Shown one piece after another: positions 1 to 64,000 of a stretch of DNA of 64,000 nucleotides. A program made the translations under genes and the position numbers. The stretch is from positions 2,356,001 to 2,420,000 of the forward strand of contig NZ_OY782755.1 of assembly GCF_963678165.1 (NCBI RefSeq), in the 5' to 3' direction. Within the stretch, counting starts at the first letter, position 1; every line of letters starts with the position of its first letter. Source of the DNA: an uncultured Acetobacteroides sp. (lineage in GTDB: Bacteria; Bacteroidota; Bacteroidia; Bacteroidales; ZOR0009). The notes under the pieces are model-generated. The model did no database searches. It worked only from the letters and a program-made list of their open reading frames with translations, and was not told where the DNA came from.

Positions 1-2
1 GC

Positions 3-1646
3 CTGTTCTTCGCCATCAGCGGGGGAAGCATGGACAGCATGGTGAACCACTACACCGCCAACCGCCGCCTGCGAAGCGACGATGCCTACACCGCCGGCGG
101 AAAGGCCGGGCAACGCCCCGACTACGCCACCTACGTGTACAGCAACATCTGCAAGCAGCTATTCCCCGACGTGCCGGTTATCATCGGCGGCATAGAGGCC
201 TCGCTGCGCCGCCTTACGCACTACGACTACTGGCAGGATAAGCTCAAGCCATCGATACTGGCCGAGTCGAAGGCCGACCTGCTGGTGTACGGCATGGGCG
301 AAAAGCCCATCGTGGAGATTGCCAGTAGGCTGAGCGAAGGTTACAGCGTTGATACCCTTACGGACATCGCCCAAACGGCGTTTACAGCTGAAAACAACAT
401 CGATCTAAGCCATTTAAACCCACTTATTCGCCTAAATTCGTTTGAAGAGTGCGTTGAAGACAAGGTAAAGTTTGCGCTTAACTTTAAGCATATAGAGGAG
501 GAATCGAACAAGTACGCGGCAGCCTATCTGGCTGAGCCCGTAGGCGATAGAGTTGTGGTGGTAAACCCGCCTCACCCCAAGCTCACCGAGGCAGAAATGG
601 ACCACAGCTTCGACCTGCCGTACACCCGATTACCCCACCCGCGCTACAACGGTAAAGGGGCCATCCCGGCGTACGACATGATCAAGTTTTCGGTAAACGC
701 CCACCGCGGCTGCTTTGGCGGATGCTCGTTCTGCACCATATCGGCGCATCAGGGCAAGTTCATCTCGTCGCGCAGCGAGGCCTCTATCCTTAAGGAGATC
801 GAGGAGATCACCCATCACCCCGAATTTAAGGGCTACATCTCGGACCTGGGCGGGCCATCGGCCAACATGTACCAGCTGGAGGGCCGCCTGCAGGAGATGT
901 GCCAGAGGTGCAAGCGGGCATCGTGCCTGTTCCCCAACGTGTGCCAGAACCTGGACAACAACCACGCCCGCCTGCTGGAGCTGTACCGCAGGGCAAGGGC
1001 CATCCCCGGAATCAAAAAAATATTTATCGGCAGCGGCATCCGCTACGACCTGTTTATGGGCGGCCTCCACAAGACGAGCCCGGCCAACCTGTCGTACCTG
1101 GAGGAGGTGATGCTGCACCACGTGTCGGGCCGGCTGAAGGTGGCCCCCGAGCACACCTCGGACGAGGTGCTAAAAACGATGCGTAAGCCGCCGTTTAACC
1201 TCTTCGAGCAGCTGAAGGTGGACTTCGATGCCATCAACGTAAAGCATGGGCTTAAAGAGCAGCTGATCCCCTACTTCATATCGAGCCACCCCGCCTGCCG
1301 CGACTGCGACATGAGGGAGCTGGTGGAGCGAACCAAGCGGCTCGACTTTAGGCTGGAGCAGGTGCAGGACTTCACCCCCACGCCCATGACGCTATCGTCG
1401 ACCATCTACTACGCGGGAATCGACCCCTACACCATGCAGGAGGTGTACACCGCCACCACGCGCGAGGAGAAGCTGCGCCAGCGCGACGCCTTCTTCTGGT
1501 ACAAGAACGGGGGGCGCCCTGCCGAAGGCCGCAGCGCTAGCCCCAGCAGGCAGCCGGGCCCAAAGGGTAAGGAGGCGTTCCGCAGCAAGAGCGAGCACGT
1601 GCGCTTTGGCGGGCAAAAGCCTAAGGGCAAGAGAAAGGAGAAGTAG
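3..1646 (+). CDS. ygiQ: YgiQ family radical SAM protein, 5' end cut by window
   Basis: The frame is open to the first in-frame codon of the window (LFFAISGGSMDSM...), so the gene starts upstream and about 548 residues are visible. The radical SAM cluster motif CFGGCSFC (CxxxCxxC, cysteines spaced for a 4Fe-4S cluster) lies in HRGCFGGCSFCTISAHQG near residue 240, preceded by the YgiQ-typical IIGGIEASLRRLTHYDYW. The C-terminus carries the usual family extension and ends in a basic tail rich in K, R and G. The family is common in bacteria, but its reaction is not established. No partner gene is visible. Codon use is more GC-rich in the second half than in the middle of the gene. Confidence 0.93.
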   Translation: MFFAISGGSMDSMVNHYTANRRLRSDDAYTAGGKAGQRPDYATYVYSNICKQLFPDVPVIIGGIEASLRRLTHYDYWQDKLKPSILAESKADLLVYGMGEKPIVEIASRLSEGYSVDTLTDIAQTAFTAENNIDLSHLNPLIRLNSFEECVEDKVKFALNFKHIEEESNKYAAAYLAEPVGDRVVVVNPPHPKLTEAEMDHSFDLPYTRLPHPRYNGKGAIPAYDMIKFSVNAHRGCFGGCSFCTISAHQGKFISSRSEASILKEIEEITHHPEFKGYISDLGGPSANMYQLEGRLQEMCQRCKRASCLFPNVCQNLDNNHARLLELYRRARAIPGIKKIFIGSGIRYDLFMGGLHKTSPANLSYLEEVMLHHVSGRLKVAPEHTSDEVLKTMRKPPFNLFEQLKVDFDAINVKHGLKEQLIPYFISSHPACRDCDMRELVERTKRLDFRLEQVQDFTPTPMTLSSTIYYAGIDPYTMQEVYTATTREEKLRQRDAFFWYKNGGRPAEGRSASPSRQPGPKGKEAFRSKSEHVRFGGQKPKGKRKEK

Positions 1647-1732
1647 CTAGAGAGATAACACGGCAAAGGCTCAATCGGACTCGGTTGGACCTTTGCTGCG
1701 TTTGGGAGGTGGGGCAACGACCGCTGATAATT

Positions 1733-2060
1733 GGCCATACACCGCTATAGTATCGCCATACACCGCTGTAGTATGCCGTACACCGCTGTAGTATCGCTAT
1801 ACACCGCTGTAGTATGCCATACACCGCTGTAGTATCGCTATACACCGCTGTAGTATCACCATACACCGCTGTAGTATGCCGTACACCGCTGTAGAATTGC
1901 TATACACCGCTGTAGTATGGTTCTACACCGATGAAGAATTGCTATACACCGGTGTAGAATCGCTATACACTGCTGAAGTATGGCTTTACACCGATGATAA
2001 ATCGCCATACGCTTCTTAAGAATAGCCATACACCGCTGTTGAGCGACTTTACGCTGCTAG
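1733..2060. repeat. Tandem array, about 16 degenerate units of 20-21 bp
   Basis: Units of the form ccatacaccgctgtagtat begin at about 1739, 1760, 1780, 1801, 1821, 1842, 1863, 1883, 1904, 1925, 1946, 1967, 1988, 2009, 2030 and 2051, so the spacing is 20 or 21 throughout. Each good unit holds the small inverted repeat TACAccgcTGTA. Units decay toward the right, where the array runs into the dispersed repeat that hosts the first IS. There are no unique spacers, so it is not a CRISPR array. Open frames across it are repeat artefacts. Confidence 0.9.
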
Positions 2061-2118
2061 AAACGGGGGTGGTACGCCTTTAAATGGTAGGGAGACGCAT
2101 GCAATGCACTGCTGTCCG

Positions 2119-3294
2119 CTAAAATAATTTAAGGTTTGAATTGCTTACAGGTTGAAAGTTCTCCGATAATTCAGCCTTGGCTAGGAACTCTTTTAGGTTC
2201 TCCTTTTCAAAAAGCGAAACGCTCAAGATTCGAAGTAATTCAAATGGCGATGACTTTGACTTCAATTCGACACCGACTAGAGCTACCAAGCAGTAGGCGA
2301 TAATGCCTACATATATTTGGATTTTTACAGAGTTTTCGGAAGTTCCGTAAAATTGCTTTATCCTTAAATGCTGCTTTATCCATTTGAAGTACATCTCAAT
2401 TTGCCATCTACACTTGTATAGGTATGCGATTTTATGCGCCTCTAAATCGAGGTTATTCGTAAAGAATTCTAGAGTTGCTTTCTTCTCTTCGTTGTAGTAG
2501 TAGATTATTCTCAGAGGTTTTTGATACCGAGCTTTCGCCCAACGATTCGACAATCTTATTTTTAAGTCGCGTAAAATGCCTTTTTCATGGACATCGCAGC
2601 TACATTCCTCTATAATTTCGAAGTTCATTTTCTCTTTCCTTCGCACTACAAAAAATGCACCTGCTTCATCGATTTTGTTAAGAGATAACAGTTTGACATA
2701 GGCTTTGTCGAAAATGTAAAATGCATCCGGTTCGTATTGAAAGTAGCCCATAACGCTTTGATCCCTGACGTCATGGTCGGTGATTACATTGTAAACCGGA
2801 ATGCTTGTAAGGATGTCAAACATGGTGTGAACCTTAATTCCTCCTTTCCCATTTTGCACCTTGGACCACGAATACGCTTCCCATTTTAAAGTAACTGTTG
2901 TTGAATCCAACGCAAGCACACGATGAGGGATTCCCTCCATGAACAGCCCTTCGATGTTACCCCTTTTATCTTGAGCTATCTTAACAACTCGTTCAGCAAA
3001 TAGCCGAAATATTTCCACATTTCGCTTCTCATTTGCTTCAGACAGCGTTGTGCGGCAAACGCTTTTGCCAAAGCCTAAACGATAAAACTTTGACCGATGC
3101 GCATTAAGCGATCCGATGATGTCGCGTAAACTTTCCCGGGCTGTCAGCTGAGCCCACAGCATAACCAAGAAATGGTTCCAGCAGGTAAACGATTTTATGT
3201 ACTTGTTGCCATCGTACTTATTGACCAAATATTCGAAGTAGTCCTCAGGCAAGAACTGGCATAATTGCTTAAAAATATAGGTTCCACTATTCAT
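2119..3294 (-). CDS. IS4-family DDE transposase, copy 1
   Basis: This 391-residue transposase is intact. The N-terminal 80 residues (MNSGTYIFKQLCQFLP... to the conserved FYRLGFGKSV) resemble the DUF4372 region found in Bacteroidota IS4 transposases. Candidate catalytic acids are D130 (LALDST), D196 (YIFDKAY) and E300 in YKCRWQIEMYFKWIK, which fits the IS4 signature Y-x2-R-x3-E-x6-K exactly. The product should cut and paste its own element. It appears identical at protein and DNA level to the copy at 6623-7798, which implies recent transposition and probable activity. Confidence 0.95.
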   Translation of the reverse strand: MNSGTYIFKQLCQFLPEDYFEYLVNKYDGNKYIKSFTCWNHFLVMLWAQLTARESLRDIIGSLNAHRSKFYRLGFGKSVCRTTLSEANEKRNVEIFRLFAERVVKIAQDKRGNIEGLFMEGIPHRVLALDSTTVTLKWEAYSWSKVQNGKGGIKVHTMFDILTSIPVYNVITDHDVRDQSVMGYFQYEPDAFYIFDKAYVKLLSLNKIDEAGAFFVVRRKEKMNFEIIEECSCDVHEKGILRDLKIRLSNRWAKARYQKPLRIIYYYNEEKKATLEFFTNNLDLEAHKIAYLYKCRWQIEMYFKWIKQHLRIKQFYGTSENSVKIQIYVGIIAYCLVALVGVELKSKSSPFELLRILSVSLFEKENLKEFLAKAELSENFQPVSNSNLKLF

Positions 3295-3317
3295 TGCTTA
3301 CAGTTTGTAGCTTGTCG

Positions 3318-3325
3318 CAAAAGTA
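3318..3325 (-). promoter_or_regulatory. -7 element TACTTTTG of IS transposase, copy 1
   Basis: TACTTTTG on the minus strand fits the Bacteroidota TAnnTTTG consensus and lies 24 bases upstream of the transposase ATG, inside the IS. The same box is at 7822-7829 in copy 2. Confidence 0.5.
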
Positions 3326-3430
3326 AGCATCTGATATGTTCCGACTTTATCGCAACTGAATTAGCAATTAAACATCAATGTGTTAGTAGGTGTTTTAATA
3401 ATATTTCCCGGACACTAGTGCATGCAATGC

Positions 3431-3774
3431 GTCTCTACGCACAACGCTTATTGGGGGCTGCTGTGGGGATGTTCGGTTGGCGCCTTGCTACTTGAGGCTC
3501 GTTGCTGGTTAACGAACAGCCCTCCTTCCTCAGCTAAGCACAGGCTCTGCCTACGCTTTTATTCCTTACAGCCTCCGACCGTACTGTATAGGCAGGCTAG
3601 AAGCCTTGGATACTTGAGCAGAGCGAGGACGCTCCGCTCAGCGGCTGCGCTTGGCGTGTTTTTCATATTTGCAGCTTAATGGCGGTCATAGACCGCTGCT
3701 TAAGTTCGGCGGAAACGAAGTTCGACGTAGTCAATTACAAATTCCGCCGAGCCTCGTGCGCTTATTCTACGCAG
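3431..3774. other. Intergenic stretch, no gene seen
   Basis: The first 100 bases belong to the dispersed repeat around the IS. The rest holds short GC-rich inverted segments but no open frame with coding character. Small frames reading across it start inside the repeat. Confidence 0.5.
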
Positions 3775-3814
3775 AGCGGGGGCTCAACCGAAGATGGTTG
3801 AGCCCCCGCTTTTC
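3775..3814 (+). terminator. Strong hairpin terminator beside TonB-receptor gene
   Basis: The 15-bp perfect stem AGCGGGGGCTCAACC / GGTTGAGCCCCCGCT encloses a 6-base loop. A T run follows on the plus side. It sits 28 bases beyond the stop of the minus-strand barrel gene, so it may end that transcript even though the minus side lacks a good T run. Confidence 0.7.
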
Positions 3815-3841
3815 GAAAACTATTGATTGCTGCGTCTATTG

Positions 3842-6364
3842 CTAGTTAGGCATATTAACCATATCCTCCTCTTCCTCGTTTCCCTCCTTTTTCTGCGGCT
3901 TGAGCTTGTAGTTATTTATCTTGTACGAGAAACCTAAGAAGATATTAGGCGTTTGCCGCCAGCTCTTAGTATAGGAGGTATAGCTGTTGCCATATCCATC
4001 CTGAATATACTTGTTGGTATTAAAGATATCGCTCATGCGAAGGCTGAGGCTGATCTTATCCTTTAGCATGTTGTAGCGGGCTCCGGCATCGAAGTAGTAA
4101 ACGGTGCGCGTTTTACCCTGAATACCGCCACCGCCCATACCGCGCATTCCTCCTGTTGATACAACGGGCGACTTGTAGCTGCACATCAGCTGGAAGCTGA
4201 GATTTTTGGTGGCATACCAGTTATTTGTCGCCCGTAGCGTCCAGGAATTTGAGGCGCGGGTGTTGCTGTTCAGAATGCTACTGCCACTTTCGGATAGCTT
4301 AAGATAGAAGTAGCTGCCGCTGGCATTCACATTCCACCACTTTAGCAGGTTTACGTTGCACGACGCCTCAGCACCATACGACACGCTGCTGTTCAGGTTT
4401 ACGTACGTGGTGATGGACTGAATGGGGCTAAGCTGCGTACGAACAGCAGCGACAACCCCTGTTGTTTTGCGGTAAAATCCCGTTAGGGACAATGAATTCT
4501 TATTGCGCTGCTTGGTGTAGCCTAACTCGAAAGAGTTGACGTACTCCGGATTCAAATCGGGGTTACCCTTGGTTATGTTCAGCGTATCGGTGCGATTCTC
4601 GAAGGGATTAAGGTTGCCGATCCTAGGCCGGTTGATACGGCGGCTGTAGTTGATGCCATACTCATCCTCGTCGTTGGGGTCGTACTTAATGAAGGCCGAG
4701 GGAAAGAGATCGAGGTAATTTTTGGTGAAGGAAGAGCTCTGCGTTTTTTGTACCCCATGAGCATGAGTTTGCTCGGCACGAACGCCAGCCTGCAGCTTAA
4801 ACTTGCCAATACCACGCCCGTAGATGAAGTATAGGGCATTTACCAGCAGGTTGTAGTCAAAGTCGTTGTCGTACTGGGGTAAATGTACCGCCGCTGAAGC
4901 AGGCGAGTAGCTTTTGCTCAAATTGTAGTTCAATGTCGACTGGTTGTTACTTATCTGGTAGCCGGCCTCTATCCGCCCCTTCTCGGCCATTGGTAGCTCT
5001 AGGTCGGTACGGAAAAAGCTTCTTGTATTGTCGTTGCTGGTGTTGGTAAGCTGGTAGCTGTAGGGAGGCAGCTTATCGAGGTTGCTTGCTGCAGCGGAAA
5101 CCTTCTCGTACTGCTCAATAGTTCCCTGCTCCGATTTGGAGTTGCCCCTATCGACGTTAACCTCGGCCGTGAGCTGGGCTCCCTCGCGGCGGAGCTCATG
5201 CTTGTAGCTCAAGTCGTACTCAAATCCCCCCTTGTTCGTGCTCGTATTCCACGAATGGCGACCATAGTCGTAGGTATGCAGGCTATTCTCATCAAAAAAG
5301 CCCGAGGTGGTATCCCTACTCCTCATGTTTCGAGGCTCGAGGGTAAACGAGGTGCTAATCGTGTTCCGCTTATCAATAAAGTAGTCGACCCCCAGCTGTA
5401 TATTCTGCATCCGCATGTTGCTAATGGTGGAAGTATTCTTCTGCTGGAAGGTGCTGCTTTGAGCAAGGGTGTTTTGCGACCAGAAATCCTGGTAGCTGCG
5501 GCTATGAAACGACCGCAGCGTGTAGTTGGTAAAGAGGTTCACCTTGTTCTTCCGGTAGTTTAGCGACACGTTCCCCATCCACTTGTCGTTCCACCCGGCA
5601 GTAAGGTTCACGATACCGTTGAGCCCCCGTTGGACATCCTTCTTGAGGATGATGTTGATGATGCCCGACACCCCCTCGGGGTCGTACTTGGCCGACGGGT
5701 TGCTGATTACCTCCACCCGCTCAATCAGCACGGCCGGCATCTGGTCGAGGCTCACCAGGTTCGACGGACGGCCATCGATGAGGATGGTAACCCCCGCCCC
5801 ACGCATCGACACGTTGCCATCGAAATCGACCTGAACGGCAGGAAGCGACTGCATGATGTCGAGGGCGGTACCTCCCGTTCCGTACATGGTTTTATCGATG
5901 TTGTAGACCTTCTTATCCAGGTTGCTTTGCACCTCGTTCTGATGCCCCGTAACCGTTACCCCCTGTAGCATTTGAGTAGCTGGAGCCAAAATAACGCTAC
6001 CAATATCGAGCGATGGCTGCGACAGCTTTACGCCCCGTTTGACAAAAGCGGTGTAGCCTATGAAATCGACCTTTACGTTGTAAACCCCATAGGCAATCCG
6101 TTCGAGGCTGAACCTCCCCTGATGATCGGTAATACCTCCAGTAACCATGGTGCTATCCTTTGCCCGGTAGATGGTTACGGTGGCGTACTCAACCGGCTGG
6201 TTGGTCGATTTATCAATCACCGTTCCGGTAATCTGGCCCACTCCTGGTGCACCAGCTACGCCTCTTCCAGCCCCTGCGGTTGGGTGCTGCTGGGCAAAAG
6301 CAGCAGCCGCCAGCACCGTAAGCGCTACGGATAACGCGAATCCTATTCTTACTGCAGATTTCAT
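3842..6364 (-). CDS. TonB-dependent receptor-like outer membrane beta-barrel protein
   Basis: The protein has about 840 residues. The start is placed at the second ATG because MKSAVRIGFALSVALTVLA is a clean signal peptide cleaved near AFAQQ; the frame is open to 6391. Domains in order are a carboxypeptidase regulatory-like beta-sandwich (GQITGTVIDKSTNQPVEYATVTI, about residues 45-130), a plug-like domain (LDIMQSLPAVQVDFDGNVSMRGAGVTILIDGRP) and a barrel with many alternating aromatic strands to the C-terminus. This is the OMP_b-brl_3 type common in Bacteroidota, often involved in outer-membrane uptake, but the substrate cannot be read. No SusD partner is adjacent. Two IS copies flank the gene. 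Confidence 0.88.
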   Translation of the reverse strand: MKSAVRIGFALSVALTVLAAAAFAQQHPTAGAGRGVAGAPGVGQITGTVIDKSTNQPVEYATVTIYRAKDSTMVTGGITDHQGRFSLERIAYGVYNVKVDFIGYTAFVKRGVKLSQPSLDIGSVILAPATQMLQGVTVTGHQNEVQSNLDKKVYNIDKTMYGTGGTALDIMQSLPAVQVDFDGNVSMRGAGVTILIDGRPSNLVSLDQMPAVLIERVEVISNPSAKYDPEGVSGIINIILKKDVQRGLNGIVNLTAGWNDKWMGNVSLNYRKNKVNLFTNYTLRSFHSRSYQDFWSQNTLAQSSTFQQKNTSTISNMRMQNIQLGVDYFIDKRNTISTSFTLEPRNMRSRDTTSGFFDENSLHTYDYGRHSWNTSTNKGGFEYDLSYKHELRREGAQLTAEVNVDRGNSKSEQGTIEQYEKVSAAASNLDKLPPYSYQLTNTSNDNTRSFFRTDLELPMAEKGRIEAGYQISNNQSTLNYNLSKSYSPASAAVHLPQYDNDFDYNLLVNALYFIYGRGIGKFKLQAGVRAEQTHAHGVQKTQSSSFTKNYLDLFPSAFIKYDPNDEDEYGINYSRRINRPRIGNLNPFENRTDTLNITKGNPDLNPEYVNSFELGYTKQRNKNSLSLTGFYRKTTGVVAAVRTQLSPIQSITTYVNLNSSVSYGAEASCNVNLLKWWNVNASGSYFYLKLSESGSSILNSNTRASNSWTLRATNNWYATKNLSFQLMCSYKSPVVSTGGMRGMGGGGIQGKTRTVYYFDAGARYNMLKDKISLSLRMSDIFNTNKYIQDGYGNSYTSYTKSWRQTPNIFLGFSYKINNYKLKPQKKEGNEEEEDMVNMPN

Positions 6365-6611
6365 ACGGCTTACCCTTTTTGAAAAGAGCACCTCGTAGAT
6401 TTTGTTACCTAGCGCTCAATTCGGCTCATACTCCTTAAACGCCTCAGGGGAAAATTGCATTAATAATTGGAGGTTATTGTAAGCTAACCAATGCGCACGG
6501 GAGATTATGGAAAGACCGCTAAAGAATAGCCATACACCGCTGAAGAGCGGCTTTATGCTGCTAGAAACGGGGGTGGTACGCCTTTAAATGGCAGGGAGAC
6601 GCATGCAATGC

Positions 6612-7923
6612 ACTGCTGTCCGCTAAAATAATTTAAGGTTTGAATTGCTTACAGGTTGAAAGTTCTCCGATAATTCAGCCTTGGCTAGGAACTCTTTTAG
6701 GTTCTCCTTTTCAAAAAGCGAAACGCTCAAGATTCGAAGTAATTCAAATGGCGATGACTTTGACTTCAATTCGACACCGACTAGAGCTACCAAGCAGTAG
6801 GCGATAATGCCTACATATATTTGGATTTTTACAGAGTTTTCGGAAGTTCCGTAAAATTGCTTTATCCTTAAATGCTGCTTTATCCATTTGAAGTACATCT
6901 CAATTTGCCATCTACACTTGTATAGGTATGCGATTTTATGCGCCTCTAAATCGAGGTTATTCGTAAAGAATTCTAGAGTTGCTTTCTTCTCTTCGTTGTA
7001 GTAGTAGATTATTCTCAGAGGTTTTTGATACCGAGCTTTCGCCCAACGATTCGACAATCTTATTTTTAAGTCGCGTAAAATGCCTTTTTCATGGACATCG
7101 CAGCTACATTCCTCTATAATTTCGAAGTTCATTTTCTCTTTCCTTCGCACTACAAAAAATGCACCTGCTTCATCGATTTTGTTAAGAGATAACAGTTTGA
7201 CATAGGCTTTGTCGAAAATGTAAAATGCATCCGGTTCGTATTGAAAGTAGCCCATAACGCTTTGATCCCTGACGTCATGGTCGGTGATTACATTGTAAAC
7301 CGGAATGCTTGTAAGGATGTCAAACATGGTGTGAACCTTAATTCCTCCTTTCCCATTTTGCACCTTGGACCACGAATACGCTTCCCATTTTAAAGTAACT
7401 GTTGTTGAATCCAACGCAAGCACACGATGAGGGATTCCCTCCATGAACAGCCCTTCGATGTTACCCCTTTTATCTTGAGCTATCTTAACAACTCGTTCAG
7501 CAAATAGCCGAAATATTTCCACATTTCGCTTCTCATTTGCTTCAGACAGCGTTGTGCGGCAAACGCTTTTGCCAAAGCCTAAACGATAAAACTTTGACCG
7601 ATGCGCATTAAGCGATCCGATGATGTCGCGTAAACTTTCCCGGGCTGTCAGCTGAGCCCACAGCATAACCAAGAAATGGTTCCAGCAGGTAAACGATTTT
7701 ATGTACTTGTTGCCATCGTACTTATTGACCAAATATTCGAAGTAGTCCTCAGGCAAGAACTGGCATAATTGCTTAAAAATATAGGTTCCACTATTCATTG
7801 CTTACAGTTTGTAGCTTGTCGCAAAAGTAAGCATCTGATATGTTCCGACTTTATCGCAACTGAATTAGCAATTAAACATCAATGTGTTAGTAGGTGTTTT
7901 AATAATATTTCCCGGACACTAGT
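6612..7923 (-). mobile_element. IS4-family insertion sequence, copy 2 (1312 bp)
   Basis: This element has the same length, ends and orientation as the copy at 2108-3419. GCATGCAATGC is again duplicated at 6601-6611 and 7924-7934. The two copies lie 4504 bp apart as direct repeats around the barrel gene, which gives a composite-transposon-like layout. Confidence 0.92.
6623..7798 (-). CDS. IS4-family DDE transposase, copy 2
   Basis: The 391-residue product is identical in sequence to the transposase at 2119-3294, including D130, D196 and the Y-x2-R-x3-E-x6-K motif around E300. The frame is intact and it has the same internal promoter box upstream. The absence of any difference between copies, while their flanks differ, points to a recent move. 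Confidence 0.95.
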   Translation of the reverse strand: MNSGTYIFKQLCQFLPEDYFEYLVNKYDGNKYIKSFTCWNHFLVMLWAQLTARESLRDIIGSLNAHRSKFYRLGFGKSVCRTTLSEANEKRNVEIFRLFAERVVKIAQDKRGNIEGLFMEGIPHRVLALDSTTVTLKWEAYSWSKVQNGKGGIKVHTMFDILTSIPVYNVITDHDVRDQSVMGYFQYEPDAFYIFDKAYVKLLSLNKIDEAGAFFVVRRKEKMNFEIIEECSCDVHEKGILRDLKIRLSNRWAKARYQKPLRIIYYYNEEKKATLEFFTNNLDLEAHKIAYLYKCRWQIEMYFKWIKQHLRIKQFYGTSENSVKIQIYVGIIAYCLVALVGVELKSKSSPFELLRILSVSLFEKENLKEFLAKAELSENFQPVSNSNLKLF

Positions 7924-8132
7924 GCATGCAATGCGTCTCTACTCACAACGCTTACTGGGGGATGCTGTGGGATGTGCGGTTGGCGTCTTCCTACTTGCGG
8001 CTCGTTGCTGGTTAACGAACAGCCCTCCTTCTCTTTTCCCGAGTCGTAGGCAGTAGTAGAAGAAAATAAGGCGCAGCCGTGGGTGGTGCGCTGCAAGGAG
8101 GGACGGGGGAATGACGGTGGTAAGTCCGCTAC

Positions 8133-8804
8133 CTAGGGTATGTTTAGCATGTAGCTTACTTCCTTAAATTCGAGACCTTCAATCCCGGTCTTCTCGATAG
8201 CATCCCTTAACCGCTCCGAAACGAGAATATCACCCTCTACAATGTAGTACAGGAAGTCGTAGTCACTATTAAAGGTGGTATAATCCCAAACATGGGAACG
8301 CTTGGATTGGTTGTACAGCTGAATATCGAACTCCTCGTACTCCTGCCAGGTGCTGATGCCTTCTACAGGATGCTCTTCGCCCTCTACATGAAAGAAGCTT
8401 CGCCCAAAGTTGATGTTCTGCAGCGGGTGTATGGCGTACTGAAATATCCAGTAGTCCAGTTTATCGCCCCTAAAGAGCAGCTTGGTGGGGTAAAAGTGAT
8501 ACCCCTGCCCTATTTTGAACTGCCCCAGCAGCTGCTTAAGGCGGTCGGAAATATACCAACAACCTCCTGTTGGGTACTCGCCAATAAAACCATGCACATC
8601 CTGCAGCCGCCACTCCCAGTTTTTTTGGGGGCCGTAGCTTTGCAGGTGGAAGTAGTCGAATACAGGCGCATCCATAACAACCTCCCCCTTGCCCATGCGG
8701 TAGAAGTACTGCTTACCGTCGAGGACATACTCCCCGTTGGCATGGCCTAACACCCCCTCGGGTGTATTGAATATGCTTACAATCTTTACCCTATAATATC
8801 TCAT
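8133..8804 (-). CDS. Hypothetical protein, Imm11/DUF1629-like
   Basis: The protein has 223 residues, no signal peptide and no membrane segment, and is rich in aromatic residues. The C-terminal part (ILVSERLRDAIEKTGIEGLEFKEV) resembles the end of Imm11/DUF1629 proteins, in which a helix is followed by G-[IL]-x-G-[LI]-x-F. Members of that group are often immunity proteins of polymorphic toxin systems. No toxin gene is next to it: IS copy 2 lies downstream and a transporter upstream. The immunity role is a family-level guess, and it could be a housekeeping protein of unknown function. Confidence 0.6.
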   Translation of the reverse strand: MRYYRVKIVSIFNTPEGVLGHANGEYVLDGKQYFYRMGKGEVVMDAPVFDYFHLQSYGPQKNWEWRLQDVHGFIGEYPTGGCWYISDRLKQLLGQFKIGQGYHFYPTKLLFRGDKLDYWIFQYAIHPLQNINFGRSFFHVEGEEHPVEGISTWQEYEEFDIQLYNQSKRSHVWDYTTFNSDYDFLYYIVEGDILVSERLRDAIEKTGIEGLEFKEVSYMLNIP

Positions 8805-8857
8805 AGCTATAAAAGCCCCCCATCATTAACATTTCTCGCTAATTATAGCGAAGGCAC

Positions 8858-8865
8858 CAAAGGTA
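8858..8865 (-). promoter_or_regulatory. -7 element TACCTTTG upstream of the Imm11-like gene
   Basis: A perfect TAnnTTTG match on the minus strand lies 53 bases upstream of the ATG. Confidence 0.55.
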
Positions 8866-8883
8866 GCAAAAACGGCGGCTACG

Positions 8884-9825
8884 CTACCTCCCCTGGCGCT
8901 TCCGGTAGAGCTGGTACGAGTTGAAGAGGTTGTGCCAAACGCTGTAGAAGCCGCCGGCGATGGCCGTAACGGGGCTCAGGAAGGTGGCGCCGAGCCAGAT
9001 GGAGAAGACAGTGTTCTTTTGGCCGATGCTTTGTCCGCCGCCGATGCGGTCGTGGTAGCGCGCGCCAATGGTTTTGCCCACGGCAAACTGAACGATGCAG
9101 CAGAGGAGCGACACCGCGGCAATGCCCAGCTCGTAGCCAAGGCCAACGTTGCTGTGCACGATGCTGCGCACGGTAACGGCAAGGGCAATAATCAGCGCCA
9201 CAGCCCACAGGTAGAAGGCCACCCCGGCGCGCTCCACCAACTTAAGGTGCCAGCGGGGCAGGTAAACCCTCACGGCCCAGGCCGCCAGAAAGGGGAAGAT
9301 GAGCAGCGGGAATACCTTGTGCAGGATGAGCAGGAAGGAGGGCCAGAAGGCCAGCGACGCGCTGGTGCCCACCAGCGAGAGCACGAGCGGGATGCAGATG
9401 GCCGAGGCGATGTTGACCAGGATGGTGTAGCTTACCAGCGCCTGGGTGTCGCCGCCCAGCTTGCCGGTAACCACGGCGGCAGCGGTGGCCGTTGGCGTAA
9501 TCATGCAGATCATGGCCGCCTCCACGATCACGCGGTAGGGCGAATGCGGAAAGAGGTAGAGCAGCAGGCCAAGGAGGCAAAACGCCCCGATTTGGACCAG
9601 CAGCAGCCACAGGTGCAGGGGGCGCAACCGCAGCTCGTGCGGGTTAACCTTGCAGAACGAGAGGAAGAGCATGGCAAAGATGAGCAGCGGCTGAAGCACG
9701 CCGATGAGCTGGTTGACGAACGGCTTTGTGGGCGCCAGCATGGGGATGCTCACGAATACGAAGTAGCCCAGTATGCCCGCAAGCATCGCAATGGGAAGCG
9801 TCCAGTTTTTGAAGAATTGTACCAT
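8884..9825 (-). CDS. Bile acid:sodium symporter (BASS) family transporter
   Basis: The frame is open to 9942, but the start is placed at MVQFFKNWTLPIAMLAG (9825) because a TACCTTTG promoter box lies at 9853-9860, which would put any longer product upstream of transcription. The result is 313 residues with about nine to ten hydrophobic segments. Two conserved pore-forming stretches are visible: MITPTATAAAVVTGKLGGD and GGGQSIGQKNTVFSIWLGATFLSPVTAI. These fit the two crossover regions of the BASS fold. The family moves organic anions with sodium, and the substrate here is unknown. The gene is monocistronic. Confidence 0.8.
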   Translation of the reverse strand: MVQFFKNWTLPIAMLAGILGYFVFVSIPMLAPTKPFVNQLIGVLQPLLIFAMLFLSFCKVNPHELRLRPLHLWLLLVQIGAFCLLGLLLYLFPHSPYRVIVEAAMICMITPTATAAAVVTGKLGGDTQALVSYTILVNIASAICIPLVLSLVGTSASLAFWPSFLLILHKVFPLLIFPFLAAWAVRVYLPRWHLKLVERAGVAFYLWAVALIIALAVTVRSIVHSNVGLGYELGIAAVSLLCCIVQFAVGKTIGARYHDRIGGGQSIGQKNTVFSIWLGATFLSPVTAIAGGFYSVWHNLFNSYQLYRKRQGR

Positions 9826-9852
9826 TACCCTAGTCTCTACATTTTCGGGGGG

Positions 9853-9860
9853 CAAAGGTA
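9853..9860 (-). promoter_or_regulatory. -7 element TACCTTTG of the BASS transporter
   Basis: A perfect TAnnTTTG match on the minus strand lies 28 bases upstream of the chosen ATG. It decides between the two possible starts. Confidence 0.6.
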
Positions 9861-10017
9861 AGGGCGGCAGCCGCAGAGTATCCACCGGCGCTGCTAAATA
9901 ATGCGAAAGGGCTGGCGGAGGACGGAGCAACATGCCGCACATGCATGCGCTGCCCTATTGCGTACAGCTCAACGCCTCGGCACCGAATGGCGGAACCGTT
10001 AGCGTATTAGGGAATGC

Positions 10018-10216
10018 CGTAGCGTACGCGGTAGAACCACCAGCGACATTGGGAGAATTGGCAGCGTACTGGGTAGAATTACCAGCGACATAGGGAGAAT
10101 TGGCAGCGTACTGGGTAGAATCGCCAGCAACATAGGGAGAATTGGCAGCGTACTAGGGAGAATCGCCAGCAACATAGGGAGAATTGGCAGCGTACTAGGG
10201 AGAATCACCAGCGACA
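10018..10216. repeat. Tandem array with exact 42-bp period (2 x 21)
   Basis: The marker GGCAGCG recurs at 10060, 10102, 10144 and 10186, exactly 42 bp apart. Each 42-mer contains two related 21-base halves (gaattggcagcgtactaggga and gaatcgccagcaacataggga). An additional degenerate half precedes the first unit. A minus-strand frame runs through because 42 is a multiple of three, but its product is a simple ILPSTLPILPM repeat and is not taken as a gene. Confidence 0.9.
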
Positions 10217-10249
10217 GGCCAAAAAGGCCTCTCCGACAAGCCATAAAAA

Positions 10250-10281
10250 AGGGTGGCCCTGTCTTCGCGACTTGCCACCCT
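10250..10281 (-). terminator. Terminator of the 11834-10314 gene pair
   Basis: The arms AGGGTGGC and GCCACCCT are followed on the minus strand by a run of six T. The hairpin lies 33 bases past the stop codon. Confidence 0.75.
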
Positions 10282-10313
10282 CTACATGTATGTAAGGTTA
10301 ACATAGAAACCAA

Positions 10314-11045
10314 CTACTTCGTTGGAGTATTCGGTTTTGGCTTTGCCTTCTTGGGTGGCTCCTTGTAGCCCACCTGCTTGAGGGCCGCCAAATAGGAGAG
10401 TTTCTCGGCATCGAGCTTGCTATCCATAAGGGCGCTGGCCATCTTGGATATGGTAATCACCTCGTCGTACAGGTCGTTTAGCTTGGTGTTCAGGCTGTCC
10501 GAGATATCCTTTTTGCCAGTCTTAAGCACCTCCTGCTGGGCATTCAGGTTGTAGAACACGTCGGCGAGCGCAACAATTTCGGTAATGGGCTGCTCGTCCA
10601 TTCCGGTTGCCAGCAAATCGGCCTTGATGGAACCCGGTAGGTTTTTCTGGAAGGCTACAAGGATTTCGATGAGCTTATCCTGCGAGGTAATGCCCAGCTT
10701 AGAGGCAAAGTTGAGCCCCAGGGCGGTAAGTATGCGCTTACACTTTTCGGGCTCTTTATGGAATTCGATTTCGATCTGAGATTTTACCTTTTGGAGGAGA
10801 TCCTTCGCTCTTGCCTCCTTAACCTGAACCTCCTCGGTCTTCTCCTTAACGATTAGCGTTGAATCCAGCGCGAAATCGTTCTTGAGAATGGTGTTGATGC
10901 TGGCGATCACGCCCTGGAAATACTTGTCGTCCCACTTTGCGCGCATCGCCTTTACCTTATCAATGATGGTTAGGGCGTTGTCGGCGATAAGCCGTAGGGC
11001 TAGCAACATCTGAATTGTCGTTCCCCGATACTTACGGTCACTCAT
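10314..11045 (-). CDS. Hypothetical helical protein, paralogue of the next gene
   Basis: The product is about 243 residues from MSDRKYRGTTIQMLLALRLI. The frame extends to 11081, but alignment with the neighbour puts the start here. It is predicted almost wholly helical, without signal peptide or membrane segments, and ends in a Lys/Pro tail (PPKKAKPKPNTPTK). It is clearly related to the gene just upstream: both start M-S-x-R-x-Y-[RK]-G-T-x-[IL]-Q-M-L-L-A-L-R and both have [LY]-x-A-L-x-x-V-G-Y near the end. The two are 45 bases apart and share the terminator at 10250. I do not recognise the family, and no function is proposed. Confidence 0.75.
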   Translation of the reverse strand: MSDRKYRGTTIQMLLALRLIADNALTIIDKVKAMRAKWDDKYFQGVIASINTILKNDFALDSTLIVKEKTEEVQVKEARAKDLLQKVKSQIEIEFHKEPEKCKRILTALGLNFASKLGITSQDKLIEILVAFQKNLPGSIKADLLATGMDEQPITEIVALADVFYNLNAQQEVLKTGKKDISDSLNTKLNDLYDEVITISKMASALMDSKLDAEKLSYLAALKQVGYKEPPKKAKPKPNTPTK

Positions 11046-11090
11046 AGTAAAGTTGGTTGTAGTGATTTGTATTTGAAGCAAAATTGAGGC

Positions 11091-11834
11091 TTAGTACCTT
11101 CTGCGGCGCTTGCGGCGGGTGGTGGTCGATCGGACTCTAGGGGCCGGATCCTCGTAGCCCACCGCGTACAGGGCCTGCATGTACGAGAGCGCCGCCGTTT
11201 CGGCCACCTCGGGCAGCAGCACCTCCGCGATGGTGGTGATATCCATAACCTCGTCGTAGAGGCTCACCAGCAGGCTCACCTTATCGTAGGAGAGATCGAC
11301 GGTCTTGCGGGCAAAGGAGTCCAGCTCCACGTTCAGCATCTCGCACTCGTGGCCCAGCCGCTGCACCTCGCCAAGGAGCTTGGGGTTCATGCCGGCATCC
11401 ACCAGCAGATGATCCACCTCTGGGGTTAAGTTTTTGCAGAAGATCTGCAGCGTGGTCAGCAGCGCGCAGTCCGATATCAGGTCAAGGCTCTTCAGCCGGT
11501 AAAAGCCGAGCGTTTGGGTGAGGAATGAATGGTTCTGGTAGTCATTCTTAAAGTCCAGGTCGATCTGAACCCGTACCTGCTGAAGAAGAATCCGGGCAGC
11601 GGCCTCTACCCTACCAATAATATCGGTACGCTCGTGGAGCGACATGGTAAAGTTGATGCTAAACTCGTCGTGGAGGATGGCGTTAACCCGATCTAGAAAG
11701 GATCTCAGATAGGCCTCGTCCCACTTGGGGCGGACTTCCTTAATTTTATCCGCCATACGAATTGCATTTTCGAGAACGATTCTTAATGCTAGAAGCATCT
11801 GTAAGGGAGTCCCCTTATACCTTCGAGTACTCAT
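11091..11834 (-). CDS. Hypothetical helical protein with Arg-rich tail
   Basis: The protein has 247 residues. The N-terminus MSTRRYKGTPLQMLLALRIV matches the downstream paralogue, and the body is a long run of amphipathic helices. The C-terminus is strongly basic (TTTRRKRRRRY at the end), whereas the paralogue ends in Lys/Pro. No catalytic motif, signal peptide or membrane helix is seen. The gene is first of a two-gene unit, and the AT-rich 230 bases upstream probably hold its promoter. The tails might bind nucleic acid or another polyanion, but that is only inference. Confidence 0.75.
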   Translation of the reverse strand: MSTRRYKGTPLQMLLALRIVLENAIRMADKIKEVRPKWDEAYLRSFLDRVNAILHDEFSINFTMSLHERTDIIGRVEAAARILLQQVRVQIDLDFKNDYQNHSFLTQTLGFYRLKSLDLISDCALLTTLQIFCKNLTPEVDHLLVDAGMNPKLLGEVQRLGHECEMLNVELDSFARKTVDLSYDKVSLLVSLYDEVMDITTIAEVLLPEVAETAALSYMQALYAVGYEDPAPRVRSTTTRRKRRRRY

Positions 11835-12011
11835 AGATGGTTTTATTAGTTAGATATTAAGTTTATAACACATCCACTAAAATAGTACATTATATCTTTC
11901 GTGATACTCGAAAATGCAATTATTTTTTAACACACAAACAAAACAATATAATTTTACCTAATAAGTGCTGTTTTTTCACCAATCATTTCGGCCAAAACCA
12001 CCCGAAAAACA

Positions 12012-12043
12012 AGAAAAGCGGAGCCGCCAAGCTCCGCTTTTCT
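12012..12043 (-). terminator. Bidirectional terminator after the dehydrogenase
   Basis: The 13-bp stem AGAAAAGCGGAGC / GCTCCGCTTTTCT has a 6-base loop. T-rich tracts occur on both sides (nine T on the plus side). It lies 24 bases past the stop of the minus-strand gene. Confidence 0.8.
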
Positions 12044-12066
12044 GTTTTTTTTTCGCGTAAGGATTC

Positions 12067-12936
12067 CTAGCGCCCCTGCTTGGCGAGGAATTCAACAATA
12101 GCAGCCGAGTCTAAATCGCCCAACCCAGAGGTGCTTGCATTTCGGTAGTTCTCCTCGATCTGTAGCCCCACGTTGGTGGAGAGCCCCTGCTCCTTTGCCA
12201 GCCTCAAGTCCTTCGCCAAATGCTTGAGGGCAAATGCAGCGGTAAAGTCGTTATTCACCAAGTTAGCTGTCTTTATCTTGCTGATGCCGCATCCCATGGC
12301 GCCCTCGTTAAGGATGGCCATCATATCAGCAGTGGCAATGCCCTTTTGGTTGGCAAAGAGCACCATCTCGGCCATTCCCTCAAAGTAGAAGGCCAGCATC
12401 AGGTTAATGGCCAGCTTAGCGCTATTCCCTGCGCCACTGGCGCCAAGGTGTATCGCCATTTTGCCCAAGCAATCGAAGATGGGTTTTGCCAGCTCATAAT
12501 GCGCCTTTTCGCCACCTACCAGAATCACCAGCTGCCCATCCTGGGCAGGCTTTACGCTGCCCGAAACGGGAGCATCGAGGTATGCCAAGCCCAGCTCAGA
12601 GGCCTTCCCTGCAAGATACTTAGTGGTATCAGGCGATACGGTGCTCATATCGATGGCCAGCTTACCGCTTAAGCCGCTGCAGCTAAGAATCCCACCAGGA
12701 GCTTCGAACACCGCCTTAACGGCAGCATCGTCGGAAACCATAGTGATGATGATATCGGAGCCGTCCACCAGCTCCTGAATGGAGGTTGCAAGCGCTGCCC
12801 CCTTCTCTACAAGCGGCAGAGCCTTGCTTTCTGTACGGTTGTAAACGGTGGCCTCGAATCCTGCTTTTAGCAGATTTAGCGCCATGGGCGTTCCCATATT
12901 GCCCAGACCAATCCACCCTATACGTTGTTTTTTCAT
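12067..12936 (-). CDS. NAD(P)-dependent oxidoreductase, 3-hydroxyisobutyrate dehydrogenase family
   Basis: The protein has 289 residues. It begins with the dinucleotide-binding loop IGWIGLGNMGTPMALNL (GxGxxG at about 9-14). The substrate-binding motif YLDAPVSGSVKPAQDGQL follows near residue 120, and the catalytic lysine lies in GAGNSAKLAINL near residue 170. This layout is typical of beta-hydroxyacid dehydrogenases such as 3-hydroxyisobutyrate, tartronate-semialdehyde and succinic-semialdehyde reductases. The G-x-x-x-K helix supports an active enzyme, but the substrate cannot be set from sequence. It is monocistronic, with its own promoter box (12960-12967) and terminator. Confidence 0.9.
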   Translation of the reverse strand: MKKQRIGWIGLGNMGTPMALNLLKAGFEATVYNRTESKALPLVEKGAALATSIQELVDGSDIIITMVSDDAAVKAVFEAPGGILSCSGLSGKLAIDMSTVSPDTTKYLAGKASELGLAYLDAPVSGSVKPAQDGQLVILVGGEKAHYELAKPIFDCLGKMAIHLGASGAGNSAKLAINLMLAFYFEGMAEMVLFANQKGIATADMMAILNEGAMGCGISKIKTANLVNNDFTAAFALKHLAKDLRLAKEQGLSTNVGLQIEENYRNASTSGLGDLDSAAIVEFLAKQGR

Positions 12937-12959
12937 TGGTTAGCTAGATTTTATTGACC

Positions 12960-12967
12960 CAAAGGTA
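12960..12967 (-). promoter_or_regulatory. -7 element TACCTTTG of the dehydrogenase
   Basis: A perfect TAnnTTTG match on the minus strand lies 24 bases upstream of the ATG. Confidence 0.6.
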
Positions 12968-13042
12968 GAGAGTTTGGGGTAAAGATGTTCCGAAGAAGCG
13001 CAGGAATTCAGGGATTTTGCTTTTAGGATGTTCTAGGTGCTG

Positions 13043-13178
13043 CATTCACCCCTAAATCCCCTAAAGGGGACTTTGCGGCAGCTCAACCATCATGGAATAT
13101 CTCGAACTCCTATTCGGCCTATGGTTACGATACGTGCTGCGCCGTAGCCCCCTTTAGGGGGTTGGGGGTAAATACGGC
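13043..13178. repeat. Inverted-repeat element with CCCCTAAAGGGG arms
   Basis: The left arm (13046-13073, ttcacccctaaatcccctaa...) and right arm (13141-13175, ...tttagggggttgggggtaaa) are imperfect inverted copies, each with its own CCCTAAAGGG palindrome. About 65 bases lie between them. The shape resembles a small non-autonomous element, and no open frame is present. It accounts for most of the 350-base gap before the DUF1456 gene. Confidence 0.6.
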
Positions 13179-13287
13179 TGGCATTTCAGCAGCCCCTAAG
13201 TGAAAACATAAAAGCAAGCTTGCTGCCCACCATCTCGCCCACTTCGCTTTATAAATAAAGAGTATATTTGCAGAAAATTAGCGAACA

Positions 13288-13620
13288 ATGGATAATAACG
13301 ACATACTAAAGAAGCTGCGGGTAGCGCTCAAGCTCCGCGACGATGAGATTGTTGAAATACTGAAGCTGGTCGATTTCCGCATCACCACTACCGAGTTGGG
13401 GGCATTCTTCCGCAAGACGGACCATCCCAACTACAAAGAGTGCGGCGATCAGGTGCTTCGCAACTTTCTAAATGGGCTAGTAATCCATCTACGAGGCCCG
13501 ATAGAGCAAAAGGAGCCCAAGGATGACGCACCAGCAGCATCGAAGCCCAAGCTCAAGCGCATTCCAGTAAAGAAAGACTTAAAGAGAGACGATAAACCCT
13601 CAGATAAAAAAAAGTCCTAG
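13288..13620 (+). CDS. DUF1456 (YehS-like) protein with one domain and a basic tail
   Basis: The protein has 110 residues. Residues 1-75 (NDILKKLRVALKLRDDEIVEILKLVDFRI...LRNFLNGLVIHLRG) fit one DUF1456 repeat. YehS of E. coli has two such repeats in about 150 residues, so this is a half-length version followed by a 35-residue charged tail rich in Lys and Pro. The function of DUF1456 is unknown. The stop codon is part of the stem of the downstream bidirectional terminator. It converges with the ThiS-like gene. Confidence 0.8.
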   Translation: MDNNDILKKLRVALKLRDDEIVEILKLVDFRITTTELGAFFRKTDHPNYKECGDQVLRNFLNGLVIHLRGPIEQKEPKDDAPAASKPKLKRIPVKKDLKRDDKPSDKKKS

Positions 13621-13641
13621 CGATTTGCTAGGACTTTTTTT
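13607..13641. terminator. Bidirectional terminator overlapping both convergent stop codons
   Basis: The 14-bp stem AAAAAAAGTCCTAG / CTAGGACTTTTTTT has a 7-base loop and gives a T run in both directions. The left arm contains the TAG of the plus-strand gene, and the right arm reaches the stop codon of the minus-strand gene. Confidence 0.85.
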
Positions 13642-13846
13642 ATTCGGTTTCTTCAGGCTTATGGTAAACCAGCTTATCGCCTTCCAGAATCGGGAACTTA
13701 ATCCAGAGCGTCTGGCGAATGGGCTTACCGTTAACCGAGATGGTCATTCCCGGAATCCTTTTTACATGCAGCAACCCTAGGAGATCGCTTATTTTTACAA
13801 CCTCACGATCAATCTCTATCGGTTTTTCGTTTACGAATACTTCCAC
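13640..13846 (-). CDS. ThiS/MoaD-like beta-grasp protein lacking C-terminal GG
   Basis: The protein has 68 residues. MEVFVNEKPIEIDREVVKISDLLGLL...ISVNGKPIRQTLWIKFPILEGDKLVYHKP follows the ThiS layout: VNG/VNE start, a helix with LL, MxxSVNGKxIxxxxW, then the L-x-[ED]-G-D turn. True sulfur carriers end in GG, which is adenylated and thiocarboxylated. This one ends KPEETE, so it cannot carry sulfur in that way. It may be a structural or binding relative. No thi or moa gene is near. Confidence 0.7.
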   Translation of the reverse strand: MEVFVNEKPIEIDREVVKISDLLGLLHVKRIPGMTISVNGKPIRQTLWIKFPILEGDKLVYHKPEETE

Positions 13847-13894
13847 GTCTTATACCTTTTTGTTAGATGCTCCACCATTGTAGCTTACACCGGG

Positions 13895-13902
13895 CAAAGG
13901 TA
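13895..13902 (-). promoter_or_regulatory. -7 element TACCTTTG of the ThiS-like gene
   Basis: A perfect TAnnTTTG match on the minus strand lies 48 bases upstream of the ATG. Confidence 0.55.
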
Positions 13903-14056
13903 GCAGAAAATATGTAATGTAAAGGTTTAAAACGCAACCGTGACAGATAGAAATAACACACTTTTAGTGCATTAAAATAACATATCGCGCAAACTGCATG
14001 TTGTACATACAGAGACCAAAGGTGTAGTATTATTTACAACCAATAATACGTTGATA

Positions 14057-15043
14057 ATGTACGATTTTGAAGGTCAACTCGGCAACAATAAGCTTGTTCC
14101 TCAAATTTTGGATAAATCGACAAATGAGACCATAAAAGAAATTCTCGAAGGGTTACGACGTACGCCAAAGCACTTAGACATCTGCCATTTTTATAGTAGC
14201 TCTGATTTTACAAGCAGTTCTTCAACCAAAGCCGCTTTTCTAAACAATCGTATTCTGCGAAGAAGTAAGCTCATAAAAAGCAATAAGGAGACAATTCAAA
14301 ACATCTTTTCCGATAAAGAAAAAATCAGGCTAGTCGAAGTTGGTAACGATAGCAGCAGCCAAAAGACAAAATCGATAATCGAGATTCTATGGGAGAGCAA
14401 TATCCAGTTTGAATTTATACCTATTTCCAACTCCAAACGCTATCTCGAATACTATATAACAGAACTTTGGCAGCAGTTCCCATCAATAAATGTATTTCCA
14501 CTAGCCGGCAATTACCTTGATATACTTGCCGACCTAGCATCTGAGAGTACCCCAATACTTGTAGTGCTAAGCGACCTTGTAACCAAAGAGGGCAGAGAAG
14601 AAAAGAAGCAGCGGATAGAGCAAGTTAGCAGCACATTAAATTATGGAGATTGGGTTCAAATCGACTTTGAGCTTAAAGCCGACCCTCGTATTCTCTCGAA
14701 AAGCACACCAGATAATGCACCGAAGAAAGCATTAATAAGCACCCTAAACGAGATGCTTCAAGGGAATTTTGACGAAGCTAGCTTTATCTACTACCCCCAT
14801 TACAACCCTCAAACAGGCGAACAACAAACCTGCTTGGTAAGTACTAAAAGGCAAAATGTATATTTGGCAATTGCCGACGAAACCATTAGTTTTAAGATGT
14901 GGGAATGCATTTCCATTGAATCCGTTCAGCGATACGCCCCAAAAGAGATAGAGAGCCTAGCCCATAGTACAGGATTTATTCCGCGCATAACCCTATTCGA
15001 TTACAGCAGGCAAACATGCTGCTCTTTTTGGCAGAAGGAATAA
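14057..15043 (+). CDS. Divergent EgtD-like (Methyltransf_33) SAM-dependent methyltransferase
   Basis: The protein has 328 residues from the ATG; an upstream in-frame TTG at 14051 is less likely. It tracks the histidine-specific methyltransferase family from end to end. LVEVGNDSSSQKTKSIIEIL takes the place of the family's ELGSGSxxKTRxLL. FIPISNSKRYLEYYITEL stands for the YxPxDxSxxxL strand, then FPLAGNYLDIL, and a C-terminal IYYPHYNPQTGEQQTCLVS segment. The canonical GSG of motif I and the IGNF-type motif are altered (GND and LSDLVTKEG), so SAM binding may be changed or lost. No ergothioneine genes are nearby. The gene is AT-richer than its neighbours and monocistronic. Confidence 0.65.
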   Translation: MYDFEGQLGNNKLVPQILDKSTNETIKEILEGLRRTPKHLDICHFYSSSDFTSSSSTKAAFLNNRILRRSKLIKSNKETIQNIFSDKEKIRLVEVGNDSSSQKTKSIIEILWESNIQFEFIPISNSKRYLEYYITELWQQFPSINVFPLAGNYLDILADLASESTPILVVLSDLVTKEGREEKKQRIEQVSSTLNYGDWVQIDFELKADPRILSKSTPDNAPKKALISTLNEMLQGNFDEASFIYYPHYNPQTGEQQTCLVSTKRQNVYLAIADETISFKMWECISIESVQRYAPKEIESLAHSTGFIPRITLFDYSRQTCCSFWQKE

Positions 15044-15112
15044 AGCAGCATTAAGGGGAAAACTAATAACACATGTTAATGGTTTCAGATCCATTCTAAT
15101 AAGTTAATGCTA

Positions 15113-15141
15113 GTTTCATTTGCTTATTAGAGTTACCTTTG
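15113..15141 (+). promoter_or_regulatory. Promoter of the DEAD-box helicase gene
   Basis: TACCTTTG (15134-15141) matches the -7 consensus, and a TTTC box about 16 bases upstream is a weak -33. A TTG codon at 15139 that opens the frame lies inside this -7 box. Transcription would start downstream of it, which favours the GTG at 15166 as the real start. Confidence 0.6.
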
Positions 15142-15165
15142 CCGCCCAAACAAGAACTTACCAAA

Positions 15166-16518
15166 GTGACATTCGACGAGTTTAACTTAAATGCTCCGTT
15201 AAAAAACGCCCTAGAGGAGCTCGGATACATCTATCCAACCCCCATTCAACAAAGCACATTCCCCGTCGCGATGTCGGGGCGCGATGTAATCGGCATAGCC
15301 CAAACAGGAACAGGAAAAACATTTGCCTACCTAATTCCAATCCTACGTCAGCTAGGCTACTCTGATCAAAAGCAGCCACGAATAATCATCATAGTACCAA
15401 CCAGAGAGTTGGTTCTTCAAGTTATAAAGGAGATCGAATCGCTAACCTCCTACATGACCGTAAGAATTGCAGGAGTATATGGCGGTACCAATATTAACAC
15501 CCAAAGACAGGTAATACACAATGGCTTGGACATACTTGTTGCAACGCCTGGTCGCCTATACGACCTAGCCCTTACCGGGGTGCTCCGCTTCAAGTCAGTA
15601 CAAAAGTTGGTTATCGACGAAGTTGACGAAATGCTTAACATGGGCTTCAGACCACAGCTAATGAGCATTTTGGATTTACTTCCCGAAAAGCGCCAAAATC
15701 TAATGTTCTCGGCTACGCTAACTGCCGATGTCGAGGCGCTTATCGATTTATACTTCAATAAGCCCGAACGCATTGAAGAAGCCCCTCACGGAACACCGCT
15801 CGATAGCATAGACCAGCGCACCTACTTTGTTCCCAACTACAACACCAAGATAAATATGGTGGAGTACCTCCTTGCCAATGACGAGGATATGAGGCGAGTG
15901 CTAATATTTGTGCGCAACAAGCGCATTGCAGATCGGCTCCACGAGCATCTCAGCGAAAAGCATCCTGGAATGATTGGGGTTATCCACTCCAACAAGGCGC
16001 CAAACACCCGCGTAAATGCGCTAAATCGTTTCCAAAATGGCGAATCGAGGGCTTTAATTGCAACCGATATTATCTCGCGTGGTTTGGACATATCGGACGT
16101 ATCGCACGTCATCAACTTCGATACGCCAATGGAGGCACCAGATTACATCCACCGCATTGGTCGAACAGGACGTGCCGATAAAACTGGTGTTGCCATCAAC
16201 CTAGTTGTAAAGGACGACGAGGAATTGCTAATGGCTATAGAACACCTCATGAAGCGCCCTATACCACCAGCCACTCTTCCCGAAGACCTAAAGATATCGA
16301 CGGTACTTACGGAGGATGAAAAGCAAGCGCCCCTGTACGATAAAAACTACCTGAAGGCACCATCCATAAAGAATTCGAAGGGGAATTTCCACGAGAAGAA
16401 GGAAAAGAATAAAAAGGTTAACCTTGGTGGACCTAGCAAAAGAAACGACAAAAGGAAGGCTAAGTTTACCAGCAAAAAATCACCTCAAGCCCCTAAGAGC
16501 GGTAAGATGTTCTTTTAA
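15166..16518 (+). CDS. DEAD-box (RhlE-type) ATP-dependent RNA helicase with DEVD motif
   Basis: The product is about 450 residues from GTG (MTFDEFNLNAPLKNALEELGYIYPTPIQ). Motifs in order are the Q motif (YPTPIQQ), Walker A AQTGTGKT, PTRELVLQV, TPGRL, motif II VIDEVDEML, SAT, and the C-terminal DIISRGLDI and HRIGRTGR. Motif II reads DEVD instead of DEAD; the catalytic D and E are kept. The lysine-rich C-terminal tail (KKEKNKKVNLGGPSKRNDKRK) is typical of RhlE/CsdA relatives, which unwind short RNA duplexes in ribosome assembly and cold adaptation. The gene is followed by a terminator and converges with the barrel gene. Confidence 0.92.
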   Translation: MTFDEFNLNAPLKNALEELGYIYPTPIQQSTFPVAMSGRDVIGIAQTGTGKTFAYLIPILRQLGYSDQKQPRIIIIVPTRELVLQVIKEIESLTSYMTVRIAGVYGGTNINTQRQVIHNGLDILVATPGRLYDLALTGVLRFKSVQKLVIDEVDEMLNMGFRPQLMSILDLLPEKRQNLMFSATLTADVEALIDLYFNKPERIEEAPHGTPLDSIDQRTYFVPNYNTKINMVEYLLANDEDMRRVLIFVRNKRIADRLHEHLSEKHPGMIGVIHSNKAPNTRVNALNRFQNGESRALIATDIISRGLDISDVSHVINFDTPMEAPDYIHRIGRTGRADKTGVAINLVVKDDEELLMAIEHLMKRPIPPATLPEDLKISTVLTEDEKQAPLYDKNYLKAPSIKNSKGNFHEKKEKNKKVNLGGPSKRNDKRKAKFTSKKSPQAPKSGKMFF

Positions 16519-16536
16519 CCTTCCAGCAACTGCATA

Positions 16537-16568
16537 AAAAATGGCGTTTCAATCTGAAACGCCATTTT
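16537..16568. terminator. Bidirectional terminator between helicase and barrel genes
   Basis: The 13-bp stem AAAATGGCGTTTC / GAAACGCCATTTT has the 5-base loop aatct, with A and T runs on both sides. It separates two convergent genes. Confidence 0.85.
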
Positions 16569-16589
16569 GTTTTCTTAAGTGATTGTAAA

Positions 16590-17228
16590 CTAGAAAAGCT
16601 TCCAGCCAAGCGTAAAGATAAACTGCTGAGGACGGCTTCCAAAATTCACCTTACTTCCCGAAGCAGTGTTGTAAGCAGAGCCTAACTTGCTAATACTCGT
16701 TTCGTAGCGAGCATCCAACGAAATCTTAAGGATATCAACACCAACGCCTGCCTGTAGGCCCCAGTTTGCCTTGTCCATATCCTGATCCAAACCACTAACG
16801 TTATCAACAATGTTGGTATTGCTAAGAATTATAGTGGCAACAGGACCCGCATTTACGCGAAACGGACCAAACTTAGTTCCAAAGAGAACTGGGATGTTGA
16901 GCGTATTCAGCTTATTTACCTCTGTGCTAACATTTGTTGACCCAATTTCTTGCAACGTTATCTCGGTGCTCGATTGAGCGTAGTAGAGTTCTGGCTGAAC
17001 GAAAAAGCCCAAAACGCTTACACGAGCATATGCTCCTGCCAAGAAGCCTACCTTTGCCTTATTATTGATGATATCGTATCCTGTTTTACCATTATCATTA
17101 GATAACCTAACGTTCCTAAAGACATCTGTTGTGGTATTAATACCGCCCTTCAATCCAAAAGTTAGAAATTGGGCACTCGCAGCACCTGCAAAAGCCACCA
17201 AAGCGGCAATTAGTAAAAACTTTCTCAT
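16590..17228 (-). CDS. Small outer membrane beta-barrel protein (PorT-like/OMP_b-brl_2)
   Basis: The product is 212 residues from MRKFLLIAALVAFAGAASAQ, a clear signal peptide; an upstream TTG adds three residues and is not used. The mature part begins LTFGLKGGINTTTDVF, has alternating hydrophobic strands, and ends FIFTLGWKLF with a terminal Phe, as expected for an eight-stranded barrel folded by BAM. Such proteins are abundant in Bacteroidota and mostly uncharacterised. It lies 28 bases after the cardiolipin synthase gene on the same strand, so the two may be cotranscribed. Confidence 0.85.
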   Translation of the reverse strand: MRKFLLIAALVAFAGAASAQFLTFGLKGGINTTTDVFRNVRLSNDNGKTGYDIINNKAKVGFLAGAYARVSVLGFFVQPELYYAQSSTEITLQEIGSTNVSTEVNKLNTLNIPVLFGTKFGPFRVNAGPVATIILSNTNIVDNVSGLDQDMDKANWGLQAGVGVDILKISLDARYETSISKLGSAYNTASGSKVNFGSRPQQFIFTLGWKLF

Positions 17229-17256
17229 AGTATTCAAAATTAATTGATAAAACTTA

Positions 17257-18726
17257 CTATAACAACGGACTAAACAGCCTAGCTACCGACTCCTTTAATC
17301 CATTGATAAATGGGCGTCGTTCCCAAGTGTGTAGCGTAACAAGCTTGCAATCTAGCAAATCTTTATGGAATTGAGTTTCCAGCTCCTTCGCAAAACCATT
17401 ATCGTATATAAAAGCAGAAACCTCAAAGTTGTCCTCAAACGAGCGTATATCCATATTGGCAGTGCCAATACTCGCAAAATAACTGTCAACCATAATGATT
17501 TTAGAATGGTTAAAGCCCTTTTCGTAGAGGTAAAATTTAACCCCTGCCTCCAACATTTCAGTTAGATACGAAAGAGTGCTCCAGTAAACAATCGTAGAAT
17601 CCGACTTGTGAGGAATCATAACTCGTACATCTACACCACTTAATGCCGCGGTTTTAATTGCCGTTAAGATGCTCTCGTTTGGCATAAAATACGGTGTTGA
17701 GATGTAGATATGCTCTTTTGCTTTAGTTATCGCAGAAAAGTATGCCTGCATGATGCTAGCCCAATCAGAATCGGGTCCAGCACTACATATTTGAACGGGG
17801 GTACCTCCGATATTACGCAAAGGAGGTAGGTATTTTTCTCCATCCTTAAACGTTTTCCCGCTTACAAAGTACCAATCCATTTGGAAAACAATACCTAACA
17901 AATGAACTGCATCTCCTTCAATCATCAAATGAGTATCGCGCCAAACACCTAAATTTGGATCACCCTCTATATACCTGTCGGCAACATTAATACCACCAAC
18001 AAAGCCTACTCGACCATCTACAACAACAATTTTACGATGATTCCTAAAATTCACCTTTCGGGTAAACCAAGGGAAGCTAACCTTCATAAAAGGGTAAACC
18101 TCAATTCCCGTATCTCGCATTCTTTGAACAAACGAACTTTTTAAAGACCAGCTGCCAACATCATCGTAAATAAGGCGAACCTCTACGCCTTTTTTTGCTC
18201 TTTCAATTAGAATCTCTTGGATTTGTGTTCCAATCCTATCATCGGAGAAAATGTAGTATTCAAGATGAATGAAGCTTTCAGCCTTAGAAATTTCGTCAAT
18301 AATTGCAGCAAAAGTTTCAGTTCCATTATTGAGCGGTCGTACGCTATTATTCTCGGTGTAAAGCGATTTGCTGTTGTTGAGTAAAAGGCTAATTATTGGA
18401 CGGAATTGCTCGTTTACATTACGACCAAGCTTTCGATTGGAGAAGTTTGCTAGCTGCTCTTGCATAAGTTCGTCAAGAATAGCCATATCTTTCAACCCCT
18501 TACGGCTAAAAAGTTTTTGTTTACGGTAGTTTTGACCAAATACGAAATAAATGAATATACCTATCAGAGGTAAAAGAATAATCACCAATACCCATGACAT
18601 GGTTTTTACAGGATCTCTCTTTTCGTGAACAACAAGAGCAACCACAAAGAATATGGTAAATACATACAAACCTTGTAAAAGGTAGCTGAGATTTATTTGA
18701 AGTATGTAGTGAAAGATATTCTCCAT
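17257..18726 (-). CDS. cls: Cardiolipin synthase
   Basis: The product is about 489 residues from MENIFHYILQINLSYLLQGL; the frame runs on to 18807 but the upstream part is not conserved in character. Two N-terminal membrane helices are followed by two phospholipase D domains. Both HKD motifs are present: FRNHRKIVVVDGRVGFVGG (H-x-K-x4-D) and NHSKIIMVDSYFASIGTANMD. This matches bacterial Cls, which condenses phosphatidylglycerol into cardiolipin at the inner membrane. The downstream barrel gene is probably in the same transcript. Phospholipid chemistry recurs at 39.7-44.5 kb (acvB and mprF). Confidence 0.93.
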   Translation of the reverse strand: MENIFHYILQINLSYLLQGLYVFTIFFVVALVVHEKRDPVKTMSWVLVIILLPLIGIFIYFVFGQNYRKQKLFSRKGLKDMAILDELMQEQLANFSNRKLGRNVNEQFRPIISLLLNNSKSLYTENNSVRPLNNGTETFAAIIDEISKAESFIHLEYYIFSDDRIGTQIQEILIERAKKGVEVRLIYDDVGSWSLKSSFVQRMRDTGIEVYPFMKVSFPWFTRKVNFRNHRKIVVVDGRVGFVGGINVADRYIEGDPNLGVWRDTHLMIEGDAVHLLGIVFQMDWYFVSGKTFKDGEKYLPPLRNIGGTPVQICSAGPDSDWASIMQAYFSAITKAKEHIYISTPYFMPNESILTAIKTAALSGVDVRVMIPHKSDSTIVYWSTLSYLTEMLEAGVKFYLYEKGFNHSKIIMVDSYFASIGTANMDIRSFEDNFEVSAFIYDNGFAKELETQFHKDLLDCKLVTLHTWERRPFINGLKESVARLFSPLL

Positions 18727-18906
18727 TACTAGTATTTGCTTTTTTAAAAATAGCCAATTCAGTTTATACTCACAATTGATAGTGCGCAAATATTCATATT
18801 TTGCCAATATTATGCAGTTACAACTGCCGAGAGCCTAATAAAATAATTGTTCAAAAGACAAGTTTATTTGTCTGTAGTTCCAATATTTATACACTAACAA
18901 AACACA

Positions 18907-18942
18907 AAAGAGGGCATCAAATCATGTTTGAACACCCTCTTT
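18907..18942 (-). terminator. Probable terminator of the SDR gene
   Basis: The arms AAAGAGGG / CCCTCTTT carry an inner TCAAA/TTTGA pairing. The hairpin lies 28 bases past the stop of the minus-strand SDR gene, and the T run on the minus side is short. Confidence 0.6.
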
Positions 18943-18969
18943 ATAAGAATACGCTATATTAGCCTTTCC

Positions 18970-19812
18970 CTACCTTTTTAAAGGGGTATTTGGCTCTTTA
19001 GCCATCTCGTTAAAGGCTAACTTATCAAGAAGTGCAGGAGCAATCTTACTTAAAAATACTGTAACCTTACCCACAAGCGTCATAACCAGCGTACGTTTTT
19101 TGCGTTCAATCCCATTGGCGATTCTACGGGCAACCTCTTCAGAAGTCATCATTTTAGATTCTTCGCGGGGTGTTTCTCCCTGTTTTTGACCATCTTGATT
19201 CAGTGCGTTTAAACGGACATTTGAAGCAGTAAACCCAGGAGCGACTACCATTACATGCAAGCCCTGCTTTAAGGTTTCAACGCGCAACGTTTCCAAAAAA
19301 CCATTCATCGCAAACTTTGACGAGGAGTACCCTGTTCGTCCAGGCAATCCCATAAAACCAGCGATTGAGCTAACGCCTACAACACTACCTTTCGATTGGA
19401 GTAACGCAGGAAGTGCATACTTTGTACAATAAACAGTACCCCAAAAATTTACATCCATCAACCTACGTATTACATTTAGGTCAAGATCTTCAAAAATAGC
19501 ACGCATAGAAATTCCCGCATTGTTAATCAGAACATCAATATTGCCATAGGTAGACAACGCGTATTCTACAAAACCTTTGCACGACTCTTGGTTGGTTACA
19601 TCAAGATGACAGCCAACAGCAACACCTCCATCTTTAGAGATTAATTCAACAATTGCAGATAACTCATTAGTATTACGAGCACCTAAAACAACCTTAGCTC
19701 CACGTTTGGCAAATTCGAACGCACATGCTTTACCTATTCCAGAAGAAGCCCCCGTAATGAGTACGACTTTCCCCAAAAAATGATTTTTACCCATTATTAT
19801 CTTATTTCTCAT
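18970..19812 (-). CDS. Short-chain dehydrogenase/reductase
   Basis: The protein has 280 residues, or 274 if the second ATG (19794, MGKNHFLGKVVLITG) is used. The NAD(P) loop TGASSGIG lies near residue 20, NNAG near residue 98, the catalytic Ser in GVSSIAG, and the YSSSK tetrad near residue 165. The C-terminal region (RRIANGIERKKRTLVMTLVGKVTVFLSKIAPALLDKL) is hydrophobic and resembles SDRs that associate with membrane or act on lipids. The substrate is unknown. The gene is monocistronic with a downstream hairpin. Confidence 0.88.
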   Translation of the reverse strand: MRNKIIMGKNHFLGKVVLITGASSGIGKACAFEFAKRGAKVVLGARNTNELSAIVELISKDGGVAVGCHLDVTNQESCKGFVEYALSTYGNIDVLINNAGISMRAIFEDLDLNVIRRLMDVNFWGTVYCTKYALPALLQSKGSVVGVSSIAGFMGLPGRTGYSSSKFAMNGFLETLRVETLKQGLHVMVVAPGFTASNVRLNALNQDGQKQGETPREESKMMTSEEVARRIANGIERKKRTLVMTLVGKVTVFLSKIAPALLDKLAFNEMAKEPNTPLKR

Positions 19813-19890
19813 AGCCAGTCAAATAGGGCTCAAAGTCCCAATTTTACTGGGTTGCAAAGTTTCAAAAGTAACTAAAAAACCGACATAGGA

Positions 19891-19921
19891 GTTGTCCAAA
19901 TCAAAAAAAGACATACCTTTG
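19891..19921 (+). promoter_or_regulatory. Promoter of the tRNA-Lys cluster
   Basis: GTTG (19891-19894) and TACCTTTG (19914-19921) are separated by 19 bases. The first tRNA begins 17 bases after the -7 box, which fits Bacteroidota promoter geometry. Confidence 0.7.
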
Positions 19922-19938
19922 CACCGCATTTGAACAGA

Positions 19939-20011
19939 GATTCAGTAGCTCAGCAGGTAGAGCACATCCCTTTTAAGGATGGGGTCCTGGGTTCGAGCCC
20001 CAGCTGGATCA
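19939..20011 (+). tRNA. tRNA-Lys (UUU), copy 1
   Basis: The acceptor arms GATTCAG / CTGGATC pair over 7 bp. The D arm is GCTCAGCAGGTAGAGC, the anticodon arm is CATCC-CTTTTAA-GGATG with anticodon TTT, and the T arm is CTGGG-TTCGAGC-CCCAG. There are 73 bases to the discriminator A, and CCA is not encoded. Confidence 0.97.
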
Positions 20012-20034
20012 CAAGGTTAAAAGCATTATTCGGA

Positions 20035-20107
20035 GATTCAGTAGCTCAGCAGGTAGAGCACATCCCTTTTAAGGATGGGGTCCTGGGTTCGAGCCCCAGC
20101 TGGATCA
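20035..20107 (+). tRNA. tRNA-Lys (UUU), copy 2
   Basis: This is an exact copy of the first gene, 96 bases downstream, separated by a 23-base spacer that is itself repeated. Confidence 0.97.
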
Positions 20108-20130
20108 CAAGGTTAAAAGCATTATTCGGA

Positions 20131-20203
20131 GATTCAGTAGCTCAGCAGGTAGAGCACATCCCTTTTAAGGATGGGGTCCTGGGTTCGAGCCCCAGCTGGA
20201 TCA
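20131..20203 (+). tRNA. tRNA-Lys (UUU), copy 3
   Basis: This is the third exact copy, again 96 bases further on. The cluster ends in the terminator directly after it. Confidence 0.97.
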
Positions 20204-20204
20204 C

Positions 20205-20232
20205 AAGCCCATCAGATTTGATGGGCTTTTTT
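20205..20232 (+). terminator. Terminator of the tRNA-Lys cluster
   Basis: The 10-bp stem AAGCCCATCA / TGATGGGCTT with loop gatt is followed by a T run. Confidence 0.85.
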
Positions 20233-20285
20233 ATTTTCATCAACTTAAAAATAGCCACCCTTCTTGGGATCCATTAATAATCTTC

Positions 20286-20293
20286 TACATTTG
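20286..20293 (+). promoter_or_regulatory. -7 element TACATTTG of the small TPR gene
   Basis: The box fits TAnnTTTG and lies 20 bases upstream of the ATG. Confidence 0.5.
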
Positions 20294-20313
20294 TCGTAGT
20301 TAATAAGCCGCAT

Positions 20314-20622
20314 ATGAACAGAGTTAGTCAAGCAATAGTGTTGTTCGATCAGCATAAGTACAGCGAAGCTTTATCAGAAATAGAAGTAGCAAAAAAAGAG
20401 GGCATCATATCGTTTGATCTATTCCTCTATCAGGGACGAATTCTACAGAAGATGAGTCAATATGGACCAGCGATTAATTCGTTCAACCAAGCCATAGAAA
20501 TAGACCCGAATGATCCTCGTCCCAAGAACGAGATTCTGCTTATAAAAAACATACTCTCCATTACCAACAACTTTTACTACGAGAATCCTTACACTGATCT
20601 AGAATTAATCGACAAACTATAA
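20314..20622 (+). CDS. Small TPR-repeat protein
   Basis: The protein has 102 residues. Two tetratricopeptide-like helix pairs are visible: AIVLFDQHKYSEALSEIEVA (about 7-26) and FLYQGRILQKMSQYGPAINSFNQAIEIDPNDPRP (about 37-70). TPRs bind other proteins, and the partner is unknown. There is no signal peptide, so it is probably cytoplasmic. The gene has its own promoter box and stands between the tRNA cluster and the trp leader. Confidence 0.75.
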   Translation: MNRVSQAIVLFDQHKYSEALSEIEVAKKEGIISFDLFLYQGRILQKMSQYGPAINSFNQAIEIDPNDPRPKNEILLIKNILSITNNFYYENPYTDLELIDKL

Positions 20623-20698
20623 GGGTGCTTTATAGATTGAACTTCAATCTTATGAATATCTTTAAATTTATTTTTAGCAAATATTAAGAAGCAATAAG

Positions 20699-20730
20699 TT
20701 TGTACTTTCTGCAAATCATCTTTATACTTG
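20699..20730 (+). promoter_or_regulatory. Promoter of the trp operon
   Basis: The -33 TTTG (20699-20702) and -7 TATACTTG (20723-20730) are spaced by 20 bases, close to the TTTG/TAnnTTTG pattern. Transcription would start near 20737, about 20 bases before the leader-peptide ATG. Confidence 0.7.
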
Positions 20731-20754
20731 CAAACACAAAAAACAGAAATTAAA

Positions 20755-20817
20755 ATGAATCGCAGTTTACAACTTTCTCAAGCATGGTGGTGGCGCAGCA
20801 AAAAATTGTTGTGTTAA
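20755..20817 (+). CDS. trpL: trp operon leader peptide (three consecutive Trp codons)
   Basis: The peptide has 20 residues and contains ...SQAWWWRSK.... The codons TGG TGG TGG occupy 20785-20793. Trp is the rarest amino acid, so three in a row in a 20-residue frame just upstream of trpE is a strong sign of a leader peptide. Its stop codon (20815-20817) overlaps the antiterminator strand, so a ribosome finishing translation would mask that strand. Confidence 0.93.
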   Translation: MNRSLQLSQAWWWRSKKLLC

Positions 20818-20892
20818 GCCGTTATGCCTAATTGAGAAATTGTAAGACCAAAATATTAAAGGGGCTCGCTTAACACAAGCGAGCCCCTTTTT
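20767..20892 (+). promoter_or_regulatory. trp transcription attenuator
   Basis: Three competing pairings can be read. The terminator is AAAGGGGCTCGCTT (20858-20871) with AAGCGAGCCCCTTT (20877-20890), then a T run. The antiterminator is TTGTGTTAAGC (20809-20819) with GCTTAACACAA (20868-20878), 11 perfect pairs that destroy the terminator. An outer stem pairs TTACAACTTTCTCAA (20767-20781) with TTGAGAAATTGTAA (20832-20845), with one bulged base. A ribosome stalled at the Trp codons leaves 20809-20819 free and permits read-through. A ribosome at the stop codon covers it and termination results. Confidence 0.9.
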
Positions 20893-20922
20893 GCATTATC
20901 CAACACCGAACTTTATTCGCAT

Positions 20923-22344
20923 ATGAAAACAAAATACAGTCTTAGTAAGAAAGTTGTAAAGCGTCCAGCAGACACCATTACCCCTGTTGGTGTTTACCTT
21001 AAGATGCGCGACATGTACCCTGGTGCATTACTACTCGAGTGTACAGACTACAGCTCGCAGCAAAACGCCTTTTCTCATATCTGCCTAAATCCAATACTAG
21101 GGATAGAGGCAAATGAAGCAGGTGTTTCAACCTACTATCCCAACGGAGAGAAGACGCTAGCAGCATCTGCAAACCTTGTGGAACAGATAAATGCATTTAT
21201 CAGCAATATTGAGGTTGTCAACCATCAAGAAAACGACTTCGGCGTTGACGGACTATTTGGCTTTACATCCTTCGATAGCGCTGTTATTTTTGATAAATAC
21301 CCAGATGAAATAGTAAATAAGGTTTCGCAGAATCGAGAAATACCATTCCTTCGCTACGATCTTTTCAAGGTGGTTATCTCATTTAACCACTTCAACGAAA
21401 CACTTGCAATCACCGAGTTTTACAATGAGGATTCGCCGCTATCGTTAACCGAGAGTATTCAGGCACAACTAAACAATCGCAACTTTGGCTCATATCCATT
21501 TAGCATAGAAGGGAACGAACTAAATCCTCTGAAGGATGCAGATTTCAAAGCAATGGTTGCAAAAGTTAAAGAGCATTGCCAGCGCGGCGATGTTTTCCAA
21601 CTGGTAGTTTCAAAACCATACCATCAGCAGTTTAAAGGCGATGAGTTTAACGTGTACCGCGCACTTCGTTCGGTAAACCCATCCCCTTACCTATTCTACT
21701 TCGATTACATAGGCTACAAGATATTCGGTTCATCGCCAGAAGCGCAACTAAAGGTTAGCGAGGGCAAGGCAACCATCAACCCTATTGCAGGAACTGTAAA
21801 ACGTACAGGTGATGCGCTAACCGATTTTAGGCTAGCCAACGAGCTTATCAACAATCCAAAGGAGAACTCTGAGCACGTTATGCTGGTAGATTTAGCCCGC
21901 AACGACCTTAGCCGCAGCTGCGACAACGTGAAGGTGGAAATCTACAAGGAAATACAAACATTCTCGCACGTAATCCACCTAGTATCAACCGTAACAGGCG
22001 ATATCCACAAGGGCTCCACTCCTTTTACGCTTTTTGCAGATACTTTTCCTGCTGGGACACTAAGCGGCGCTCCAAAGCATAAGGCAATCGAGCTGATCGT
22101 GGCTATGGAACCAACACAACGCGGCTACTACGGTGGAGGAATCGGCTATATTGGTTTAGATGGCTCATTAAACCATGCTATCACCATTCGTTCCTTTTTC
22201 AGCAAAAACGGAGTCCTAACCTATCAAGCTGGAGCAGGAGTTGTTATTAACTCCACCGAAGAGGGAGAACTACAGGAGGTAAATAATAAGCTGAATGCAC
22301 TTCGTTCGGCGCTTGGACTAGTATCTAACTACATAAACAAATAG
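20923..22344 (+). CDS. trpE: Anthranilate synthase component I
   Basis: The protein has 473 residues. The N-terminal domain carries the Trp-binding stretch PGALLLECTDYSSQQNAFS; the usual LLES motif reads LLEC here. The chorismate-binding C-terminal domain has GDVFQLVVSKPY, NPSPYLFYFDYIGYKIFGSSPE, NPIAGTVKRTG, ELINNPKENSEHVMLVDLARNDL and the end motif GAGVVINSTEEGELQEVNNK. It converts chorismate and glutamine-derived ammonia to anthranilate together with TrpG. It is the first structural gene after the attenuator, and trpG follows after two bases. Confidence 0.96.
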   Translation: MKTKYSLSKKVVKRPADTITPVGVYLKMRDMYPGALLLECTDYSSQQNAFSHICLNPILGIEANEAGVSTYYPNGEKTLAASANLVEQINAFISNIEVVNHQENDFGVDGLFGFTSFDSAVIFDKYPDEIVNKVSQNREIPFLRYDLFKVVISFNHFNETLAITEFYNEDSPLSLTESIQAQLNNRNFGSYPFSIEGNELNPLKDADFKAMVAKVKEHCQRGDVFQLVVSKPYHQQFKGDEFNVYRALRSVNPSPYLFYFDYIGYKIFGSSPEAQLKVSEGKATINPIAGTVKRTGDALTDFRLANELINNPKENSEHVMLVDLARNDLSRSCDNVKVEIYKEIQTFSHVIHLVSTVTGDIHKGSTPFTLFADTFPAGTLSGAPKHKAIELIVAMEPTQRGYYGGGIGYIGLDGSLNHAITIRSFFSKNGVLTYQAGAGVVINSTEEGELQEVNNKLNALRSALGLVSNYINK

Positions 22345-22346
22345 CA

Positions 22347-22922
22347 ATGGCAAATATCCTTGTATTCGACAACTACGATTCTTTTACATACAACTTGGTT
22401 CACTACGTACGCAAGGTCGGCGGTCATAATGTAGATGTCTTTAGAAACGATGAAATAGCCTTGGATGATGTTGAAAAATATGATGGAATTATCCTATCGC
22501 CAGGACCAGGAATTCCAGAAGAAGCAGGTTTGCTACTTCCTCTAATCAAAAGATACTACAGCACAAAAAGAATCTTTGGAGTTTGTCTTGGTCAGCAGGC
22601 AATTGCTGAAGCATTTGGAGGAACGCTCAACAACCTCGATACGGTTTTTCATGGAGTTGCATCTGCAATTAATATAAGCAATCCTAATCACTATATTTTT
22701 AATGGATTGCCACAAAAAATAGATGTAGGAAGATACCACTCTTGGGTAGTTTCGAAAGAAACGCTTCCTGCCTGCCTTACCATCGAGGCTGAAGATGAAG
22801 ACGGAGAAATAATGGCGCTTAGCCACAAGGAATTTGATGTTTGCGGAGTACAGTTTCACCCCGAATCGGTGCTAACGCCACAAGGATTTGAGATGATAAA
22901 AAATTGGTTAGACAGATTTTAG
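22347..22922 (+). CDS. trpG: Anthranilate synthase component II (glutamine amidotransferase)
   Basis: The protein has 191 residues and is a class I glutamine amidotransferase. The catalytic Cys is in FGVCLGQQAIAEAFGG (about residue 78), and His/Glu are in VCGVQFHPESVLTPQG near residue 170. The oxyanion-hole stretch is LSPGPGIPEEAG. It supplies ammonia to TrpE. A folate-type (PabA) role is possible in addition, but the position inside the trp operon assigns it to tryptophan. Confidence 0.96.
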   Translation: MANILVFDNYDSFTYNLVHYVRKVGGHNVDVFRNDEIALDDVEKYDGIILSPGPGIPEEAGLLLPLIKRYYSTKRIFGVCLGQQAIAEAFGGTLNNLDTVFHGVASAINISNPNHYIFNGLPQKIDVGRYHSWVVSKETLPACLTIEAEDEDGEIMALSHKEFDVCGVQFHPESVLTPQGFEMIKNWLDRF

Positions 22923-22961
22923 ATCATTCAAAACTCTAATCAATCACAAATCGACAACTCA

Positions 22962-23954
22962 ATGAAAAGACTACTTACAAAACTCATAGAGCACCAAAAG
23001 CTAACCTTTGAAGAATCGAAGGAGCTGATGCTGAAAATTGCCCACAACGAAGCCAACGAGTCGCAGATGGCGGCAGTGCTTACCGCATATGTCATGCGAA
23101 ACATTACCGTAGAGGAACTTCAAGGTTTTAGAAGCGCCCTGATGGAGCTGGCTTTACGAGTTAATCTAAACGATGGCAACGTAATAGACCTTTGCGGAAC
23201 TGGTGGCGATGGCAAGAACACCTTTAACATATCCACCCTTTCGTCGTTTGTGGTTGCAGGCGCCGGCATACCAGTGGCAAAGCATGGGAATTATGGGGTT
23301 TCCTCTATTAGTGGCTCATCGAATGTGATGGAGCAACTTGGCTACAAATTTTCTAACGATGAAGCGAAACTTAAGAATGAGATGGAAAAAGCGGGAGTTT
23401 GCTTCATGCACGCGCCTCTTTTTCATCCGGCACTAAAGGCTATTGGTCCAACCCGCAGGCAGCTGGGCATTAAAACCTTCTTTAACCTGTTGGGACCACT
23501 TGTAAATCCTGCCGCCCCACAGTACCAGCTTAGCGGTGTATACAACGCCGAGGTTGGAAGAATATACTCATATTTTCTCCAGTCTCAATGCAAGCAGTTT
23601 GCGGTAGTGTTTTCGCTGGATGGTTACGATGAGGTGTCGTTAACATCGCCAATTAAGCACTTTAGCCAGCAAGGCGAAACGCTTATCAACTTCAATAATT
23701 ATGGCTTTAGCCCCTTAGCGGCAAACGATATTACTGGAGGTGCGACCATCGAAGAATCTGCCAAGATATTTATGGATGTCCTTAGCGGCAAGGGAAGCAA
23801 AGCACAGAATGATGTGGTTATTGCCAATTCTGCTATAGCTATTAGCTGCTACCACTCTAACAAAACCCTCTCGGAAAGCGTTGAAATTGCTAGAGAGGTT
23901 CTTGTTTCCGGGAAAGCATTAAGCACATTCAATAAATTGATTAGCATTCAGTAA
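22962..23954 (+). CDS. trpD: Anthranilate phosphoribosyltransferase
   Basis: The protein has 330 residues. The PRPP-binding loop DLCGTGGDGKNTFNISTLSSFVVAGAG lies near residue 80, the substrate motif KHGNYGVSSISGSSNVMEQLGYKF near 108, and GPTRRQLGIKTFFNLLGPLVNPA near 165. All are standard for TrpD, which transfers phosphoribose to anthranilate. Spacing to trpG is 39 bases, and the stop is two bases before the trpC ATG. Confidence 0.96.
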   Translation: MKRLLTKLIEHQKLTFEESKELMLKIAHNEANESQMAAVLTAYVMRNITVEELQGFRSALMELALRVNLNDGNVIDLCGTGGDGKNTFNISTLSSFVVAGAGIPVAKHGNYGVSSISGSSNVMEQLGYKFSNDEAKLKNEMEKAGVCFMHAPLFHPALKAIGPTRRQLGIKTFFNLLGPLVNPAAPQYQLSGVYNAEVGRIYSYFLQSQCKQFAVVFSLDGYDEVSLTSPIKHFSQQGETLINFNNYGFSPLAANDITGGATIEESAKIFMDVLSGKGSKAQNDVVIANSAIAISCYHSNKTLSESVEIAREVLVSGKALSTFNKLISIQ

Positions 23955-23955
23955 A

Positions 23956-24777
23956 ATGAGCATACTTAACGAAATAGTAGCCAACAAGCAGCAGGAGGTA
24001 TCCCAACGCAAACGCGCTGTGTCTATGCTCGAATTGGAGTTAATGCCCAACTTTACGAGAAAGAGCTTGTCGTTTAAAGAGCACCTCTTGAATCCTGATA
24101 AATTGGGGATAATTGCTGAGTTCAAGCGCAGATCGCCCTCCAAAGGAATTATTAATGCGAATGCGAACGTAAAGGATGTAACAGCAGGATATCAGGCAGG
24201 TGGTGCAAGCGCCATCTCTGTTCTAACCGAAATCGGCTACTTCAATGGCTCGGATGTTGACTTAACCGATGCCAAAAGCGTTACGTCGATTCCAATCATC
24301 CGTAAAGATTTTGTTGTAGATATCTTTCAAATTGCAGAATCGAAGGCGCTTGGTGCCGATGCTATTCTTCTGATTGCTGAGGTTCTTGAAAAGGAACAGC
24401 TGAGCGAATACCTCGCCTACGCTCACGAAATTGGGCTTCAGGCGCTCATTGAGGTGCATGGCGAATCGGATCTGATAAAGCTACCTTCGGCAGCGCAGAT
24501 TGTTGGCATTAACAACCGTAATCTCAATACGTTTGATGTTAACCTGAACCATTCTGCTAACATGCTAAGCCTACTGCCAATGGATGTAGTAAAGGTTGCA
24601 GAAAGCGGAATTACATCTGTAAAAGATTACCTGACCCTGAAACAAATCGGTTTTGACGCATTTCTCATCGGGGAATTCTTTATGCGCGACCAAGACCCAG
24701 GCGAAGCATGCCTAAACTTCACAAACGCCATAAGAGGCGCAATTACGGCAGCAAAAGGCAAAGCCTCGGAACTGTAA
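23956..24777 (+). CDS. trpC: Indole-3-glycerol phosphate synthase
   Basis: The protein has 273 residues and a TIM barrel. Expected motifs are present: IIAEFKRRSPSKGII (catalytic Glu and Lys), VTAGYQAGGASAISVLTE, IPIIRKDFVVD, ADAILLIAEVL, VGINNRNLNTFDV and VAESGI. It closes the indole ring of CdRP. TrpC stands alone here and is not fused to TrpF as in enteric bacteria. The trpF part is instead fused to trpB downstream. Confidence 0.96.
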   Translation: MSILNEIVANKQQEVSQRKRAVSMLELELMPNFTRKSLSFKEHLLNPDKLGIIAEFKRRSPSKGIINANANVKDVTAGYQAGGASAISVLTEIGYFNGSDVDLTDAKSVTSIPIIRKDFVVDIFQIAESKALGADAILLIAEVLEKEQLSEYLAYAHEIGLQALIEVHGESDLIKLPSAAQIVGINNRNLNTFDVNLNHSANMLSLLPMDVVKVAESGITSVKDYLTLKQIGFDAFLIGEFFMRDQDPGEACLNFTNAIRGAITAAKGKASEL

Positions 24778-24801
24778 CACTCCGGCAGATAAAGTTGAAA
24801 T

Positions 24802-26637
24802 ATGGGCACAAAAAGAACGAATACGAAGAGTTTTCAACTTAAGGTTTGCGGCATAACGCAAGCAGAGAATGCCATTGAGGTTGCCAAGCTTAATCCAACG
24901 ATGATGGGCTTTATCCTTTACCCTAAATCGAAAAGATATGTGAGCATTGAGCAGGCAAAAAGCATTGCTGATTTACTTCCTAAGCATATAAAGAAGGTTG
25001 CGGTAGTAGTAAATGAGCCGTTAGAAAAGGTAATACAACTGGCTGAAAGCGGACTGTTTGACATCATTCAGCTACACGGAAGCGAGAGCCCTGACTATTG
25101 CCAAGCAGTGAGCAAGCACATACCCGTTATTAAGGCTTTTGGCATAGAAAAGCAGCTGCCCGAAAACCTCGAAGCGTATGCAGGTTCATGCACCTACCTC
25201 CTCTTCGACACCAAGACCGAGAACTTTGGTGGAGCAGGAAAACAGTTTGACCATAAAATACTTGATAGCTACCATTTGAACGTGCCATTTCTCCTTAGCG
25301 GCGGCATCGATTTAGATAGCATCGACAGAATACTCGCCTACAGCAACAAGTACCTGGTAGGTGTAGATGTAAACAGCAGGTTCGAGGAAGAACCTGGAGT
25401 AAAAAACATAGAGAGGCTGAGCAACTTAATAAAAAGACTACGACCAATGATGAAGAAGGTAAGCAAAGAGGGTTACTACGGTAACTATGGCGGAGCATAC
25501 ATCCCTGAGATGCTACAAAAGAATGTTTCGGAGCTAGCGGTGAACTACCAACGAATAATAGATGACCCTTCGTTTATCGAAGATTTTCAATCGCTTTTAA
25601 AGGATTACGTTGGTAGACCAACACCTCTATTCCATGCAAAGAAGCTTTCGGCAAAGTACGGCTATAAAATCTACCTAAAGCGCGAAGATTTGTGCCATAC
25701 GGGCTCACATAAGCTCAACAACGTGATCGGACAGGCGCTGCTCGCCAAGCGCTTGGGCAAGAAAAAGATTATTGCGGAAACAGGTGCAGGTCAGCACGGG
25801 GTGGCATCGGCAACCGTGGCTGCGCTACTTGGCATGGAGTGTACCGTTTTCATGGGTGAAGTAGACATACAACGACAGTATCCTAACGTTATGCGCATGA
25901 AGATGCTCGGCGCAACGGTAATACCAGCAACATCGGGCACAAAAACCCTTAAGGATGCCTGCAACGAGGCTATTCGCTACTGGATTTCGCACACCGAGGA
26001 CACCCACTACCTAATCGGATCGGCAATAGGACCACATCCGTACCCCGATATGGTTGCCCAGTTCCAGTCCGTTATTAGCGAGGAGATCGCTAAACAGCTG
26101 CAGGAAAAGGAAGGCAGAAGCTACCCTGATGCCGTGATCGCCTGCGTTGGAGGCGGCAGCAATGCCGTTGGCGCCTTCTACCACTTTATCGATGACGAAA
26201 GGGTTGCGCTATACGGTGCCGAAGCCGGCGGCTGTGGTGCCGAAACCGACGAGACTGCCGCTACGCTAACCATCGGTACCGATGGGATTATCCACGGCAC
26301 ACGAACCATCCTGATGCAAACCGAAGATGGACAGGTATGCGATGCTCACTCGATTTCGGCAGGGTTAGACTACCCTGGAGTGGGTCCACTGCATGCGCAC
26401 CTGCATAGCATTAAGCGTGGCACCTACCTCCCTATTACCGATCAGGAGGCGCTAGATGCGGCTTTCGAGCTTACCCGCGAAGAAGGAATCATCCCCGCAC
26501 TTGAATCTTCGCATGCGCTTGCACTTCTTCCAAAGCTAAAGATGAAGCCAACCGACATTGTGGTGGTTAACCTTTCGGGAAGAGGCGATAAGGATATGCA
26601 AACGTACATCGACCTGATGAACTCGGGGAAGAAATAG
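24802..26637 (+). CDS. trpFB: Fused phosphoribosylanthranilate isomerase / tryptophan synthase beta chain
   Basis: This is one continuous frame of 611 residues. Residues about 12-213 are TrpF: LKVCGIT with the catalytic Cys, DIIQLHGSE, and [18 protein letters not shown] with the catalytic Asp. Residues about 217-611 are a full-length Trp[16 protein letters not shown], the PLP lysine in [25 protein letters not shown], the phosphate loop GGGSNAVG and LSGRGDKD. There is no linker. TrpB begins at a [12 protein letters not shown] stretch, so internal initiation at 25447 or 25450 could also give a free beta chain. The isomerase step and the last step of the pathway are thus joined in one polypeptide. 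Confidence 0.93.
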
Positions 26638-26639
26638 GG

Positions 26640-26800
26640 ATCAAGATATAAATATCAAGACACAAGATTAAAGACACGAAATGCAAGACGCAAGATTAAT
26701 GATCATCAATGATGGTGCAAGCCTCGCGTTACGTGAGTCTTGATACTTGAGTCTTTATATCTTGAATCTTTTATCTTGAATCTTGATACTAAAAAAGAAA
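26640..26800. repeat. Low-complexity inverted repeat inside the trp operon
   Basis: The left side carries tcaagacacaagatt and gcaagacgcaagatt. The right side carries the reverse sense: gtcttgatacttgagtctt, atcttgaatctt twice. Together they can fold into a long imperfect hairpin between trpFB and trpA. A related stretch (agtcttgatacttgcgtcttg) occurs at 55436-55460 next to hisIE, so it is a dispersed element. Confidence 0.6.
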
Positions 26801-26806
26801 GTCAAT

Positions 26807-27586
26807 ATGAATAGAATACAACGCTTATTTGCCAACAAGAAGAGCGGCATCCTGTCGGTTTACTTTACGGCAGGGTACCCGAACCTTAACGATACGATTC
26901 CAATCCTTGAAGCCTTCGAGAGGCATGGGGTTGACATGGTGGAGTTGGGCATTCCCTACTCCGATCCGATGGCTGATGGTCCTACCATACAGGAGTCGTC
27001 GACCATAGCCATTCGTAACGGGATGCGCATTGAGGTGCTGCTAAACCAGTTGAAGGACGTTCGCCAAAAGGTGAGCATCCCCATCGTGCTGATGAGCTAC
27101 TTCAACCCAACCTACCTGTACGGATTCGAGCGCTTCTGTAAGCAAGCCTCGGAGGCGGGTGTCGATGGACTTATTATCCCCGATTTGCCTACCTACGAGT
27201 ACGAATCGACCTACAAGCCGATTCTTGAAAGATACAACCTATCGTTCAACATGCTCATCACTGCCGATACCTCCGACGAGCGAATCCGAAAGATCGATGA
27301 ACTTACCAACGGCTTCATCTACATGGTTAGCTCGGCAGCAACCACCGGTGGCACATCGAGCATGTCTGATGCCCAAATGGGCTACTTTAGGCGAGTATCG
27401 GAAATGAAGCTGAACAACCCCTTAATGGTTGGATTTGGCGTGCACAACCAGCAGACATTCGAAGAGGCAACCACCTTCTGCAACGGAGCCATTATCGGCA
27501 GCGCCTTTATCCGCGCGCAAAAAAACGGTGATAATGCCGATACAACCGTAAAAAAGTTTGTTTCATCAATTACAGGCGATCAATAA
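26807..27586 (+). CDS. trpA: Tryptophan synthase alpha chain
   Basis: The product is 259 residues from MNRIQRLFANKKSGILSVYFTAG; an in-frame TTG at 26783 is not used because the family begins at this methionine. Catalytic Glu and Asp are in MVELGIPYSDPMADGPTIQ near residue 50. DGLIIPDLP, FIYMVSSAATTGG and VGFGVHN follow as in other TrpA. It releases indole from indole-3-glycerol phosphate and passes it to TrpB. It is separated from trpFB by the 160-base repeat, so the operon is probably still read through. Confidence 0.95.
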   Translation: MNRIQRLFANKKSGILSVYFTAGYPNLNDTIPILEAFERHGVDMVELGIPYSDPMADGPTIQESSTIAIRNGMRIEVLLNQLKDVRQKVSIPIVLMSYFNPTYLYGFERFCKQASEAGVDGLIIPDLPTYEYESTYKPILERYNLSFNMLITADTSDERIRKIDELTNGFIYMVSSAATTGGTSSMSDAQMGYFRRVSEMKLNNPLMVGFGVHNQQTFEEATTFCNGAIIGSAFIRAQKNGDNADTTVKKFVSSITGDQ

Positions 27587-27608
27587 TACCGGGAAGATTG
27601 AAGATTTA

Positions 27609-27640
27609 TTTCTTGATGCCCCCTACTTTTGTTAAATTTG
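27609..27640 (+). promoter_or_regulatory. Promoter of trpS
   Basis: TTTC (27609-27612) and TAAATTTG (27633-27640) with a 20-base spacer lie 34 bases before the trpS ATG. This suggests trpS has its own start of transcription in addition to any read-through from trpA. Confidence 0.5.
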
Positions 27641-27673
27641 AGCCTTTCATTGAAAAAATAATAGCGACCAGCA

Positions 27674-28759
27674 ATGGAGAATAACGATAAAATGGAGTAC
27701 GGCACCTACGAAGCGGCCGTTGAGAAAAGCAACAAGCTCGAAAAGGACATCATGGCAAATCCTTTAAGCTACCGGGTTCTAACCGGCGACAGGCCTACAG
27801 GAAAGCTGCACATCGGGCACCTATTTGGCTCGCTACAGAACCGTGTTCGCCTACAGCAGCTCGGCGTGCCTACGTATATTGTAATTGCCGACTACCAGGT
27901 GCTCACCGACCGTAACACCTTCGAGCAGATTTCGCAAAACGTAAAGGAGCTAACCATCGACTACCTAGCAGCCGGATTAGATCCCGAAAAGGGAAGAACC
28001 ATCATCTTCCCCCACAGCCACGTGCCCGAGCTCAACCAGCTGCTCCTGCCCTTCCTTACGCTGGTTTCGAACGCCGAGCTAAACCGCAACCCAACGGTAA
28101 AGGAGGAGATTCAGGCATCGGGACAAAAGAGCATCAACGCCGGGATGTACACCTACCCGGTTCACCAAGCTGCAGATATCCTCTTCTGCAAGGGGAATGT
28201 TGTTCCGGTAGGGAAAGATCAGCTGCCCCACCTCGAGCTTACCCGCACCATTGCCCGCCGCTTCAACGAGCGCTTTGCCAGTGGTCAGATTATCTTCCCC
28301 GAACCTCAGCCGCTGCTGAGCAAGGCTACCATGATTCTTGGACTCGATGGTTCGCAAAAGATGAGCAAGAGCCGCAACAACGCCATCATGCTATCGTCAA
28401 CCGAAGATGAGACAGCACAGCTCATCAAGCGCGCCAAAACCGATGCCGAGCGCCTGATTACCTACGAGCCAGAGCGCCGTCCAGAGGTGGCCAACCTGCT
28501 TAACCTTATCTCCCTTTCTACAGGCGAAGCGCCAGAGACCATTGCCGAACGAATTGGCGAAGGCGGTGGCGGTATGCTCAAGAAGATGCTTACCGAATGC
28601 TTGAACGACTACCTGCGCCCCCACCGCGAAAGGCGCAAGCAGCTCGAGGCCGACCCCGAGTACATCCGCGAGGTGCTCCGCCACGGTATCAGCCAAGCCC
28701 GCGAGGTTGCCACGCAAACCCTTTCGGAGGTTCGCAAGGCAATGAATATGGATATCTAG
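27674..28759 (+). CDS. trpS: Tryptophanyl-tRNA synthetase
   Basis: The protein has 361 residues and is a class I synthetase. The HIGH motif is in TGDRPTGKLHIGHLFGSL and KMSKS is in DGSQKMSKSRNNAI. There are about 28 extra residues before MANPLSYRVLTGDRPTG, so a start at 27752 is possible. It charges tRNA-Trp. The level of that charged tRNA is what the trpL attenuator senses, so its position directly after the trp operon is functionally coherent. A terminator follows. Confidence 0.94.
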   Translation: MENNDKMEYGTYEAAVEKSNKLEKDIMANPLSYRVLTGDRPTGKLHIGHLFGSLQNRVRLQQLGVPTYIVIADYQVLTDRNTFEQISQNVKELTIDYLAAGLDPEKGRTIIFPHSHVPELNQLLLPFLTLVSNAELNRNPTVKEEIQASGQKSINAGMYTYPVHQAADILFCKGNVVPVGKDQLPHLELTRTIARRFNERFASGQIIFPEPQPLLSKATMILGLDGSQKMSKSRNNAIMLSSTEDETAQLIKRAKTDAERLITYEPERRPEVANLLNLISLSTGEAPETIAERIGEGGGGMLKKMLTECLNDYLRPHRERRKQLEADPEYIREVLRHGISQAREVATQTLSEVRKAMNMDI

Positions 28760-28780
28760 CAAGCTGCTTACGATACTAGG

Positions 28781-28819
28781 TAGGCTGTCCCAATAACAGA
28801 AGGGACAGCCTATTTTTTT
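28781..28819 (+). terminator. Terminator after trpS
   Basis: The 11-bp stem TAGGCTGTCCC / GGGACAGCCTA is followed by seven T. Confidence 0.88.
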
Positions 28820-28881
28820 GTTCTCTCGGCGAGGAAGCTCATGCCCCATCGCCCCCCCCTCTGCACACACGCTACCGCCCT

Positions 28882-29090
28882 ACAGCACCTCTGTTTAGGT
28901 TCTGAACCTAAACGGACCACCTGTATAGGTGGTTCCGACCACCCTTACAGGTATTCCCGACCACCTGCATAGGTGTTCCGTACCACCTCAGAGGTCCAAC
29001 CGACCACCCCTATAGGTGGTAGCAACCACCCCAACAGGTATTCCCGACCACCTGCATAGGTGTTCTGTACCACCTCAGAGGCCTGCCGAA
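28882..29090. repeat. Array of 22-bp hairpin units
   Basis: ACCACC starts at 28916, 28938, 28960, 28982, 29003, 29025, 29047 and 29069, a spacing of 22 with one 21. Most units form a small hairpin with a 4-base loop, such as CCACCTgtatAGGTGG or CACCTgcatAGGTG. A block of four units (about 87 bp) is itself repeated. The remaining bases up to 29247 hold no recognisable gene. Confidence 0.88.
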
Positions 29091-29247
29091 TACATTCCGA
29101 ACCGCTCTCGATACGTTGCACAACCCCAACGGATACGATGACTAACCCCGCCGACCCGGTTCCGAACCCCGACGGATACGTCCATCAACGCTTCGGAGCG
29201 ATCCCAAGGCCCGACGAGGCGCAGCACGGCTTCCAGCCATAGCCAAC

Positions 29248-29283
29248 GCAAAGGGGCTGCCCAAAAATGGGCAGCCCCTTTGC
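29248..29283. terminator. Hairpin terminator at the 3' end of kup
   Basis: The 15-bp stem GCAAAGGGGCTGCCC / GGGCAGCCCCTTTGC has a 6-base loop. It lies 11 bases past the kup stop and may work in both directions. Confidence 0.75.
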
Positions 29284-29294
29284 TATATCGGTTG

Positions 29295-31268
29295 CTAGCG
29301 TTCGGCGTCTCGGGTACGATCTTCGGTACCGCAGCGCCGCATCATTCGGCTGTACTTCAGGTCGACGTTCAGCGGAATCCTGTCGACGTACACGTTGCTG
29401 GTGTCCATGCCCAACCCCTTCCAGTCTGGGATGCTCATCACGCGCACCATGTTGTAGATCTGCATGACGAACTTCTGGTGGGGGGTAAAGTCGTGATCGT
29501 TGTTCACCACCCTATCGATGAACACGTACTTAAAGTCGCCCATGATGTCGTGGTTGCGGAGCGACTGGTAGCGGCTGATGATGTCCACCTCGTTGTTCTT
29601 CACCATATCGTCGATCACCTGGCGGAAGTAGATCTCCACCTTGGGCTTCACCTTAAAGCCCAGGCGCAGGTCAACCTTGTAGATCTTTCCCTGATCGAAG
29701 GTGGTCACCTTGTACTCGAACGTATCGGGCTCGTCGAGGATATCCACGTGCAGGAACCAGTACACGTCCGCCCGCTTGGGCTGCTTGTTGACGATGGAGT
29801 AGGCAATCTTCGACTCTATCTCATCCACATTATTGGCCCTGGTGATGTACACCAGGTGCGTGGCGTACTTCGGGATGGTTTTATCCAACGAAATATCGTG
29901 CAGCAAAGAGATGTAAGGCTTGATCTTGACAAACATCAGGAAGCTGTTCTTGATCTTGCGCCCGTTGAACCACACGTACATTACGGTGATAAATATGAGC
30001 GCCATAAGGACGGAGAACCAGCCCCCATGCACAAACTTGGTGACGTTGGCAACGAAGAAGGTGCCCTCGATGGTGAGGAATACCGCCATGAAGATTAAGA
30101 TGAACGCCGGGTTGACCTTCTTAATGCGAAGCCACATGGACATCAAGAAAGTGGTAGATAGCATCGTAATGGTGATGGCCAAGCCGTACATGGCCTCCAT
30201 GTTGGTAGAACTCTTGAAGTAGATCACCACAAACAGGCAGAATGCCCACAACATCCAGTTGATGGATGGCACGTACACCTGTCCCTTGATATCTGACGGA
30301 TAGCGCAGCCTCTGGCGCGGCCAGAAGCGTAGCGACGTCGCCTCGCTAATCAGCGTAAACGAGCCGCTAATAAGCGCTTGGCTGGCAATAACCGCCGCTG
30401 CCGTTGATATGATGATGCCGGGGATGATAAACCAGCTAGGCATTAGCGAGTAGAAGATGCTCGGAACACTTTTAAACGTATCGGGATGCTCGAGCACCCA
30501 CGCCCCCTGCCCCATGTAGTTCAGGATAAGCGTTACCTTAACGAAAATCCACGAGTAGCGAATATTCTTAGCCCCCACGTGACCCATGTCGGAGTAGAGC
30601 GCCTCGGCTCCCGTAGTCGCCAGGAAAACCGCCCCCATCAGAATAATGGCCCCAGGGTAGTCGCGGAGCAGCACGTAGCCGTAGTACGGATTCAACGATT
30701 TAATGATTGCCGGATGATGCATCACCTGGATACCTCCAAGAATAGCCAGCATCAGAAACCACCCCAGCATGATCGGCCCAAACGAACGTCCTAGAATCTT
30801 TGTTCCAAACTGCTGCATCATGAACAGGACCGTAATAATCCCGATTACAATTGGGATAACCGGCAATACAGGATCTACCACCTTAAGCCCTTCTACCGCT
30901 GTTGTAACGGTAATGGCGGGGGTAATAATACCATCGGCCAAAAGCGCGCTACCACCAATTATCGCCAGCAGGTAAGCTTTAGGAACTCTACGACGAATAA
31001 GCGCAAAGAGCGAGAAGATACCACCTTCGCCCTTGTTGTCGGCCTTTAGCGTAAAGGTTACATACTTAATGGTGGTAAGAATGGTCAGCGTCCAGATCAC
31101 CAGCGAAACCGCTCCGTAGATATACTCCGGTTTTAGCACCGATAGCCCGCCCGTAATTGCCTTAAAAGTGTACAGCGGCGAAGTTCCGATGTCGCCATAA
31201 ACAATACCAAGAGTGATGATTAAGCCAGAGAGCGAAAGCTTAATGCCATGTTTTTTGTGCAAATCCAT
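29295..31268 (-). CDS. kup: KUP-type potassium uptake protein
   Basis: The protein has 657 residues, slightly longer than E. coli Kup (about 620). The family signature GIVYGDIGTSPLYTFKAI lies near residue 23, and DNKGEGGIFSLFALI near 76. About twelve hydrophobic segments extend to residue 440, followed by a cytoplasmic C-terminal domain of about 200 residues with KPYISLLHDISLDK and HVDILDEPDTFEYKV. It brings potassium into the cell together with protons. It is monocistronic, with a -7-like box at 31335-31342. Confidence 0.94.
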   Translation of the reverse strand: MDLHKKHGIKLSLSGLIITLGIVYGDIGTSPLYTFKAITGGLSVLKPEYIYGAVSLVIWTLTILTTIKYVTFTLKADNKGEGGIFSLFALIRRRVPKAYLLAIIGGSALLADGIITPAITVTTAVEGLKVVDPVLPVIPIVIGIITVLFMMQQFGTKILGRSFGPIMLGWFLMLAILGGIQVMHHPAIIKSLNPYYGYVLLRDYPGAIILMGAVFLATTGAEALYSDMGHVGAKNIRYSWIFVKVTLILNYMGQGAWVLEHPDTFKSVPSIFYSLMPSWFIIPGIIISTAAAVIASQALISGSFTLISEATSLRFWPRQRLRYPSDIKGQVYVPSINWMLWAFCLFVVIYFKSSTNMEAMYGLAITITMLSTTFLMSMWLRIKKVNPAFILIFMAVFLTIEGTFFVANVTKFVHGGWFSVLMALIFITVMYVWFNGRKIKNSFLMFVKIKPYISLLHDISLDKTIPKYATHLVYITRANNVDEIESKIAYSIVNKQPKRADVYWFLHVDILDEPDTFEYKVTTFDQGKIYKVDLRLGFKVKPKVEIYFRQVIDDMVKNNEVDIISRYQSLRNHDIMGDFKYVFIDRVVNNDHDFTPHQKFVMQIYNMVRVMSIPDWKGLGMDTSNVYVDRIPLNVDLKYSRMMRRCGTEDRTRDAER

Positions 31269-31334
31269 TATACTACTATTTGAATTGAGGTGGTTTTACC
31301 ACTCGTACGTGCTAGCGGCTGGCGCAAAAGCGTG

Positions 31335-31342
31335 CAAAAATA
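31335..31342 (-). promoter_or_regulatory. -7 element TATTTTTG of kup
   Basis: A TAnnTTTG match on the minus strand lies 66 bases upstream of the kup ATG. Confidence 0.45.
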
Positions 31343-31731
31343 GGCGGAAAAGCCCCTCCATTGTCCTTCGGATAAAACCAAAAGCACCTGACTTAACTAT
31401 TATTAGCTACAAAGGGGCAATCCCCCTATAAAGCTGGCATTTACCGCCCCCAACCTGCCCCAGTCTGGCGGAGGCTCCTGCCCATATTAGCAGTTTTGTA
31501 AATGAGATTTTATAAGAAAAGGATAACAATAAGCACTAACTCAAAATTGAAACTGTTTTTCCCCTCCTCGGGAGGGGTCAGGGGTGGGTAAAAACGTTGC
31601 CCCAAAACCTCCAATCCATACGGGAGAATAACGCGCTTCTATTGAGTGTTTATACTTTTCTTAATAGGCTTTAGCAAGACACCTATCTGCCCCATCCTTC
31701 GCCAAACAGGGCATTCCCATCAATGTATGAA
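31343..31731. other. Intergenic stretch with a CCCCTCC...GGAGGGG repeat
   Basis: No gene is visible. At 31559-31590 the sequence cccctcctcgggaggggtcaggggtggg forms an inverted repeat of the same general kind as the CCCCTAAAGGGG element at 13043. The rest is AT-rich and unremarkable. Confidence 0.45.
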
Positions 31732-31768
31732 CAAAAAAAAATCCCCCGAGATCAACATTCGGGGGATT
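31732..31768 (-). terminator. Terminator after valS
   Basis: The 10-bp stem AATCCCCCGA / TCGGGGGATT is followed on the minus strand by nine T, 30 bases after the valS stop. Confidence 0.88.
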
Positions 31769-31797
31769 ATAGTTTAGTATTCTAGTGTTCGATAAGC

Positions 31798-34416
31798 CTA
31801 CTTCAGCTGCGCAATCTGCGCCTCTAGTGCGGCAATCTTAGCCTCGGCATCGGCCTGCTTCTTGCGCTCGCCGTTTACCACCGCTTCGGGGGCGCTGCCT
31901 ACAAACTTTTCGTTCGAAAGCTTCTTCAGTACCGAGTTTAGGAACCCCTTGGTGTAGTCGAGCTCGGCGGTAAGCTTCTTCAGCTCCTCCTCCACGTCGA
32001 GCTTATCGCCTAGCGGTACGAAGAACTCGGTGGTTCGAACAAGAAATGTCGAAGAATCTTTCATTATTTCGAAGGCTGAATCAACATTTGAAACATTTCC
32101 TAATTTCATAATTAGGTTAGTAGATACATCAATTCCAGCTCCTTTATAGAAGAGTTCTAGGCTATCCTTTTGAGGAATGTTTTTATCCTTGCGGATGGTA
32201 CGGATGTTGCCAATAATCTCCTTTTGAATCTCAAATTTATCAATACGGGCATCGCTGTACTCGTCGGCAGTAGGCATTTGAGCCACCATGATGCTCTCAC
32301 CATCCTTACGCTCGGCTAGGTAGTGCCAAATCTCCTCGGTGATGAACGGCATGAATGGGTGAAGCAGCTTCAGCATCTTATCGAAGATCTCGAGGGTAGC
32401 CTCGTAGGTCTTAGCATCGATTGGCGAGCCGTAGGCTGGCTTAACCAGCTCGAGGTACCAGGCCGAGAACTCGTCCCAGAAGAGCTTGTACACCTGCATT
32501 AGCGCCTCGGAGATGCGGAAGCTAGCAAACTGCTCATCAATCTCCTTGATGCTCTTGCTAAGAAGGTTGTTGAACCACGCTACCGTTTCCTTTGCAGATT
32601 CGGGCTGATCGATGTTGGCATCAACATTCCAACCTTGAACTAGGCGGAAGGCATTCCATATCTTATTACAAAAGTTAAGTCCCTGCTCTGGCATCGAGTC
32701 GTCGTAGGGCAGGTCGTTACCCGCAGGCGACGAAAGTAGCATACCCAGGCGAACGCCATCGGCACCATATTTTGCAATAAGATCTAATGGATCGGGAGAG
32801 TTACCCAACGACTTCGACATCTTGCGGCCCAGCTTATCGCGAACGATACCGGTTAGGTACACGTTCTTAAATGGAGCCTTACCCTCCCACTCGTATCCGG
32901 CAATAATCATACGGGCAACCCAGAAGAATAGAATCTCGGGAGCCGTTACCAGGTCGTTGGTTGGGTAGTAGTACTTGATATCAGCATTCTCAGGATCGGT
33001 TAACCCATCGAAAACCGAGATTGGCCATAGCCATGAGGAGAACCAAGTGTCGAGCACATCCTCATCCTGACGGAGATCGGCCATGGTAAGATTGGCGTTG
33101 CCGCTCTTAGCCTTTGCCAGCTCTAAAGCCTCAGCCTCGGTCTCAGCTACCACGTAACCACCCTGTGGAAGGTAGTAGGCAGGAATACGGTGTCCCCACC
33201 ACAGCTGACGCGATACGCACCAGTCCTTTACGTTCTCCATCCAGTGGCGGTAGGTGTTCTTGAACTTAGCGGGGTAGAGCATGATGTCGTCGTTCATAAC
33301 GGCATCGAGCGCAGGCTTTGCTAGGGTTTCCATCTTAAGGAACCACTGCATCGATAGCTTAGGCTCGATTACGGCATCGGTACGCTCGGAATAGCCCACC
33401 TTGTTGGTGTAGTCCTCCACCTTCTCCATAAGGCCGGCAGCCTCTAGGTCGATGGAGATTTGCTTACGAACGTCGAAGCGGTCCTGACCAACGTAAAGGA
33501 CGCCCTTCTCGTTGATGGTTCCGTTATCGTTGAAGATATCAATTACCTCTAGGTTGAACTTTTCGCCCAGCATGTAGTCGTTTACGTCGTGGGCAGGCGT
33601 TACCTTTAGGGCACCTGTACCGAACTCGATATCTACATACTCGTCCTCGATGATGGGCACCGCGCGGTTTACCAGCGGCACGATCACCTTCTTACCCTTT
33701 AGGAAGGTAAAGCGAGGGTCGTTAGGGTTAACGCACACGGCGGTATCGCCAAGGATGGTCTCTGGACGGGTGGTTGCCACAACGATGTACTTATCCTCGC
33801 CCTCGATAAAGTAGCGCAGGTAGTACAGCTTGCTCTGAACCTCCTTGTAGATTACCTCCTCGTCGGATAGCGCGGTTTGCGCCGATGGGTCCCAGTTTAC
33901 CATGCGAACACCGCGGTAAATAAGCCCCTTATTATATAGGTCGACGAATACCTTTAGAACGCTCTCCGAAAGCTTCTCGTCCATGGTGAAGCGGGTACGA
34001 TCCCAATCGCACGAAGCGCCCAGCTTCTTAAGCTGCTCGAGGATGATGCCCCCGTGCTTCTCCTTCCACTCCCAGGCATGCTTTAGGAACTCCTCGCGGG
34101 TAAGGCTCGACTTCTCGATGCCCTCGGCGCGAAGCTTAGCCACCACCTTTGCCTCGGTAGCAATGGAGGCATGGTCGGTTCCGGGAACCCAGCAGGCGTT
34201 CTTGCCCATCATGCGGGCGCGACGGACCAGTACATCCTGTATGGTATTGTTAAGCATGTGCCCCATGTGCAGCACGCCGGTGACGTTTGGTGGAGGAATG
34301 ACGACGGTGTAAGGCTCGCGCTCATCTGGAACCGAACGGAAGAAGCCCTTATCCATCCAGTACCTATACCATTTGTCCTCTGTTTCTACAGGATTGTACT
34401 TTGCTGGGATTTCCAT
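31798..34416 (-). CDS. valS: Valyl-tRNA synthetase
   Basis: The protein has 872 residues and is a class I synthetase. The N-terminal HIGH-type motif is [21 protein letters not shown], the editing domain lies near residues 200-330, and KMSKS is in [21 protein letters not shown] near residue 525. A C-terminal coiled coil ([21 protein letters not shown]) is typical of ValRS and binds the tRNA. It charges tRNA-Val in the cytoplasm. The gene is monocistronic with a clear terminator. Its promoter box is TATATTTG at 34455-34462. Confidence 0.96.
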
Positions 34417-34454
34417 AAAACGTTAAATTTTTCTCTTAATTAATACGCAAGCGG

Positions 34455-34462
34455 CAAATATA
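34455..34462 (-). promoter_or_regulatory. -7 element TATATTTG of valS
   Basis: A TAnnTTTG match on the minus strand lies 38 bases upstream of the valS ATG. Confidence 0.55.
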
Positions 34463-34818
34463 GTAAAAATGGAGGTTTAACACAGCCACAATCGACCCCT
34501 TTGCCTATTGTTATTGATGATTAGCTGATGGAAAGGAGGTCGTAATGATACAATAACGGCAGAATCACGGATTATTCGGATTAAAGGATTACACGGAGGA
34601 ATTTCATCGCTAGCCATAGTCAAATTCAACACACAATGTTTGGCGCAATTTGCAATCGCATCGAACATAAGTAGCAGTTTGAAACTGCAAGAAAAGGAGA
34701 AAATAACCACTTACAAAAATAGTAGAGGCGTTGCATTGCAACGCCTCTACTACGATATAATAATGTTCTCCGTGCAATCCGCGAAATCCATCTAATCCGT
34801 GATTCAGACAGTGTGGAG
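34463..34818. other. Intergenic stretch with an empty palindromic repeat
   Basis: There is no gene with coding character; a 77-codon minus-strand frame is unsupported. The notable feature is the palindrome at 34722-34750. The bases after it (tccgtgcaatccgcgaaatccatc) are low-complexity and resemble caatcgaatccatccaatccg at 37429-37449. Confidence 0.45.
34722..34750. repeat. 29-bp palindrome of the IS target family, unoccupied
   Basis: The arms GTAGAGGCGTTGCA and TGCAACGCCTCTAC are perfectly complementary around one central base. The outer GTAGAG...CTCTAC and the GCATTGC-type core match the palindrome in which both IS copies sit, which makes this a natural empty relative. Confidence 0.75.
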
Positions 34819-36504
34819 TTATCTTAACAGAATACCATACAGCTCAACGTCCTCCGTTTTATACGAATTATCATTAATGGAATAGCTATAGCTATTTACC
34901 AAGGCTACACCGCCCGGTATTTCTATTCGGTAGAGTAGTTGTTGCTGCAGGTCTGTTAGCTGCCGTCTATATCCTTGAGCATCGAGAAGGCTAACTCCTG
35001 CTTTGCCGAGCTGTTTTTTTAGTAGCGAATCCTTATTGGCGGTAAAGATTTTTTTGTCCTTATAGTAAATATCCAACTTAGAGTCCTCGCATTGGTAGTA
35101 GCTGCCATCTTTAGAGTAGGTTTCGAGTACGACCATAGTTTTATAGCCCTGGATATTTAATGAGGATTTTGGGTTCTCCAGCGAGTTTACCTGATAACTA
35201 CGATCGGATGATTCGTTGCCCAAGTCGTAGTTCTCCGAAGTAATAATGTTTTCGAGTTGGTACGTATCCGCTACGCCTAGTTGCTTTGCGGGGTATCCCT
35301 TCTCGGCATTGTTGCTGATGTAGCGGAACGAAGAGGTTAGCGTGTTAATAACCTCTCGGTTTTGGGGAGTATCGGCAAGCGGCTTAAAGCGTACGGTGCT
35401 ATTGAGGTTGGTATACCCTAGCGTAGCAAGTGCCTTTTCGAATCGATGCTCCTGCGACTTTATGCCCAACGTTTTTGCCGACATAAACGGGATGTAGGTA
35501 AATGCCGACAGCACCACGATTATCCCCAGCGAGAGATATAGGTATCTCCCCAACTTATTGCTGATAAGCACCAGCGATGTCACCGTCAAAAAGGCTCCAC
35601 CAATTAGCAGGTAGATGCGATCTTCGGTAAAGCCGTACTCGGTTACGCGGTATATTGTTCCAATCCAAAAGAGCACCAACGCAGGCAGCACAAAGTACGA
35701 AAGGTTGCGGTACAGCCAGCCAAAGTAATCCTTCGCCAGCAGGTACGAAACCATCTTAAGCAGGTAGGCGGCAATTCCAAATCCGAACACCATGTAGGCC
35801 ACATTCCCCTTGGGTAGCTCCCACTGAAGCGCCACCTTAACGAAGTAGACGTAAAATATCAGCATGTAGACGATAACTGCTGGCGTAAGGATATAGTTGA
35901 AAAGGATCTCGGTGAACCTATTCTTTAGCGTAAGCTTTAGGCTATTGTCGTTGAAGGCGAGGAACAGGATGGGGAAAAATCCAATCCAAACAAGCACTGC
36001 AATGCTCTCGATATCCTTTCCGCTGCTGTGCAGGTCGAAAAGGTAGCTCAGGCTCAGCTTTATCGATGCGGTTAGCAGGAACACCACCCCGGCTACGAAG
36101 CCAGCGAATAGCAGCGCCACAACGTTGTTGAGCACGTTCTCGGCAAAGCGCTCGTTGTTGGGGTAAAGCGGAAACGAGAGGTACGCCAGCGAAACACATC
36201 CCAGCGCCACAACGTAGTAGCTGCCGCTGGGCTCAACCTTGAAAAGGACAAAAGCGGCCAGCGAAAGCAACGATACGGTGTAGTATACCCATCGGCTTTG
36301 ATGGTTGCCGGTAAGCTTATTGGCAATGTTGGTCAGCAGGAAAAGCATCGGATAGTAGAACAAGCGGTACTCGTGGTACCTCGATGCGTAGATGCTTGCT
36401 ATTCCAACGCCAACGGCTACTACAGCCAGAATACACTCCATGGGATTTCCCTTAGCGGCGTTTACCAGCGCTTGGGCTACCCTTCCGATCCGTTGCTTTA
36501 TCAT
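34819..36504 (-). CDS. DUF4153 family integral membrane protein
   Basis: The product is about 561 residues from MIKQRIGRVAQALVNAAKGN; the frame extends to a GTG at 36558, which is less likely. About eleven to twelve hydrophobic helices fill residues 20-350, then a roughly 200-residue soluble C-terminal part containing YRQLTDLQQQLLYRIEIPGGVALVNSYS. This matches the DUF4153 layout common in Bacteroidota, whose function is unknown. Because the C-terminal region follows the last helix, it may face the periplasm. No partner gene is adjacent on the same strand. Confidence 0.82.
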   Translation of the reverse strand: MIKQRIGRVAQALVNAAKGNPMECILAVVAVGVGIASIYASRYHEYRLFYYPMLFLLTNIANKLTGNHQSRWVYYTVSLLSLAAFVLFKVEPSGSYYVVALGCVSLAYLSFPLYPNNERFAENVLNNVVALLFAGFVAGVVFLLTASIKLSLSYLFDLHSSGKDIESIAVLVWIGFFPILFLAFNDNSLKLTLKNRFTEILFNYILTPAVIVYMLIFYVYFVKVALQWELPKGNVAYMVFGFGIAAYLLKMVSYLLAKDYFGWLYRNLSYFVLPALVLFWIGTIYRVTEYGFTEDRIYLLIGGAFLTVTSLVLISNKLGRYLYLSLGIIVVLSAFTYIPFMSAKTLGIKSQEHRFEKALATLGYTNLNSTVRFKPLADTPQNREVINTLTSSFRYISNNAEKGYPAKQLGVADTYQLENIITSENYDLGNESSDRSYQVNSLENPKSSLNIQGYKTMVVLETYSKDGSYYQCEDSKLDIYYKDKKIFTANKDSLLKKQLGKAGVSLLDAQGYRRQLTDLQQQLLYRIEIPGGVALVNSYSYSINDNSYKTEDVELYGILLR

Positions 36505-36676
36505 GGTTACTCGTATTTTTAGGTGAAAAACAATCGCTAAATATAGATTATTAAACACGAACCTTTAGAGCGTTTCGAAAAACAAAAAGAGACGCATGTG
36601 GAGTACCTCAAAACCTCCCCATCTATCCAGATTATGGATAACGTACTGCCGATTGCAACGACTGTGCATATTTTAT

Positions 36677-36684
36677 TAGATTTG
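36677..36684 (+). promoter_or_regulatory. -7 element TAGATTTG upstream of the lipoprotein gene
   Basis: A TAnnTTTG match lies 41 bases before the ATG. Confidence 0.5.
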
Positions 36685-36725
36685 CGCCCGCTATTACGGA
36701 TTATTCTATTTTACCAAATATAAAA

Positions 36726-37391
36726 ATGAGACATATTTTCTTCATTGGAGTTATTTTAACCTCGTTGACAGGTTGCATTGGTGTTGGGAGGTATACAAAA
36801 ATTGTAGAAAAGGGGTTAGCCAATCGCCCTGCAGTGGACACAACACTTTCTAGGGACTACATTACTGTAAAGTCCAACGGAATAAAGCCACTTGAAGCGA
36901 TAAAAGTTGAAACCCTCAAATCGCAATGTATTCCAGCCCTAGTTTACTGGAATATCGAGCAGGAGATTCGTAGCGAGTATGACCCTTACATGCAGGTTAA
37001 GCGCTTTAGCTACTTCCTAAATCAGTATTGCGATTCCGTAAACTTTGCGAGCAGGCTTAAGGGAAAAAAGTTGGAGATTAATGTCGAAAGCATTCCCAAT
37101 TCGTTCTCCTACTCGCTTAAATCGCAAGCTTTCATTTTTGGATTCTTCTATACGGTTATGGGGCATGAAGGTATAATACCTGCTCCTCAAGAGTTTTGTA
37201 TAAGGTTTAAAGTGTACCAAGACGGGAATCTGTATAAAGGCGGAACTTATACAGGGAAAGGCCTAGAACAATATGTAGATATGGGACTGATGTCGTACCA
37301 ATCGATGGTAAATGCCTACTTTAAGCAAAATGACAAAAGCCTCAGGAAGATGGCAGAGCTTGTTGTAAAGTATGTTGATGAAGTAATTTAG
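36726..37391 (+). CDS. Hypothetical lipoprotein
   Basis: The protein has 221 residues. The N-terminus MRHIFFIGVILTSLTGCIGVG has a lipobox (L-T-G-C, Cys at residue 17), so the mature protein should be lipid-anchored. Residues 60-190 are rich in Tyr and beta-type sequence (FKVYQDGNLYKGGTYTGKGLEQ), followed by a C-terminal helix. I do not recognise a family. It is monocistronic and ends at a bidirectional terminator shared with the next gene. Confidence 0.78.
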   Translation: MRHIFFIGVILTSLTGCIGVGRYTKIVEKGLANRPAVDTTLSRDYITVKSNGIKPLEAIKVETLKSQCIPALVYWNIEQEIRSEYDPYMQVKRFSYFLNQYCDSVNFASRLKGKKLEINVESIPNSFSYSLKSQAFIFGFFYTVMGHEGIIPAPQEFCIRFKVYQDGNLYKGGTYTGKGLEQYVDMGLMSYQSMVNAYFKQNDKSLRKMAELVVKYVDEVI

Positions 37392-37460
37392 TCTCCTCAA
37401 CGTTTCTACCTCAACAATGCTCTCAGCACAATCGAATCCATCCAATCCGAAATACAGACA

Positions 37461-37491
37461 AAAACGAGGCGCGAATATCGCGCCTCGTTTT
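37461..37491. terminator. Bidirectional terminator between two convergent genes
   Basis: The 14-bp perfect stem AAAACGAGGCGCGA / TCGCGCCTCGTTTT has the 3-base loop ata and A/T runs at both ends. Confidence 0.88.
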
Positions 37492-37547
37492 ATTATAGCT
37501 GATTCTCTACAAAAAGAGATGCAGGATTTGTATCTCTCCCCCAAATG

Positions 37548-38084
37548 CTACAGCTTCTTATAGAAAAAGACGTTGCCCTTTAGGTCGACCCGCAGGAGCA
37601 CCTTACCGGCTCCGCCGCCATCGAGCGCCACAAAGAAGTTGTCGGTTTGCAGCAGCCGGCCGTAGTAGCGTACGCCACCTTTGGGGGCTTTGTAGTCGAT
37701 AAAGTAAACCGAGACGATATCGTAATCCTTATAGGCTGATTTAATGACGCCCTGCGACCGAAGTGGAAGGTCGGTGAAGACTTTGAAGAAGCTTGTGGCC
37801 ACCAGCTTTCCGTTGCTGCCGTAAAAGGCGGTCATCTTTTGCCCCTTCTTATCGGTAAAGAAGACCTTATCGTAGTAGTCGGTTGTGGACCATAGGGCGT
37901 TGGTGATTCTCCCGAAATCTAGCAGGAACTGCGTCTTCGACTTTTCGCTTACCGGACCTCTATGGGCTTTCTGCTCCTTCCCCGTTTGCTTTCCGGCCGT
38001 TTGCGCGGACTTCGTCTGGGCGTCGGCCTGAGGTGTGGCGAATATCAGCAGGAGCGCTGCTGCGAGAATTGCTACTCTATTCAT
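37548..38084 (-). CDS. Secreted PepSY-like (BLIP-like) protein
   Basis: The protein has 178 residues with a signal peptide (MNRVAILAAALLLIFATPQADAQ). The mature part starts with a low-complexity T/K/Q linker. After that, YDKVFFTDKKGQKMTAFYGSNGKLVATSFFKVFTDLPLRSQGVIKSAYKDYDI follows the beta-strand, LP, helix and Y-x-D-Y pattern of PepSY-like beta-lactamase-inhibitor-type domains found in many secreted Bacteroidota proteins. The role is unknown, but inhibitor or scaffold functions are known for relatives. It is monocistronic. Confidence 0.7.
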   Translation of the reverse strand: MNRVAILAAALLLIFATPQADAQTKSAQTAGKQTGKEQKAHRGPVSEKSKTQFLLDFGRITNALWSTTDYYDKVFFTDKKGQKMTAFYGSNGKLVATSFFKVFTDLPLRSQGVIKSAYKDYDIVSVYFIDYKAPKGGVRYYGRLLQTDNFFVALDGGGAGKVLLRVDLKGNVFFYKKL

Positions 38085-38193
38085 GGTTGAACGTTTAAAG
38101 GGTTGACGTTCCTTTTACGGATAAAGCTAGCTAAAGGTGTATTGTTGTTGGTTAATTAATTACCGGCTCCGATAGGGCGGTACCATCGGCGAA

Positions 38194-38226
38194 CAAGAAA
38201 GGGGGGCCAACCACCGCCGGCCCCCC
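38194..38226 (-). terminator. Probable terminator downstream of the helical gene at 38319
   Basis: The 8-bp GC stem GGGGGGCC / GGCCCCCC with a 10-base loop is followed on the minus strand by TTTCTTG. It lies about 90 bases past the stop. Confidence 0.6.
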
Positions 38227-38318
38227 TTCCGTACTATGCTCCCCCCTACCCGCTTTTGGCGCGTAGGAGCTGTTTCTTTGAAAGGTACGATTCGAAATTG
38301 TTGTTTTCTGAAAAAAGG

Positions 38319-39089
38319 CTACGCCTTTGGGGCGTCATCCTTGCTGGTTTTGGGTTTGTCCTTATCCTTATCTTTATCCTTGGGCTTGGACTTGGTCTTG
38401 GTCTTAGCCTCGTTCTGCTCGAACTTGATGTTGAAGGCCTCGATCTTCTGGCAAAGGGCCACCCACTTGGGGTCGGCACTCATCGCCATTAGCTCTACGT
38501 AGTTCATCATCTTGCGCATGTCCTCGGCGAACACCCTCCGTGCGTCGGAGGCCGACTCGTAGGCCGCGTGAGCAACCTTATCCTCCACGCTTAGGGTGTA
38601 GGTTTCCTCGAACTTCTTCTCGGCATCCTCGAGCTTCGCCACCTTTACGCCCTGCTTTAGCGTGGCTACGGCAGCGGCATACTCGGGCTTCTTGAGCTCC
38701 TGAAGAAACTTCGACAGCTGGGCCGTCTCCTTCACGTACGAGTAGATTAGGAAGTCGGTCCCGTACTGGTCGAAGAGCCGCTTTAGGAGCTGCGCCGCAG
38801 CAGCCTCGGCGGGCACCTCGGAGTACACAAGGCCCTCGACTACGGTTTGGAGAATCTTGTAGGCGCTATCGCGCAGCGCATCGAGGCTGAACAGCAGCTC
38901 GGTGTACGCATTCTTGCGCGCCTTCATGTACCCCTGCACCATGAGGGTGTAGGACTCCTTCACCTTCGTAAAAGGCTTGGCGGTTAGCAATTCGGGTATC
39001 TCAGCGGTCTCGAAGTAGCTGATTACCTCCTTACCGTATCCAACGAGGGAATCGATAAGCCTCTTTGATAGTGCTATGATCAATTTCAT
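38319..39089 (-). CDS. Hypothetical helical protein (possibly DUF6261-like) with KD-repeat tail
   Basis: The protein has 256 residues. The whole body is helical, without signal peptide or membrane helix. The last 35 residues are a charged low-complexity tail (KTKTKSKPKDKDKDKDKPKTS) encoded by a short sequence repeat. Length and fold type resemble DUF6261 proteins of Bacteroidota and the paralogous pair at 10314-11834, but no clear motif joins them. The function is unknown. It is monocistronic, and the 40-bp array lies just upstream. Confidence 0.7.
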   Translation of the reverse strand: MKLIIALSKRLIDSLVGYGKEVISYFETAEIPELLTAKPFTKVKESYTLMVQGYMKARKNAYTELLFSLDALRDSAYKILQTVVEGLVYSEVPAEAAAAQLLKRLFDQYGTDFLIYSYVKETAQLSKFLQELKKPEYAAAVATLKQGVKVAKLEDAEKKFEETYTLSVEDKVAHAAYESASDARRVFAEDMRKMMNYVELMAMSADPKWVALCQKIEAFNIKFEQNEAKTKTKSKPKDKDKDKDKPKTSKDDAPKA

Positions 39090-39183
39090 TGTACTGATTT
39101 TTTAGTTATTGAAACGCTGTTGCCCTCTAGTACAATCAAAAAATGGGGATCGGCAATCGATTTGTGTCCGTCGTTTCGCGCCC

Positions 39184-39390
39184 AGCTGCGCTGTACGATC
39201 GACGACGGCGGAGTTTTGCTTCCAGCCGCGCTGTGCGTTCAACGACGGCGGAGTTTTGCTCCCAGCCACGCTGTGCGTTCAACGACGGCGGAGTTTTGCT
39301 CCCAGCCGCGCTGTACGTTCAACGACGGCGGAGTTTTGTTCCCAGCCGCGCTGTGCGTTCAACGACGGCGGAGCTTTGCTCCCAGCAACC
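39184..39390. repeat. Tandem array, five units of 40 bp
   Basis: ACGACGGCGGAG recurs at 40-base intervals (about 39202, 39242, 39282, 39322 and 39362) in units of the form ccagccgcgctgtgcgttcaacgacggcggagttttgctc. Because 40 is not a multiple of three, the same repeat is read in three frames as apparent frames of about 100 codons. None is a gene. Confidence 0.92.
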
Positions 39391-39529
39391 GATGCCAACC
39401 ATTACTACCTCTCTTTCAAAGAACCTGCGCCTAAATTAGCTTAAATTTCAGTTAATCCTACTGGGGAGCCACGTTTTTTGAACTTTTTCTTTGCGGAACG
39501 CGTAGGACGACGCCGTGCCCGCAAAACAG

Positions 39530-39560
39530 CAGGGGCCTGCTACATGCGAGCAGGCCCCTG
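39530..39560 (+). other. Strong hairpin in the region upstream of acvB
   Basis: The 12-bp perfect stem CAGGGGCCTGCT / AGCAGGCCCCTG with a 7-base loop is followed by tcctatttctttt. It lies between divergent genes, 164 bases before the acvB start, so it may be a leader hairpin, a stray terminator or the end of an unseen small RNA. No leader peptide was found. Confidence 0.5.
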
Positions 39561-39723
39561 TCCTATTTCTTTTGATGGTGAATAACAAAATTGATGAACT
39601 AATTAAGGATAATCGCCTTTCTAAAATTTTATTAGCGTATTCCAATAAGAGTGGCTCCAAATGTGTAATTTGAGGCAACTTTTTCTGTTGCATACTTCTC
39701 AGCATAAGATGGAGGAACTGTAT

Positions 39724-41193
39724 ATGATTAACAGGGATAAAGAAGCAGCAAAACCAAAAGGAATAGCTGCGGCTATCGCCATTTGCATAATGCTTCTCGG
39801 CTTCAGCGCGCAAGCGGTTACCGTAGAAAACCTCAACTACGGCACATTTGGAAGGGTTACCATCTACATTCCCGACAGGCAACCCGAGGCCGTTGTGCTT
39901 TTTGTATCGGGCGATGGAGGCTGGAATAAAGGCGTGGTAAATATGGCAAAGAATATTGTCGATAAGGACGCGCTGGTTGTAGGCATCGACATCCGACAAT
40001 ACTACAAGAATATCAGGCGCCTCAACGCCAAATGCTACTATCCGGCAGGCGATTTCGAGGATCTAAGTATGACAATCCAGAAGAGGTACAAGATTAAGCA
40101 GTACCTAAAGCCAATTCTGGTGGGCTACTCATCGGGAGCAACACTGGCTTACGGCGCGCTGGCACAGGCTCCGGCAAACACCTTTAAGGGGGCAATTTCG
40201 CTGGGTTTTTGTCCTGATATTGAGACTGACAGGACGCTTTGCAGGGGTATAGGCCTATCGAGCCACGAGCTGAAGAGGAACAAGGCGTTTTACCTAGAGC
40301 CTTGCTCCCACCTTACCGAGCCTTTTATTGTGCTGCAAGGGGTCGACGATCAGGTGTGCTCGTTCGACGATGTTAAGCGCTACCTGAACGGCATGCCAAT
40401 GTGCGAATTGGTTGAGCTAAAGAAGGTAGGTCATGGCTTTTCTGTCGAGAAAAACTGGGTTCCGCAGATGCTCGCGGCCTACAGCAAAATTGTACACGAG
40501 CCCAGCTACGCCGAAAAGAAGTCGGTAAAGAGCAATGGGGTGCAACCGGTATCGGCCACTTCGCCGGCAAGCTACGAGCTGCCTTTAACCCTGATTCCAT
40601 CTACGGTAAAGGAGAATCTTCCGCTTGCCATCTTTATTTCGGGCGACGGAGGCTGGACCAGCTTCGACCAAACCGTATCGGAGATGCTTGCTAAGCGAGG
40701 CGTTCCCGTCGTAGGGCTCGATGCCCAAAGCTACTTCTGGAGCGAGAAAGATCCTAGAACAGCAGCGGTCGAGATATCCAAAGCAGCAGCCCACTACATG
40801 CAGCAATGGAACCGAAAGTCGCTTATTCTGGTTGGGTACTCCTTTGGCGCCTGCGTTGCTCCCTTCATAGCCAACCGTTTCCCCGAGATGGTAAAGGATG
40901 CGCTTAAAGAGGTCTTCTGCATATCCCCCGACGAGACTGGCGATTTCGAGATTCATATTTCGGATATGCTTAGCCTAAGCAACCGCGAGAAGTACAACGT
41001 TCTGGCCGAGGTAAAGAAGATAAAGTCGCTTAACCCGATTTGCCTGTTTGGCAACGAGGAGAGCGAAGAGCTTCGCAGCCATTTTGTGGCAGCTGGGGTA
41101 AAGGTGCAAACGCTTCCCGGCAACCACCACTTTAACGAAGACTACCAGGCGCTATCTTTGGCTATAGTTAGAGGATTAACGGGAGGAAACTAG
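39724..41193 (+). CDS. acvB: AcvB/VirJ-like protein with two hydrolase domains
   Basis: The product is about 489 residues. The start MINRDKEAAKPKG is chosen because GGAGGA lies 7 bases upstream; the frame opens at 39661. A signal peptide or anchor (IAAAIAICIMLLGFSAQA) sends it to the periplasm. Two alpha/beta-hydrolase-type domains repeat the VirJ motifs: FVSGDGGWNKG with GYSSGATLAYG, and FISGDGGWTSFDQTV with GYSFGACVAPF. Both keep the Ser elbow. AcvB of Agrobacterium hydrolyses lysyl-phosphatidylglycerol, and the mprF gene two genes downstream makes that lipid. The same function is therefore the likely one here. Confidence 0.85.
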   Translation: MINRDKEAAKPKGIAAAIAICIMLLGFSAQAVTVENLNYGTFGRVTIYIPDRQPEAVVLFVSGDGGWNKGVVNMAKNIVDKDALVVGIDIRQYYKNIRRLNAKCYYPAGDFEDLSMTIQKRYKIKQYLKPILVGYSSGATLAYGALAQAPANTFKGAISLGFCPDIETDRTLCRGIGLSSHELKRNKAFYLEPCSHLTEPFIVLQGVDDQVCSFDDVKRYLNGMPMCELVELKKVGHGFSVEKNWVPQMLAAYSKIVHEPSYAEKKSVKSNGVQPVSATSPASYELPLTLIPSTVKENLPLAIFISGDGGWTSFDQTVSEMLAKRGVPVVGLDAQSYFWSEKDPRTAAVEISKAAAHYMQQWNRKSLILVGYSFGACVAPFIANRFPEMVKDALKEVFCISPDETGDFEIHISDMLSLSNREKYNVLAEVKKIKSLNPICLFGNEESEELRSHFVAAGVKVQTLPGNHHFNEDYQALSLAIVRGLTGGN

Positions 41194-41195
41194 CA

Positions 41196-41861
41196 ATGAA
41201 AAAATCGACCAGCTACTTCATATATATTGCATCGGCAGCCTGCCTGGCAGGCTGTGTGGGTGAATTTGTTGCTTTATTCGCGTTAGGAGCGCAGTACCCC
41301 GGCTACAACCAGCTTAAGGATACCATGAGCGCGTTGGGTGCATCCATCAGCCCGGTATCTGATGCTATATCGCTTTGGTGGTGTATTGCAGGAATCCTGT
41401 TTACGCTGTATGGCATAGGCTTTAGAATGGCATTTGCCGACAAAGGGCGGTATGCCCTAGTAGCCTCCGTCCTGATTATCCTCTACGGACTTGGAGAAGG
41501 TATCGGTTCTGGAGCATTTAAGGCCGACCATGTAATGGGCGGCTCTACCATATCCAGCCTTATCCATAATACGCTGGGAGGATTTGGCGTAGCTGCCATA
41601 CTGGCGTTTCCGGCTATCATGCCAAAGGTTTTGCAAGCGAAGAAGGGCTCTGCGTTTTCGCGCTTTTCGAACATCGCTTTTGTGGTTGGTATTCTGTCTA
41701 TCCTTCTTTTTTTATTCAGATATCTGCATAACGAGCACAACTTTTTCGTTGTATATAAAGGCTTATGGCAGCGGTTATTTATGCTGAACACCTACGCCTA
41801 CCTAGCAACCATTGCCATCATCACCATTCGCAACAATCGGCAAATAGTAACCCATAAATAA
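41196..41861 (+). CDS. DUF998 family membrane protein
   Basis: The protein has 221 residues and six hydrophobic helices. MKKSTSYFIYIASAACLAGCVGEFVALFALG is followed by YPGYNQLKDTMSALGASISPVSD, a conserved loop of DUF998 proteins, and later DHVMGGSTISSLIHNTLGGFG. The function of DUF998 is not established. Its ATG is two bases after the acvB stop and is preceded by GGGAGGA. It lies between the Lys-PG hydrolase and synthase, so a role in phospholipid handling at the inner membrane is inferred. Confidence 0.82.
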   Translation: MKKSTSYFIYIASAACLAGCVGEFVALFALGAQYPGYNQLKDTMSALGASISPVSDAISLWWCIAGILFTLYGIGFRMAFADKGRYALVASVLIILYGLGEGIGSGAFKADHVMGGSTISSLIHNTLGGFGVAAILAFPAIMPKVLQAKKGSAFSRFSNIAFVVGILSILLFLFRYLHNEHNFFVVYKGLWQRLFMLNTYAYLATIAIITIRNNRQIVTHK

Positions 41862-41874
41862 TTCAGCTAAGAAT

Positions 41875-44496
41875 ATGGACCTAAGATTTTCTACTATTCA
41901 AAATGTTAGAAGCATCGCCAAGATGCGACTCCTTTACGTGCGCGACAACAGCAAGGTAATCCTGCAATTCCTGATTGCTGCGCTTTTCCTTGGTGTCGGC
42001 TTTTGGTTCTTGAAGCACGAAGGCTCCGAGCTGTTGGATGTTAGGCAGATCATTGTACAATCGAGATGGCTATGGGTATGCCTAGGCATTGTAATGACGT
42101 TTATTTACGTCATCCTGCAGGGCTACGCCTACAAGCTATCGTTTGCCATGGTAAGGCGTAATGTACCGCTATGGCTCAACATAATCATGTTTCTAAAGCG
42201 CAACTTTGTAAGCGTATTCCTTCCTGCAGGTGGCGTAACCTCGTTGGCATTCTTCTCGGGCGATATTGAAAAAGGGGGAGTTCCCAAGTCGAGCATAAAC
42301 TTTGCCTCCAGCGTTTACGCCTTTTTAGGCATCCTATCTGTTATTGTGATTGCGCTACCCATATTTACCTACTCGCTTGCCGAGGGGCTAACCGGATACT
42401 CCGAGATTGTTGCCTTGGTACTGCTTATCGTTCTGCTTGGCGGCGTATTCCTCTGCTATAAATCTATCGTTAGGAAAGGATCGGTTTACAAAGTATTGGT
42501 AAAGTACATTCCCTCTAGCGAGGTATTTCTGGGCGATATCATCAGCCATCAGGTAGATCGATTGTTGTTTGGCTACGCCTTCTTTGTTTCTGTTCTTGTT
42601 GATGTAGCAGGAATCATTCACCTATACATAGCCATGTTGGCGCTAGGCTTCTCACCTACCATCGAGTCGGCAATGCTAAGCTACTTGGTATCGGTTGTCT
42701 TTCTTATCGTATCTCCTTTTATGAGAGGATTAGGCGCCATAGAGGTTTCCATGACGTTTATTCTTACCCGATTTGGCTACAACAACGTAGAGGCCATTGC
42801 CATAACGCTGCTATACCGTTTCCTTGAGTTCTGGTTGCCGTTGGTGCTGGGCATATTCAGCTTTCTTATCAAGATTAACAAGCTGCTAATGCGGGTTATT
42901 CCGGCCCTGCTCATTTTATCGTTAGGGGTAATTAATATTCTTTCGGTAATGACAGCCTCTATTGGCGAGAGGGTAAAACTCCTGCACGATTTTATTCCAT
43001 TCGCTGTTATTAATGCCTCCAACTATTTGGTGCTGTTGGCTGGCTTTCTGATGCTTCTTACCTCCATATTTCTGATTAGAGGGCTACGAACCGCTTGGTG
43101 GATGGCCTTCCTTCTTAGCTTGGTCTCGGTAGTTGGACACCTTACCAAAGCTATCGACTACGAGGAGGCAATTATCGCTCTTTTGGTGATGGCAATGCTG
43201 ATCTTCTCCAAAAAGGAGTATGTGGTAAGAACCAATCCCCGGCTGCGAAACGTGGGGGTACGAACGGCATTGCTCAGCGTCGTAGCAGTGCTGATTTACG
43301 GAGTTGTGGGTTTCTACTTCCTCGATAAGCACCATTTCAACATCGACTTTAGCATTGGACAGAGCATCCACTACACGCTTCAGTACTACTTTATGGTTGG
43401 TAGCGACCTGATTCCTGGCGATCACTTCTCGCGCCGCTTCCTTGTTTCCATAAGTCTTTGCGGACTTATAACCCTATCTTTCCTATGCTTTACCATCGTT
43501 TATCCGTACATCGTAAAGTATTTCGGCGAACCTTCCCACATCGAAACAGCACAAAAGTTGGTGGCAAAGTATGGCAAATCCTCAGTAGACTATTTTAAAA
43601 CATACAACGATAAATTTTTCTTCTTCTCAAAGGATGAGGAAGCCTTTATTGCCTACCGGGTTGTTGCATCGTTTGCGGTTGTTTTGGAAGATCCTGTAGC
43701 GGCAGATCAAGCACAGATGAAGGCATGCATCGAGCAATTCGACAGATACTGCTTCAACAACGGTCTAAAATGCATCTACTATAGAGTGCCAGAATCGAGC
43801 CTATGCATATATGCCGAGCTGAAAAAGAAGAGGCTCTTTATTGGACAAGAGGCCGTTGTCGATCTGGAATCGTTTACTCTCGAAGGGCGTAAACGAGGTA
43901 CGCTTCGGAATGCCGTTAATAAGGTGGCCGATAAGGGCTTTAAAACTACCGTGCATACGCCTCCGCTAAAGGATGGGCTGCTGCAAAAGCTGAAAGCGGT
44001 ATCCGACGAGTGGCTAATTGATAGCGGTCGTAGCGAGATAGTGTTCTCTCAGGGAATGTTTATCTGGGAAGAGTTAAAGGAGCAAACCGTAATGACCGTC
44101 GAAAGCCCCGAGGAGAAGATTGATGCCTTCCTTAACATCATCCCAGACTATGTCGATGGCGAGATAACGTACGATCTGATTCGTAAAACAGCCGATGCCC
44201 CCAACGGCATAACCATGTTCCTGCTTATCGAGTTCTTTAAGTACGCAAAAGCAGCAGGATTTAAGTCGGTAAACTTAGGATTTGCGCCTATGTCGGGTAT
44301 CGAAGTTCCAAAAAATGCGACAGAGCGCTCCATGAAGTATGCCTACAACTCCATTCGCACATTCTCTCACTACAAAGGTTTACGCGAATTTAAGGAGAGG
44401 TTCTACCCCACTTGGAATAACATATACTTAATCTACGACCACGATTTTGATCTGCTTTCTATCCCTACAATACTGACAAAGGTGATTAAGCCGTAA
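41875..44496 (+). CDS. mprF: Bifunctional phosphatidylglycerol lysyltransferase/flippase MprF (LpiA-like)
   Basis: The protein has 873 residues. The first about 540 residues form around 14 membrane helices, including the UPF0104-type flippase region (LPAGGVTSLAFFSGDIEKGG, FLIVSPFMRGLGAIEVSMTFIL). The last about 330 residues are the DUF2156 GNAT-like catalytic domain (KYGKSSVDYFKTYNDKFFFFSKDEEAFIAYRV, LGFAPMSGIE, YPTWNNIYLIYDHDF). Such enzymes move Lys or Ala from aminoacyl-tRNA to phosphatidylglycerol and flip the product, which protects against cationic peptides. It is last in the acvB operon. The amino acid used is not readable. Confidence 0.92.
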   Translation: MDLRFSTIQNVRSIAKMRLLYVRDNSKVILQFLIAALFLGVGFWFLKHEGSELLDVRQIIVQSRWLWVCLGIVMTFIYVILQGYAYKLSFAMVRRNVPLWLNIIMFLKRNFVSVFLPAGGVTSLAFFSGDIEKGGVPKSSINFASSVYAFLGILSVIVIALPIFTYSLAEGLTGYSEIVALVLLIVLLGGVFLCYKSIVRKGSVYKVLVKYIPSSEVFLGDIISHQVDRLLFGYAFFVSVLVDVAGIIHLYIAMLALGFSPTIESAMLSYLVSVVFLIVSPFMRGLGAIEVSMTFILTRFGYNNVEAIAITLLYRFLEFWLPLVLGIFSFLIKINKLLMRVIPALLILSLGVINILSVMTASIGERVKLLHDFIPFAVINASNYLVLLAGFLMLLTSIFLIRGLRTAWWMAFLLSLVSVVGHLTKAIDYEEAIIALLVMAMLIFSKKEYVVRTNPRLRNVGVRTALLSVVAVLIYGVVGFYFLDKHHFNIDFSIGQSIHYTLQYYFMVGSDLIPGDHFSRRFLVSISLCGLITLSFLCFTIVYPYIVKYFGEPSHIETAQKLVAKYGKSSVDYFKTYNDKFFFFSKDEEAFIAYRVVASFAVVLEDPVAADQAQMKACIEQFDRYCFNNGLKCIYYRVPESSLCIYAELKKKRLFIGQEAVVDLESFTLEGRKRGTLRNAVNKVADKGFKTTVHTPPLKDGLLQKLKAVSDEWLIDSGRSEIVFSQGMFIWEELKEQTVMTVESPEEKIDAFLNIIPDYVDGEITYDLIRKTADAPNGITMFLLIEFFKYAKAAGFKSVNLGFAPMSGIEVPKNATERSMKYAYNSIRTFSHYKGLREFKERFYPTWNNIYLIYDHDFDLLSIPTILTKVIKP

Positions 44497-44520
44497 TATC
44501 AGCAACCAAAAAACTAAAAA

Positions 44521-44553
44521 AAAAAGAGCACCCTTTAAAAGAGTGCTCTTTTT
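44521..44553. terminator. Bidirectional terminator between the mprF operon and the six-gene operon
   Basis: The 11-bp stem AAAAAGAGCAC / GTGCTCTTTTT has A and T runs on both sides. It is placed 24 bases after the mprF stop and 19 bases after the minus-strand TPR gene stop. Confidence 0.85.
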
Positions 44554-44571
44554 GAATATGACAGTTCAAGC

Positions 44572-45186
44572 CTACTTAATCTGCTTAAGCCCGTCCAATG
44601 CCGAGGCATCGTTTGGCCTATACAAAAGCACCTTATTGAATAACGATTTGGCATCCGTGTTTCTTTCTAAGCGCAAGCAGGTCCATGCGCTCATCAGCAT
44701 GTTGTCGTAGTCGAAGGGGAACAGAATGAGCGATACATCAAAGTACTGCTTTGCGTTCAGGTAGTTCTTCCGGTTGTAGTAGATCATCCCCAACTGGTAG
44801 TTGGCCACCGAATTCTTAGGGTCGAGCTTGATGATCTTCATGTAGTTCTTTTCGCAGTCGTCCCACTGCTTTAGGGCCGTTAGCGGCTTTAGGACAGCCC
44901 AAAGAGGCTCTGTGGCACTGGGCATAAGGTTAGAGGCCTTTTCGTAGAAGGCAACCGACTCCTTCTGCTTTCCAGCCAGGTAGTGCAGCCATCCCAACCG
45001 TAGGTTGGTCTCATACGAGCTCGCATCGTAGGCTTTGTTGAGCACCGATATGGCATCGTCGTACTTTTTGCTTGCCTCAAGCGAGTAACTTTTCGAGAAG
45101 GCATCGATCAGGTTGCTGGTCTGCGCCTGAACGTTCAGCGCAAGCGCGAGCAGGCATACTGGGAAAAATCGCTTTAAAATTTCCAT
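44572..45186 (-). CDS. Periplasmic TPR-repeat protein
   Basis: The protein has 204 residues with a signal peptide (MEILKRFFPVCLLALALNVQAQ). Four to five TPR units follow: SLEASKKYDDAISVLNKAYDA, LRLGWLHYLAGKQKESVAFYEKA, WDDCEKNYMKIIKLDPKNS, ANYQLGMIYYNRKNYLNAKQYF and ERNTDAKSLFNKVLLYRPND. It is the last gene of the operon that begins at 51338 and overlaps the preceding barrel gene by 13 bases, so translation is probably coupled. It most likely acts as a periplasmic adaptor for the barrel. That role is inferred from context. Confidence 0.82.
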   Translation of the reverse strand: MEILKRFFPVCLLALALNVQAQTSNLIDAFSKSYSLEASKKYDDAISVLNKAYDASSYETNLRLGWLHYLAGKQKESVAFYEKASNLMPSATEPLWAVLKPLTALKQWDDCEKNYMKIIKLDPKNSVANYQLGMIYYNRKNYLNAKQYFDVSLILFPFDYDNMLMSAWTCLRLERNTDAKSLFNKVLLYRPNDASALDGLKQIK

Positions 45187-46487
45187 AGCACTGTAGTATT
45201 AAATGATTGACTCGTGTAGTGATACTTTACGATCTTGTAGGAGGTAAACGAATCGAAGTAGAGGTAGCTACCCTGGCAGCGGTTGGAGGCATACCCCGCA
45301 ATTACCTCGAAGCGCTTATGGTAGAAGCGCAGGTTGGCGCCCAAAATTCGCTTTATGGGGTCGGACGTGTTGTAGGTCGAAAAGGTGTTATCGGTGATGT
45401 AGTTATTCAGGTTGCCGTAGACGATCTTCTCCTCGTGCCACAGCCAGCTGAATATCTTCGACCCTACCGCTTGCGAAACAATCCACTGCTTACTCCCGCT
45501 GTTCTTTAGCAGCGAAACCGACGAAACCGTATGGACGTTAAGGTTGCCTAAGGGGAATACTACGAGCGAACACTCGCCCTGGTAGTGGTTCGACTTCCCG
45601 AAGTTGCTCAACACCACGCTTACCGAGGGCTTAAGGTAGCGCATTCGCCGTGCGATGCTCAGGCCTCCAGCAAAGTAGTTATTCCTCACGTTGCCATCTA
45701 TAAATCGGTACTTGTTGAGCGTACTGTTGTACTCACTGGTTAGCCACGAGGTCTCCTGCATGTAGCTGGCAACGCTCCCGGTAACGCTCCATCCACCACT
45801 AAAGGCGTAGGAAAGTGCTGCGTTCAGCTGCCCATGCTTATTCTCGAAATCTTGAACCTTACCATCGTCCTTTGTCTGAACCACGCCAACGGCTTTTGCT
45901 CTAAAGATCGAAGCGCCGTAGGTTAGCCGTAATCGGTTAAGGATGGAGTGCTGCATCGAGAAGCAGGCCCACCTCACCGCACCGTTGTACAGCGCCTCTC
46001 CGTAAATATTTTCGCTGCGCTTAATATCCCTGATTCTACCATTGGCCGTATTTTCCGATAAGGTATAGCCGCCTGCTACGGCAAGCAAGTCGGCCAGCTT
46101 TCGCCGGTAGCCTAGCCGTTGCTTGGCACTTTCCGAGAGCCAGTTCCCCGTAGCATTGGCATCCTCAACCCTTTTAAGGTAGAGGTACGATAGATAGAGG
46201 CGCTCTAGAAGCACCGAATCCGTTGCGCTGCTCATACGCCTAGCCTTCTCTAGGTGGTACGCTGCATTGTCGTAGTTACCCTTGCCAAAGTAGTGCTGCC
46301 CCACGCTCAACTCTAGGCTAAACGAAGGCGTACCTCGGCGTAGGCTATCCCTATACATGCTTCTTATCTGATGATTACCTTGCACTCCATGCTGAAGATA
46401 CACGCTACTATCTGCAGTAATGGTCGTACTTCTTGCAGATACAGCAACAGATGCAGCACAAAGCAATATGCAAATCAAGATACGCAT
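45174..46487 (-). CDS. Outer membrane protein with N-terminal TPR and C-terminal beta-barrel
   Basis: The protein has 437 residues with a signal peptide (MRILICILLCAASVAVSA). Residues 45-135 are helical TPR-like (GQHYFGKGNYDNAAYHLEKARRM, YLSYLYLKRVEDANATGNWLSE). From about 140 to the end, alternating strands end in a terminal Phe (SQSFNTTVLWKF), as in outer-membrane barrels. The arrangement recalls YaiO-type barrels with periplasmic TPRs. It overlaps both neighbours by 13 bases. It may pass a product of the operon across the outer membrane (inference). Confidence 0.75.
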   Translation of the reverse strand: MRILICILLCAASVAVSARSTTITADSSVYLQHGVQGNHQIRSMYRDSLRRGTPSFSLELSVGQHYFGKGNYDNAAYHLEKARRMSSATDSVLLERLYLSYLYLKRVEDANATGNWLSESAKQRLGYRRKLADLLAVAGGYTLSENTANGRIRDIKRSENIYGEALYNGAVRWACFSMQHSILNRLRLTYGASIFRAKAVGVVQTKDDGKVQDFENKHGQLNAALSYAFSGGWSVTGSVASYMQETSWLTSEYNSTLNKYRFIDGNVRNNYFAGGLSIARRMRYLKPSVSVVLSNFGKSNHYQGECSLVVFPLGNLNVHTVSSVSLLKNSGSKQWIVSQAVGSKIFSWLWHEEKIVYGNLNNYITDNTFSTYNTSDPIKRILGANLRFYHKRFEVIAGYASNRCQGSYLYFDSFTSYKIVKYHYTSQSFNTTVLWKF

Positions 46488-48667
46488 ATATAGTTCTCTC
46501 GCTTTTTATTTTGGGTGATAGCAAAATACCTAAAGGCATTGTTCCGTATCTCGAACTCGAAGCTAATCTTCCGAATGGCACGCTTAAGCAGCATCACGCT
46601 TACCGACGATTTAAACACAATAATGCGAGGTGAGAACAGGTCGTCAGCATATACAAACCTAGAGGTATACTCGGCGCGCATGAACGTAATAAATGGAACA
46701 AATAGGTCTTGCAACCAAGCCAGCCAACGGCAGCGGAACTGAACGAGGGGAACCTCATCAGTAACGTCAATCTTTTCGTAGTAGCCCAGCAACTGGCGGT
46801 AGGTTGCTAGGTAGAAGTAGTAGAGTAAGGACTTACGATCGCCCTCAAAGTCGGTAAAGTAGAACATCGTACCATCGTTCACAAAGTAGGCATACGACTT
46901 TGTATCGTAGCAGTAAATGTATTGGCGGTTTAGTCCATCGGTTAAAACCTCCCAGTTGCTTAAAGCGTTGGTGCTTTCATTTTTGAAGATAAACTTACGG
47001 CCCGGATAAAAGCTGTAGCATTCGCAAAGCGGAACAGACGGCACAACATTGCTTACAAACGATTTCTCCTTCGGTATCTCAAATGCCTTTAGTTCGCTCT
47101 TCCCATCCCGTTTCTCTATGAAGTACGATAGCGGATGGAATAGCGTCTTTGCTCCAATCTCTGGTGTTGCCTGCAGCTGAAAGTGAACATGGGGTTCTTG
47201 GGAGAGCCCCGAATTTCCACAGCATGCAAGTACCCTTCCCTTTTTTACATACTCGCCTACCGAAACCTTAAACGAATCCTTTTTTAGATGGCTGATCTGA
47301 GAGTACAATCCGTTTAAATGGTTAATAACAATTGTATTCCCCCAGTTGGAACCTACATTTACAATACCGATGTAGTTATCCTCTACGGTATTCAAGATGT
47401 CGTACACATACCCATCAAAAGGTGCCAGTACAGGCTTGTTGTAGCACCCGTACTCATCAATGCTTGCCCCTTGGTATTTGAACGTCTTCAATTCATCGTT
47501 GGACATAACAAAATCCAAGGCGTTGTTCCATTCACCTACATGGGTAACATTTCCGTTGTAGCTTTGGGTTACGAGCCATTCTCCTGAAAATGGAAGCGCA
47601 ATCTTAGGCAAATGCTCCATCTTAAGCCTTTTTATCGCGTTGAGATACTTGTAGATGTTCTTCTCTGGCATAAAATACTGAACTTCAGTGAGGTGAATGT
47701 ACTTACGAAGCCATCGAAATTGCAGCGTAAACAGGAACACAATGCATACAACGCAGTAAGGTAAGGTAAAGGCATCGACATTGAATACGGCCAACATCTT
47801 ACCTAGAAACATAACCATCAGCATCTGAATCGGAATGAACATAACAACATTCAGGTAGCTGTACGCATTTGGAATCACATAGAAGCATCCTAGGCTAATT
47901 GCCATAAACACATAGTTTGCCCCAAGCAGGTTGTTGTTGAAATCGTTTACGTTTGCACCAAACATCGTATAGAACGTGTAGGCAACAAAAAAGCCGATTA
48001 CGCTTAGCGAGAAGGCTATTCGCGATGAATAAAATAGGCCAATAGCAATAACAACCCCACCTAAAAAACTTTGCTGGAAGAGCGCCCCCGACAGCGTACG
48101 AAAGAACACCACCACAACATGCGGTATCGGAATTTGGTATAAGGAGCCAATTAGCTTGCTTATAATCCAAGGTTGCTTAAAAAAGGTATCACTAATTAAG
48201 CTGGGGTTGTAGTGATTTTCGGTTAAAAAAGTGAAGTTGGGCGACGAGATAGAGATAATCCAGTAGGTAAACAAAAAGGGAAGCACAAGGAATGGCAGCT
48301 TCTGCATGGCCAATAACTCTTTAAATAGCACGGTGGCTATTAGAAGCATAAATACAGCAGCAACAAAAAAGATAACAAATAGCCCTGTTGACTGAAAGTT
48401 GTGCCCTAAGGCCATTCCAAGGAATAGGGCATTTAACCCATATAGCCCCTGCTGAATCTCTACCTTACTAAGGCTGCCTGTACGGGCAAGTAGGTTTATC
48501 AGTACAACGCCCAATAGTCCAAATATTCCTACGCTTGGAGTTAGAAAGGTTACGAGCAACAAGGCCAACGCAAAAATCTTATTCTCCGAAAAAAATATCT
48601 GACTATAGCTGTTAAGCGTACTATCGAGCCAAAACTTAACCGATGTACTAAACGATATTGAGCTCAA
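46475..48667 (-). CDS. Urea transporter fused to an M23 (LytM-like) peptidase domain
   Basis: The protein has 730 residues. Residues about 15-320 are a urea-transporter-type membrane domain (FLTPSVGIFGLLGVVLINLLA, the GLYGLNALFLGMALG signature, and a second repeat after residue 195). Residues about 360-510 are an M23 domain with CGNSGLSQEPHVHFQL, which keeps the HxH zinc ligands. The first metal-binding His is replaced (WNNALDF instead of HxxxD), so peptidase activity is doubtful. About 200 further residues have no known domain. The start is TTG: no ATG occurs before residue 80, and an in-frame stop, which is the stop of the upstream gene, closes the frame five codons earlier. Confidence 0.85.
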   Translation of the reverse strand: MSSISFSTSVKFWLDSTLNSYSQIFFSENKIFALALLLVTFLTPSVGIFGLLGVVLINLLARTGSLSKVEIQQGLYGLNALFLGMALGHNFQSTGLFVIFFVAAVFMLLIATVLFKELLAMQKLPFLVLPFLFTYWIISISSPNFTFLTENHYNPSLISDTFFKQPWIISKLIGSLYQIPIPHVVVVFFRTLSGALFQQSFLGGVVIAIGLFYSSRIAFSLSVIGFFVAYTFYTMFGANVNDFNNNLLGANYVFMAISLGCFYVIPNAYSYLNVVMFIPIQMLMVMFLGKMLAVFNVDAFTLPYCVVCIVFLFTLQFRWLRKYIHLTEVQYFMPEKNIYKYLNAIKRLKMEHLPKIALPFSGEWLVTQSYNGNVTHVGEWNNALDFVMSNDELKTFKYQGASIDEYGCYNKPVLAPFDGYVYDILNTVEDNYIGIVNVGSNWGNTIVINHLNGLYSQISHLKKDSFKVSVGEYVKKGRVLACCGNSGLSQEPHVHFQLQATPEIGAKTLFHPLSYFIEKRDGKSELKAFEIPKEKSFVSNVVPSVPLCECYSFYPGRKFIFKNESTNALSNWEVLTDGLNRQYIYCYDTKSYAYFVNDGTMFYFTDFEGDRKSLLYYFYLATYRQLLGYYEKIDVTDEVPLVQFRCRWLAWLQDLFVPFITFMRAEYTSRFVYADDLFSPRIIVFKSSVSVMLLKRAIRKISFEFEIRNNAFRYFAITQNKKRENYICVS

Positions 48668-48679
48668 AACAGGTAATTT

Positions 48680-50038
48680 TTAAAGCTTGAAGTTCTTTAA
48701 ATGAGCAGGCTTACATTCGTACCTAAGCATGGTATCCAACGACTCGCTTTCGCGAATTACGTGGGTATGCCCATCCATATCAATTAGTACAATCTTTGGT
48801 CTCATGGCAATAAACTGCATCCACTGGGTCATGTTGTATGCACCAACCTTATGGATCACCACCTGATCGCCCTTGCTTAGCACGGGTAGGTTGGCACTCT
48901 CGCGAATGCAATCGATGTTCATGCATAACGGCCCATAAACTACCATATCCTCCATGTAGTCGGAGAACTCCTGCGCTGGCGATATCTTGTGGTCGTACCA
49001 AAATGCCGTAAATAGGATATTTACCCCAATGTCGATAATAAGAGCATTGCGCCCATCTGCCATTTTCTTAGATGCAATTACGCTTCCCAGTAGCCATGCG
49101 GCGTCATCCACCATCACACGGCCACTTTCCAGCATTATGGTTGGCAAATCCTCTGGTGCAAAACCGAAGTTTAGGATTGTAGAGGTTATGGCATCAGCGT
49201 AATCGTCGAGGGTTGGAATAACATCGGCCCCCTGCAGATACGACCCTTTTAGCGTATTGGACGATGCAAAACCGCCCCCCATATCTAGATACTGAATTTG
49301 CTTGTTCCAAACCTGCTTAATGTTGATGGCAAGATCGCATAGCTTCCAAGCGGCAGTAGCATACGGCTTGGCCGATAGCATAAACGTTCCAATATGGCAG
49401 TGCAGCCCCACCATCTCCATTTCTGGAATCGACATAATCTTGGTTATGGCCTCCCAGGCCTGGCCGTTTTCGTAGTTAAACCCAAACCGGCTCCACATGG
49501 GGTATATACCCGTATCCATGTTGACCCGAATGGCCACGCGAGCTGTCTGCCGGCTAGCCTGAAGCAGCTCGGCAAGCATATAGAGCTCATCAAAATGGTC
49601 GATGTGGATTAGCGACTGATTCTTTATGGCAGCCTGTAGGTCTTCGCGAGTTTTGTCGGGCCCGTTGAATATTATTTTATTGCCAGGCACGCCATTTCGT
49701 AGCGCCTTATTGTACTCGAACATGGATACCACCTCGGCCCATGAGCCCTCTTGGTGGAAGATGTTGCAAACGGCGTTGTTGTAGTTGGTTTTGTAGCTCC
49801 ACGCAAACTGTACCTTTGGGTACCTAGTTCGGAAGGCATGAACGGCATTTCGGTAGTTCATGCGCAGCTGCCGCTCCGAGATCACAAAAACAGGCGATCC
49901 GTACTTGCCGATCAACCGTTTTACAGAAACTCCTTCGATGTGCGTAACGGCCTTATACTCGGTTCTTGTTGCAAACTTATTCATGGCACCACTATTCAGC
50001 TTTTGAATGGATGGTTTTTCGTAGGTTGTGTTTTCCAT
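48680..50038 (-). CDS. Fold-III PLP-dependent decarboxylase
   Basis: The protein has 452 residues and resembles diaminopimelate and ornithine/arginine decarboxylases. The PLP lysine is in VQFAWSYKTNYN (about residue 83), HCHIGTF near 240, the glycine loop LDMGGGFAS near 275, ESGRVMV near 330, and the second-subunit catalytic motif YGPLCMNID (Cys and Asp as in C-x3-D) near 385. It should decarboxylate a basic or related amino acid, or an amino-acid adduct, and the substrate is unknown. There are 12 bases to the transporter gene and 11 from the ATP-grasp gene. LysA for lysine synthesis is an alternative, but the operon context argues against it. Confidence 0.85.
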   Translation of the reverse strand: MENTTYEKPSIQKLNSGAMNKFATRTEYKAVTHIEGVSVKRLIGKYGSPVFVISERQLRMNYRNAVHAFRTRYPKVQFAWSYKTNYNNAVCNIFHQEGSWAEVVSMFEYNKALRNGVPGNKIIFNGPDKTREDLQAAIKNQSLIHIDHFDELYMLAELLQASRQTARVAIRVNMDTGIYPMWSRFGFNYENGQAWEAITKIMSIPEMEMVGLHCHIGTFMLSAKPYATAAWKLCDLAINIKQVWNKQIQYLDMGGGFASSNTLKGSYLQGADVIPTLDDYADAITSTILNFGFAPEDLPTIMLESGRVMVDDAAWLLGSVIASKKMADGRNALIIDIGVNILFTAFWYDHKISPAQEFSDYMEDMVVYGPLCMNIDCIRESANLPVLSKGDQVVIHKVGAYNMTQWMQFIAMRPKIVLIDMDGHTHVIRESESLDTMLRYECKPAHLKNFKL

Positions 50039-50049
50039 TTCCTTATGGT

Positions 50050-51102
50050 TTATAGTTCTCCCATTGTTGACACTTTCTCGAACTCCGACAGGTTCACAAT
50101 TTGATCGTAGGAGTAGCGAACAAACATTTTTCTGGAATCATACGCGGTAAAAGGGGCGACATCTTCGCCAAGAGCCATTCGGACGAGCGCTTCGGGATGA
50201 TTTTGGCCACATCCTACCGCTAGGTATACCCAAGCGGGAAAGCGCGGATTCATCTCCAGCAGGTAGTACCGACCTTCGCGGGTCTTGATAAACTCCAGTT
50301 CGCACCCTCCCCTCCACTTCGTGTTGGCCATTAGCCTTTGGGTGATGTCGAGTAGCGCTTCATCTTCGAGGGTTATGCCGGCCCATGCCTTTCCCTTATC
50401 GGTAATGTACATCTTGCGCATGGGAATGGCTCCGATACAGTTTCCTTTGCCATCGCCGATAGCCGTTACGTTTACCTCGTCGCCAGAGATGTGCTGCTGA
50501 ATAATGATGGGAAGCCCCCACTTATGGCTGATCTTATCGAAGTGGCTAATGGCCTGTTCGCGCGATTTTGCTACAGAAGCCTCGTAGAATTTGCCCTTTA
50601 CCACTATAGGATACTTAAACTCGCCTTCGAGCTCGGCAATTTGCGAATGGTTGAAAACGACCTTGCTGGGGGGAACGCTTACGCTGTTGCGCTCGCCGAA
50701 CTCGTACAGAACGGCTTTATGCCTCGATTCGAACTGCTCGATGGTGGGCAGGAAGGTGGCTATCCCAAACTCCTGCTTCAGGCGCTTCTCGATCTTTATA
50801 AAGTTGTAGAGCTCGGCATCGAAGTTGGGAATGAGCACATCGATACTTTCGCGCTCGTTGATGTACCTAAGCCGCTCCATGAGGCTGGCCACCCCCGATG
50901 AGGGAAATGGAACAGAGTAGCTCTTATCCACCAAGTCGTGCATAAACAACCCCGGCTCCAGCGTTTCGTAGCTAAGGCCAACGATTCTAACATCGAAATA
51001 CTGACTTTCCTTTAGGGCTCGGATTACGGGAATGCCTGGTCCTGGGCTATCGATGTTGTTGATGCCGGTTACGGCAACGGTTATCTTGCGCCTCTCCATC
51101 AT
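50050..51102 (-). CDS. ATP-grasp ligase
   Basis: The protein has 350 residues. An N-terminal Rossmann-like domain (ITVAVTGINNIDSPGPGIPVIRALKE) is followed by an ATP-grasp fold: FKYPIVVKGKFYEASVAKS (ATP-binding Lys), LPIIIQQHISGDEVNVTAIGDGKG, and the metal site CELEFIKTREGRYYLLEMNPRFPAWVYLA (Glu and Asn). It is closest in character to carbamoyl-phosphate-synthase-like ligases that join a carboxylate to an amine. The first ATG overlaps the stop of the PqqD-like gene (ATGA), which indicates translational coupling. The product is probably an amide of an amino acid or peptide. Confidence 0.87.
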   Translation of the reverse strand: MMERRKITVAVTGINNIDSPGPGIPVIRALKESQYFDVRIVGLSYETLEPGLFMHDLVDKSYSVPFPSSGVASLMERLRYINERESIDVLIPNFDAELYNFIKIEKRLKQEFGIATFLPTIEQFESRHKAVLYEFGERNSVSVPPSKVVFNHSQIAELEGEFKYPIVVKGKFYEASVAKSREQAISHFDKISHKWGLPIIIQQHISGDEVNVTAIGDGKGNCIGAIPMRKMYITDKGKAWAGITLEDEALLDITQRLMANTKWRGGCELEFIKTREGRYYLLEMNPRFPAWVYLAVGCGQNHPEALVRMALGEDVAPFTAYDSRKMFVRYSYDQIVNLSEFEKVSTMGEL

Positions 51103-51338
51103 TCTATAATTTTGTTGTCTTTCAGCATCCGTAGGAAATCGTCAAGATCTTTACGCAGGGTAGCCATGCTTACTGTAAACTTTCGGCTCAGAAACTTGCG
51201 CAGGGTTTCTACATCGCGTTCCTCTTCGAGCTGCCGGATGAGCTCTAGCCCTAGTGTGTTAACGGAGAATGAATCTCCTGTTTCGGGGTTAAATACAAAG
51301 CCTGTGTCGTTAATGACAACTGATGGTTTTACCTTCAT
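51099..51338 (-). CDS. PqqD-like protein
   Basis: The protein has 79 residues. MKVKPSVVINDTGFVFNPETGDSFSVNTLGLELIRQLEEERDVETLRKFL...DLDDFLRMLKDNKIIE fits the PqqD fold: a beta hairpin ending in N-x-x-G, then three helices and an acidic C-terminal helix. PqqD domains bind leader peptides of ribosomally made peptides or act with HPr-kinase-like and ATP-grasp enzymes. It is the first gene of the six-gene operon. I found no precursor peptide on either side, so the partner could be encoded elsewhere or the protein could act as a carrier. Confidence 0.8.
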   Translation of the reverse strand: MKVKPSVVINDTGFVFNPETGDSFSVNTLGLELIRQLEEERDVETLRKFLSRKFTVSMATLRKDLDDFLRMLKDNKIIE

Positions 51339-52202
51339 GATTCTGCAAAATTTGCACGTTATGCGTTCTGTTAATCGTAGCAGTTAGTAAACAGGGCTTT
51401 CGAAAAGAAAGTTTATTTATGGTATAAAAATCTACAACAGGGTCCTTACGTCAGCGATAGCATTGACAGCTGGCCTAGCCTAGAAGCGTCGTAACGGCTG
51501 CAAAGCCAGCCTACAAAGCAGTGCCACCGGAGGAGAGGCACTGTCTCAGCAAAGACCTTTCCCCTTTTGCGTTGGCACAGCAAGGTGCTCCAGCTATCGG
51601 CCAGCCTACACTAGAGCCCCTCCTTCCGCTAGCCGCAGTCCAAAAGGGATGGACAGGGGGCGAGCAAGGCTATCTTTCAGAAAATACATATTTGCCCGAC
51701 CCCGGGCCACCATCATCGACATGATGTAAAGCCTTGCCCGACCCCGGGCCGACACTGTCAACAGCAAAATAGCACTTGCCCGACCCCGGGCCAGCACTAT
51801 CTGCAAGCAAACAGCTCTTGCCCGACCTCGGGCCAACACCATTCACAAGTAAACTGCTCTGACCCGACCCCGGGCCAAATCATCGCCGACAAAGAAGCAG
51901 GTCTCCGTCCCCTAGGCAAGCGCTACATGCCCACAGGCAGCACTAGTCGCCCCCCGGGCAAGCACGCTCCCCTGCTACATAACCCCACACCGAGGCTATA
52001 CCGCCACCAGCAGGCTACGTCATGCCGCGGCATGTACCCGCGCAGATACCGTACTTAAGCGTCTTGCTTAGGGGGAAAGTGGTGTAAGCATGTTTTCGAA
52101 AGACGATGGCTAGATGCTGCATTGTACAGGGTAGCCTTAGCTGCGCAGCCATGGCCAAACCGCTATGCCACTAATACACTATTAATCCATAACCATACTA
52201 GG
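51339..52202. other. 864-base gap, mostly repeats
   Basis: The right-hand part of the promoter for the operon on the left must lie near 51340-51450. A gcaaaattt stretch sits just upstream of the PqqD-like ATG, but no convincing -7/-33 pair is visible. From 51689 to about 51880 lies the 42-bp array. The GC-rich remainder (51900-52200) has no coding frame I trust. Confidence 0.5.
51689..51880. repeat. Array of five units with exact 42-bp period
   Basis: The core GCCCGACCCCGGGC begins at 51694, 51736, 51778, 51820 and 51862, always 42 apart, with one or two changes in the last units. Each core is a 5-bp hairpin with a 4-base loop (GCCCG accc CGGGC). The sequences between cores are only loosely similar, so the regular spacing is the main conserved property. 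Confidence 0.9.
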
Positions 52203-52946
52203 CTACTCCTCGTACTTCATCCGGCGGGTCATGCCACCATCAATAACAAGGTTTTCGCCCGAGATGAAGTTGTTAGCCGAGTCGCTCAGGAAGATGCAGG
52301 CTCGGGCAATATCTTCGGGGATGCCCACGCGCTGCGAGAAGTGCTGGGTATGGTCTATTTTACGAAGCCCGGCGTAGTCTTCAACCTCAATCCAGCCGGG
52401 ACTGATGCAGTTTACCTGAATGCGCTTGGTGGCCAGCGATGCCGCCATGGCGTGGGTAAGCGCCACAATGCCACCCTTGGAGGCAGCATAGGCCTCGGAG
52501 TTGGGCTCCGACATCATGGCTCGGGTGGATGCTATATTGACGATAGCGCTCCCCTCGGGCATCCGTGCTGCTGCCTCACGCGAGCACAGGAAGACGCTGC
52601 GCAGGTTGGTGTTGATGATGCGATCCCAATTATCGAGGCTCAGCTCAAAGGGCGATTTCCACTCCGAAATACCGGCATTGTTGATCAGGATGTCGACCTT
52701 CTTGCGGTAGCTGTCGATAATCTCGAATAGCGATTCGATGGATACTGGAATGCTAACATCGGTGACGATGAAGTGGGCATCGCCCCCGCTATCTATGATG
52801 ATCTTTTCGAGCTCTTCGCCCTTTTTCACATCGATATCAGCAAGAAAAATGGTTGCCCCCAGATTCGCAAAGGCTAATGCTATAGACTTACCAATGCCGC
52901 TTGCCGCACCGGTAACCACCACTACTTTGTTCTTCAAATATCCCAT
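52203..52946 (-). CDS. Short-chain dehydrogenase/reductase
   Basis: The protein has 247 residues and is a classical SDR. TGAASGIG lies near residue 12, DILINNAG near 88, the catalytic Ser in IVNIAST, YAASK near 153, and the C-terminal SGENLVIDGGMTRRM. It is close in layout to glucose-1-dehydrogenase and 3-oxoacyl-ACP reductase types, and the substrate is not determined. It is monocistronic, divergent from the peptidase gene on its right. Confidence 0.9.
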   Translation of the reverse strand: MGYLKNKVVVVTGAASGIGKSIALAFANLGATIFLADIDVKKGEELEKIIIDSGGDAHFIVTDVSIPVSIESLFEIIDSYRKKVDILINNAGISEWKSPFELSLDNWDRIINTNLRSVFLCSREAAARMPEGSAIVNIASTRAMMSEPNSEAYAASKGGIVALTHAMAASLATKRIQVNCISPGWIEVEDYAGLRKIDHTQHFSQRVGIPEDIARACIFLSDSANNFISGENLVIDGGMTRRMKYEE

Positions 52947-53162
52947 GGCATGCTCGTGTTTTTATCCATACTGCGTGTCCGCCTACTGGTAGGCTTGCCC
53001 CCAATCTGCCGCCCGAAAACCTACGCCGATATGCCGCTAGCTATCAGCGGGCAGATGCCCGCCTAGTACAGCAAACTGCACAGCCCAACGCCCTACCTCA
53101 TTCTAAACAACCTAGCGCTATTTTAGGTAAGTTTACCAGGTACACATTACAATAGCAACACC

Positions 53163-55355
53163 ATGAAAAATTTAGTTCTACTAGCCACCACCGGGCTCTG
53201 CCTGTCGGCCAGCCTCGCAGGGGCGCAGGGCAAAAAGTGCGACTACGAGAGGGCCGACACGCTCGCCAAAATAGGCGGGTACTTCTACAACAAGGGGGTA
53301 CGGCCTACTTGGATCGAGGGCACGAGCACGTTCTGGTACCTCAACCACGAGCGCGCTGGCGATAGGTTCTACCTGATTGATGCGGCCAAAAAGGAGAAGC
53401 GCCTAGCGTTTAACGCCGACTCGCTTGCCTCTAGGCTCTCGAAAGCCGCCAGTGGTAAGATTGATGCCAGCAAGCTTCCGTTTACCACCATCACCGTTGA
53501 GGCAAACCTCCAGAACCTGTCGTTCGACTACGATGGCTCGACTTGGAGGTACGCCATCGCCACCAATGCCCTCAATCGCCTCCCCAATACGCCCACCTGC
53601 AGCACGCCCCAAAGCAACAAAGTGCTCTCGCCCGATGGCAAGTGGCAGGCCTACATCAAGGACTTCAACCTGTTTGTCTTCAACCTAAGCGATAAAAAGG
53701 AGATACGGCTCTCGGAAGATGGCGTATCGGGCAACCACTACGGATCGGAGATCTTTTGGTCGCCCGATTCCAGGAAGATTGCAACCACCAAGGTTCGCGA
53801 GGTTACCGAGCGAAAGATCCCGCTGGTGGAGTCGAGTCCAGCATCGCAACGCCAGCCAATCTTAAAGTGGATAGACTACGCCAAACCCGGCGATCCGCTC
53901 CCCATCTACACCCCAGCGCTCTTCGACGTGGAGGGTAAAAAGCAGATTCAAGTCGATGCCCAACCCTACGCCAACCAGTTCTACCTCTCGCTAACGGGGT
54001 GGCGCAAGGATAGCCGCGCCTTCACCTTCGAGTTCAACCAACGTGGCCATCAGGTGTACCAGGTTGCCGAAGCCGATGCATCAACCGGCAAGGTAAGGCC
54101 GCTGGTTAACGAGCAGTCGAACACCTTTGTCGAGTACTACAAGAACTACAGGTACGACCTGAACGATGGCCACGAGATGCTGTGGATTTCGAATCGTGAT
54201 GGCTGGAGGCATATCTACCTGATCGATTGCAATACAGGCAAGGCGAAACAGATCACCAAAGGAGAGTGGGTTGTTCGCAACGTGGTAAATGTTGATGAGG
54301 CTAAAAAGACCATCCTTTTCACGGCATCGGGCATCAACAAGGGCGAAGATCCCTACCTCATCCACTACTACAGCGTTGGATTCGATAGCCGCAACCTTAC
54401 ATGCTTAACCCCAGAGAGGGCCAACCATACGGCTACCTTCTCGAAGGATTACACCTACATGGTAGATGTGTACTCACGCCCCGATACCGTACCCGTTAGC
54501 GTCCTTCGCGATGCCTCCAACGGAAAGGTTACGATGATGCTTGAGCAGGGTGATATCAGCGAGGTGGTAAAGAAGGGTTGGACAATGCCGGAGGTCTTAA
54601 GCGCAAAGGGTCGCGATGGTAAAACCGATATTTGGGGTACCATTCTTCGTCCATACAACTTCGATGCAGGCAAATCGTATCCCGTGGTGGAGATGATCTA
54701 CGCAGGACCTCACGATTCGCACGTGCCAAAGGATTTCTCGGTTTACTACCACCTCTGCTCACGCCTTTCCGATTTAGGATTCGTTGTGGTACTTATTGAT
54801 GGCATGGGCACCGGAAACCGCTCTAAGGCTTTCCATGATGTTTGCTGGAAGAACCTAAAGGATGCCGGCTTCCCCGACCGCATTGCATGGATTAAGGCTG
54901 CTGCCGCAAAGTATCCCTACATGGATACTACCCGCGTTGGCATCTATGGCTGGTCGGCAGGCGGACAGAATGCAATGGCGGCGCTACTCTTCCATAACGA
55001 TTTCTACAAGGCTGCCGTTGCACTCTGTGGCTGCCACGACAACCGTATGGACAAGATTTGGTGGAACGAGCAATGGATGGGCTACCCTATTGATGAGTCG
55101 TACTCGCAATGCTCCAATGTCGACAACGCATGGCGCCTTAAGGGCAAACTGCTGCTGATTAACGGCGAACTTGACGACAACGTCGATCCGGCATCTACCC
55201 TTCAGGTCGTTTCGGCTCTAATAAAAGCCAACAAGAACTTCGAGCAGCTATATCTTCCCGGATTTAGCCATAACCTAGGAGCACCATTCGTAATGCATAA
55301 GATTCACGACTTCTTCGTAAAGACATTGATGAACCAAACACCACCAGAGTGGTAG
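53163..55355 (+). CDS. Secreted S9-family (dipeptidyl peptidase IV-like) serine peptidase
   Basis: The protein has 730 residues with a signal peptide ([22 protein letters not shown]). An N-terminal beta-propeller is followed by an alpha/beta hydrolase domain from about residue 490. The nucleophile is in [14 protein letters not shown], the Asp in [11 protein letters not shown], and the His in [13 protein letters not shown]. The double-Glu region of DPP-IV is not clearly seen, so exact dipeptidase specificity is uncertain. It probably acts in the periplasm on peptides. The gene is monocistronic with a clear terminator. Confidence 0.9.
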
Positions 55356-55366
55356 AATAAAATAAT

Positions 55367-55403
55367 AAAAGCCGTTTCGATTATTCTGAAACGGCTTTTT
55401 TCT
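55367..55403 (+). terminator. Terminator after the S9 peptidase gene
   Basis: The 12-bp stem AAAAGCCGTTTC / GAAACGGCTTTT has a 9-base loop and is followed by more T. It probably also limits transcripts arriving from the his operon. Confidence 0.88.
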
Positions 55404-55466
55404 TTATATGAATCAACGAAACAACAGCGTCTTTAGTCTTGATACTTGCGTCTTGCGTCTAACAGA

Positions 55467-56066
55467 TTACTTATGCCTTTCCTTAAGGATAGCCATTACA
55501 TCGTCCCACGAGTAGCCCTTTGCCGCAAGCAGAACGGTTGTATGGAACATCAGATCGGCAGCCTCATTGAGGAATAGCTCACGGTTGTCATCCTTTGCCT
55601 CTATAACCAATTCAACAGCCTCCTCACCCACCTTTTGGGCAATCTTGTTGATACCCTTTTGGAATAGTTTCGCCGTGTACGATGCCTCAACATCCATATC
55701 GCGCTTGCGCTGGTTGACTACCGCCTCAAGCTCGTAAAGGAATTCTAGGTTGCGAGGACTATTCACCTCATTCCAGCAGGTATCGGAGCCGGTATGGCAG
55801 GTTGGTCCCATAGGCTCTGCCTTAACCAGCAGGGCGTCGCTATCGCAGTCGGAAGCAATATCTACCAACTTAAGGAAGTTCCCGCTCTCCTCGCCTTTTG
55901 TCCATAGCCTATTCTTGCTGCGGCTAAAGAAGGTAACTTGCTTTAGCTCCAACGTTTTTTGGTAGGCTTCCTCGTTCATGTAGCCCAACATTAGCACCTT
56001 TCCGGTTGCTGCATCCTGTATGATGGCTGGCACTAAGCCGCCTTGCTTTTCGAAATCGATATTCAT
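55467..56066 (-). CDS. hisIE: Bifunctional phosphoribosyl-AMP cyclohydrolase / phosphoribosyl-ATP pyrophosphatase
   Basis: The product is about 199 residues from MNIDFEKQGGLVPAIIQD; the frame extends to 56084. The HisI domain (residues 1-105) has VLMLGYMNEEAYQKTL, DCDSDALL and the zinc Cys in GPTCHTGSDTCW. The HisE domain (about 110-199) has KINKIAQKVGEEAVELVIEAK with ELFLNEAADLMFH. Together they do steps 2 and 3 of histidine synthesis. It is last in the his operon, 195 bases after hisF, with a stretch of no clear function between. Confidence 0.95.
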   Translation of the reverse strand: MNIDFEKQGGLVPAIIQDAATGKVLMLGYMNEEAYQKTLELKQVTFFSRSKNRLWTKGEESGNFLKLVDIASDCDSDALLVKAEPMGPTCHTGSDTCWNEVNSPRNLEFLYELEAVVNQRKRDMDVEASYTAKLFQKGINKIAQKVGEEAVELVIEAKDDNRELFLNEAADLMFHTTVLLAAKGYSWDDVMAILKERHK

Positions 56067-56261
56067 TGTTTTTTCTTTTAACACAGAGACTCTGAAGCAC
56101 AGAGTCCGCTGAAATTTATTTTGATTAAAAAAGATGTTAGACGTTAGATTTTAGAAACTATGTTATTTCGCCCTTTCAGCCTAGCCCTAGCAGGCTCTGC
56201 TTTATGATTACGCCCTTTCAGTGCTTGGATTAACTCCTTTAACTTCCGAATAACTTCTTCT

Positions 56262-57017
56262 TTAAATCCTCACCGTAACCCCTTTATCCTTCAGGAACTG
56301 CTTTAAACCCGGAATCCGAATCTCGCCAAAGTGGAAAACACCTGCTGCAAGCGCCGCATCAGCCTTACCCTTGGTAAAGGTGTCGTAGAAATCCATCATA
56401 TTCCCAGCGCCTCCCGAGGCTATTACAGGAATTGAGAGCATATTGGAGAGTTCTGCAAGCGTTTCGTTGGCATAGCCTTCGTGAACGCCATCGTGATCCA
56501 TAGAAGTAAAGAGTATTTCGCCAGCACCCAACTCCTGGGCACGTTTAGCCCACGAGAAGAGTTCAAAATCGGTAGGAATCCGACCTCCATTTAGGTGTAC
56601 CACCCATTTACCCTCAATACACTTGGCATCGATAGCCACCACAACGCACTGGCTGCCGAACTTTGCCGCCAAATCGGCAATGAGCTGCGGATTGCGAACC
56701 GCTGCCGAGTTAATTGATACCTTATCTGCTCCGTTACGCAGCAGCAGCTGTACATCGTCCAACGTGCTAATGCCACCACCAACGGTAAACGGAATGTTTA
56801 TGCGCTCGGCAATACGCTGCACCAGTTCAGCAAAGGTTTTACGCCCCTCGTGGGTGGCGGTAATATCGAGGAACACCAACTCGTCGGCACCCTCTTTGGC
56901 ATACAGTTCAGCAAGATCAACAGGGTCGCCGGCATCGCGAAGGTTAAGAAAGTTGGTTCCCTTTACGGTTCTGCCATCCTTAATATCCAAGCATGGTATA
57001 ATTCGTTTTGATAGCAT
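56262..57017 (-). CDS. hisF: Imidazole glycerol phosphate synthase, cyclase subunit
   Basis: The protein has 251 residues and a TIM barrel. The catalytic Asp are in [16 protein letters not shown] (D11) and VVVAIDAK (about D130). [31 protein letters not shown] and [12 protein letters not shown] are the standard phosphate-binding loops. With HisH it forms IGP and AICAR. It begins two bases after hisA. Confidence 0.96.
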
Positions 57018-57019
57018 TT

Positions 57020-57736
57020 CTACACCTCCTTTGCCAACTCGTTAATGTCAATTTTATTCTCGTAGATAGCCTTGCCAATAATAGCCCCCCAAAGCCCCAT
57101 AGCCTTTAGCTGCCTTACCTCATCGATAGAGGTTACACCACCGCTGGCAACCAGCTTTATTCCGGGGAACTTGCTCAGCAAATCGCCGTAAAGCCCTACA
57201 GCGCTACCCAAAAGCATTCCATCCTTGCTTACATCAGTACAGATAAAACGCTTAGCGCCTTTATTCAGGTAGTCTGATATAAATTCTAACAATTCAATGC
57301 TTTCTACGTTTTGCCAACCGTTTACGGCAACCATGCCATTAATGGTATCAGCACCAATTATAACTTTCTCTGCACCCCATCGTTCGAGCCAATAGAGCAC
57401 CTCAGTCTGGTTCTTTGCGGCAATACTTCCGGCAGTAATGGCAGCAGCCCCGGCATTAAGCGCCATCTCTACGCTAGTAGCATCGCGTAAACCTCCGCCA
57501 TAGTCAACCACAAGCGATGTTTTAGCAGCAATTTGCTCCAACACGCCAAGGTTTACAGGCTTCCCCTGTTTGGCACCGTCAAGATCCACCAAATGAAGAA
57601 ACTTAAAGCCTTTATCGGCAAACATCTGGGCTATTGCTAAAGGATTTTCGTTGTACACCTTCTTGGTGTCATATGCACCCTTTGTCAGCCTAACGCATTG
57701 CCCATTGATGATATCTATTGCGGGTATTATCCTCAT
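57020..57736 (-). CDS. hisA: ProFAR isomerase
   Basis: The protein has 238 residues and is a half-barrel relative of HisF. The first catalytic Asp is in [16 protein letters not shown] and the second in [11 protein letters not shown] near residue 168. [27 protein letters not shown] and [11 protein letters not shown] are the phosphate loops. It isomerises ProFAR in step 4 and lies five bases after hisH. Confidence 0.96.
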
Positions 57737-57741
57737 CTTTT

Positions 57742-58326
57742 CTACAGTTTTAAGAAGTTGCTGAGCAATCGCTCACCCATTTCGCCACTTTTCTCGGGGT
57801 GAAACTGGCAACCAAAGAAGTTATCCTTCTCGAGCGATACACTAAATGGAAGAATATAGTTGCATACCGATGAAGTATTTACACAGCATTCGGCATAGTA
57901 GCTGTGCACAAAGTAGAAGTGCGATTCCTCGGGAATACCCTTAAAAATCAGACTTCCATTTGTCCTGATGCTGTTCCATCCCATGTGGGGAATCTTATCC
58001 TTAGCAGGGAACTTGTTTACAACCGTATCAAAAATGGCAAGCCCCTCGACATCGCCCTCCGCTGTTCTGGCACACATTAGCTGCATCCCAAGACAAATGC
58101 CTAAAATGGGTACGTTTAGTCCCTTTATTGCAGCATCCAACCCTTTACTTTTAAGGGCATCCATTGCAAACTCAGCATGCCCTACGCCCGGGAAAATAAC
58201 CCGCTTAGCATTGCCTACAACATCTGCATCGCTACTAAGAATAGGCTTTACCCCCAATCGGTTTAACGCAAACTCTACCGATTTAACGTTACCCGCACCG
58301 TAATCTACAATCACCAAATCTGCCAT
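57742..58326 (-). CDS. hisH: Imidazole glycerol phosphate synthase, glutaminase subunit
   Basis: The protein has 194 residues and is a class I glutamine amidotransferase. DYGAGNVKSVEFALNRLG, the catalytic Cys in PILGICLGMQLMC (about residue 80), and His/Glu in FGCQFHPEKSGEMG. It feeds ammonia to HisF. Its ATG overlaps the hisB stop by one base. Confidence 0.96.
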   Translation of the reverse strand: MADLVIVDYGAGNVKSVEFALNRLGVKPILSSDADVVGNAKRVIFPGVGHAEFAMDALKSKGLDAAIKGLNVPILGICLGMQLMCARTAEGDVEGLAIFDTVVNKFPAKDKIPHMGWNSIRTNGSLIFKGIPEESHFYFVHSYYAECCVNTSSVCNYILPFSVSLEKDNFFGCQFHPEKSGEMGERLLSNFLKL

Positions 58327-59474
58327 TACACAACTCCTTTTGTTGATGGAATCTCGTTGCTAACCTTCGATATATCACGACGAATTGCGTCCTTAACCGC
58401 CTTTGCCAGTCCCTTAAAGATGCCCTCCGCAATGTGGTGCTCGTTTTCGCCCTGCGCACTGATGTGCAGGTTGCAGCGAGCCCCTTCGGCAAACGACTTA
58501 AAGAAGTGCTTTATAAGCTCTGTTGGCAGATCGCCAATCTTCTCGCGCTTAAAGTTTACGTTCCACTCCAAATCTGTTCTGCCTCCAAAATCGAGAAGGA
58601 TTGAGGCGCTAGACTCATCCATAGGTAGACAGAAGGCGTATCTTTCTATTCCTGCTTTATTTCCCAAAGCCTTTGTAAATGCTTCGCCAAGGACAATTGC
58701 AGCATCTTCAACCGAATGGTGCTCATCTACATGCAAATCTCCCTTAACGGTTAACTTCAGGTCGATGCCGGAGTGCTTAGTAAAGAGCTCCAGCATGTGA
58801 TTAAGAAAGCCGATACCTGTATCAATCGAAGCACGACCATTTCCGTCGAGGTTTAGCTCTAAGTCGATATCAGTCTCGTTGGTAGTGCGCTTTGCAGCAA
58901 CTTTTCGCTGACCAAATCGAAGGAACTCGTAGATTTTCTCCCACGAAAGCGTCTCCAAGGCAACGTATTCGGCAAGAGCGTGCGCCTTGCTACTAATCTC
59001 ATCTGATCCTAGATTCGAACCATCGTTTATCCAAATAGTTTTGCATCCGAGGTTCTTAGCCATTTCTACATCTGTAATCCTATCACCGATTACAAATGAA
59101 TTCTCAATGTCATACTCACCCTCTAGGTACGAGGTTAGCATGCCAATACGAGGCTTACGATTGGGCGAATTCTCGCTAGGGAAGCTCCTGTCGATGTGAA
59201 ATGCATCGAACTTTACACCTACCGATTCAAGAATTTCGAGCATAAGTCCTTGTACCTCATCAAATGCCTGCTGAGTATATGATGCAGTACCCAAGCCATC
59301 CTGATTGGTAACCATAACCAGCATGTAGTCCAACTCCTTGGCAATACGCGCCATCATCGAAATGGCATTGGGATAGAACTTCAGCTTAGCGATGCTATCA
59401 ACCTGACAATCTTCGGGCTCTAGAATCAGCGTTCCATCCCTATCTACAAATAGTATCTTCTTCTTTTCTGCCAT
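58326..59474 (-). CDS. hisB: Histidinol-phosphatase / imidazoleglycerol-phosphate dehydratase
   Basis: The product is about 382 residues from MAEKKKILFVDRDGTLI; the frame extends to 59501, but that would overlap hisC. The N-terminal HAD phosphatase (residues 1-165) has DRDGT and VMVTNQDG. The C-terminal IGP dehydratase (about 185-382) has TGIGFLNHMLELFTKHSGIDL, DEHHSVEDAAIVLGEA and ENEHHIAEGIFK, the two metal-binding His clusters. This enteric-type fusion covers steps 6 and 8. It starts one base after the hisC stop. Confidence 0.96.
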   Translation of the reverse strand: MAEKKKILFVDRDGTLILEPEDCQVDSIAKLKFYPNAISMMARIAKELDYMLVMVTNQDGLGTASYTQQAFDEVQGLMLEILESVGVKFDAFHIDRSFPSENSPNRKPRIGMLTSYLEGEYDIENSFVIGDRITDVEMAKNLGCKTIWINDGSNLGSDEISSKAHALAEYVALETLSWEKIYEFLRFGQRKVAAKRTTNETDIDLELNLDGNGRASIDTGIGFLNHMLELFTKHSGIDLKLTVKGDLHVDEHHSVEDAAIVLGEAFTKALGNKAGIERYAFCLPMDESSASILLDFGGRTDLEWNVNFKREKIGDLPTELIKHFFKSFAEGARCNLHISAQGENEHHIAEGIFKGLAKAVKDAIRRDISKVSNEIPSTKGVV

Positions 59475-59475
59475 T

Positions 59476-60513
59476 CTACATGATGTATTGGGTAAGAGCA
59501 CTAACTAACATCTCGTTCTCATCGGGAGTACCAACGGTTAAGCGGATACATCCTTCGCACCACTTTTCCTTCGATCTGTCGCGGGCTACAATGCCGCAAT
59601 CGAGCAAAAACTGAAATACATTTGCCGTATCCTTAAACTTAACCAGCAAAAAGTTAGCATCCGATGGGTAAACCTTATCTACAATATCCAACTTCGAAAG
59701 TTCAGCACTCAGCCAATCGCGTTGCTCGACGATGATATCGACCTTTGCTCTGAAAGCCTCAGTGTCGTTAAGGCAGTTAAGCGCGACCTGCTGGCTGAGG
59801 ATATTTACGTTGTATGGAGCTTTAACCTTATCCATAACCGCCAAAAGTTCCTTAGAACCGATGCCAACACCTACACGAGCACCCGCCAATCCCCACGCCT
59901 TCGAAAGTGTCTGCATTACGAAAACATTAGGATACCTATCTATAAGCGAAATGGCACTCTCCGATTTTGTAAAGTCAATGTAGGCTTCATCAACAACCAC
60001 AAGACCATCAAAATTTGAGGCTAGTGTTTCTATAACATCAATTGGCACGAGGTTTCCGGTCGGATTATTGGGCGAGCAGACGAAAATTAGCCTTGTATTT
60101 TCGTCTACTGCGGCTAAAACAGCCTCCGCATCCACCGAAAAGTCTTCGCGCAAGAAAACCTTGGCTATTGCGACATCGTTTATCTCTGCCGAAACGGCAT
60201 ACATGCCGTAAGTCGACGGCATAACAATGGCGTTAGCCTTACCAGGATCGCAGGTAACCCGGTACAGAAGGTCTATAATTTCGTCGGAACCGTTACCTAT
60301 GAAGACATTCTCGGACTTCACTCCTTTTATCTGGGCAAGACATGCCTTTAGCTCCCTTTGGTGCGGATCGGGGTACCTGTTTACACCTGTATTGAACGGG
60401 TTTTCGTTGGCATCTATCCACACGTTTGCCTCGCCCGAAAAGTCGTCGCGAGCCGAAGAGTAAGGTTTTAGCCTCTTAATATTTTCCCTTAATATGTTGT
60501 TCAAATTAAACAT
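59476..60513 (-). CDS. hisC: Histidinol-phosphate aminotransferase
   Basis: The protein has 345 residues and is a fold-type I aminotransferase. GNGSDEIIDLLYR, SPNNPTGNLVP, VVVDEAYIDF and the PLP lysine in VMQTLSKAWGLAGARVG (about residue 208). It performs step 7. There are 22 bases from the hisD stop. Confidence 0.96.
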   Translation of the reverse strand: MFNLNNILRENIKRLKPYSSARDDFSGEANVWIDANENPFNTGVNRYPDPHQRELKACLAQIKGVKSENVFIGNGSDEIIDLLYRVTCDPGKANAIVMPSTYGMYAVSAEINDVAIAKVFLREDFSVDAEAVLAAVDENTRLIFVCSPNNPTGNLVPIDVIETLASNFDGLVVVDEAYIDFTKSESAISLIDRYPNVFVMQTLSKAWGLAGARVGVGIGSKELLAVMDKVKAPYNVNILSQQVALNCLNDTEAFRAKVDIIVEQRDWLSAELSKLDIVDKVYPSDANFLLVKFKDTANVFQFLLDCGIVARDRSKEKWCEGCIRLTVGTPDENEMLVSALTQYIM

Positions 60514-60535
60514 TTCAAAACGTTATTATTCAACA

Positions 60536-61831
60536 TTAAACATTCCTGTTTTTCAGGTATTCGAGGCGAAGAGTTACCGCATTCTTGTGCCCGTTTAGTT
60601 TCTCCGTCTCTGCCATGATTTCGATGGTTGGACCAAGATTTTGTATGCCCTTCTCATCGATTTCCTGAAAGAAGATCTTCTTGGTAAAAGAATCTAACGA
60701 TATCCCGCTGTATGCTCTTGCAAAGCCGTTGGTTGGCAAGGTGTGGTTAGTCCCCGAAGCATAGTCGCCTGCACTTTCGGGCGTATAGTTGCCTAGGAAT
60801 ACCGAACCCGCATTTACCACATTTAGGGCAAAATCGGCGTAGCTCTTTACCGATACGATTAAGTGCTCGGGAGCGTAAAGGTTAGCCACCTCTAGGGCTT
60901 CCTTTTCGTTTTTTACGGTAACAATTCTCGACTTTGCCAACGCTTTTTCGGCAATAGCCTTGCGGGGTAATACTGAAAGCTGCTGCTCCAACTCCTTTTC
61001 CACTTCTTTAAGATTGAGCCCATCGATCGCCACCAAAATAACCTGACTGTCCTGCCCGTGCTCGGCCTGCGAAAGCAAATCGGAAGCAACAAAACGGGGC
61101 ACAGCAGTAGAATCGGCAACAACCATCACCTCCGATGGTCCGGCAGGCATATCGATGGCTACACCCTCCATAAAAGCCTGCATCTTTGCTGCGGTGACGT
61201 ACTGGTTACCCGGACCGAATATCTTGTAAACCTTAGGCATCGATTGGGTTCCGTATGTCATGCCGGCAATAGCCTGAATGCCTCCTGCCTTAAAGATTTT
61301 GGTAACGCCCGATAGCTTTGCAGCGTAAAGGATTGCCGGATCTATGGTACCATCCTTACGAGGTGGCGTGCAGAGCACAATCTCCTTGCAGCCCGCAATC
61401 TTAGCAGGTACGGCAAGCATCAGCACCGAGGAGAACAGAGGCGCACTACCTCCGGGTATGTACAAGCCTATCTTTTCGATTCCAACCGTACGCTCCCAGC
61501 AGGTTACTCCGCCCATTGTTTCAACCTTACTGGTGCTTTTGCACTGGCTGCCATGGAACGTTTCTATATTTTGCTTGGCAACGGCAATCGCCTTTTTAAG
61601 CTCCTCGCCGACCAATCCATCAGCAGCGTCCAACTCCTGCTGCGACACCTGGATGGCATCAACCGTAACCCCATCGTAGTGGTAGGTGTACTTGCTGATA
61701 GCCTCGTCGCCCTTCCTTCTTACCTCATCAAAAATGATTCTTACGATTCTATCTAGCTCTTCCCTATCCATGGCGGGTCGGGCTATCTGCTGCTCAAAAT
61801 CGGCAGCTTTGCTGTAGGCAATGGTCTTCAT
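60536..61831 (-). CDS. hisD: Histidinol dehydrogenase
   Basis: The product is about 431 residues from MKTIAYSKAADFEQQIARP. The frame is open to 61948, but the family start and the overlap with hisG (TGATG) set this start. Motifs include GLYIPGGSAPLFSSVLMLAVPAKIAGC, GPGNQYVTAAK, PAGPSEVMVVAD, the catalytic His in LLSQAEHGQDS, and APEHL with a zinc ligand. It catalyses the last two oxidation steps to histidine. Confidence 0.96.
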   Translation of the reverse strand: MKTIAYSKAADFEQQIARPAMDREELDRIVRIIFDEVRRKGDEAISKYTYHYDGVTVDAIQVSQQELDAADGLVGEELKKAIAVAKQNIETFHGSQCKSTSKVETMGGVTCWERTVGIEKIGLYIPGGSAPLFSSVLMLAVPAKIAGCKEIVLCTPPRKDGTIDPAILYAAKLSGVTKIFKAGGIQAIAGMTYGTQSMPKVYKIFGPGNQYVTAAKMQAFMEGVAIDMPAGPSEVMVVADSTAVPRFVASDLLSQAEHGQDSQVILVAIDGLNLKEVEKELEQQLSVLPRKAIAEKALAKSRIVTVKNEKEALEVANLYAPEHLIVSVKSYADFALNVVNAGSVFLGNYTPESAGDYASGTNHTLPTNGFARAYSGISLDSFTKKIFFQEIDEKGIQNLGPTIEIMAETEKLNGHKNAVTLRLEYLKNRNV

Positions 61832-62688
61832 CAGATGATCATTTTTTCGATTGGGATAATGAGGATGCCTTGAGCACCAGCATTGCGAAGCTGGTCGATA
61901 ATCTCCCAGAATTCGCTCTCGTCGATTACGGAGTGCAATGAGCTCCACCCCGATTCGGCAAGCGGGATTATGGAGGGGCTTTTCATCCCGGGAAGGATGC
62001 TGATAATCTCGTCAATCTTTTCGTTGGGGGCATTTAGAAGCACGTACTTCTTGTTCTTCGCCTCTAGCACTGCCTTAATTCGGAAGATCAGCTTTTCGAG
62101 AATCTGGCGCCCCTCTTGATCCAGAATTGGCGATGATGCCAGGCAGGCTTCCGAAGAGAAAAGCACCTCTACCTCCTTCAGCCCATTCGTGAAGAGGGTA
62201 CTTCCGGAGCTGACAATGTCGCAAATGGCATCGGCAAGGCCAAGGTTGGGGGCTATCTCTACCGAACCCGATATCTCGTGAATTTCTGCATCGATATTGT
62301 TTTTGGAGAGAAATGCCTTTACGGTGTTGGGATACGAGGTTGCCAGTTTCTTGCCGTTTAAGTCGGTTTTTCCGCCATAGGATTGCCCCTTGGGAATGGC
62401 AATGGATACCCTACATTTCGAAAAGCCTAGCGAGAGCTCGTTGGTGATATGCTTCTCGGCTTCTATAAGGGTGTTTTCGCCCAGGATGGCAACGTCGGCA
62501 ACCCCATCTTCCAAATACTGGGGGATGTCGGAGTTGCGAAGGTAAAGAACCTCGATTGGGAAATTGGAGCTTGGAACAATTAGGCTGCTTGATGAGCCAT
62601 CGAGGCGGATGCCGCACTCTTTGAGCAGCTGTAACGAATCGTCTTTAAGACGTCCTGACTTCTGGATTGCAATTTTTAGCCTGCGCAT
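61831..62688 (-). CDS. hisG: ATP phosphoribosyltransferase, long form
   Basis: The protein has 285 residues. MRRLKIAIQKSGRLKDDSLQLLKECGI, VADVAILGENTLIE and the PRPP loop DIVSSGSTLFTNGL (about 170) mark the catalytic part. The C-terminal about 75 residues (YVLLNAPNEKIDEIISILPGMKSPSIIPL...GAQGILIIPIEKMII) are the ACT-like domain of the long HisG, which binds histidine for feedback inhibition. It is the first enzyme and first structural gene after the his attenuator, so the pathway is controlled both by attenuation and by feedback. Confidence 0.96.
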   Translation of the reverse strand: MRRLKIAIQKSGRLKDDSLQLLKECGIRLDGSSSSLIVPSSNFPIEVLYLRNSDIPQYLEDGVADVAILGENTLIEAEKHITNELSLGFSKCRVSIAIPKGQSYGGKTDLNGKKLATSYPNTVKAFLSKNNIDAEIHEISGSVEIAPNLGLADAICDIVSSGSTLFTNGLKEVEVLFSSEACLASSPILDQEGRQILEKLIFRIKAVLEAKNKKYVLLNAPNEKIDEIISILPGMKSPSIIPLAESGWSSLHSVIDESEFWEIIDQLRNAGAQGILIIPIEKMII

Positions 62689-62733
62689 GTGATGTAGTTT
62701 TTGTTGGTGATGCTCAGGGGGCCATTGCTATAA

Positions 62734-62814
62734 ACAAAAAAACCAACCTGAACATCAGGTTGGTTTCTATTTTTTATGCTATTCTACATTAAAACATCAA
62801 ACCCATACCCGATG
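62734..62814 (-). promoter_or_regulatory. his transcription attenuator
   Basis: All positions are read on the minus strand. The terminator is AACCAACCTG (62765-62756) with CAGGTTGGTT (62750-62741), then a T run (62740-62734). The competing antiterminator pairs CATCGGGTATGGGTTT (62814-62799, inside the leader-peptide frame) with AAACCAACCTGATG (62766-62753): 14 pairs including one G-U, with two single-base bulges, which blocks the terminator. A ribosome waiting at the His codons leaves this strand free. A ribosome at the stop codon covers it and lets the terminator form. Confidence 0.87.
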
Positions 62815-62857
62815 GCATGCAGTAATGATGATGATGATGTAGCGTAAAAAGTCTCAT
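62789..62857 (-). CDS. hisL: his operon leader peptide (five consecutive His codons)
   Basis: The peptide has 22 residues and reads MRLFTLHHHHHYC... with five CAT codons in a row at 62839-62825. It is the first frame after the his promoter, about 100 bases before hisG, and precedes the intrinsic terminator. Such a run of codons for the end product is the mark of a leader peptide for ribosome-mediated attenuation. Confidence 0.93.
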   Translation of the reverse strand: MRLFTLHHHHHYCMPSGMGLMF

Positions 62858-62878
62858 TTCTTTGTTTTTTCGACGGTC

Positions 62879-62909
62879 GCAATGTAGAAACTAAATTGCT
62901 ATTGGCAAA
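62879..62909 (-). promoter_or_regulatory. Promoter of the his operon
   Basis: The minus-strand -33 TTTG (62909-62906) and -7 TACATTGC (62886-62879) have a 19-base spacer. The -7 differs from TAnnTTTG in one to two positions. It lies 22 bases before the hisL ATG and 21 bases beyond the slyD stop, so the operon need not depend on slyD read-through. Confidence 0.6.
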
Positions 62910-62929
62910 AATGTAATCTTTAAAAAAGG

Positions 62930-63487
62930 TTATTCGCAGCCGCAACCGCTTCCGCAACCTTCGCCAGTGCTGCAATCGCCTTCGCAACTGCACTCGCTTC
63001 CACAGCCATCTGCGTGTACGTGTCCGTGAGTTAGCTCCTCTTCGGTAGCTTCGCGAACGCCAACAACTTCGCCAGCGAAGTGAAGATCGGCACCAGCAAG
63101 CATGTGGTTGAAGTCCATAACTACAACCTCTTCCTTAACCTCAAGAACGGTACCCATCATGCGGTGGCCTTCGCCGTCCATCATAGGCACTTGGTTGCCA
63201 AGGGTAAGAAGCTCTGGGTCGATTTGTCCTTCAACCTCGAAGATGTTCTTAGGAAGCTCAACGATAGCCTCATCAACCTTTGGGCCGTAGGCGTCATCGC
63301 AGGGAAGCTGGAAGTTGAACTTATCGCCAATCTTTAGCCCGCTTACATTAGCCTCGAACTTTGGAAGAAGGTAGCCAGCGCCAAAAATAAATTCCATTGG
63401 CCTTTCAGCAGTAACAGTTTCGATTACGTTACCATCTACGGTTAGCTGGTAGGTTAGTGAAACAACAGCGTCTTTTGAAATATTCAT
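62930..63487 (-). CDS. slyD: SlyD-like FKBP-type peptidyl-prolyl cis-trans isomerase
   Basis: The product is about 185 residues from MNISKDAVVSLTYQLTVDG; the frame extends to 63553, but the promoter box TAGTTTTG at 63541-63548 and the family favour this start. The FKBP core has ETVTAERPMEFIFGAGYLLPKFEANVSGLKIGDKF and DDAYGP, with the inserted IF chaperone domain between about 70 and 125. The C-terminus is a Cys/His-rich metal-binding tail (HVHADGCGSECSCEGDC and more) like that which binds nickel in E. coli SlyD. It folds proline-containing proteins and may store nickel. Confidence 0.93.
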   Translation of the reverse strand: MNISKDAVVSLTYQLTVDGNVIETVTAERPMEFIFGAGYLLPKFEANVSGLKIGDKFNFQLPCDDAYGPKVDEAIVELPKNIFEVEGQIDPELLTLGNQVPMMDGEGHRMMGTVLEVKEEVVVMDFNHMLAGADLHFAGEVVGVREATEEELTHGHVHADGCGSECSCEGDCSTGEGCGSGCGCE

Positions 63488-63540
63488 CGATAAAAAATTA
63501 AATTTCAACAATAAAGGAAGGTTCCCCTTCCCAGAAAGTG

Positions 63541-63548
63541 CAAAACTA
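63541..63548 (-). promoter_or_regulatory. -7 element TAGTTTTG of slyD
   Basis: A TAnnTTTG match on the minus strand lies 53 bases upstream of the chosen ATG. Confidence 0.5.
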
Positions 63549-63753
63549 AACAAATAATATTATTCCTCGGTTCAGCCGTTAACTTTTATTTAGTGAAGCG
63601 ACACGTAAATCATCATAAATTATTACCCGCGATTTTCGCGCAAATGGCTAAACAGCAAAGTCTATTGCCCATTTCTTTGATTGCTCAAAATAAAGAACGA
63701 ACTTTAAACACTCCGACCGCTTCTTTGTATAAGAGAATAAAACATCCAACGCC

Positions 63754-64000
63754 ATGAACATCGTAATTACAGGTGCGAGTAAAGGTATCGGCTTCGAAGC
63801 AGCCAAGCACCTTGCCGCCGCCGGCGACCACACCATTGTTGCCATCGCCCGAAACGAGGAGAACCTTAAGCAGCTCAAGAACGCCTGCCTGCACGAGAAT
63901 ATTAGGGCAAGGGTCTTCCCTATTCCGTTCGATTTGGGCGTGCTAAACGGCATAGAGGCGCTCCTCGTTAAGCAGATCCTCGCGGTTATCCCCAACGTTG
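63754..64000 (+). CDS. Short-chain dehydrogenase/reductase, 3' end cut by window
   Basis: The first about 82 residues are visible: MNIVITGASKGIGFEAAKHLAAAG carries the NAD(P) loop TGASKGIG at residues 6-13, then IVAIARNEENLKQL, and PFDLGVLN at the position where classical SDRs have an Asp-containing loop. The frame stays open to the window edge. An overlapping minus-strand frame at 63648-63995 is the shadow of this gene. The substrate is unknown. Confidence 0.88.
   Translation, partial: MNIVITGASKGIGFEAAKHLAAAGDHTIVAIARNEENLKQLKNACLHENIRARVFPIPFDLGVLNGIEALLVKQILAVIPNV

Follow-up and report, generated by a model that had tools for sequence, protein, structure and literature searches.

What does the PqqD-type protein at the head of a six-gene operon recognise when no precursor peptide is seen beside it, and what might the operon make? 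The question is raised by a 64,000-nucleotide stretch of DNA (hereafter the window) from an uncultured Acetobacteroides sp., for which an original prediction described six minus-strand genes. The open reading frames A to F are found at the location and with the spacing claimed; all features given below are on the minus strand in window coordinates. Gene A (51099..51338) encodes a discrete PqqD-type RRE of 79 residues and overlaps by 4 nucleotides gene B (50050..51102), which encodes a carbamoyl-phosphate-synthase-like ATP-grasp ligase of 350 residues. Gene C (48680..50038), after a gap of 11 nucleotides, specifies a fold-III PLP decarboxylase of 452 residues and gene D (46475..48667, TTG start), 12 nucleotides further on, a 730-residue fusion of urea transporter, M23 and C-terminal domains. 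Gene E (45174..46487), with weak N-terminal TPRs and a putative C-terminal outer-membrane barrel, overlaps D by 13 nucleotides and is overlapped to the same extent by gene F (44572..45186), coding for a TPR protein of 204 residues. A terminator-like hairpin of 15 pairs with a T tail is positioned 3′ of F (44521..44553). The terminator and promoter scan, which identified no promoter of the operon, gave four terminator-like and three promoter-like sites; shuffled sequences averaged more of each (7.8 and 9.7, respectively). Since terminator-like sites are rarer than the shuffle mean, it is the length and position of the hairpin after F that support it.

Pfam bears out the domain names assigned to A (PqqD PF05402, 1.7e-10; 41.5 bits against a cut-off of 23.4), B (ATPgrasp_Ter, 3.1e-9), C (Orn_Arg_deC_N, 4.7e-32; Orn_DAP_Arg_deC, 4.8e-13), D (UT, 1.3e-41; Peptidase_M23, 1.6e-14) and F (TPR_2, 3.1e-18), and the families of B and C agree with the predicted pairing of ATP-grasp enzyme and fold-III decarboxylase. 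The window protein E has no Pfam match at 0.01. In its family 15 of 30 alignment members match TPR_1 and we infer the C-terminal barrel. The N-terminus of F was judged signal-like by eye.

Is the operon a unit? All six genes are present in 47 of the 49 named loci long enough to judge and the order A-B-C-D-E-F is kept in 42; E was not recognised in two of the 49, D in one and F in one. The genes are kept together in related genomes, as predicted for one conserved functional unit, and the expected co-occurrence of the six families in the same order across Bacteroidota is seen over the phylum more than by chance. Gene B is taken as the marker of the system. At an E-value no higher than 1e-60 it is present in 34 of the 395 genomes in a phylum sample; class and order samples contain it in 76 of 395 and 154 of 393 genomes, respectively. 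In the phylum sample B and D co-occur in the identical 34 genomes. Within a set of 60 genomes, comprising the organism's own, two of the same genus and 57 of the order, B is present in 25, A gives strong matches in 26, and D is full length or nearly so in 25 with one further fragment at a contig end. The operon is missing from both same-genus genomes, which were searched for A, B, D and the tag discussed below. In three genomes (G028, G055 and G059) A to D are all present but split over different contigs, and in loci L042 and L049 D stands alone. A adjoins B wherever the locus extends far enough, with the exceptions of L086 and L169, in which about 1.9 kb separates the two. In 20 divergent loci of the phylum the barrel protein is short, and no F was recognised in three of them (L169, L172 and L180). 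The combination had been thought to lack a described counterpart. A literature search, covering few subscription papers, likewise found none; there was no description of the operon and, among the matches listed, none with both an ATP-grasp enzyme and a urea transporter. The operon is apparently undescribed so far and kept across much of the Bacteroidota.

The assignment of A as an RRE is supported by the family score and by conservation of most leader-cleft positions among 106 proteins. Position 68 is Phe in 101 and position 54 Tyr or Phe in 106, whilst L72 is kept in 103, I33 in 99 and D64 in 95. Some cleft positions are non-hydrophobic, with Thr at 26, 29 and 56 in 40, 20 and 31 of the 106, respectively. 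The nearest solved relative is the lasso-peptide RRE TbiB1 (5v1u/5v1v, profile comparison 1.1e-12) and TfuB1 is also matched (2.3e-8). The available passages of PMC13381572 give the leader motif bound by discrete lasso-type RREs as [Y/W]xxPx[LVIFA]. In published passages on the complexes, LppB D70 or PbaB1 Q79 forms a hydrogen bond with the leader aromatic; these passages, together with an alignment to solved RREs, place D64 of A (codon 51147..51149) at the equivalent position.

Where is the leader? The earlier statement that no precursor peptide is visible does not hold, as a leader motif sits on C itself. All 265 distinct N-termini of C, located through the enzyme body and not through the tag, have the pattern [YF]xxPx[ILV] (311 matches had the anchor; eight without it, L156, L143, L117, L243, L263, L316, L362 and L345, were left out). 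Glu is second in 259 of these N-termini and the Lys of an NKFG segment, outside the RRE motif yet equally conserved, is kept in 264, residue K21 being replaced by Gln (NQFG) in L370. In an unselected 19-row alignment of C P9 and K21 are invariant and E7 is conserved in at least 90%. A strict tag pattern occurs in 92 of 102 C sequences, five loci lacking the anchor. The tag logo is preselected, requiring [YF], E or D, P and K in C matches of at least 690 bits, and its pattern fitted 100 of 102 with L143 and L156 as exceptions. The leader-like tag is assigned to residues 6-23 (49970..50023) on the basis of motif, disorder and occurrence once per genome. In the AF2 model of C the mean pLDDT is 82.4, with values below 50 for residues 1-27, and the tag is predicted to be disordered and unpacked.

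A tag profile searched over the 60 genomes gives one match per genome, only on C and exactly in the 25 genomes with B; after these 25 the next match is at E 0.047. An extended motif picks out 97 C ORFs as against 10 scattered others among the 30,393 ORFs of 100 loci. No separate peptide carrying the tag was found by motif in the 100 loci or by profile in the 60 genomes, and the search for conserved short peptides nearby, proposed earlier as a check and made here by motif, produced no recurrent carrier besides C. Judged from these sequences, C seems to carry the missing leader as its own N-terminus.

Residue 64 of A was chosen from the published complexes ahead of a covariation test. Overall, a tag starting with Tyr is paired with Asp, Asn or His at position 64 in 212 of 212 cases, and a tag starting with Phe is paired with Asp or Asn in none of 42. 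The first set held 142 pairs, 125 of them distinct, the tag being unread in L048 (ends KFN), L156, L143 and L117; Tyr occurs with D64 in 106 and with another state in two (one Asn, one truncated A), Phe with Asp in none and with other residues in 17. The second set comprised 178 loci, with A in 173, a piece of C in 169 and the tag read in 166 (unread in L243, split; L370, NQFG; L342, fragment). These gave 161 pairs and, with 28 sharing B with the first set removed, 132 distinct ones, in which Tyr is found with Asp 88, Asn 14 and His two times, and Phe with Tyr 14, Ser eight and Ala three times. Three of the 132 with mis-read motifs (L263, L316 and L399) were excluded from the combined count and from the branch-switch analysis below. 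Conservation of the tag, its presence on C only and its covariation with residue 64 make it most likely that A binds the tag of C rather than a separate peptide.

The closest solved relative of C is the N-citrylornithine decarboxylase FigC/FslC (7kh2, 9e-80), which has the same Cys-Met in the loop (CMNID in C); diaminopimelate decarboxylase (DAPDC), matched at 5e-59, has Cys-Glu. The solved matches further include BtrK (3.3e-40), an enzyme acting on a glutamyl carrier protein. Against the curated FslC family NF041039 C scores 224.8 bits, below the cut-off of 500. The accessible text of PMC7857480 describes an amide conjugate as the substrate of FigC and a siderophore synthetase as its partner, and that of PMC8503589 a carrier- or peptide-bound substrate for the fold-III decarboxylase MccE. 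Compared with graspetide ligases, B matches only MvdC, at E 0.07 and far behind PRK12767-type matches.

Protein D begins with an SLC14-like UT channel domain (residues 5-346, 47630..48655), recognised by fold and family score. The position of the dvUT pore residue Glu187 is Ala, Ser, Gly or Thr in 52 of 53 aligned D proteins and Tyr in one, and pore positions are partly changed. With this Glu replaced urea may not be the cargo, and D may carry something else. The M23 domain (residues 355-530, 47078..47605) has H376, D385, H460, H493 and H495, all identical in 53 of 53. Its spacing from first His to Asp is eight residues; three is usual in M23. In 53 of 53 proteins the linker between UT and M23 is denser in Lys and Arg than the central loop, and in 52 of 53 the two ends have a higher net charge than this loop. 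From charge and fold we predict that the M23 domain lies on the cytoplasmic side, not outside. A beta-rich C-terminal domain (residues 545-730, 46478..47035) is assigned from predicted secondary structure, and these approximately 185 residues are barely covered by structure matches of D.

The components point to a novel small-molecule system spanning the cytoplasm to the membranes. On balance we consider it probable that the system is scaffolded by the RRE and passes a decarboxylated amide through D, and we infer substrate and product, chemistry, reaction order, transport direction and the roles of M23, E and F as follows. Protein A would grip the leader-like tag of C, delivering C, or its tag, to the ligase B, which would act on an amino-acid-type substrate to form an amide (or acyl-phosphate). 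C would strip the alpha-carboxylate from the conjugate, in the manner of FigC and BtrK. The small amide product would cross the UT channel of D, with the cytoplasm-facing M23 domain processing or gating the cargo, and E and F would carry it onward at the outer membrane.

It is conceivable, and we take the idea seriously without thinking it probable, that the tag serves solely for assembly or regulation, holding A, B and C in a stable metabolon in which the metabolite never contacts the tag. Covariation indicates contact, not chemistry, and NKFG might provide another docking site, on B for instance. However, the RREs of known systems, as described in the published passages available, bring peptides to a modifying enzyme which then alters them.

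That usual delivery role would suit a different and, in our view, rather unlikely arrangement in which the tag itself is the substrate, A presenting the N-terminus of C to B for modification (at K21, for example), C bringing along its own peptide carrier, and the cytoplasmic M23 domain later releasing the product. The linkage of A to B is tighter than that of A to C: they stay neighbours even where C has moved away, so B may be the closest partner of A and the tag a substrate rather than a docking handle. The conservation of NKFG beyond the RRE motif and the predicted cytoplasmic M23 domain with all five ligand positions kept are in line with this, as is the use of carrier- or peptide-bound substrates by BtrK and MccE (PMC8503589, available passages). 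On the other side are the Gln in place of K21 in L370 (one of 265), the failure to find a separate tag-only peptide in 60 genomes, and the consumption or reloading of one enzyme molecule per product. It is unlikely, we think, that C is a self-carrier enzyme, whose leader the RRE would show to B for a small (amino) acid to be loaded on NKFG, the arm then swinging its load into the PLP site and M23 freeing the product at the pore for export.

If the tag bound something besides A, covariation could reflect shared ancestry. Such an origin would fit the first tree, where 17 of 17 Phe-type rows fall inside one 21-row clade, but the clade also contains four nested Tyr rows, three with Asp and one with Asn. 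A correlated-change test on the B tree (FastTree), coded as majority versus rest, gives position 64 an LR of 39.4, twice the highest value of 48 other variable A columns used as controls (0.8-19.0). Regrouping gives 79.4 for Asp and Asn against the rest and 88.7 when His is added, with the caveat that these groupings were picked post hoc. On well-supported branches there are only four independent Tyr/Phe switches, on average 3.9 concordant and none opposed (sign test p 0.125). As position 64 had, in addition, been named before the test, we regard ancestry as a highly improbable explanation.

A reading of C as a redundant diaminopimelate decarboxylase and of D as a channel that scavenges urea or nitrogen, with no joint function, draws on family-level names only and has a negligible probability: the CMNID loop is unlike the Cys-Glu of DAPDC, C as the genome's lysA (a check attached to the original prediction) is rejected at 225 bits against a cut-off of 297.9 with the genuine lysA elsewhere (G000:C1:3002614, 380 bits), and the occurrence of B and D in the identical 34 of 395 genomes refutes the strong form.

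How does the operon compare with known systems? With the discrete RREs of lasso-peptide and LPP pathways (TbiB1, TfuB1/FusB1, PbaB1, LppB) it shares a sequence relative of TbiB1, with most cleft residues kept, and a partner motif, [YF]xxPx[ILV]. Here, however, the motif is on a 450-residue enzyme, with no separate peptide found in 100 loci and 60 genomes, and neither an asparagine-synthetase-like lasso cyclase nor a B2 protease was found among the six genes or the scanned representatives of neighbour clusters. In butirosin biosynthesis (BtrJ/BtrI/BtrK) the ATP-grasp ligase BtrJ and a fold-III decarboxylase act on a carrier-bound amino acid, the same enzyme pairing as here but with an acyl carrier protein, which is not present among genes A-F. 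FigC/FslC resembles C in the Met beside the catalytic Cys, whereas tag columns 1-26 of the C profile are outside the best alignment, as they are for 44 other PDB matches. FigC pairs with a siderophore synthetase, C with an ATP-grasp enzyme and an RRE (PMC7857480, accessible text). In pearlin pathways, as set out in the available passages of PMC9303977, a small molecule is assembled while bound to a ribosomal peptide, a likeness to the scheme proposed, but there an aminoacyl-tRNA ligase loads a free carrier peptide and both are absent among genes A-F. SLC14/UT channels and LytM-type M23 peptidases differ from D, which has both in one chain with the M23 domain predicted cytoplasmic and pore Glu187 replaced. 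No paper on a UT-M23 fusion was found in the literature search, with its small coverage of subscription papers.

RREs serve as a beacon for the discovery of RiPP pathways. Recognition by an RRE of a tag on a metabolic enzyme, very probable here, would broaden the roles of these domains and could account for RRE genes without a precursor. Were C a self-carrier, both the use of the RRE and the tethered biosynthesis coupled to transport would be of a new kind. The frequency of B in the phylum, class and order samples makes a common, novel Bacteroidota metabolite likely.

There are no fusions among genes A-F in two ORF sets (E/F pairs being outside the comparison), and the six proteins have no PADLOC matches to anti-phage defence systems at E 0.001. 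The neighbouring mprF, DUF998 and virJ genes were considered as members of the system and rejected, having no match in 25 loci of the order. The recurrent neighbours, drawn from 757 ORFs of at least 90 residues in 81 loci with one representative scanned per cluster, are mainly regulators: histidine kinases in 16 loci, AraC types in 15, LytTR response regulators in 14 and sigma-70/ECF factors in 10. These differ between loci and are therefore excluded from the core parts.

The six minus-strand genes at 44572..51338 are positioned and arranged among the ORFs of the window as originally predicted: A, a PqqD-type RRE; B, an ATP-grasp protein; C, a fold-III PLP decarboxylase; D, a fusion of a urea transporter (UT) with M23; E, the barrel protein, with weak TPRs and an inferred outer-membrane barrel; and F, a TPR protein. 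Pfam bears out the predicted families for five genes, E being the exception, and one long terminator-like hairpin lies 3′ of the last gene. The genome is a single 4.3 Mb contig. A 42-bp GC-rich tandem array of 4.5 copies (51692-51878) is directly upstream of the operon; other intergenic tandem arrays occupy 1720-2039, 10021-10216, 28911-29081 and 39173-39386.

Using D as query against 60 genomes (its own, two of the same genus and 57 others of the order) reveals the UT-M23 fusion, full-length or nearly so, in 25, the 24 besides its own at 35-39% identity, and the order A-B-C-D-E-F recurs around the D matches. From at least 544 relatives found with B, 80 named loci were taken, and 49 have enough sequence on either side. 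All 49 contain A, B and C, with D in 48, E in 47 and F in 48. The original prediction looked to co-occurrence of the six families in the same order, and ABCDEF is indeed found in 42 of the 49, with F ahead of A in five further loci; the two exceptions are L146, where E is not recognised, and L158, with ABC alone. Wherever at least three of the genes are present, A, B and C share a strand (106/106 loci). Twenty loci of the wider phylum all carry A, B, C and D, the last split in L180, and F was not seen in three of these twenty (L169, L172, L180). In those inspected the barrel protein is short and placed after F (L174, L175, L188) or between D and F (L170). An extra copy of F lies downstream of the first in L088, L090, L141 and L153.

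Of 395 genomes sampled evenly over the phylum, 34 carry B, and exactly the same 34 carry D. Among the 60 genomes B is present in 25, and strong A matches occur in those and in G018. The search found no B in G018, whose D lies at the start of a contig, and the only D in G024 is a fragment at the end of one. Since A to D are divided over two or three contigs in G028 (A-B, C and D-E-F), G059 (A-B, C and D) and G055 (A-B-C and D), they persist even where linkage is not close. A, B, D and the tag described below are absent from both same-genus genomes, so the distribution is patchy. Some MAG titles (Bifidobacterium, Kuenenia) are at odds with the tree, which places those rows among Bacteroidota; they are probably binning names.

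Near its N-terminus C has a leader-like tag (residues 6-23), a [YF]xxPx[ILV] motif followed by an NKFG segment. None of the 45 PDB matches includes this N-terminal extension in its best alignment; all begin at profile column 27 or later. AlphaFold2 models the body with high confidence, but residues 1-27 have a pLDDT below 50. Over 59 rows the tag nonetheless matches the body in conservation (mean majority fraction 0.81, against 0.78 for residues 34-440). N-termini were located through the enzyme body, independently of the tag, and all 265 distinct ones have the motif, 259 as [YF]ExPx[ILV]. The residue after the NKFG lysine is Ser or Ala in four proteins. A similar motif, [Y/W]xxPx[LVIFA], is described in part of PMC13381572 as recognised by discrete lasso-type RREs. 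The tag profile matches exactly the 25 of 60 genomes having B, once per genome, at C, and the extended motif in 100 loci marks 97 C ORFs against 10 scattered others among 30,393. Neither search found a separate precursor with this leader; the original prediction, that no precursor peptide is visible, is corrected in that the leader motif sits on C itself. A and the tag nevertheless look like an RRE and its leader. The portion of the RRE survey PMC12710340 consulted maps recognition motifs in RiPP contexts and includes no enzyme-borne leader.

The best solved relative of A is TbiB1 (1.1e-12), then TfuB1. Cleft-lining residues of the published PbaB1 complex were mapped onto A and scored over 106 proteins: Phe68 is kept in 101, Ile33 in 99, Leu72 in 103, Tyr/Phe54 in 106 and Asp64 in 95. 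Positions 26, 29 and 56 are less strict, having Thr in 40, 20 and 31 of 106. Asp70 of LppB hydrogen-bonds the leader Tyr, according to part of PMC13381572, and maps to residue 64 of A, a position fixed before the test was run. Binding of the tag by A would predict that residue 64 is freed when the tag has Phe. In a first set of 125 distinct pairs, Tyr tags accompany Asp64 in 106 cases and something else in two (one Asn, one truncated A), Phe tags Asp64 in none and other states in 17. A second set, 178 loci from order and class searches with B sequences used earlier removed, gave 129 distinct pairs: Tyr with Asp (88), Asn (14) or His (2), and Phe with Tyr (14), Ser (8) or Ala (3). In both sets no other A column reaches a Fisher p as low as that of position 64 (raw p, kinship ignored). 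Pooled over 254 pairs, the truncated A left out, Tyr goes with Asp, Asn or His in 212/212 and Phe with Asp or Asn in 0/42; one Phe row has His.

Along a FastTree phylogeny of B, the tag changes between Tyr and Phe about 10 times. Supported branches alone leave four independent pairs (concordant 3.9 on average, opposed 0, p 0.125), so this conservative test is low in power. In a correlated-change likelihood test with states coded as majority or rest, position 64 reaches LR 39.4, and the 48 other A columns with 8-60% minority states range from 0.8 to 19.0; chemical groupings, picked after the states were seen, give 79.4 (D,N) and 88.7 (D,N,H). From this covariation A and C are very probably in direct contact.

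B is, by profile and domain matches, a CPSase-like ATP-grasp protein. The C profile best matches N-citrylornithine decarboxylase (7kh2, 9e-80), with DAPDC behind (5e-59) and BtrK also matched. Cys-Met is common to C and FigC, whereas the aligned DAPDC has Cys-Glu, and this loop sets specificity in such decarboxylases, as stated in a section of PMC7857480. BtrK and MccE are fold-III decarboxylases acting on conjugates or carriers, according to part of PMC8503589. The best reading is an RRE-organised amide pathway, for which we infer substrate, product and direction of transport: A would organise B and C to yield a decarboxylated amide, D would pass it on, and E and F would carry it further out. 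The boldest reading the data allow, a self-carrier enzyme, would have the tag loaded by B, the load decarboxylated in C's own PLP site and the product freed by the M23 of D; the NKFG lysine (K21) is kept in 264 of 265 C proteins, but Gln in L370 speaks against a strict need for it. That C is LysA, the genome's only one as the original prediction had allowed, is rejected, a true lysA being found elsewhere in the genome. Searches of one paper library for this combination of genes found no match, in keeping with the view that no such system is described.

Regulators upstream of A differ by locus: a hybrid histidine kinase by Pfam (L110, 6529-8760) and, judged by eye, apparent response regulators with a kinase in L099 (2456-4669) and an apparent sigma factor plus small proteins in L128 (6715-8557). 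Lipoprotein-like genes precede D in several loci, with PKD domains in L036 (7979-9475), leucine-rich repeats in L049 (7698-8981) and a further example in L037 (6957-8132). A protein with VIT and FlgD-type Ig domains (Pfam of one) is near the operon in nine divergent-group loci, e.g. L171 (11812-14031). Three plus-strand genes of the window (39661-44496) are convergent with the operon and probably form an operon themselves. Their products are a VirJ/AcvB-like protein that contains two VirJ stretches, a protein with DUF998, and a bifunctional MprF, the last scoring 554.9 bits against a cut-off of 600. Elsewhere an MprF-AcvB pair makes and breaks lysyl-lipid. Three identical-looking tRNA-Lys (TTT) genes stand in tandem on a 96-bp unit (19937-20207). 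A gene for an outer-membrane protein resembling TonB-dependent receptors (3842-6391) lies between two DDE transposase ORFs (2119-3294 and 6623-7798) that have an identical 391-residue translation (Pfam run on the first), a layout like that of a composite transposon.
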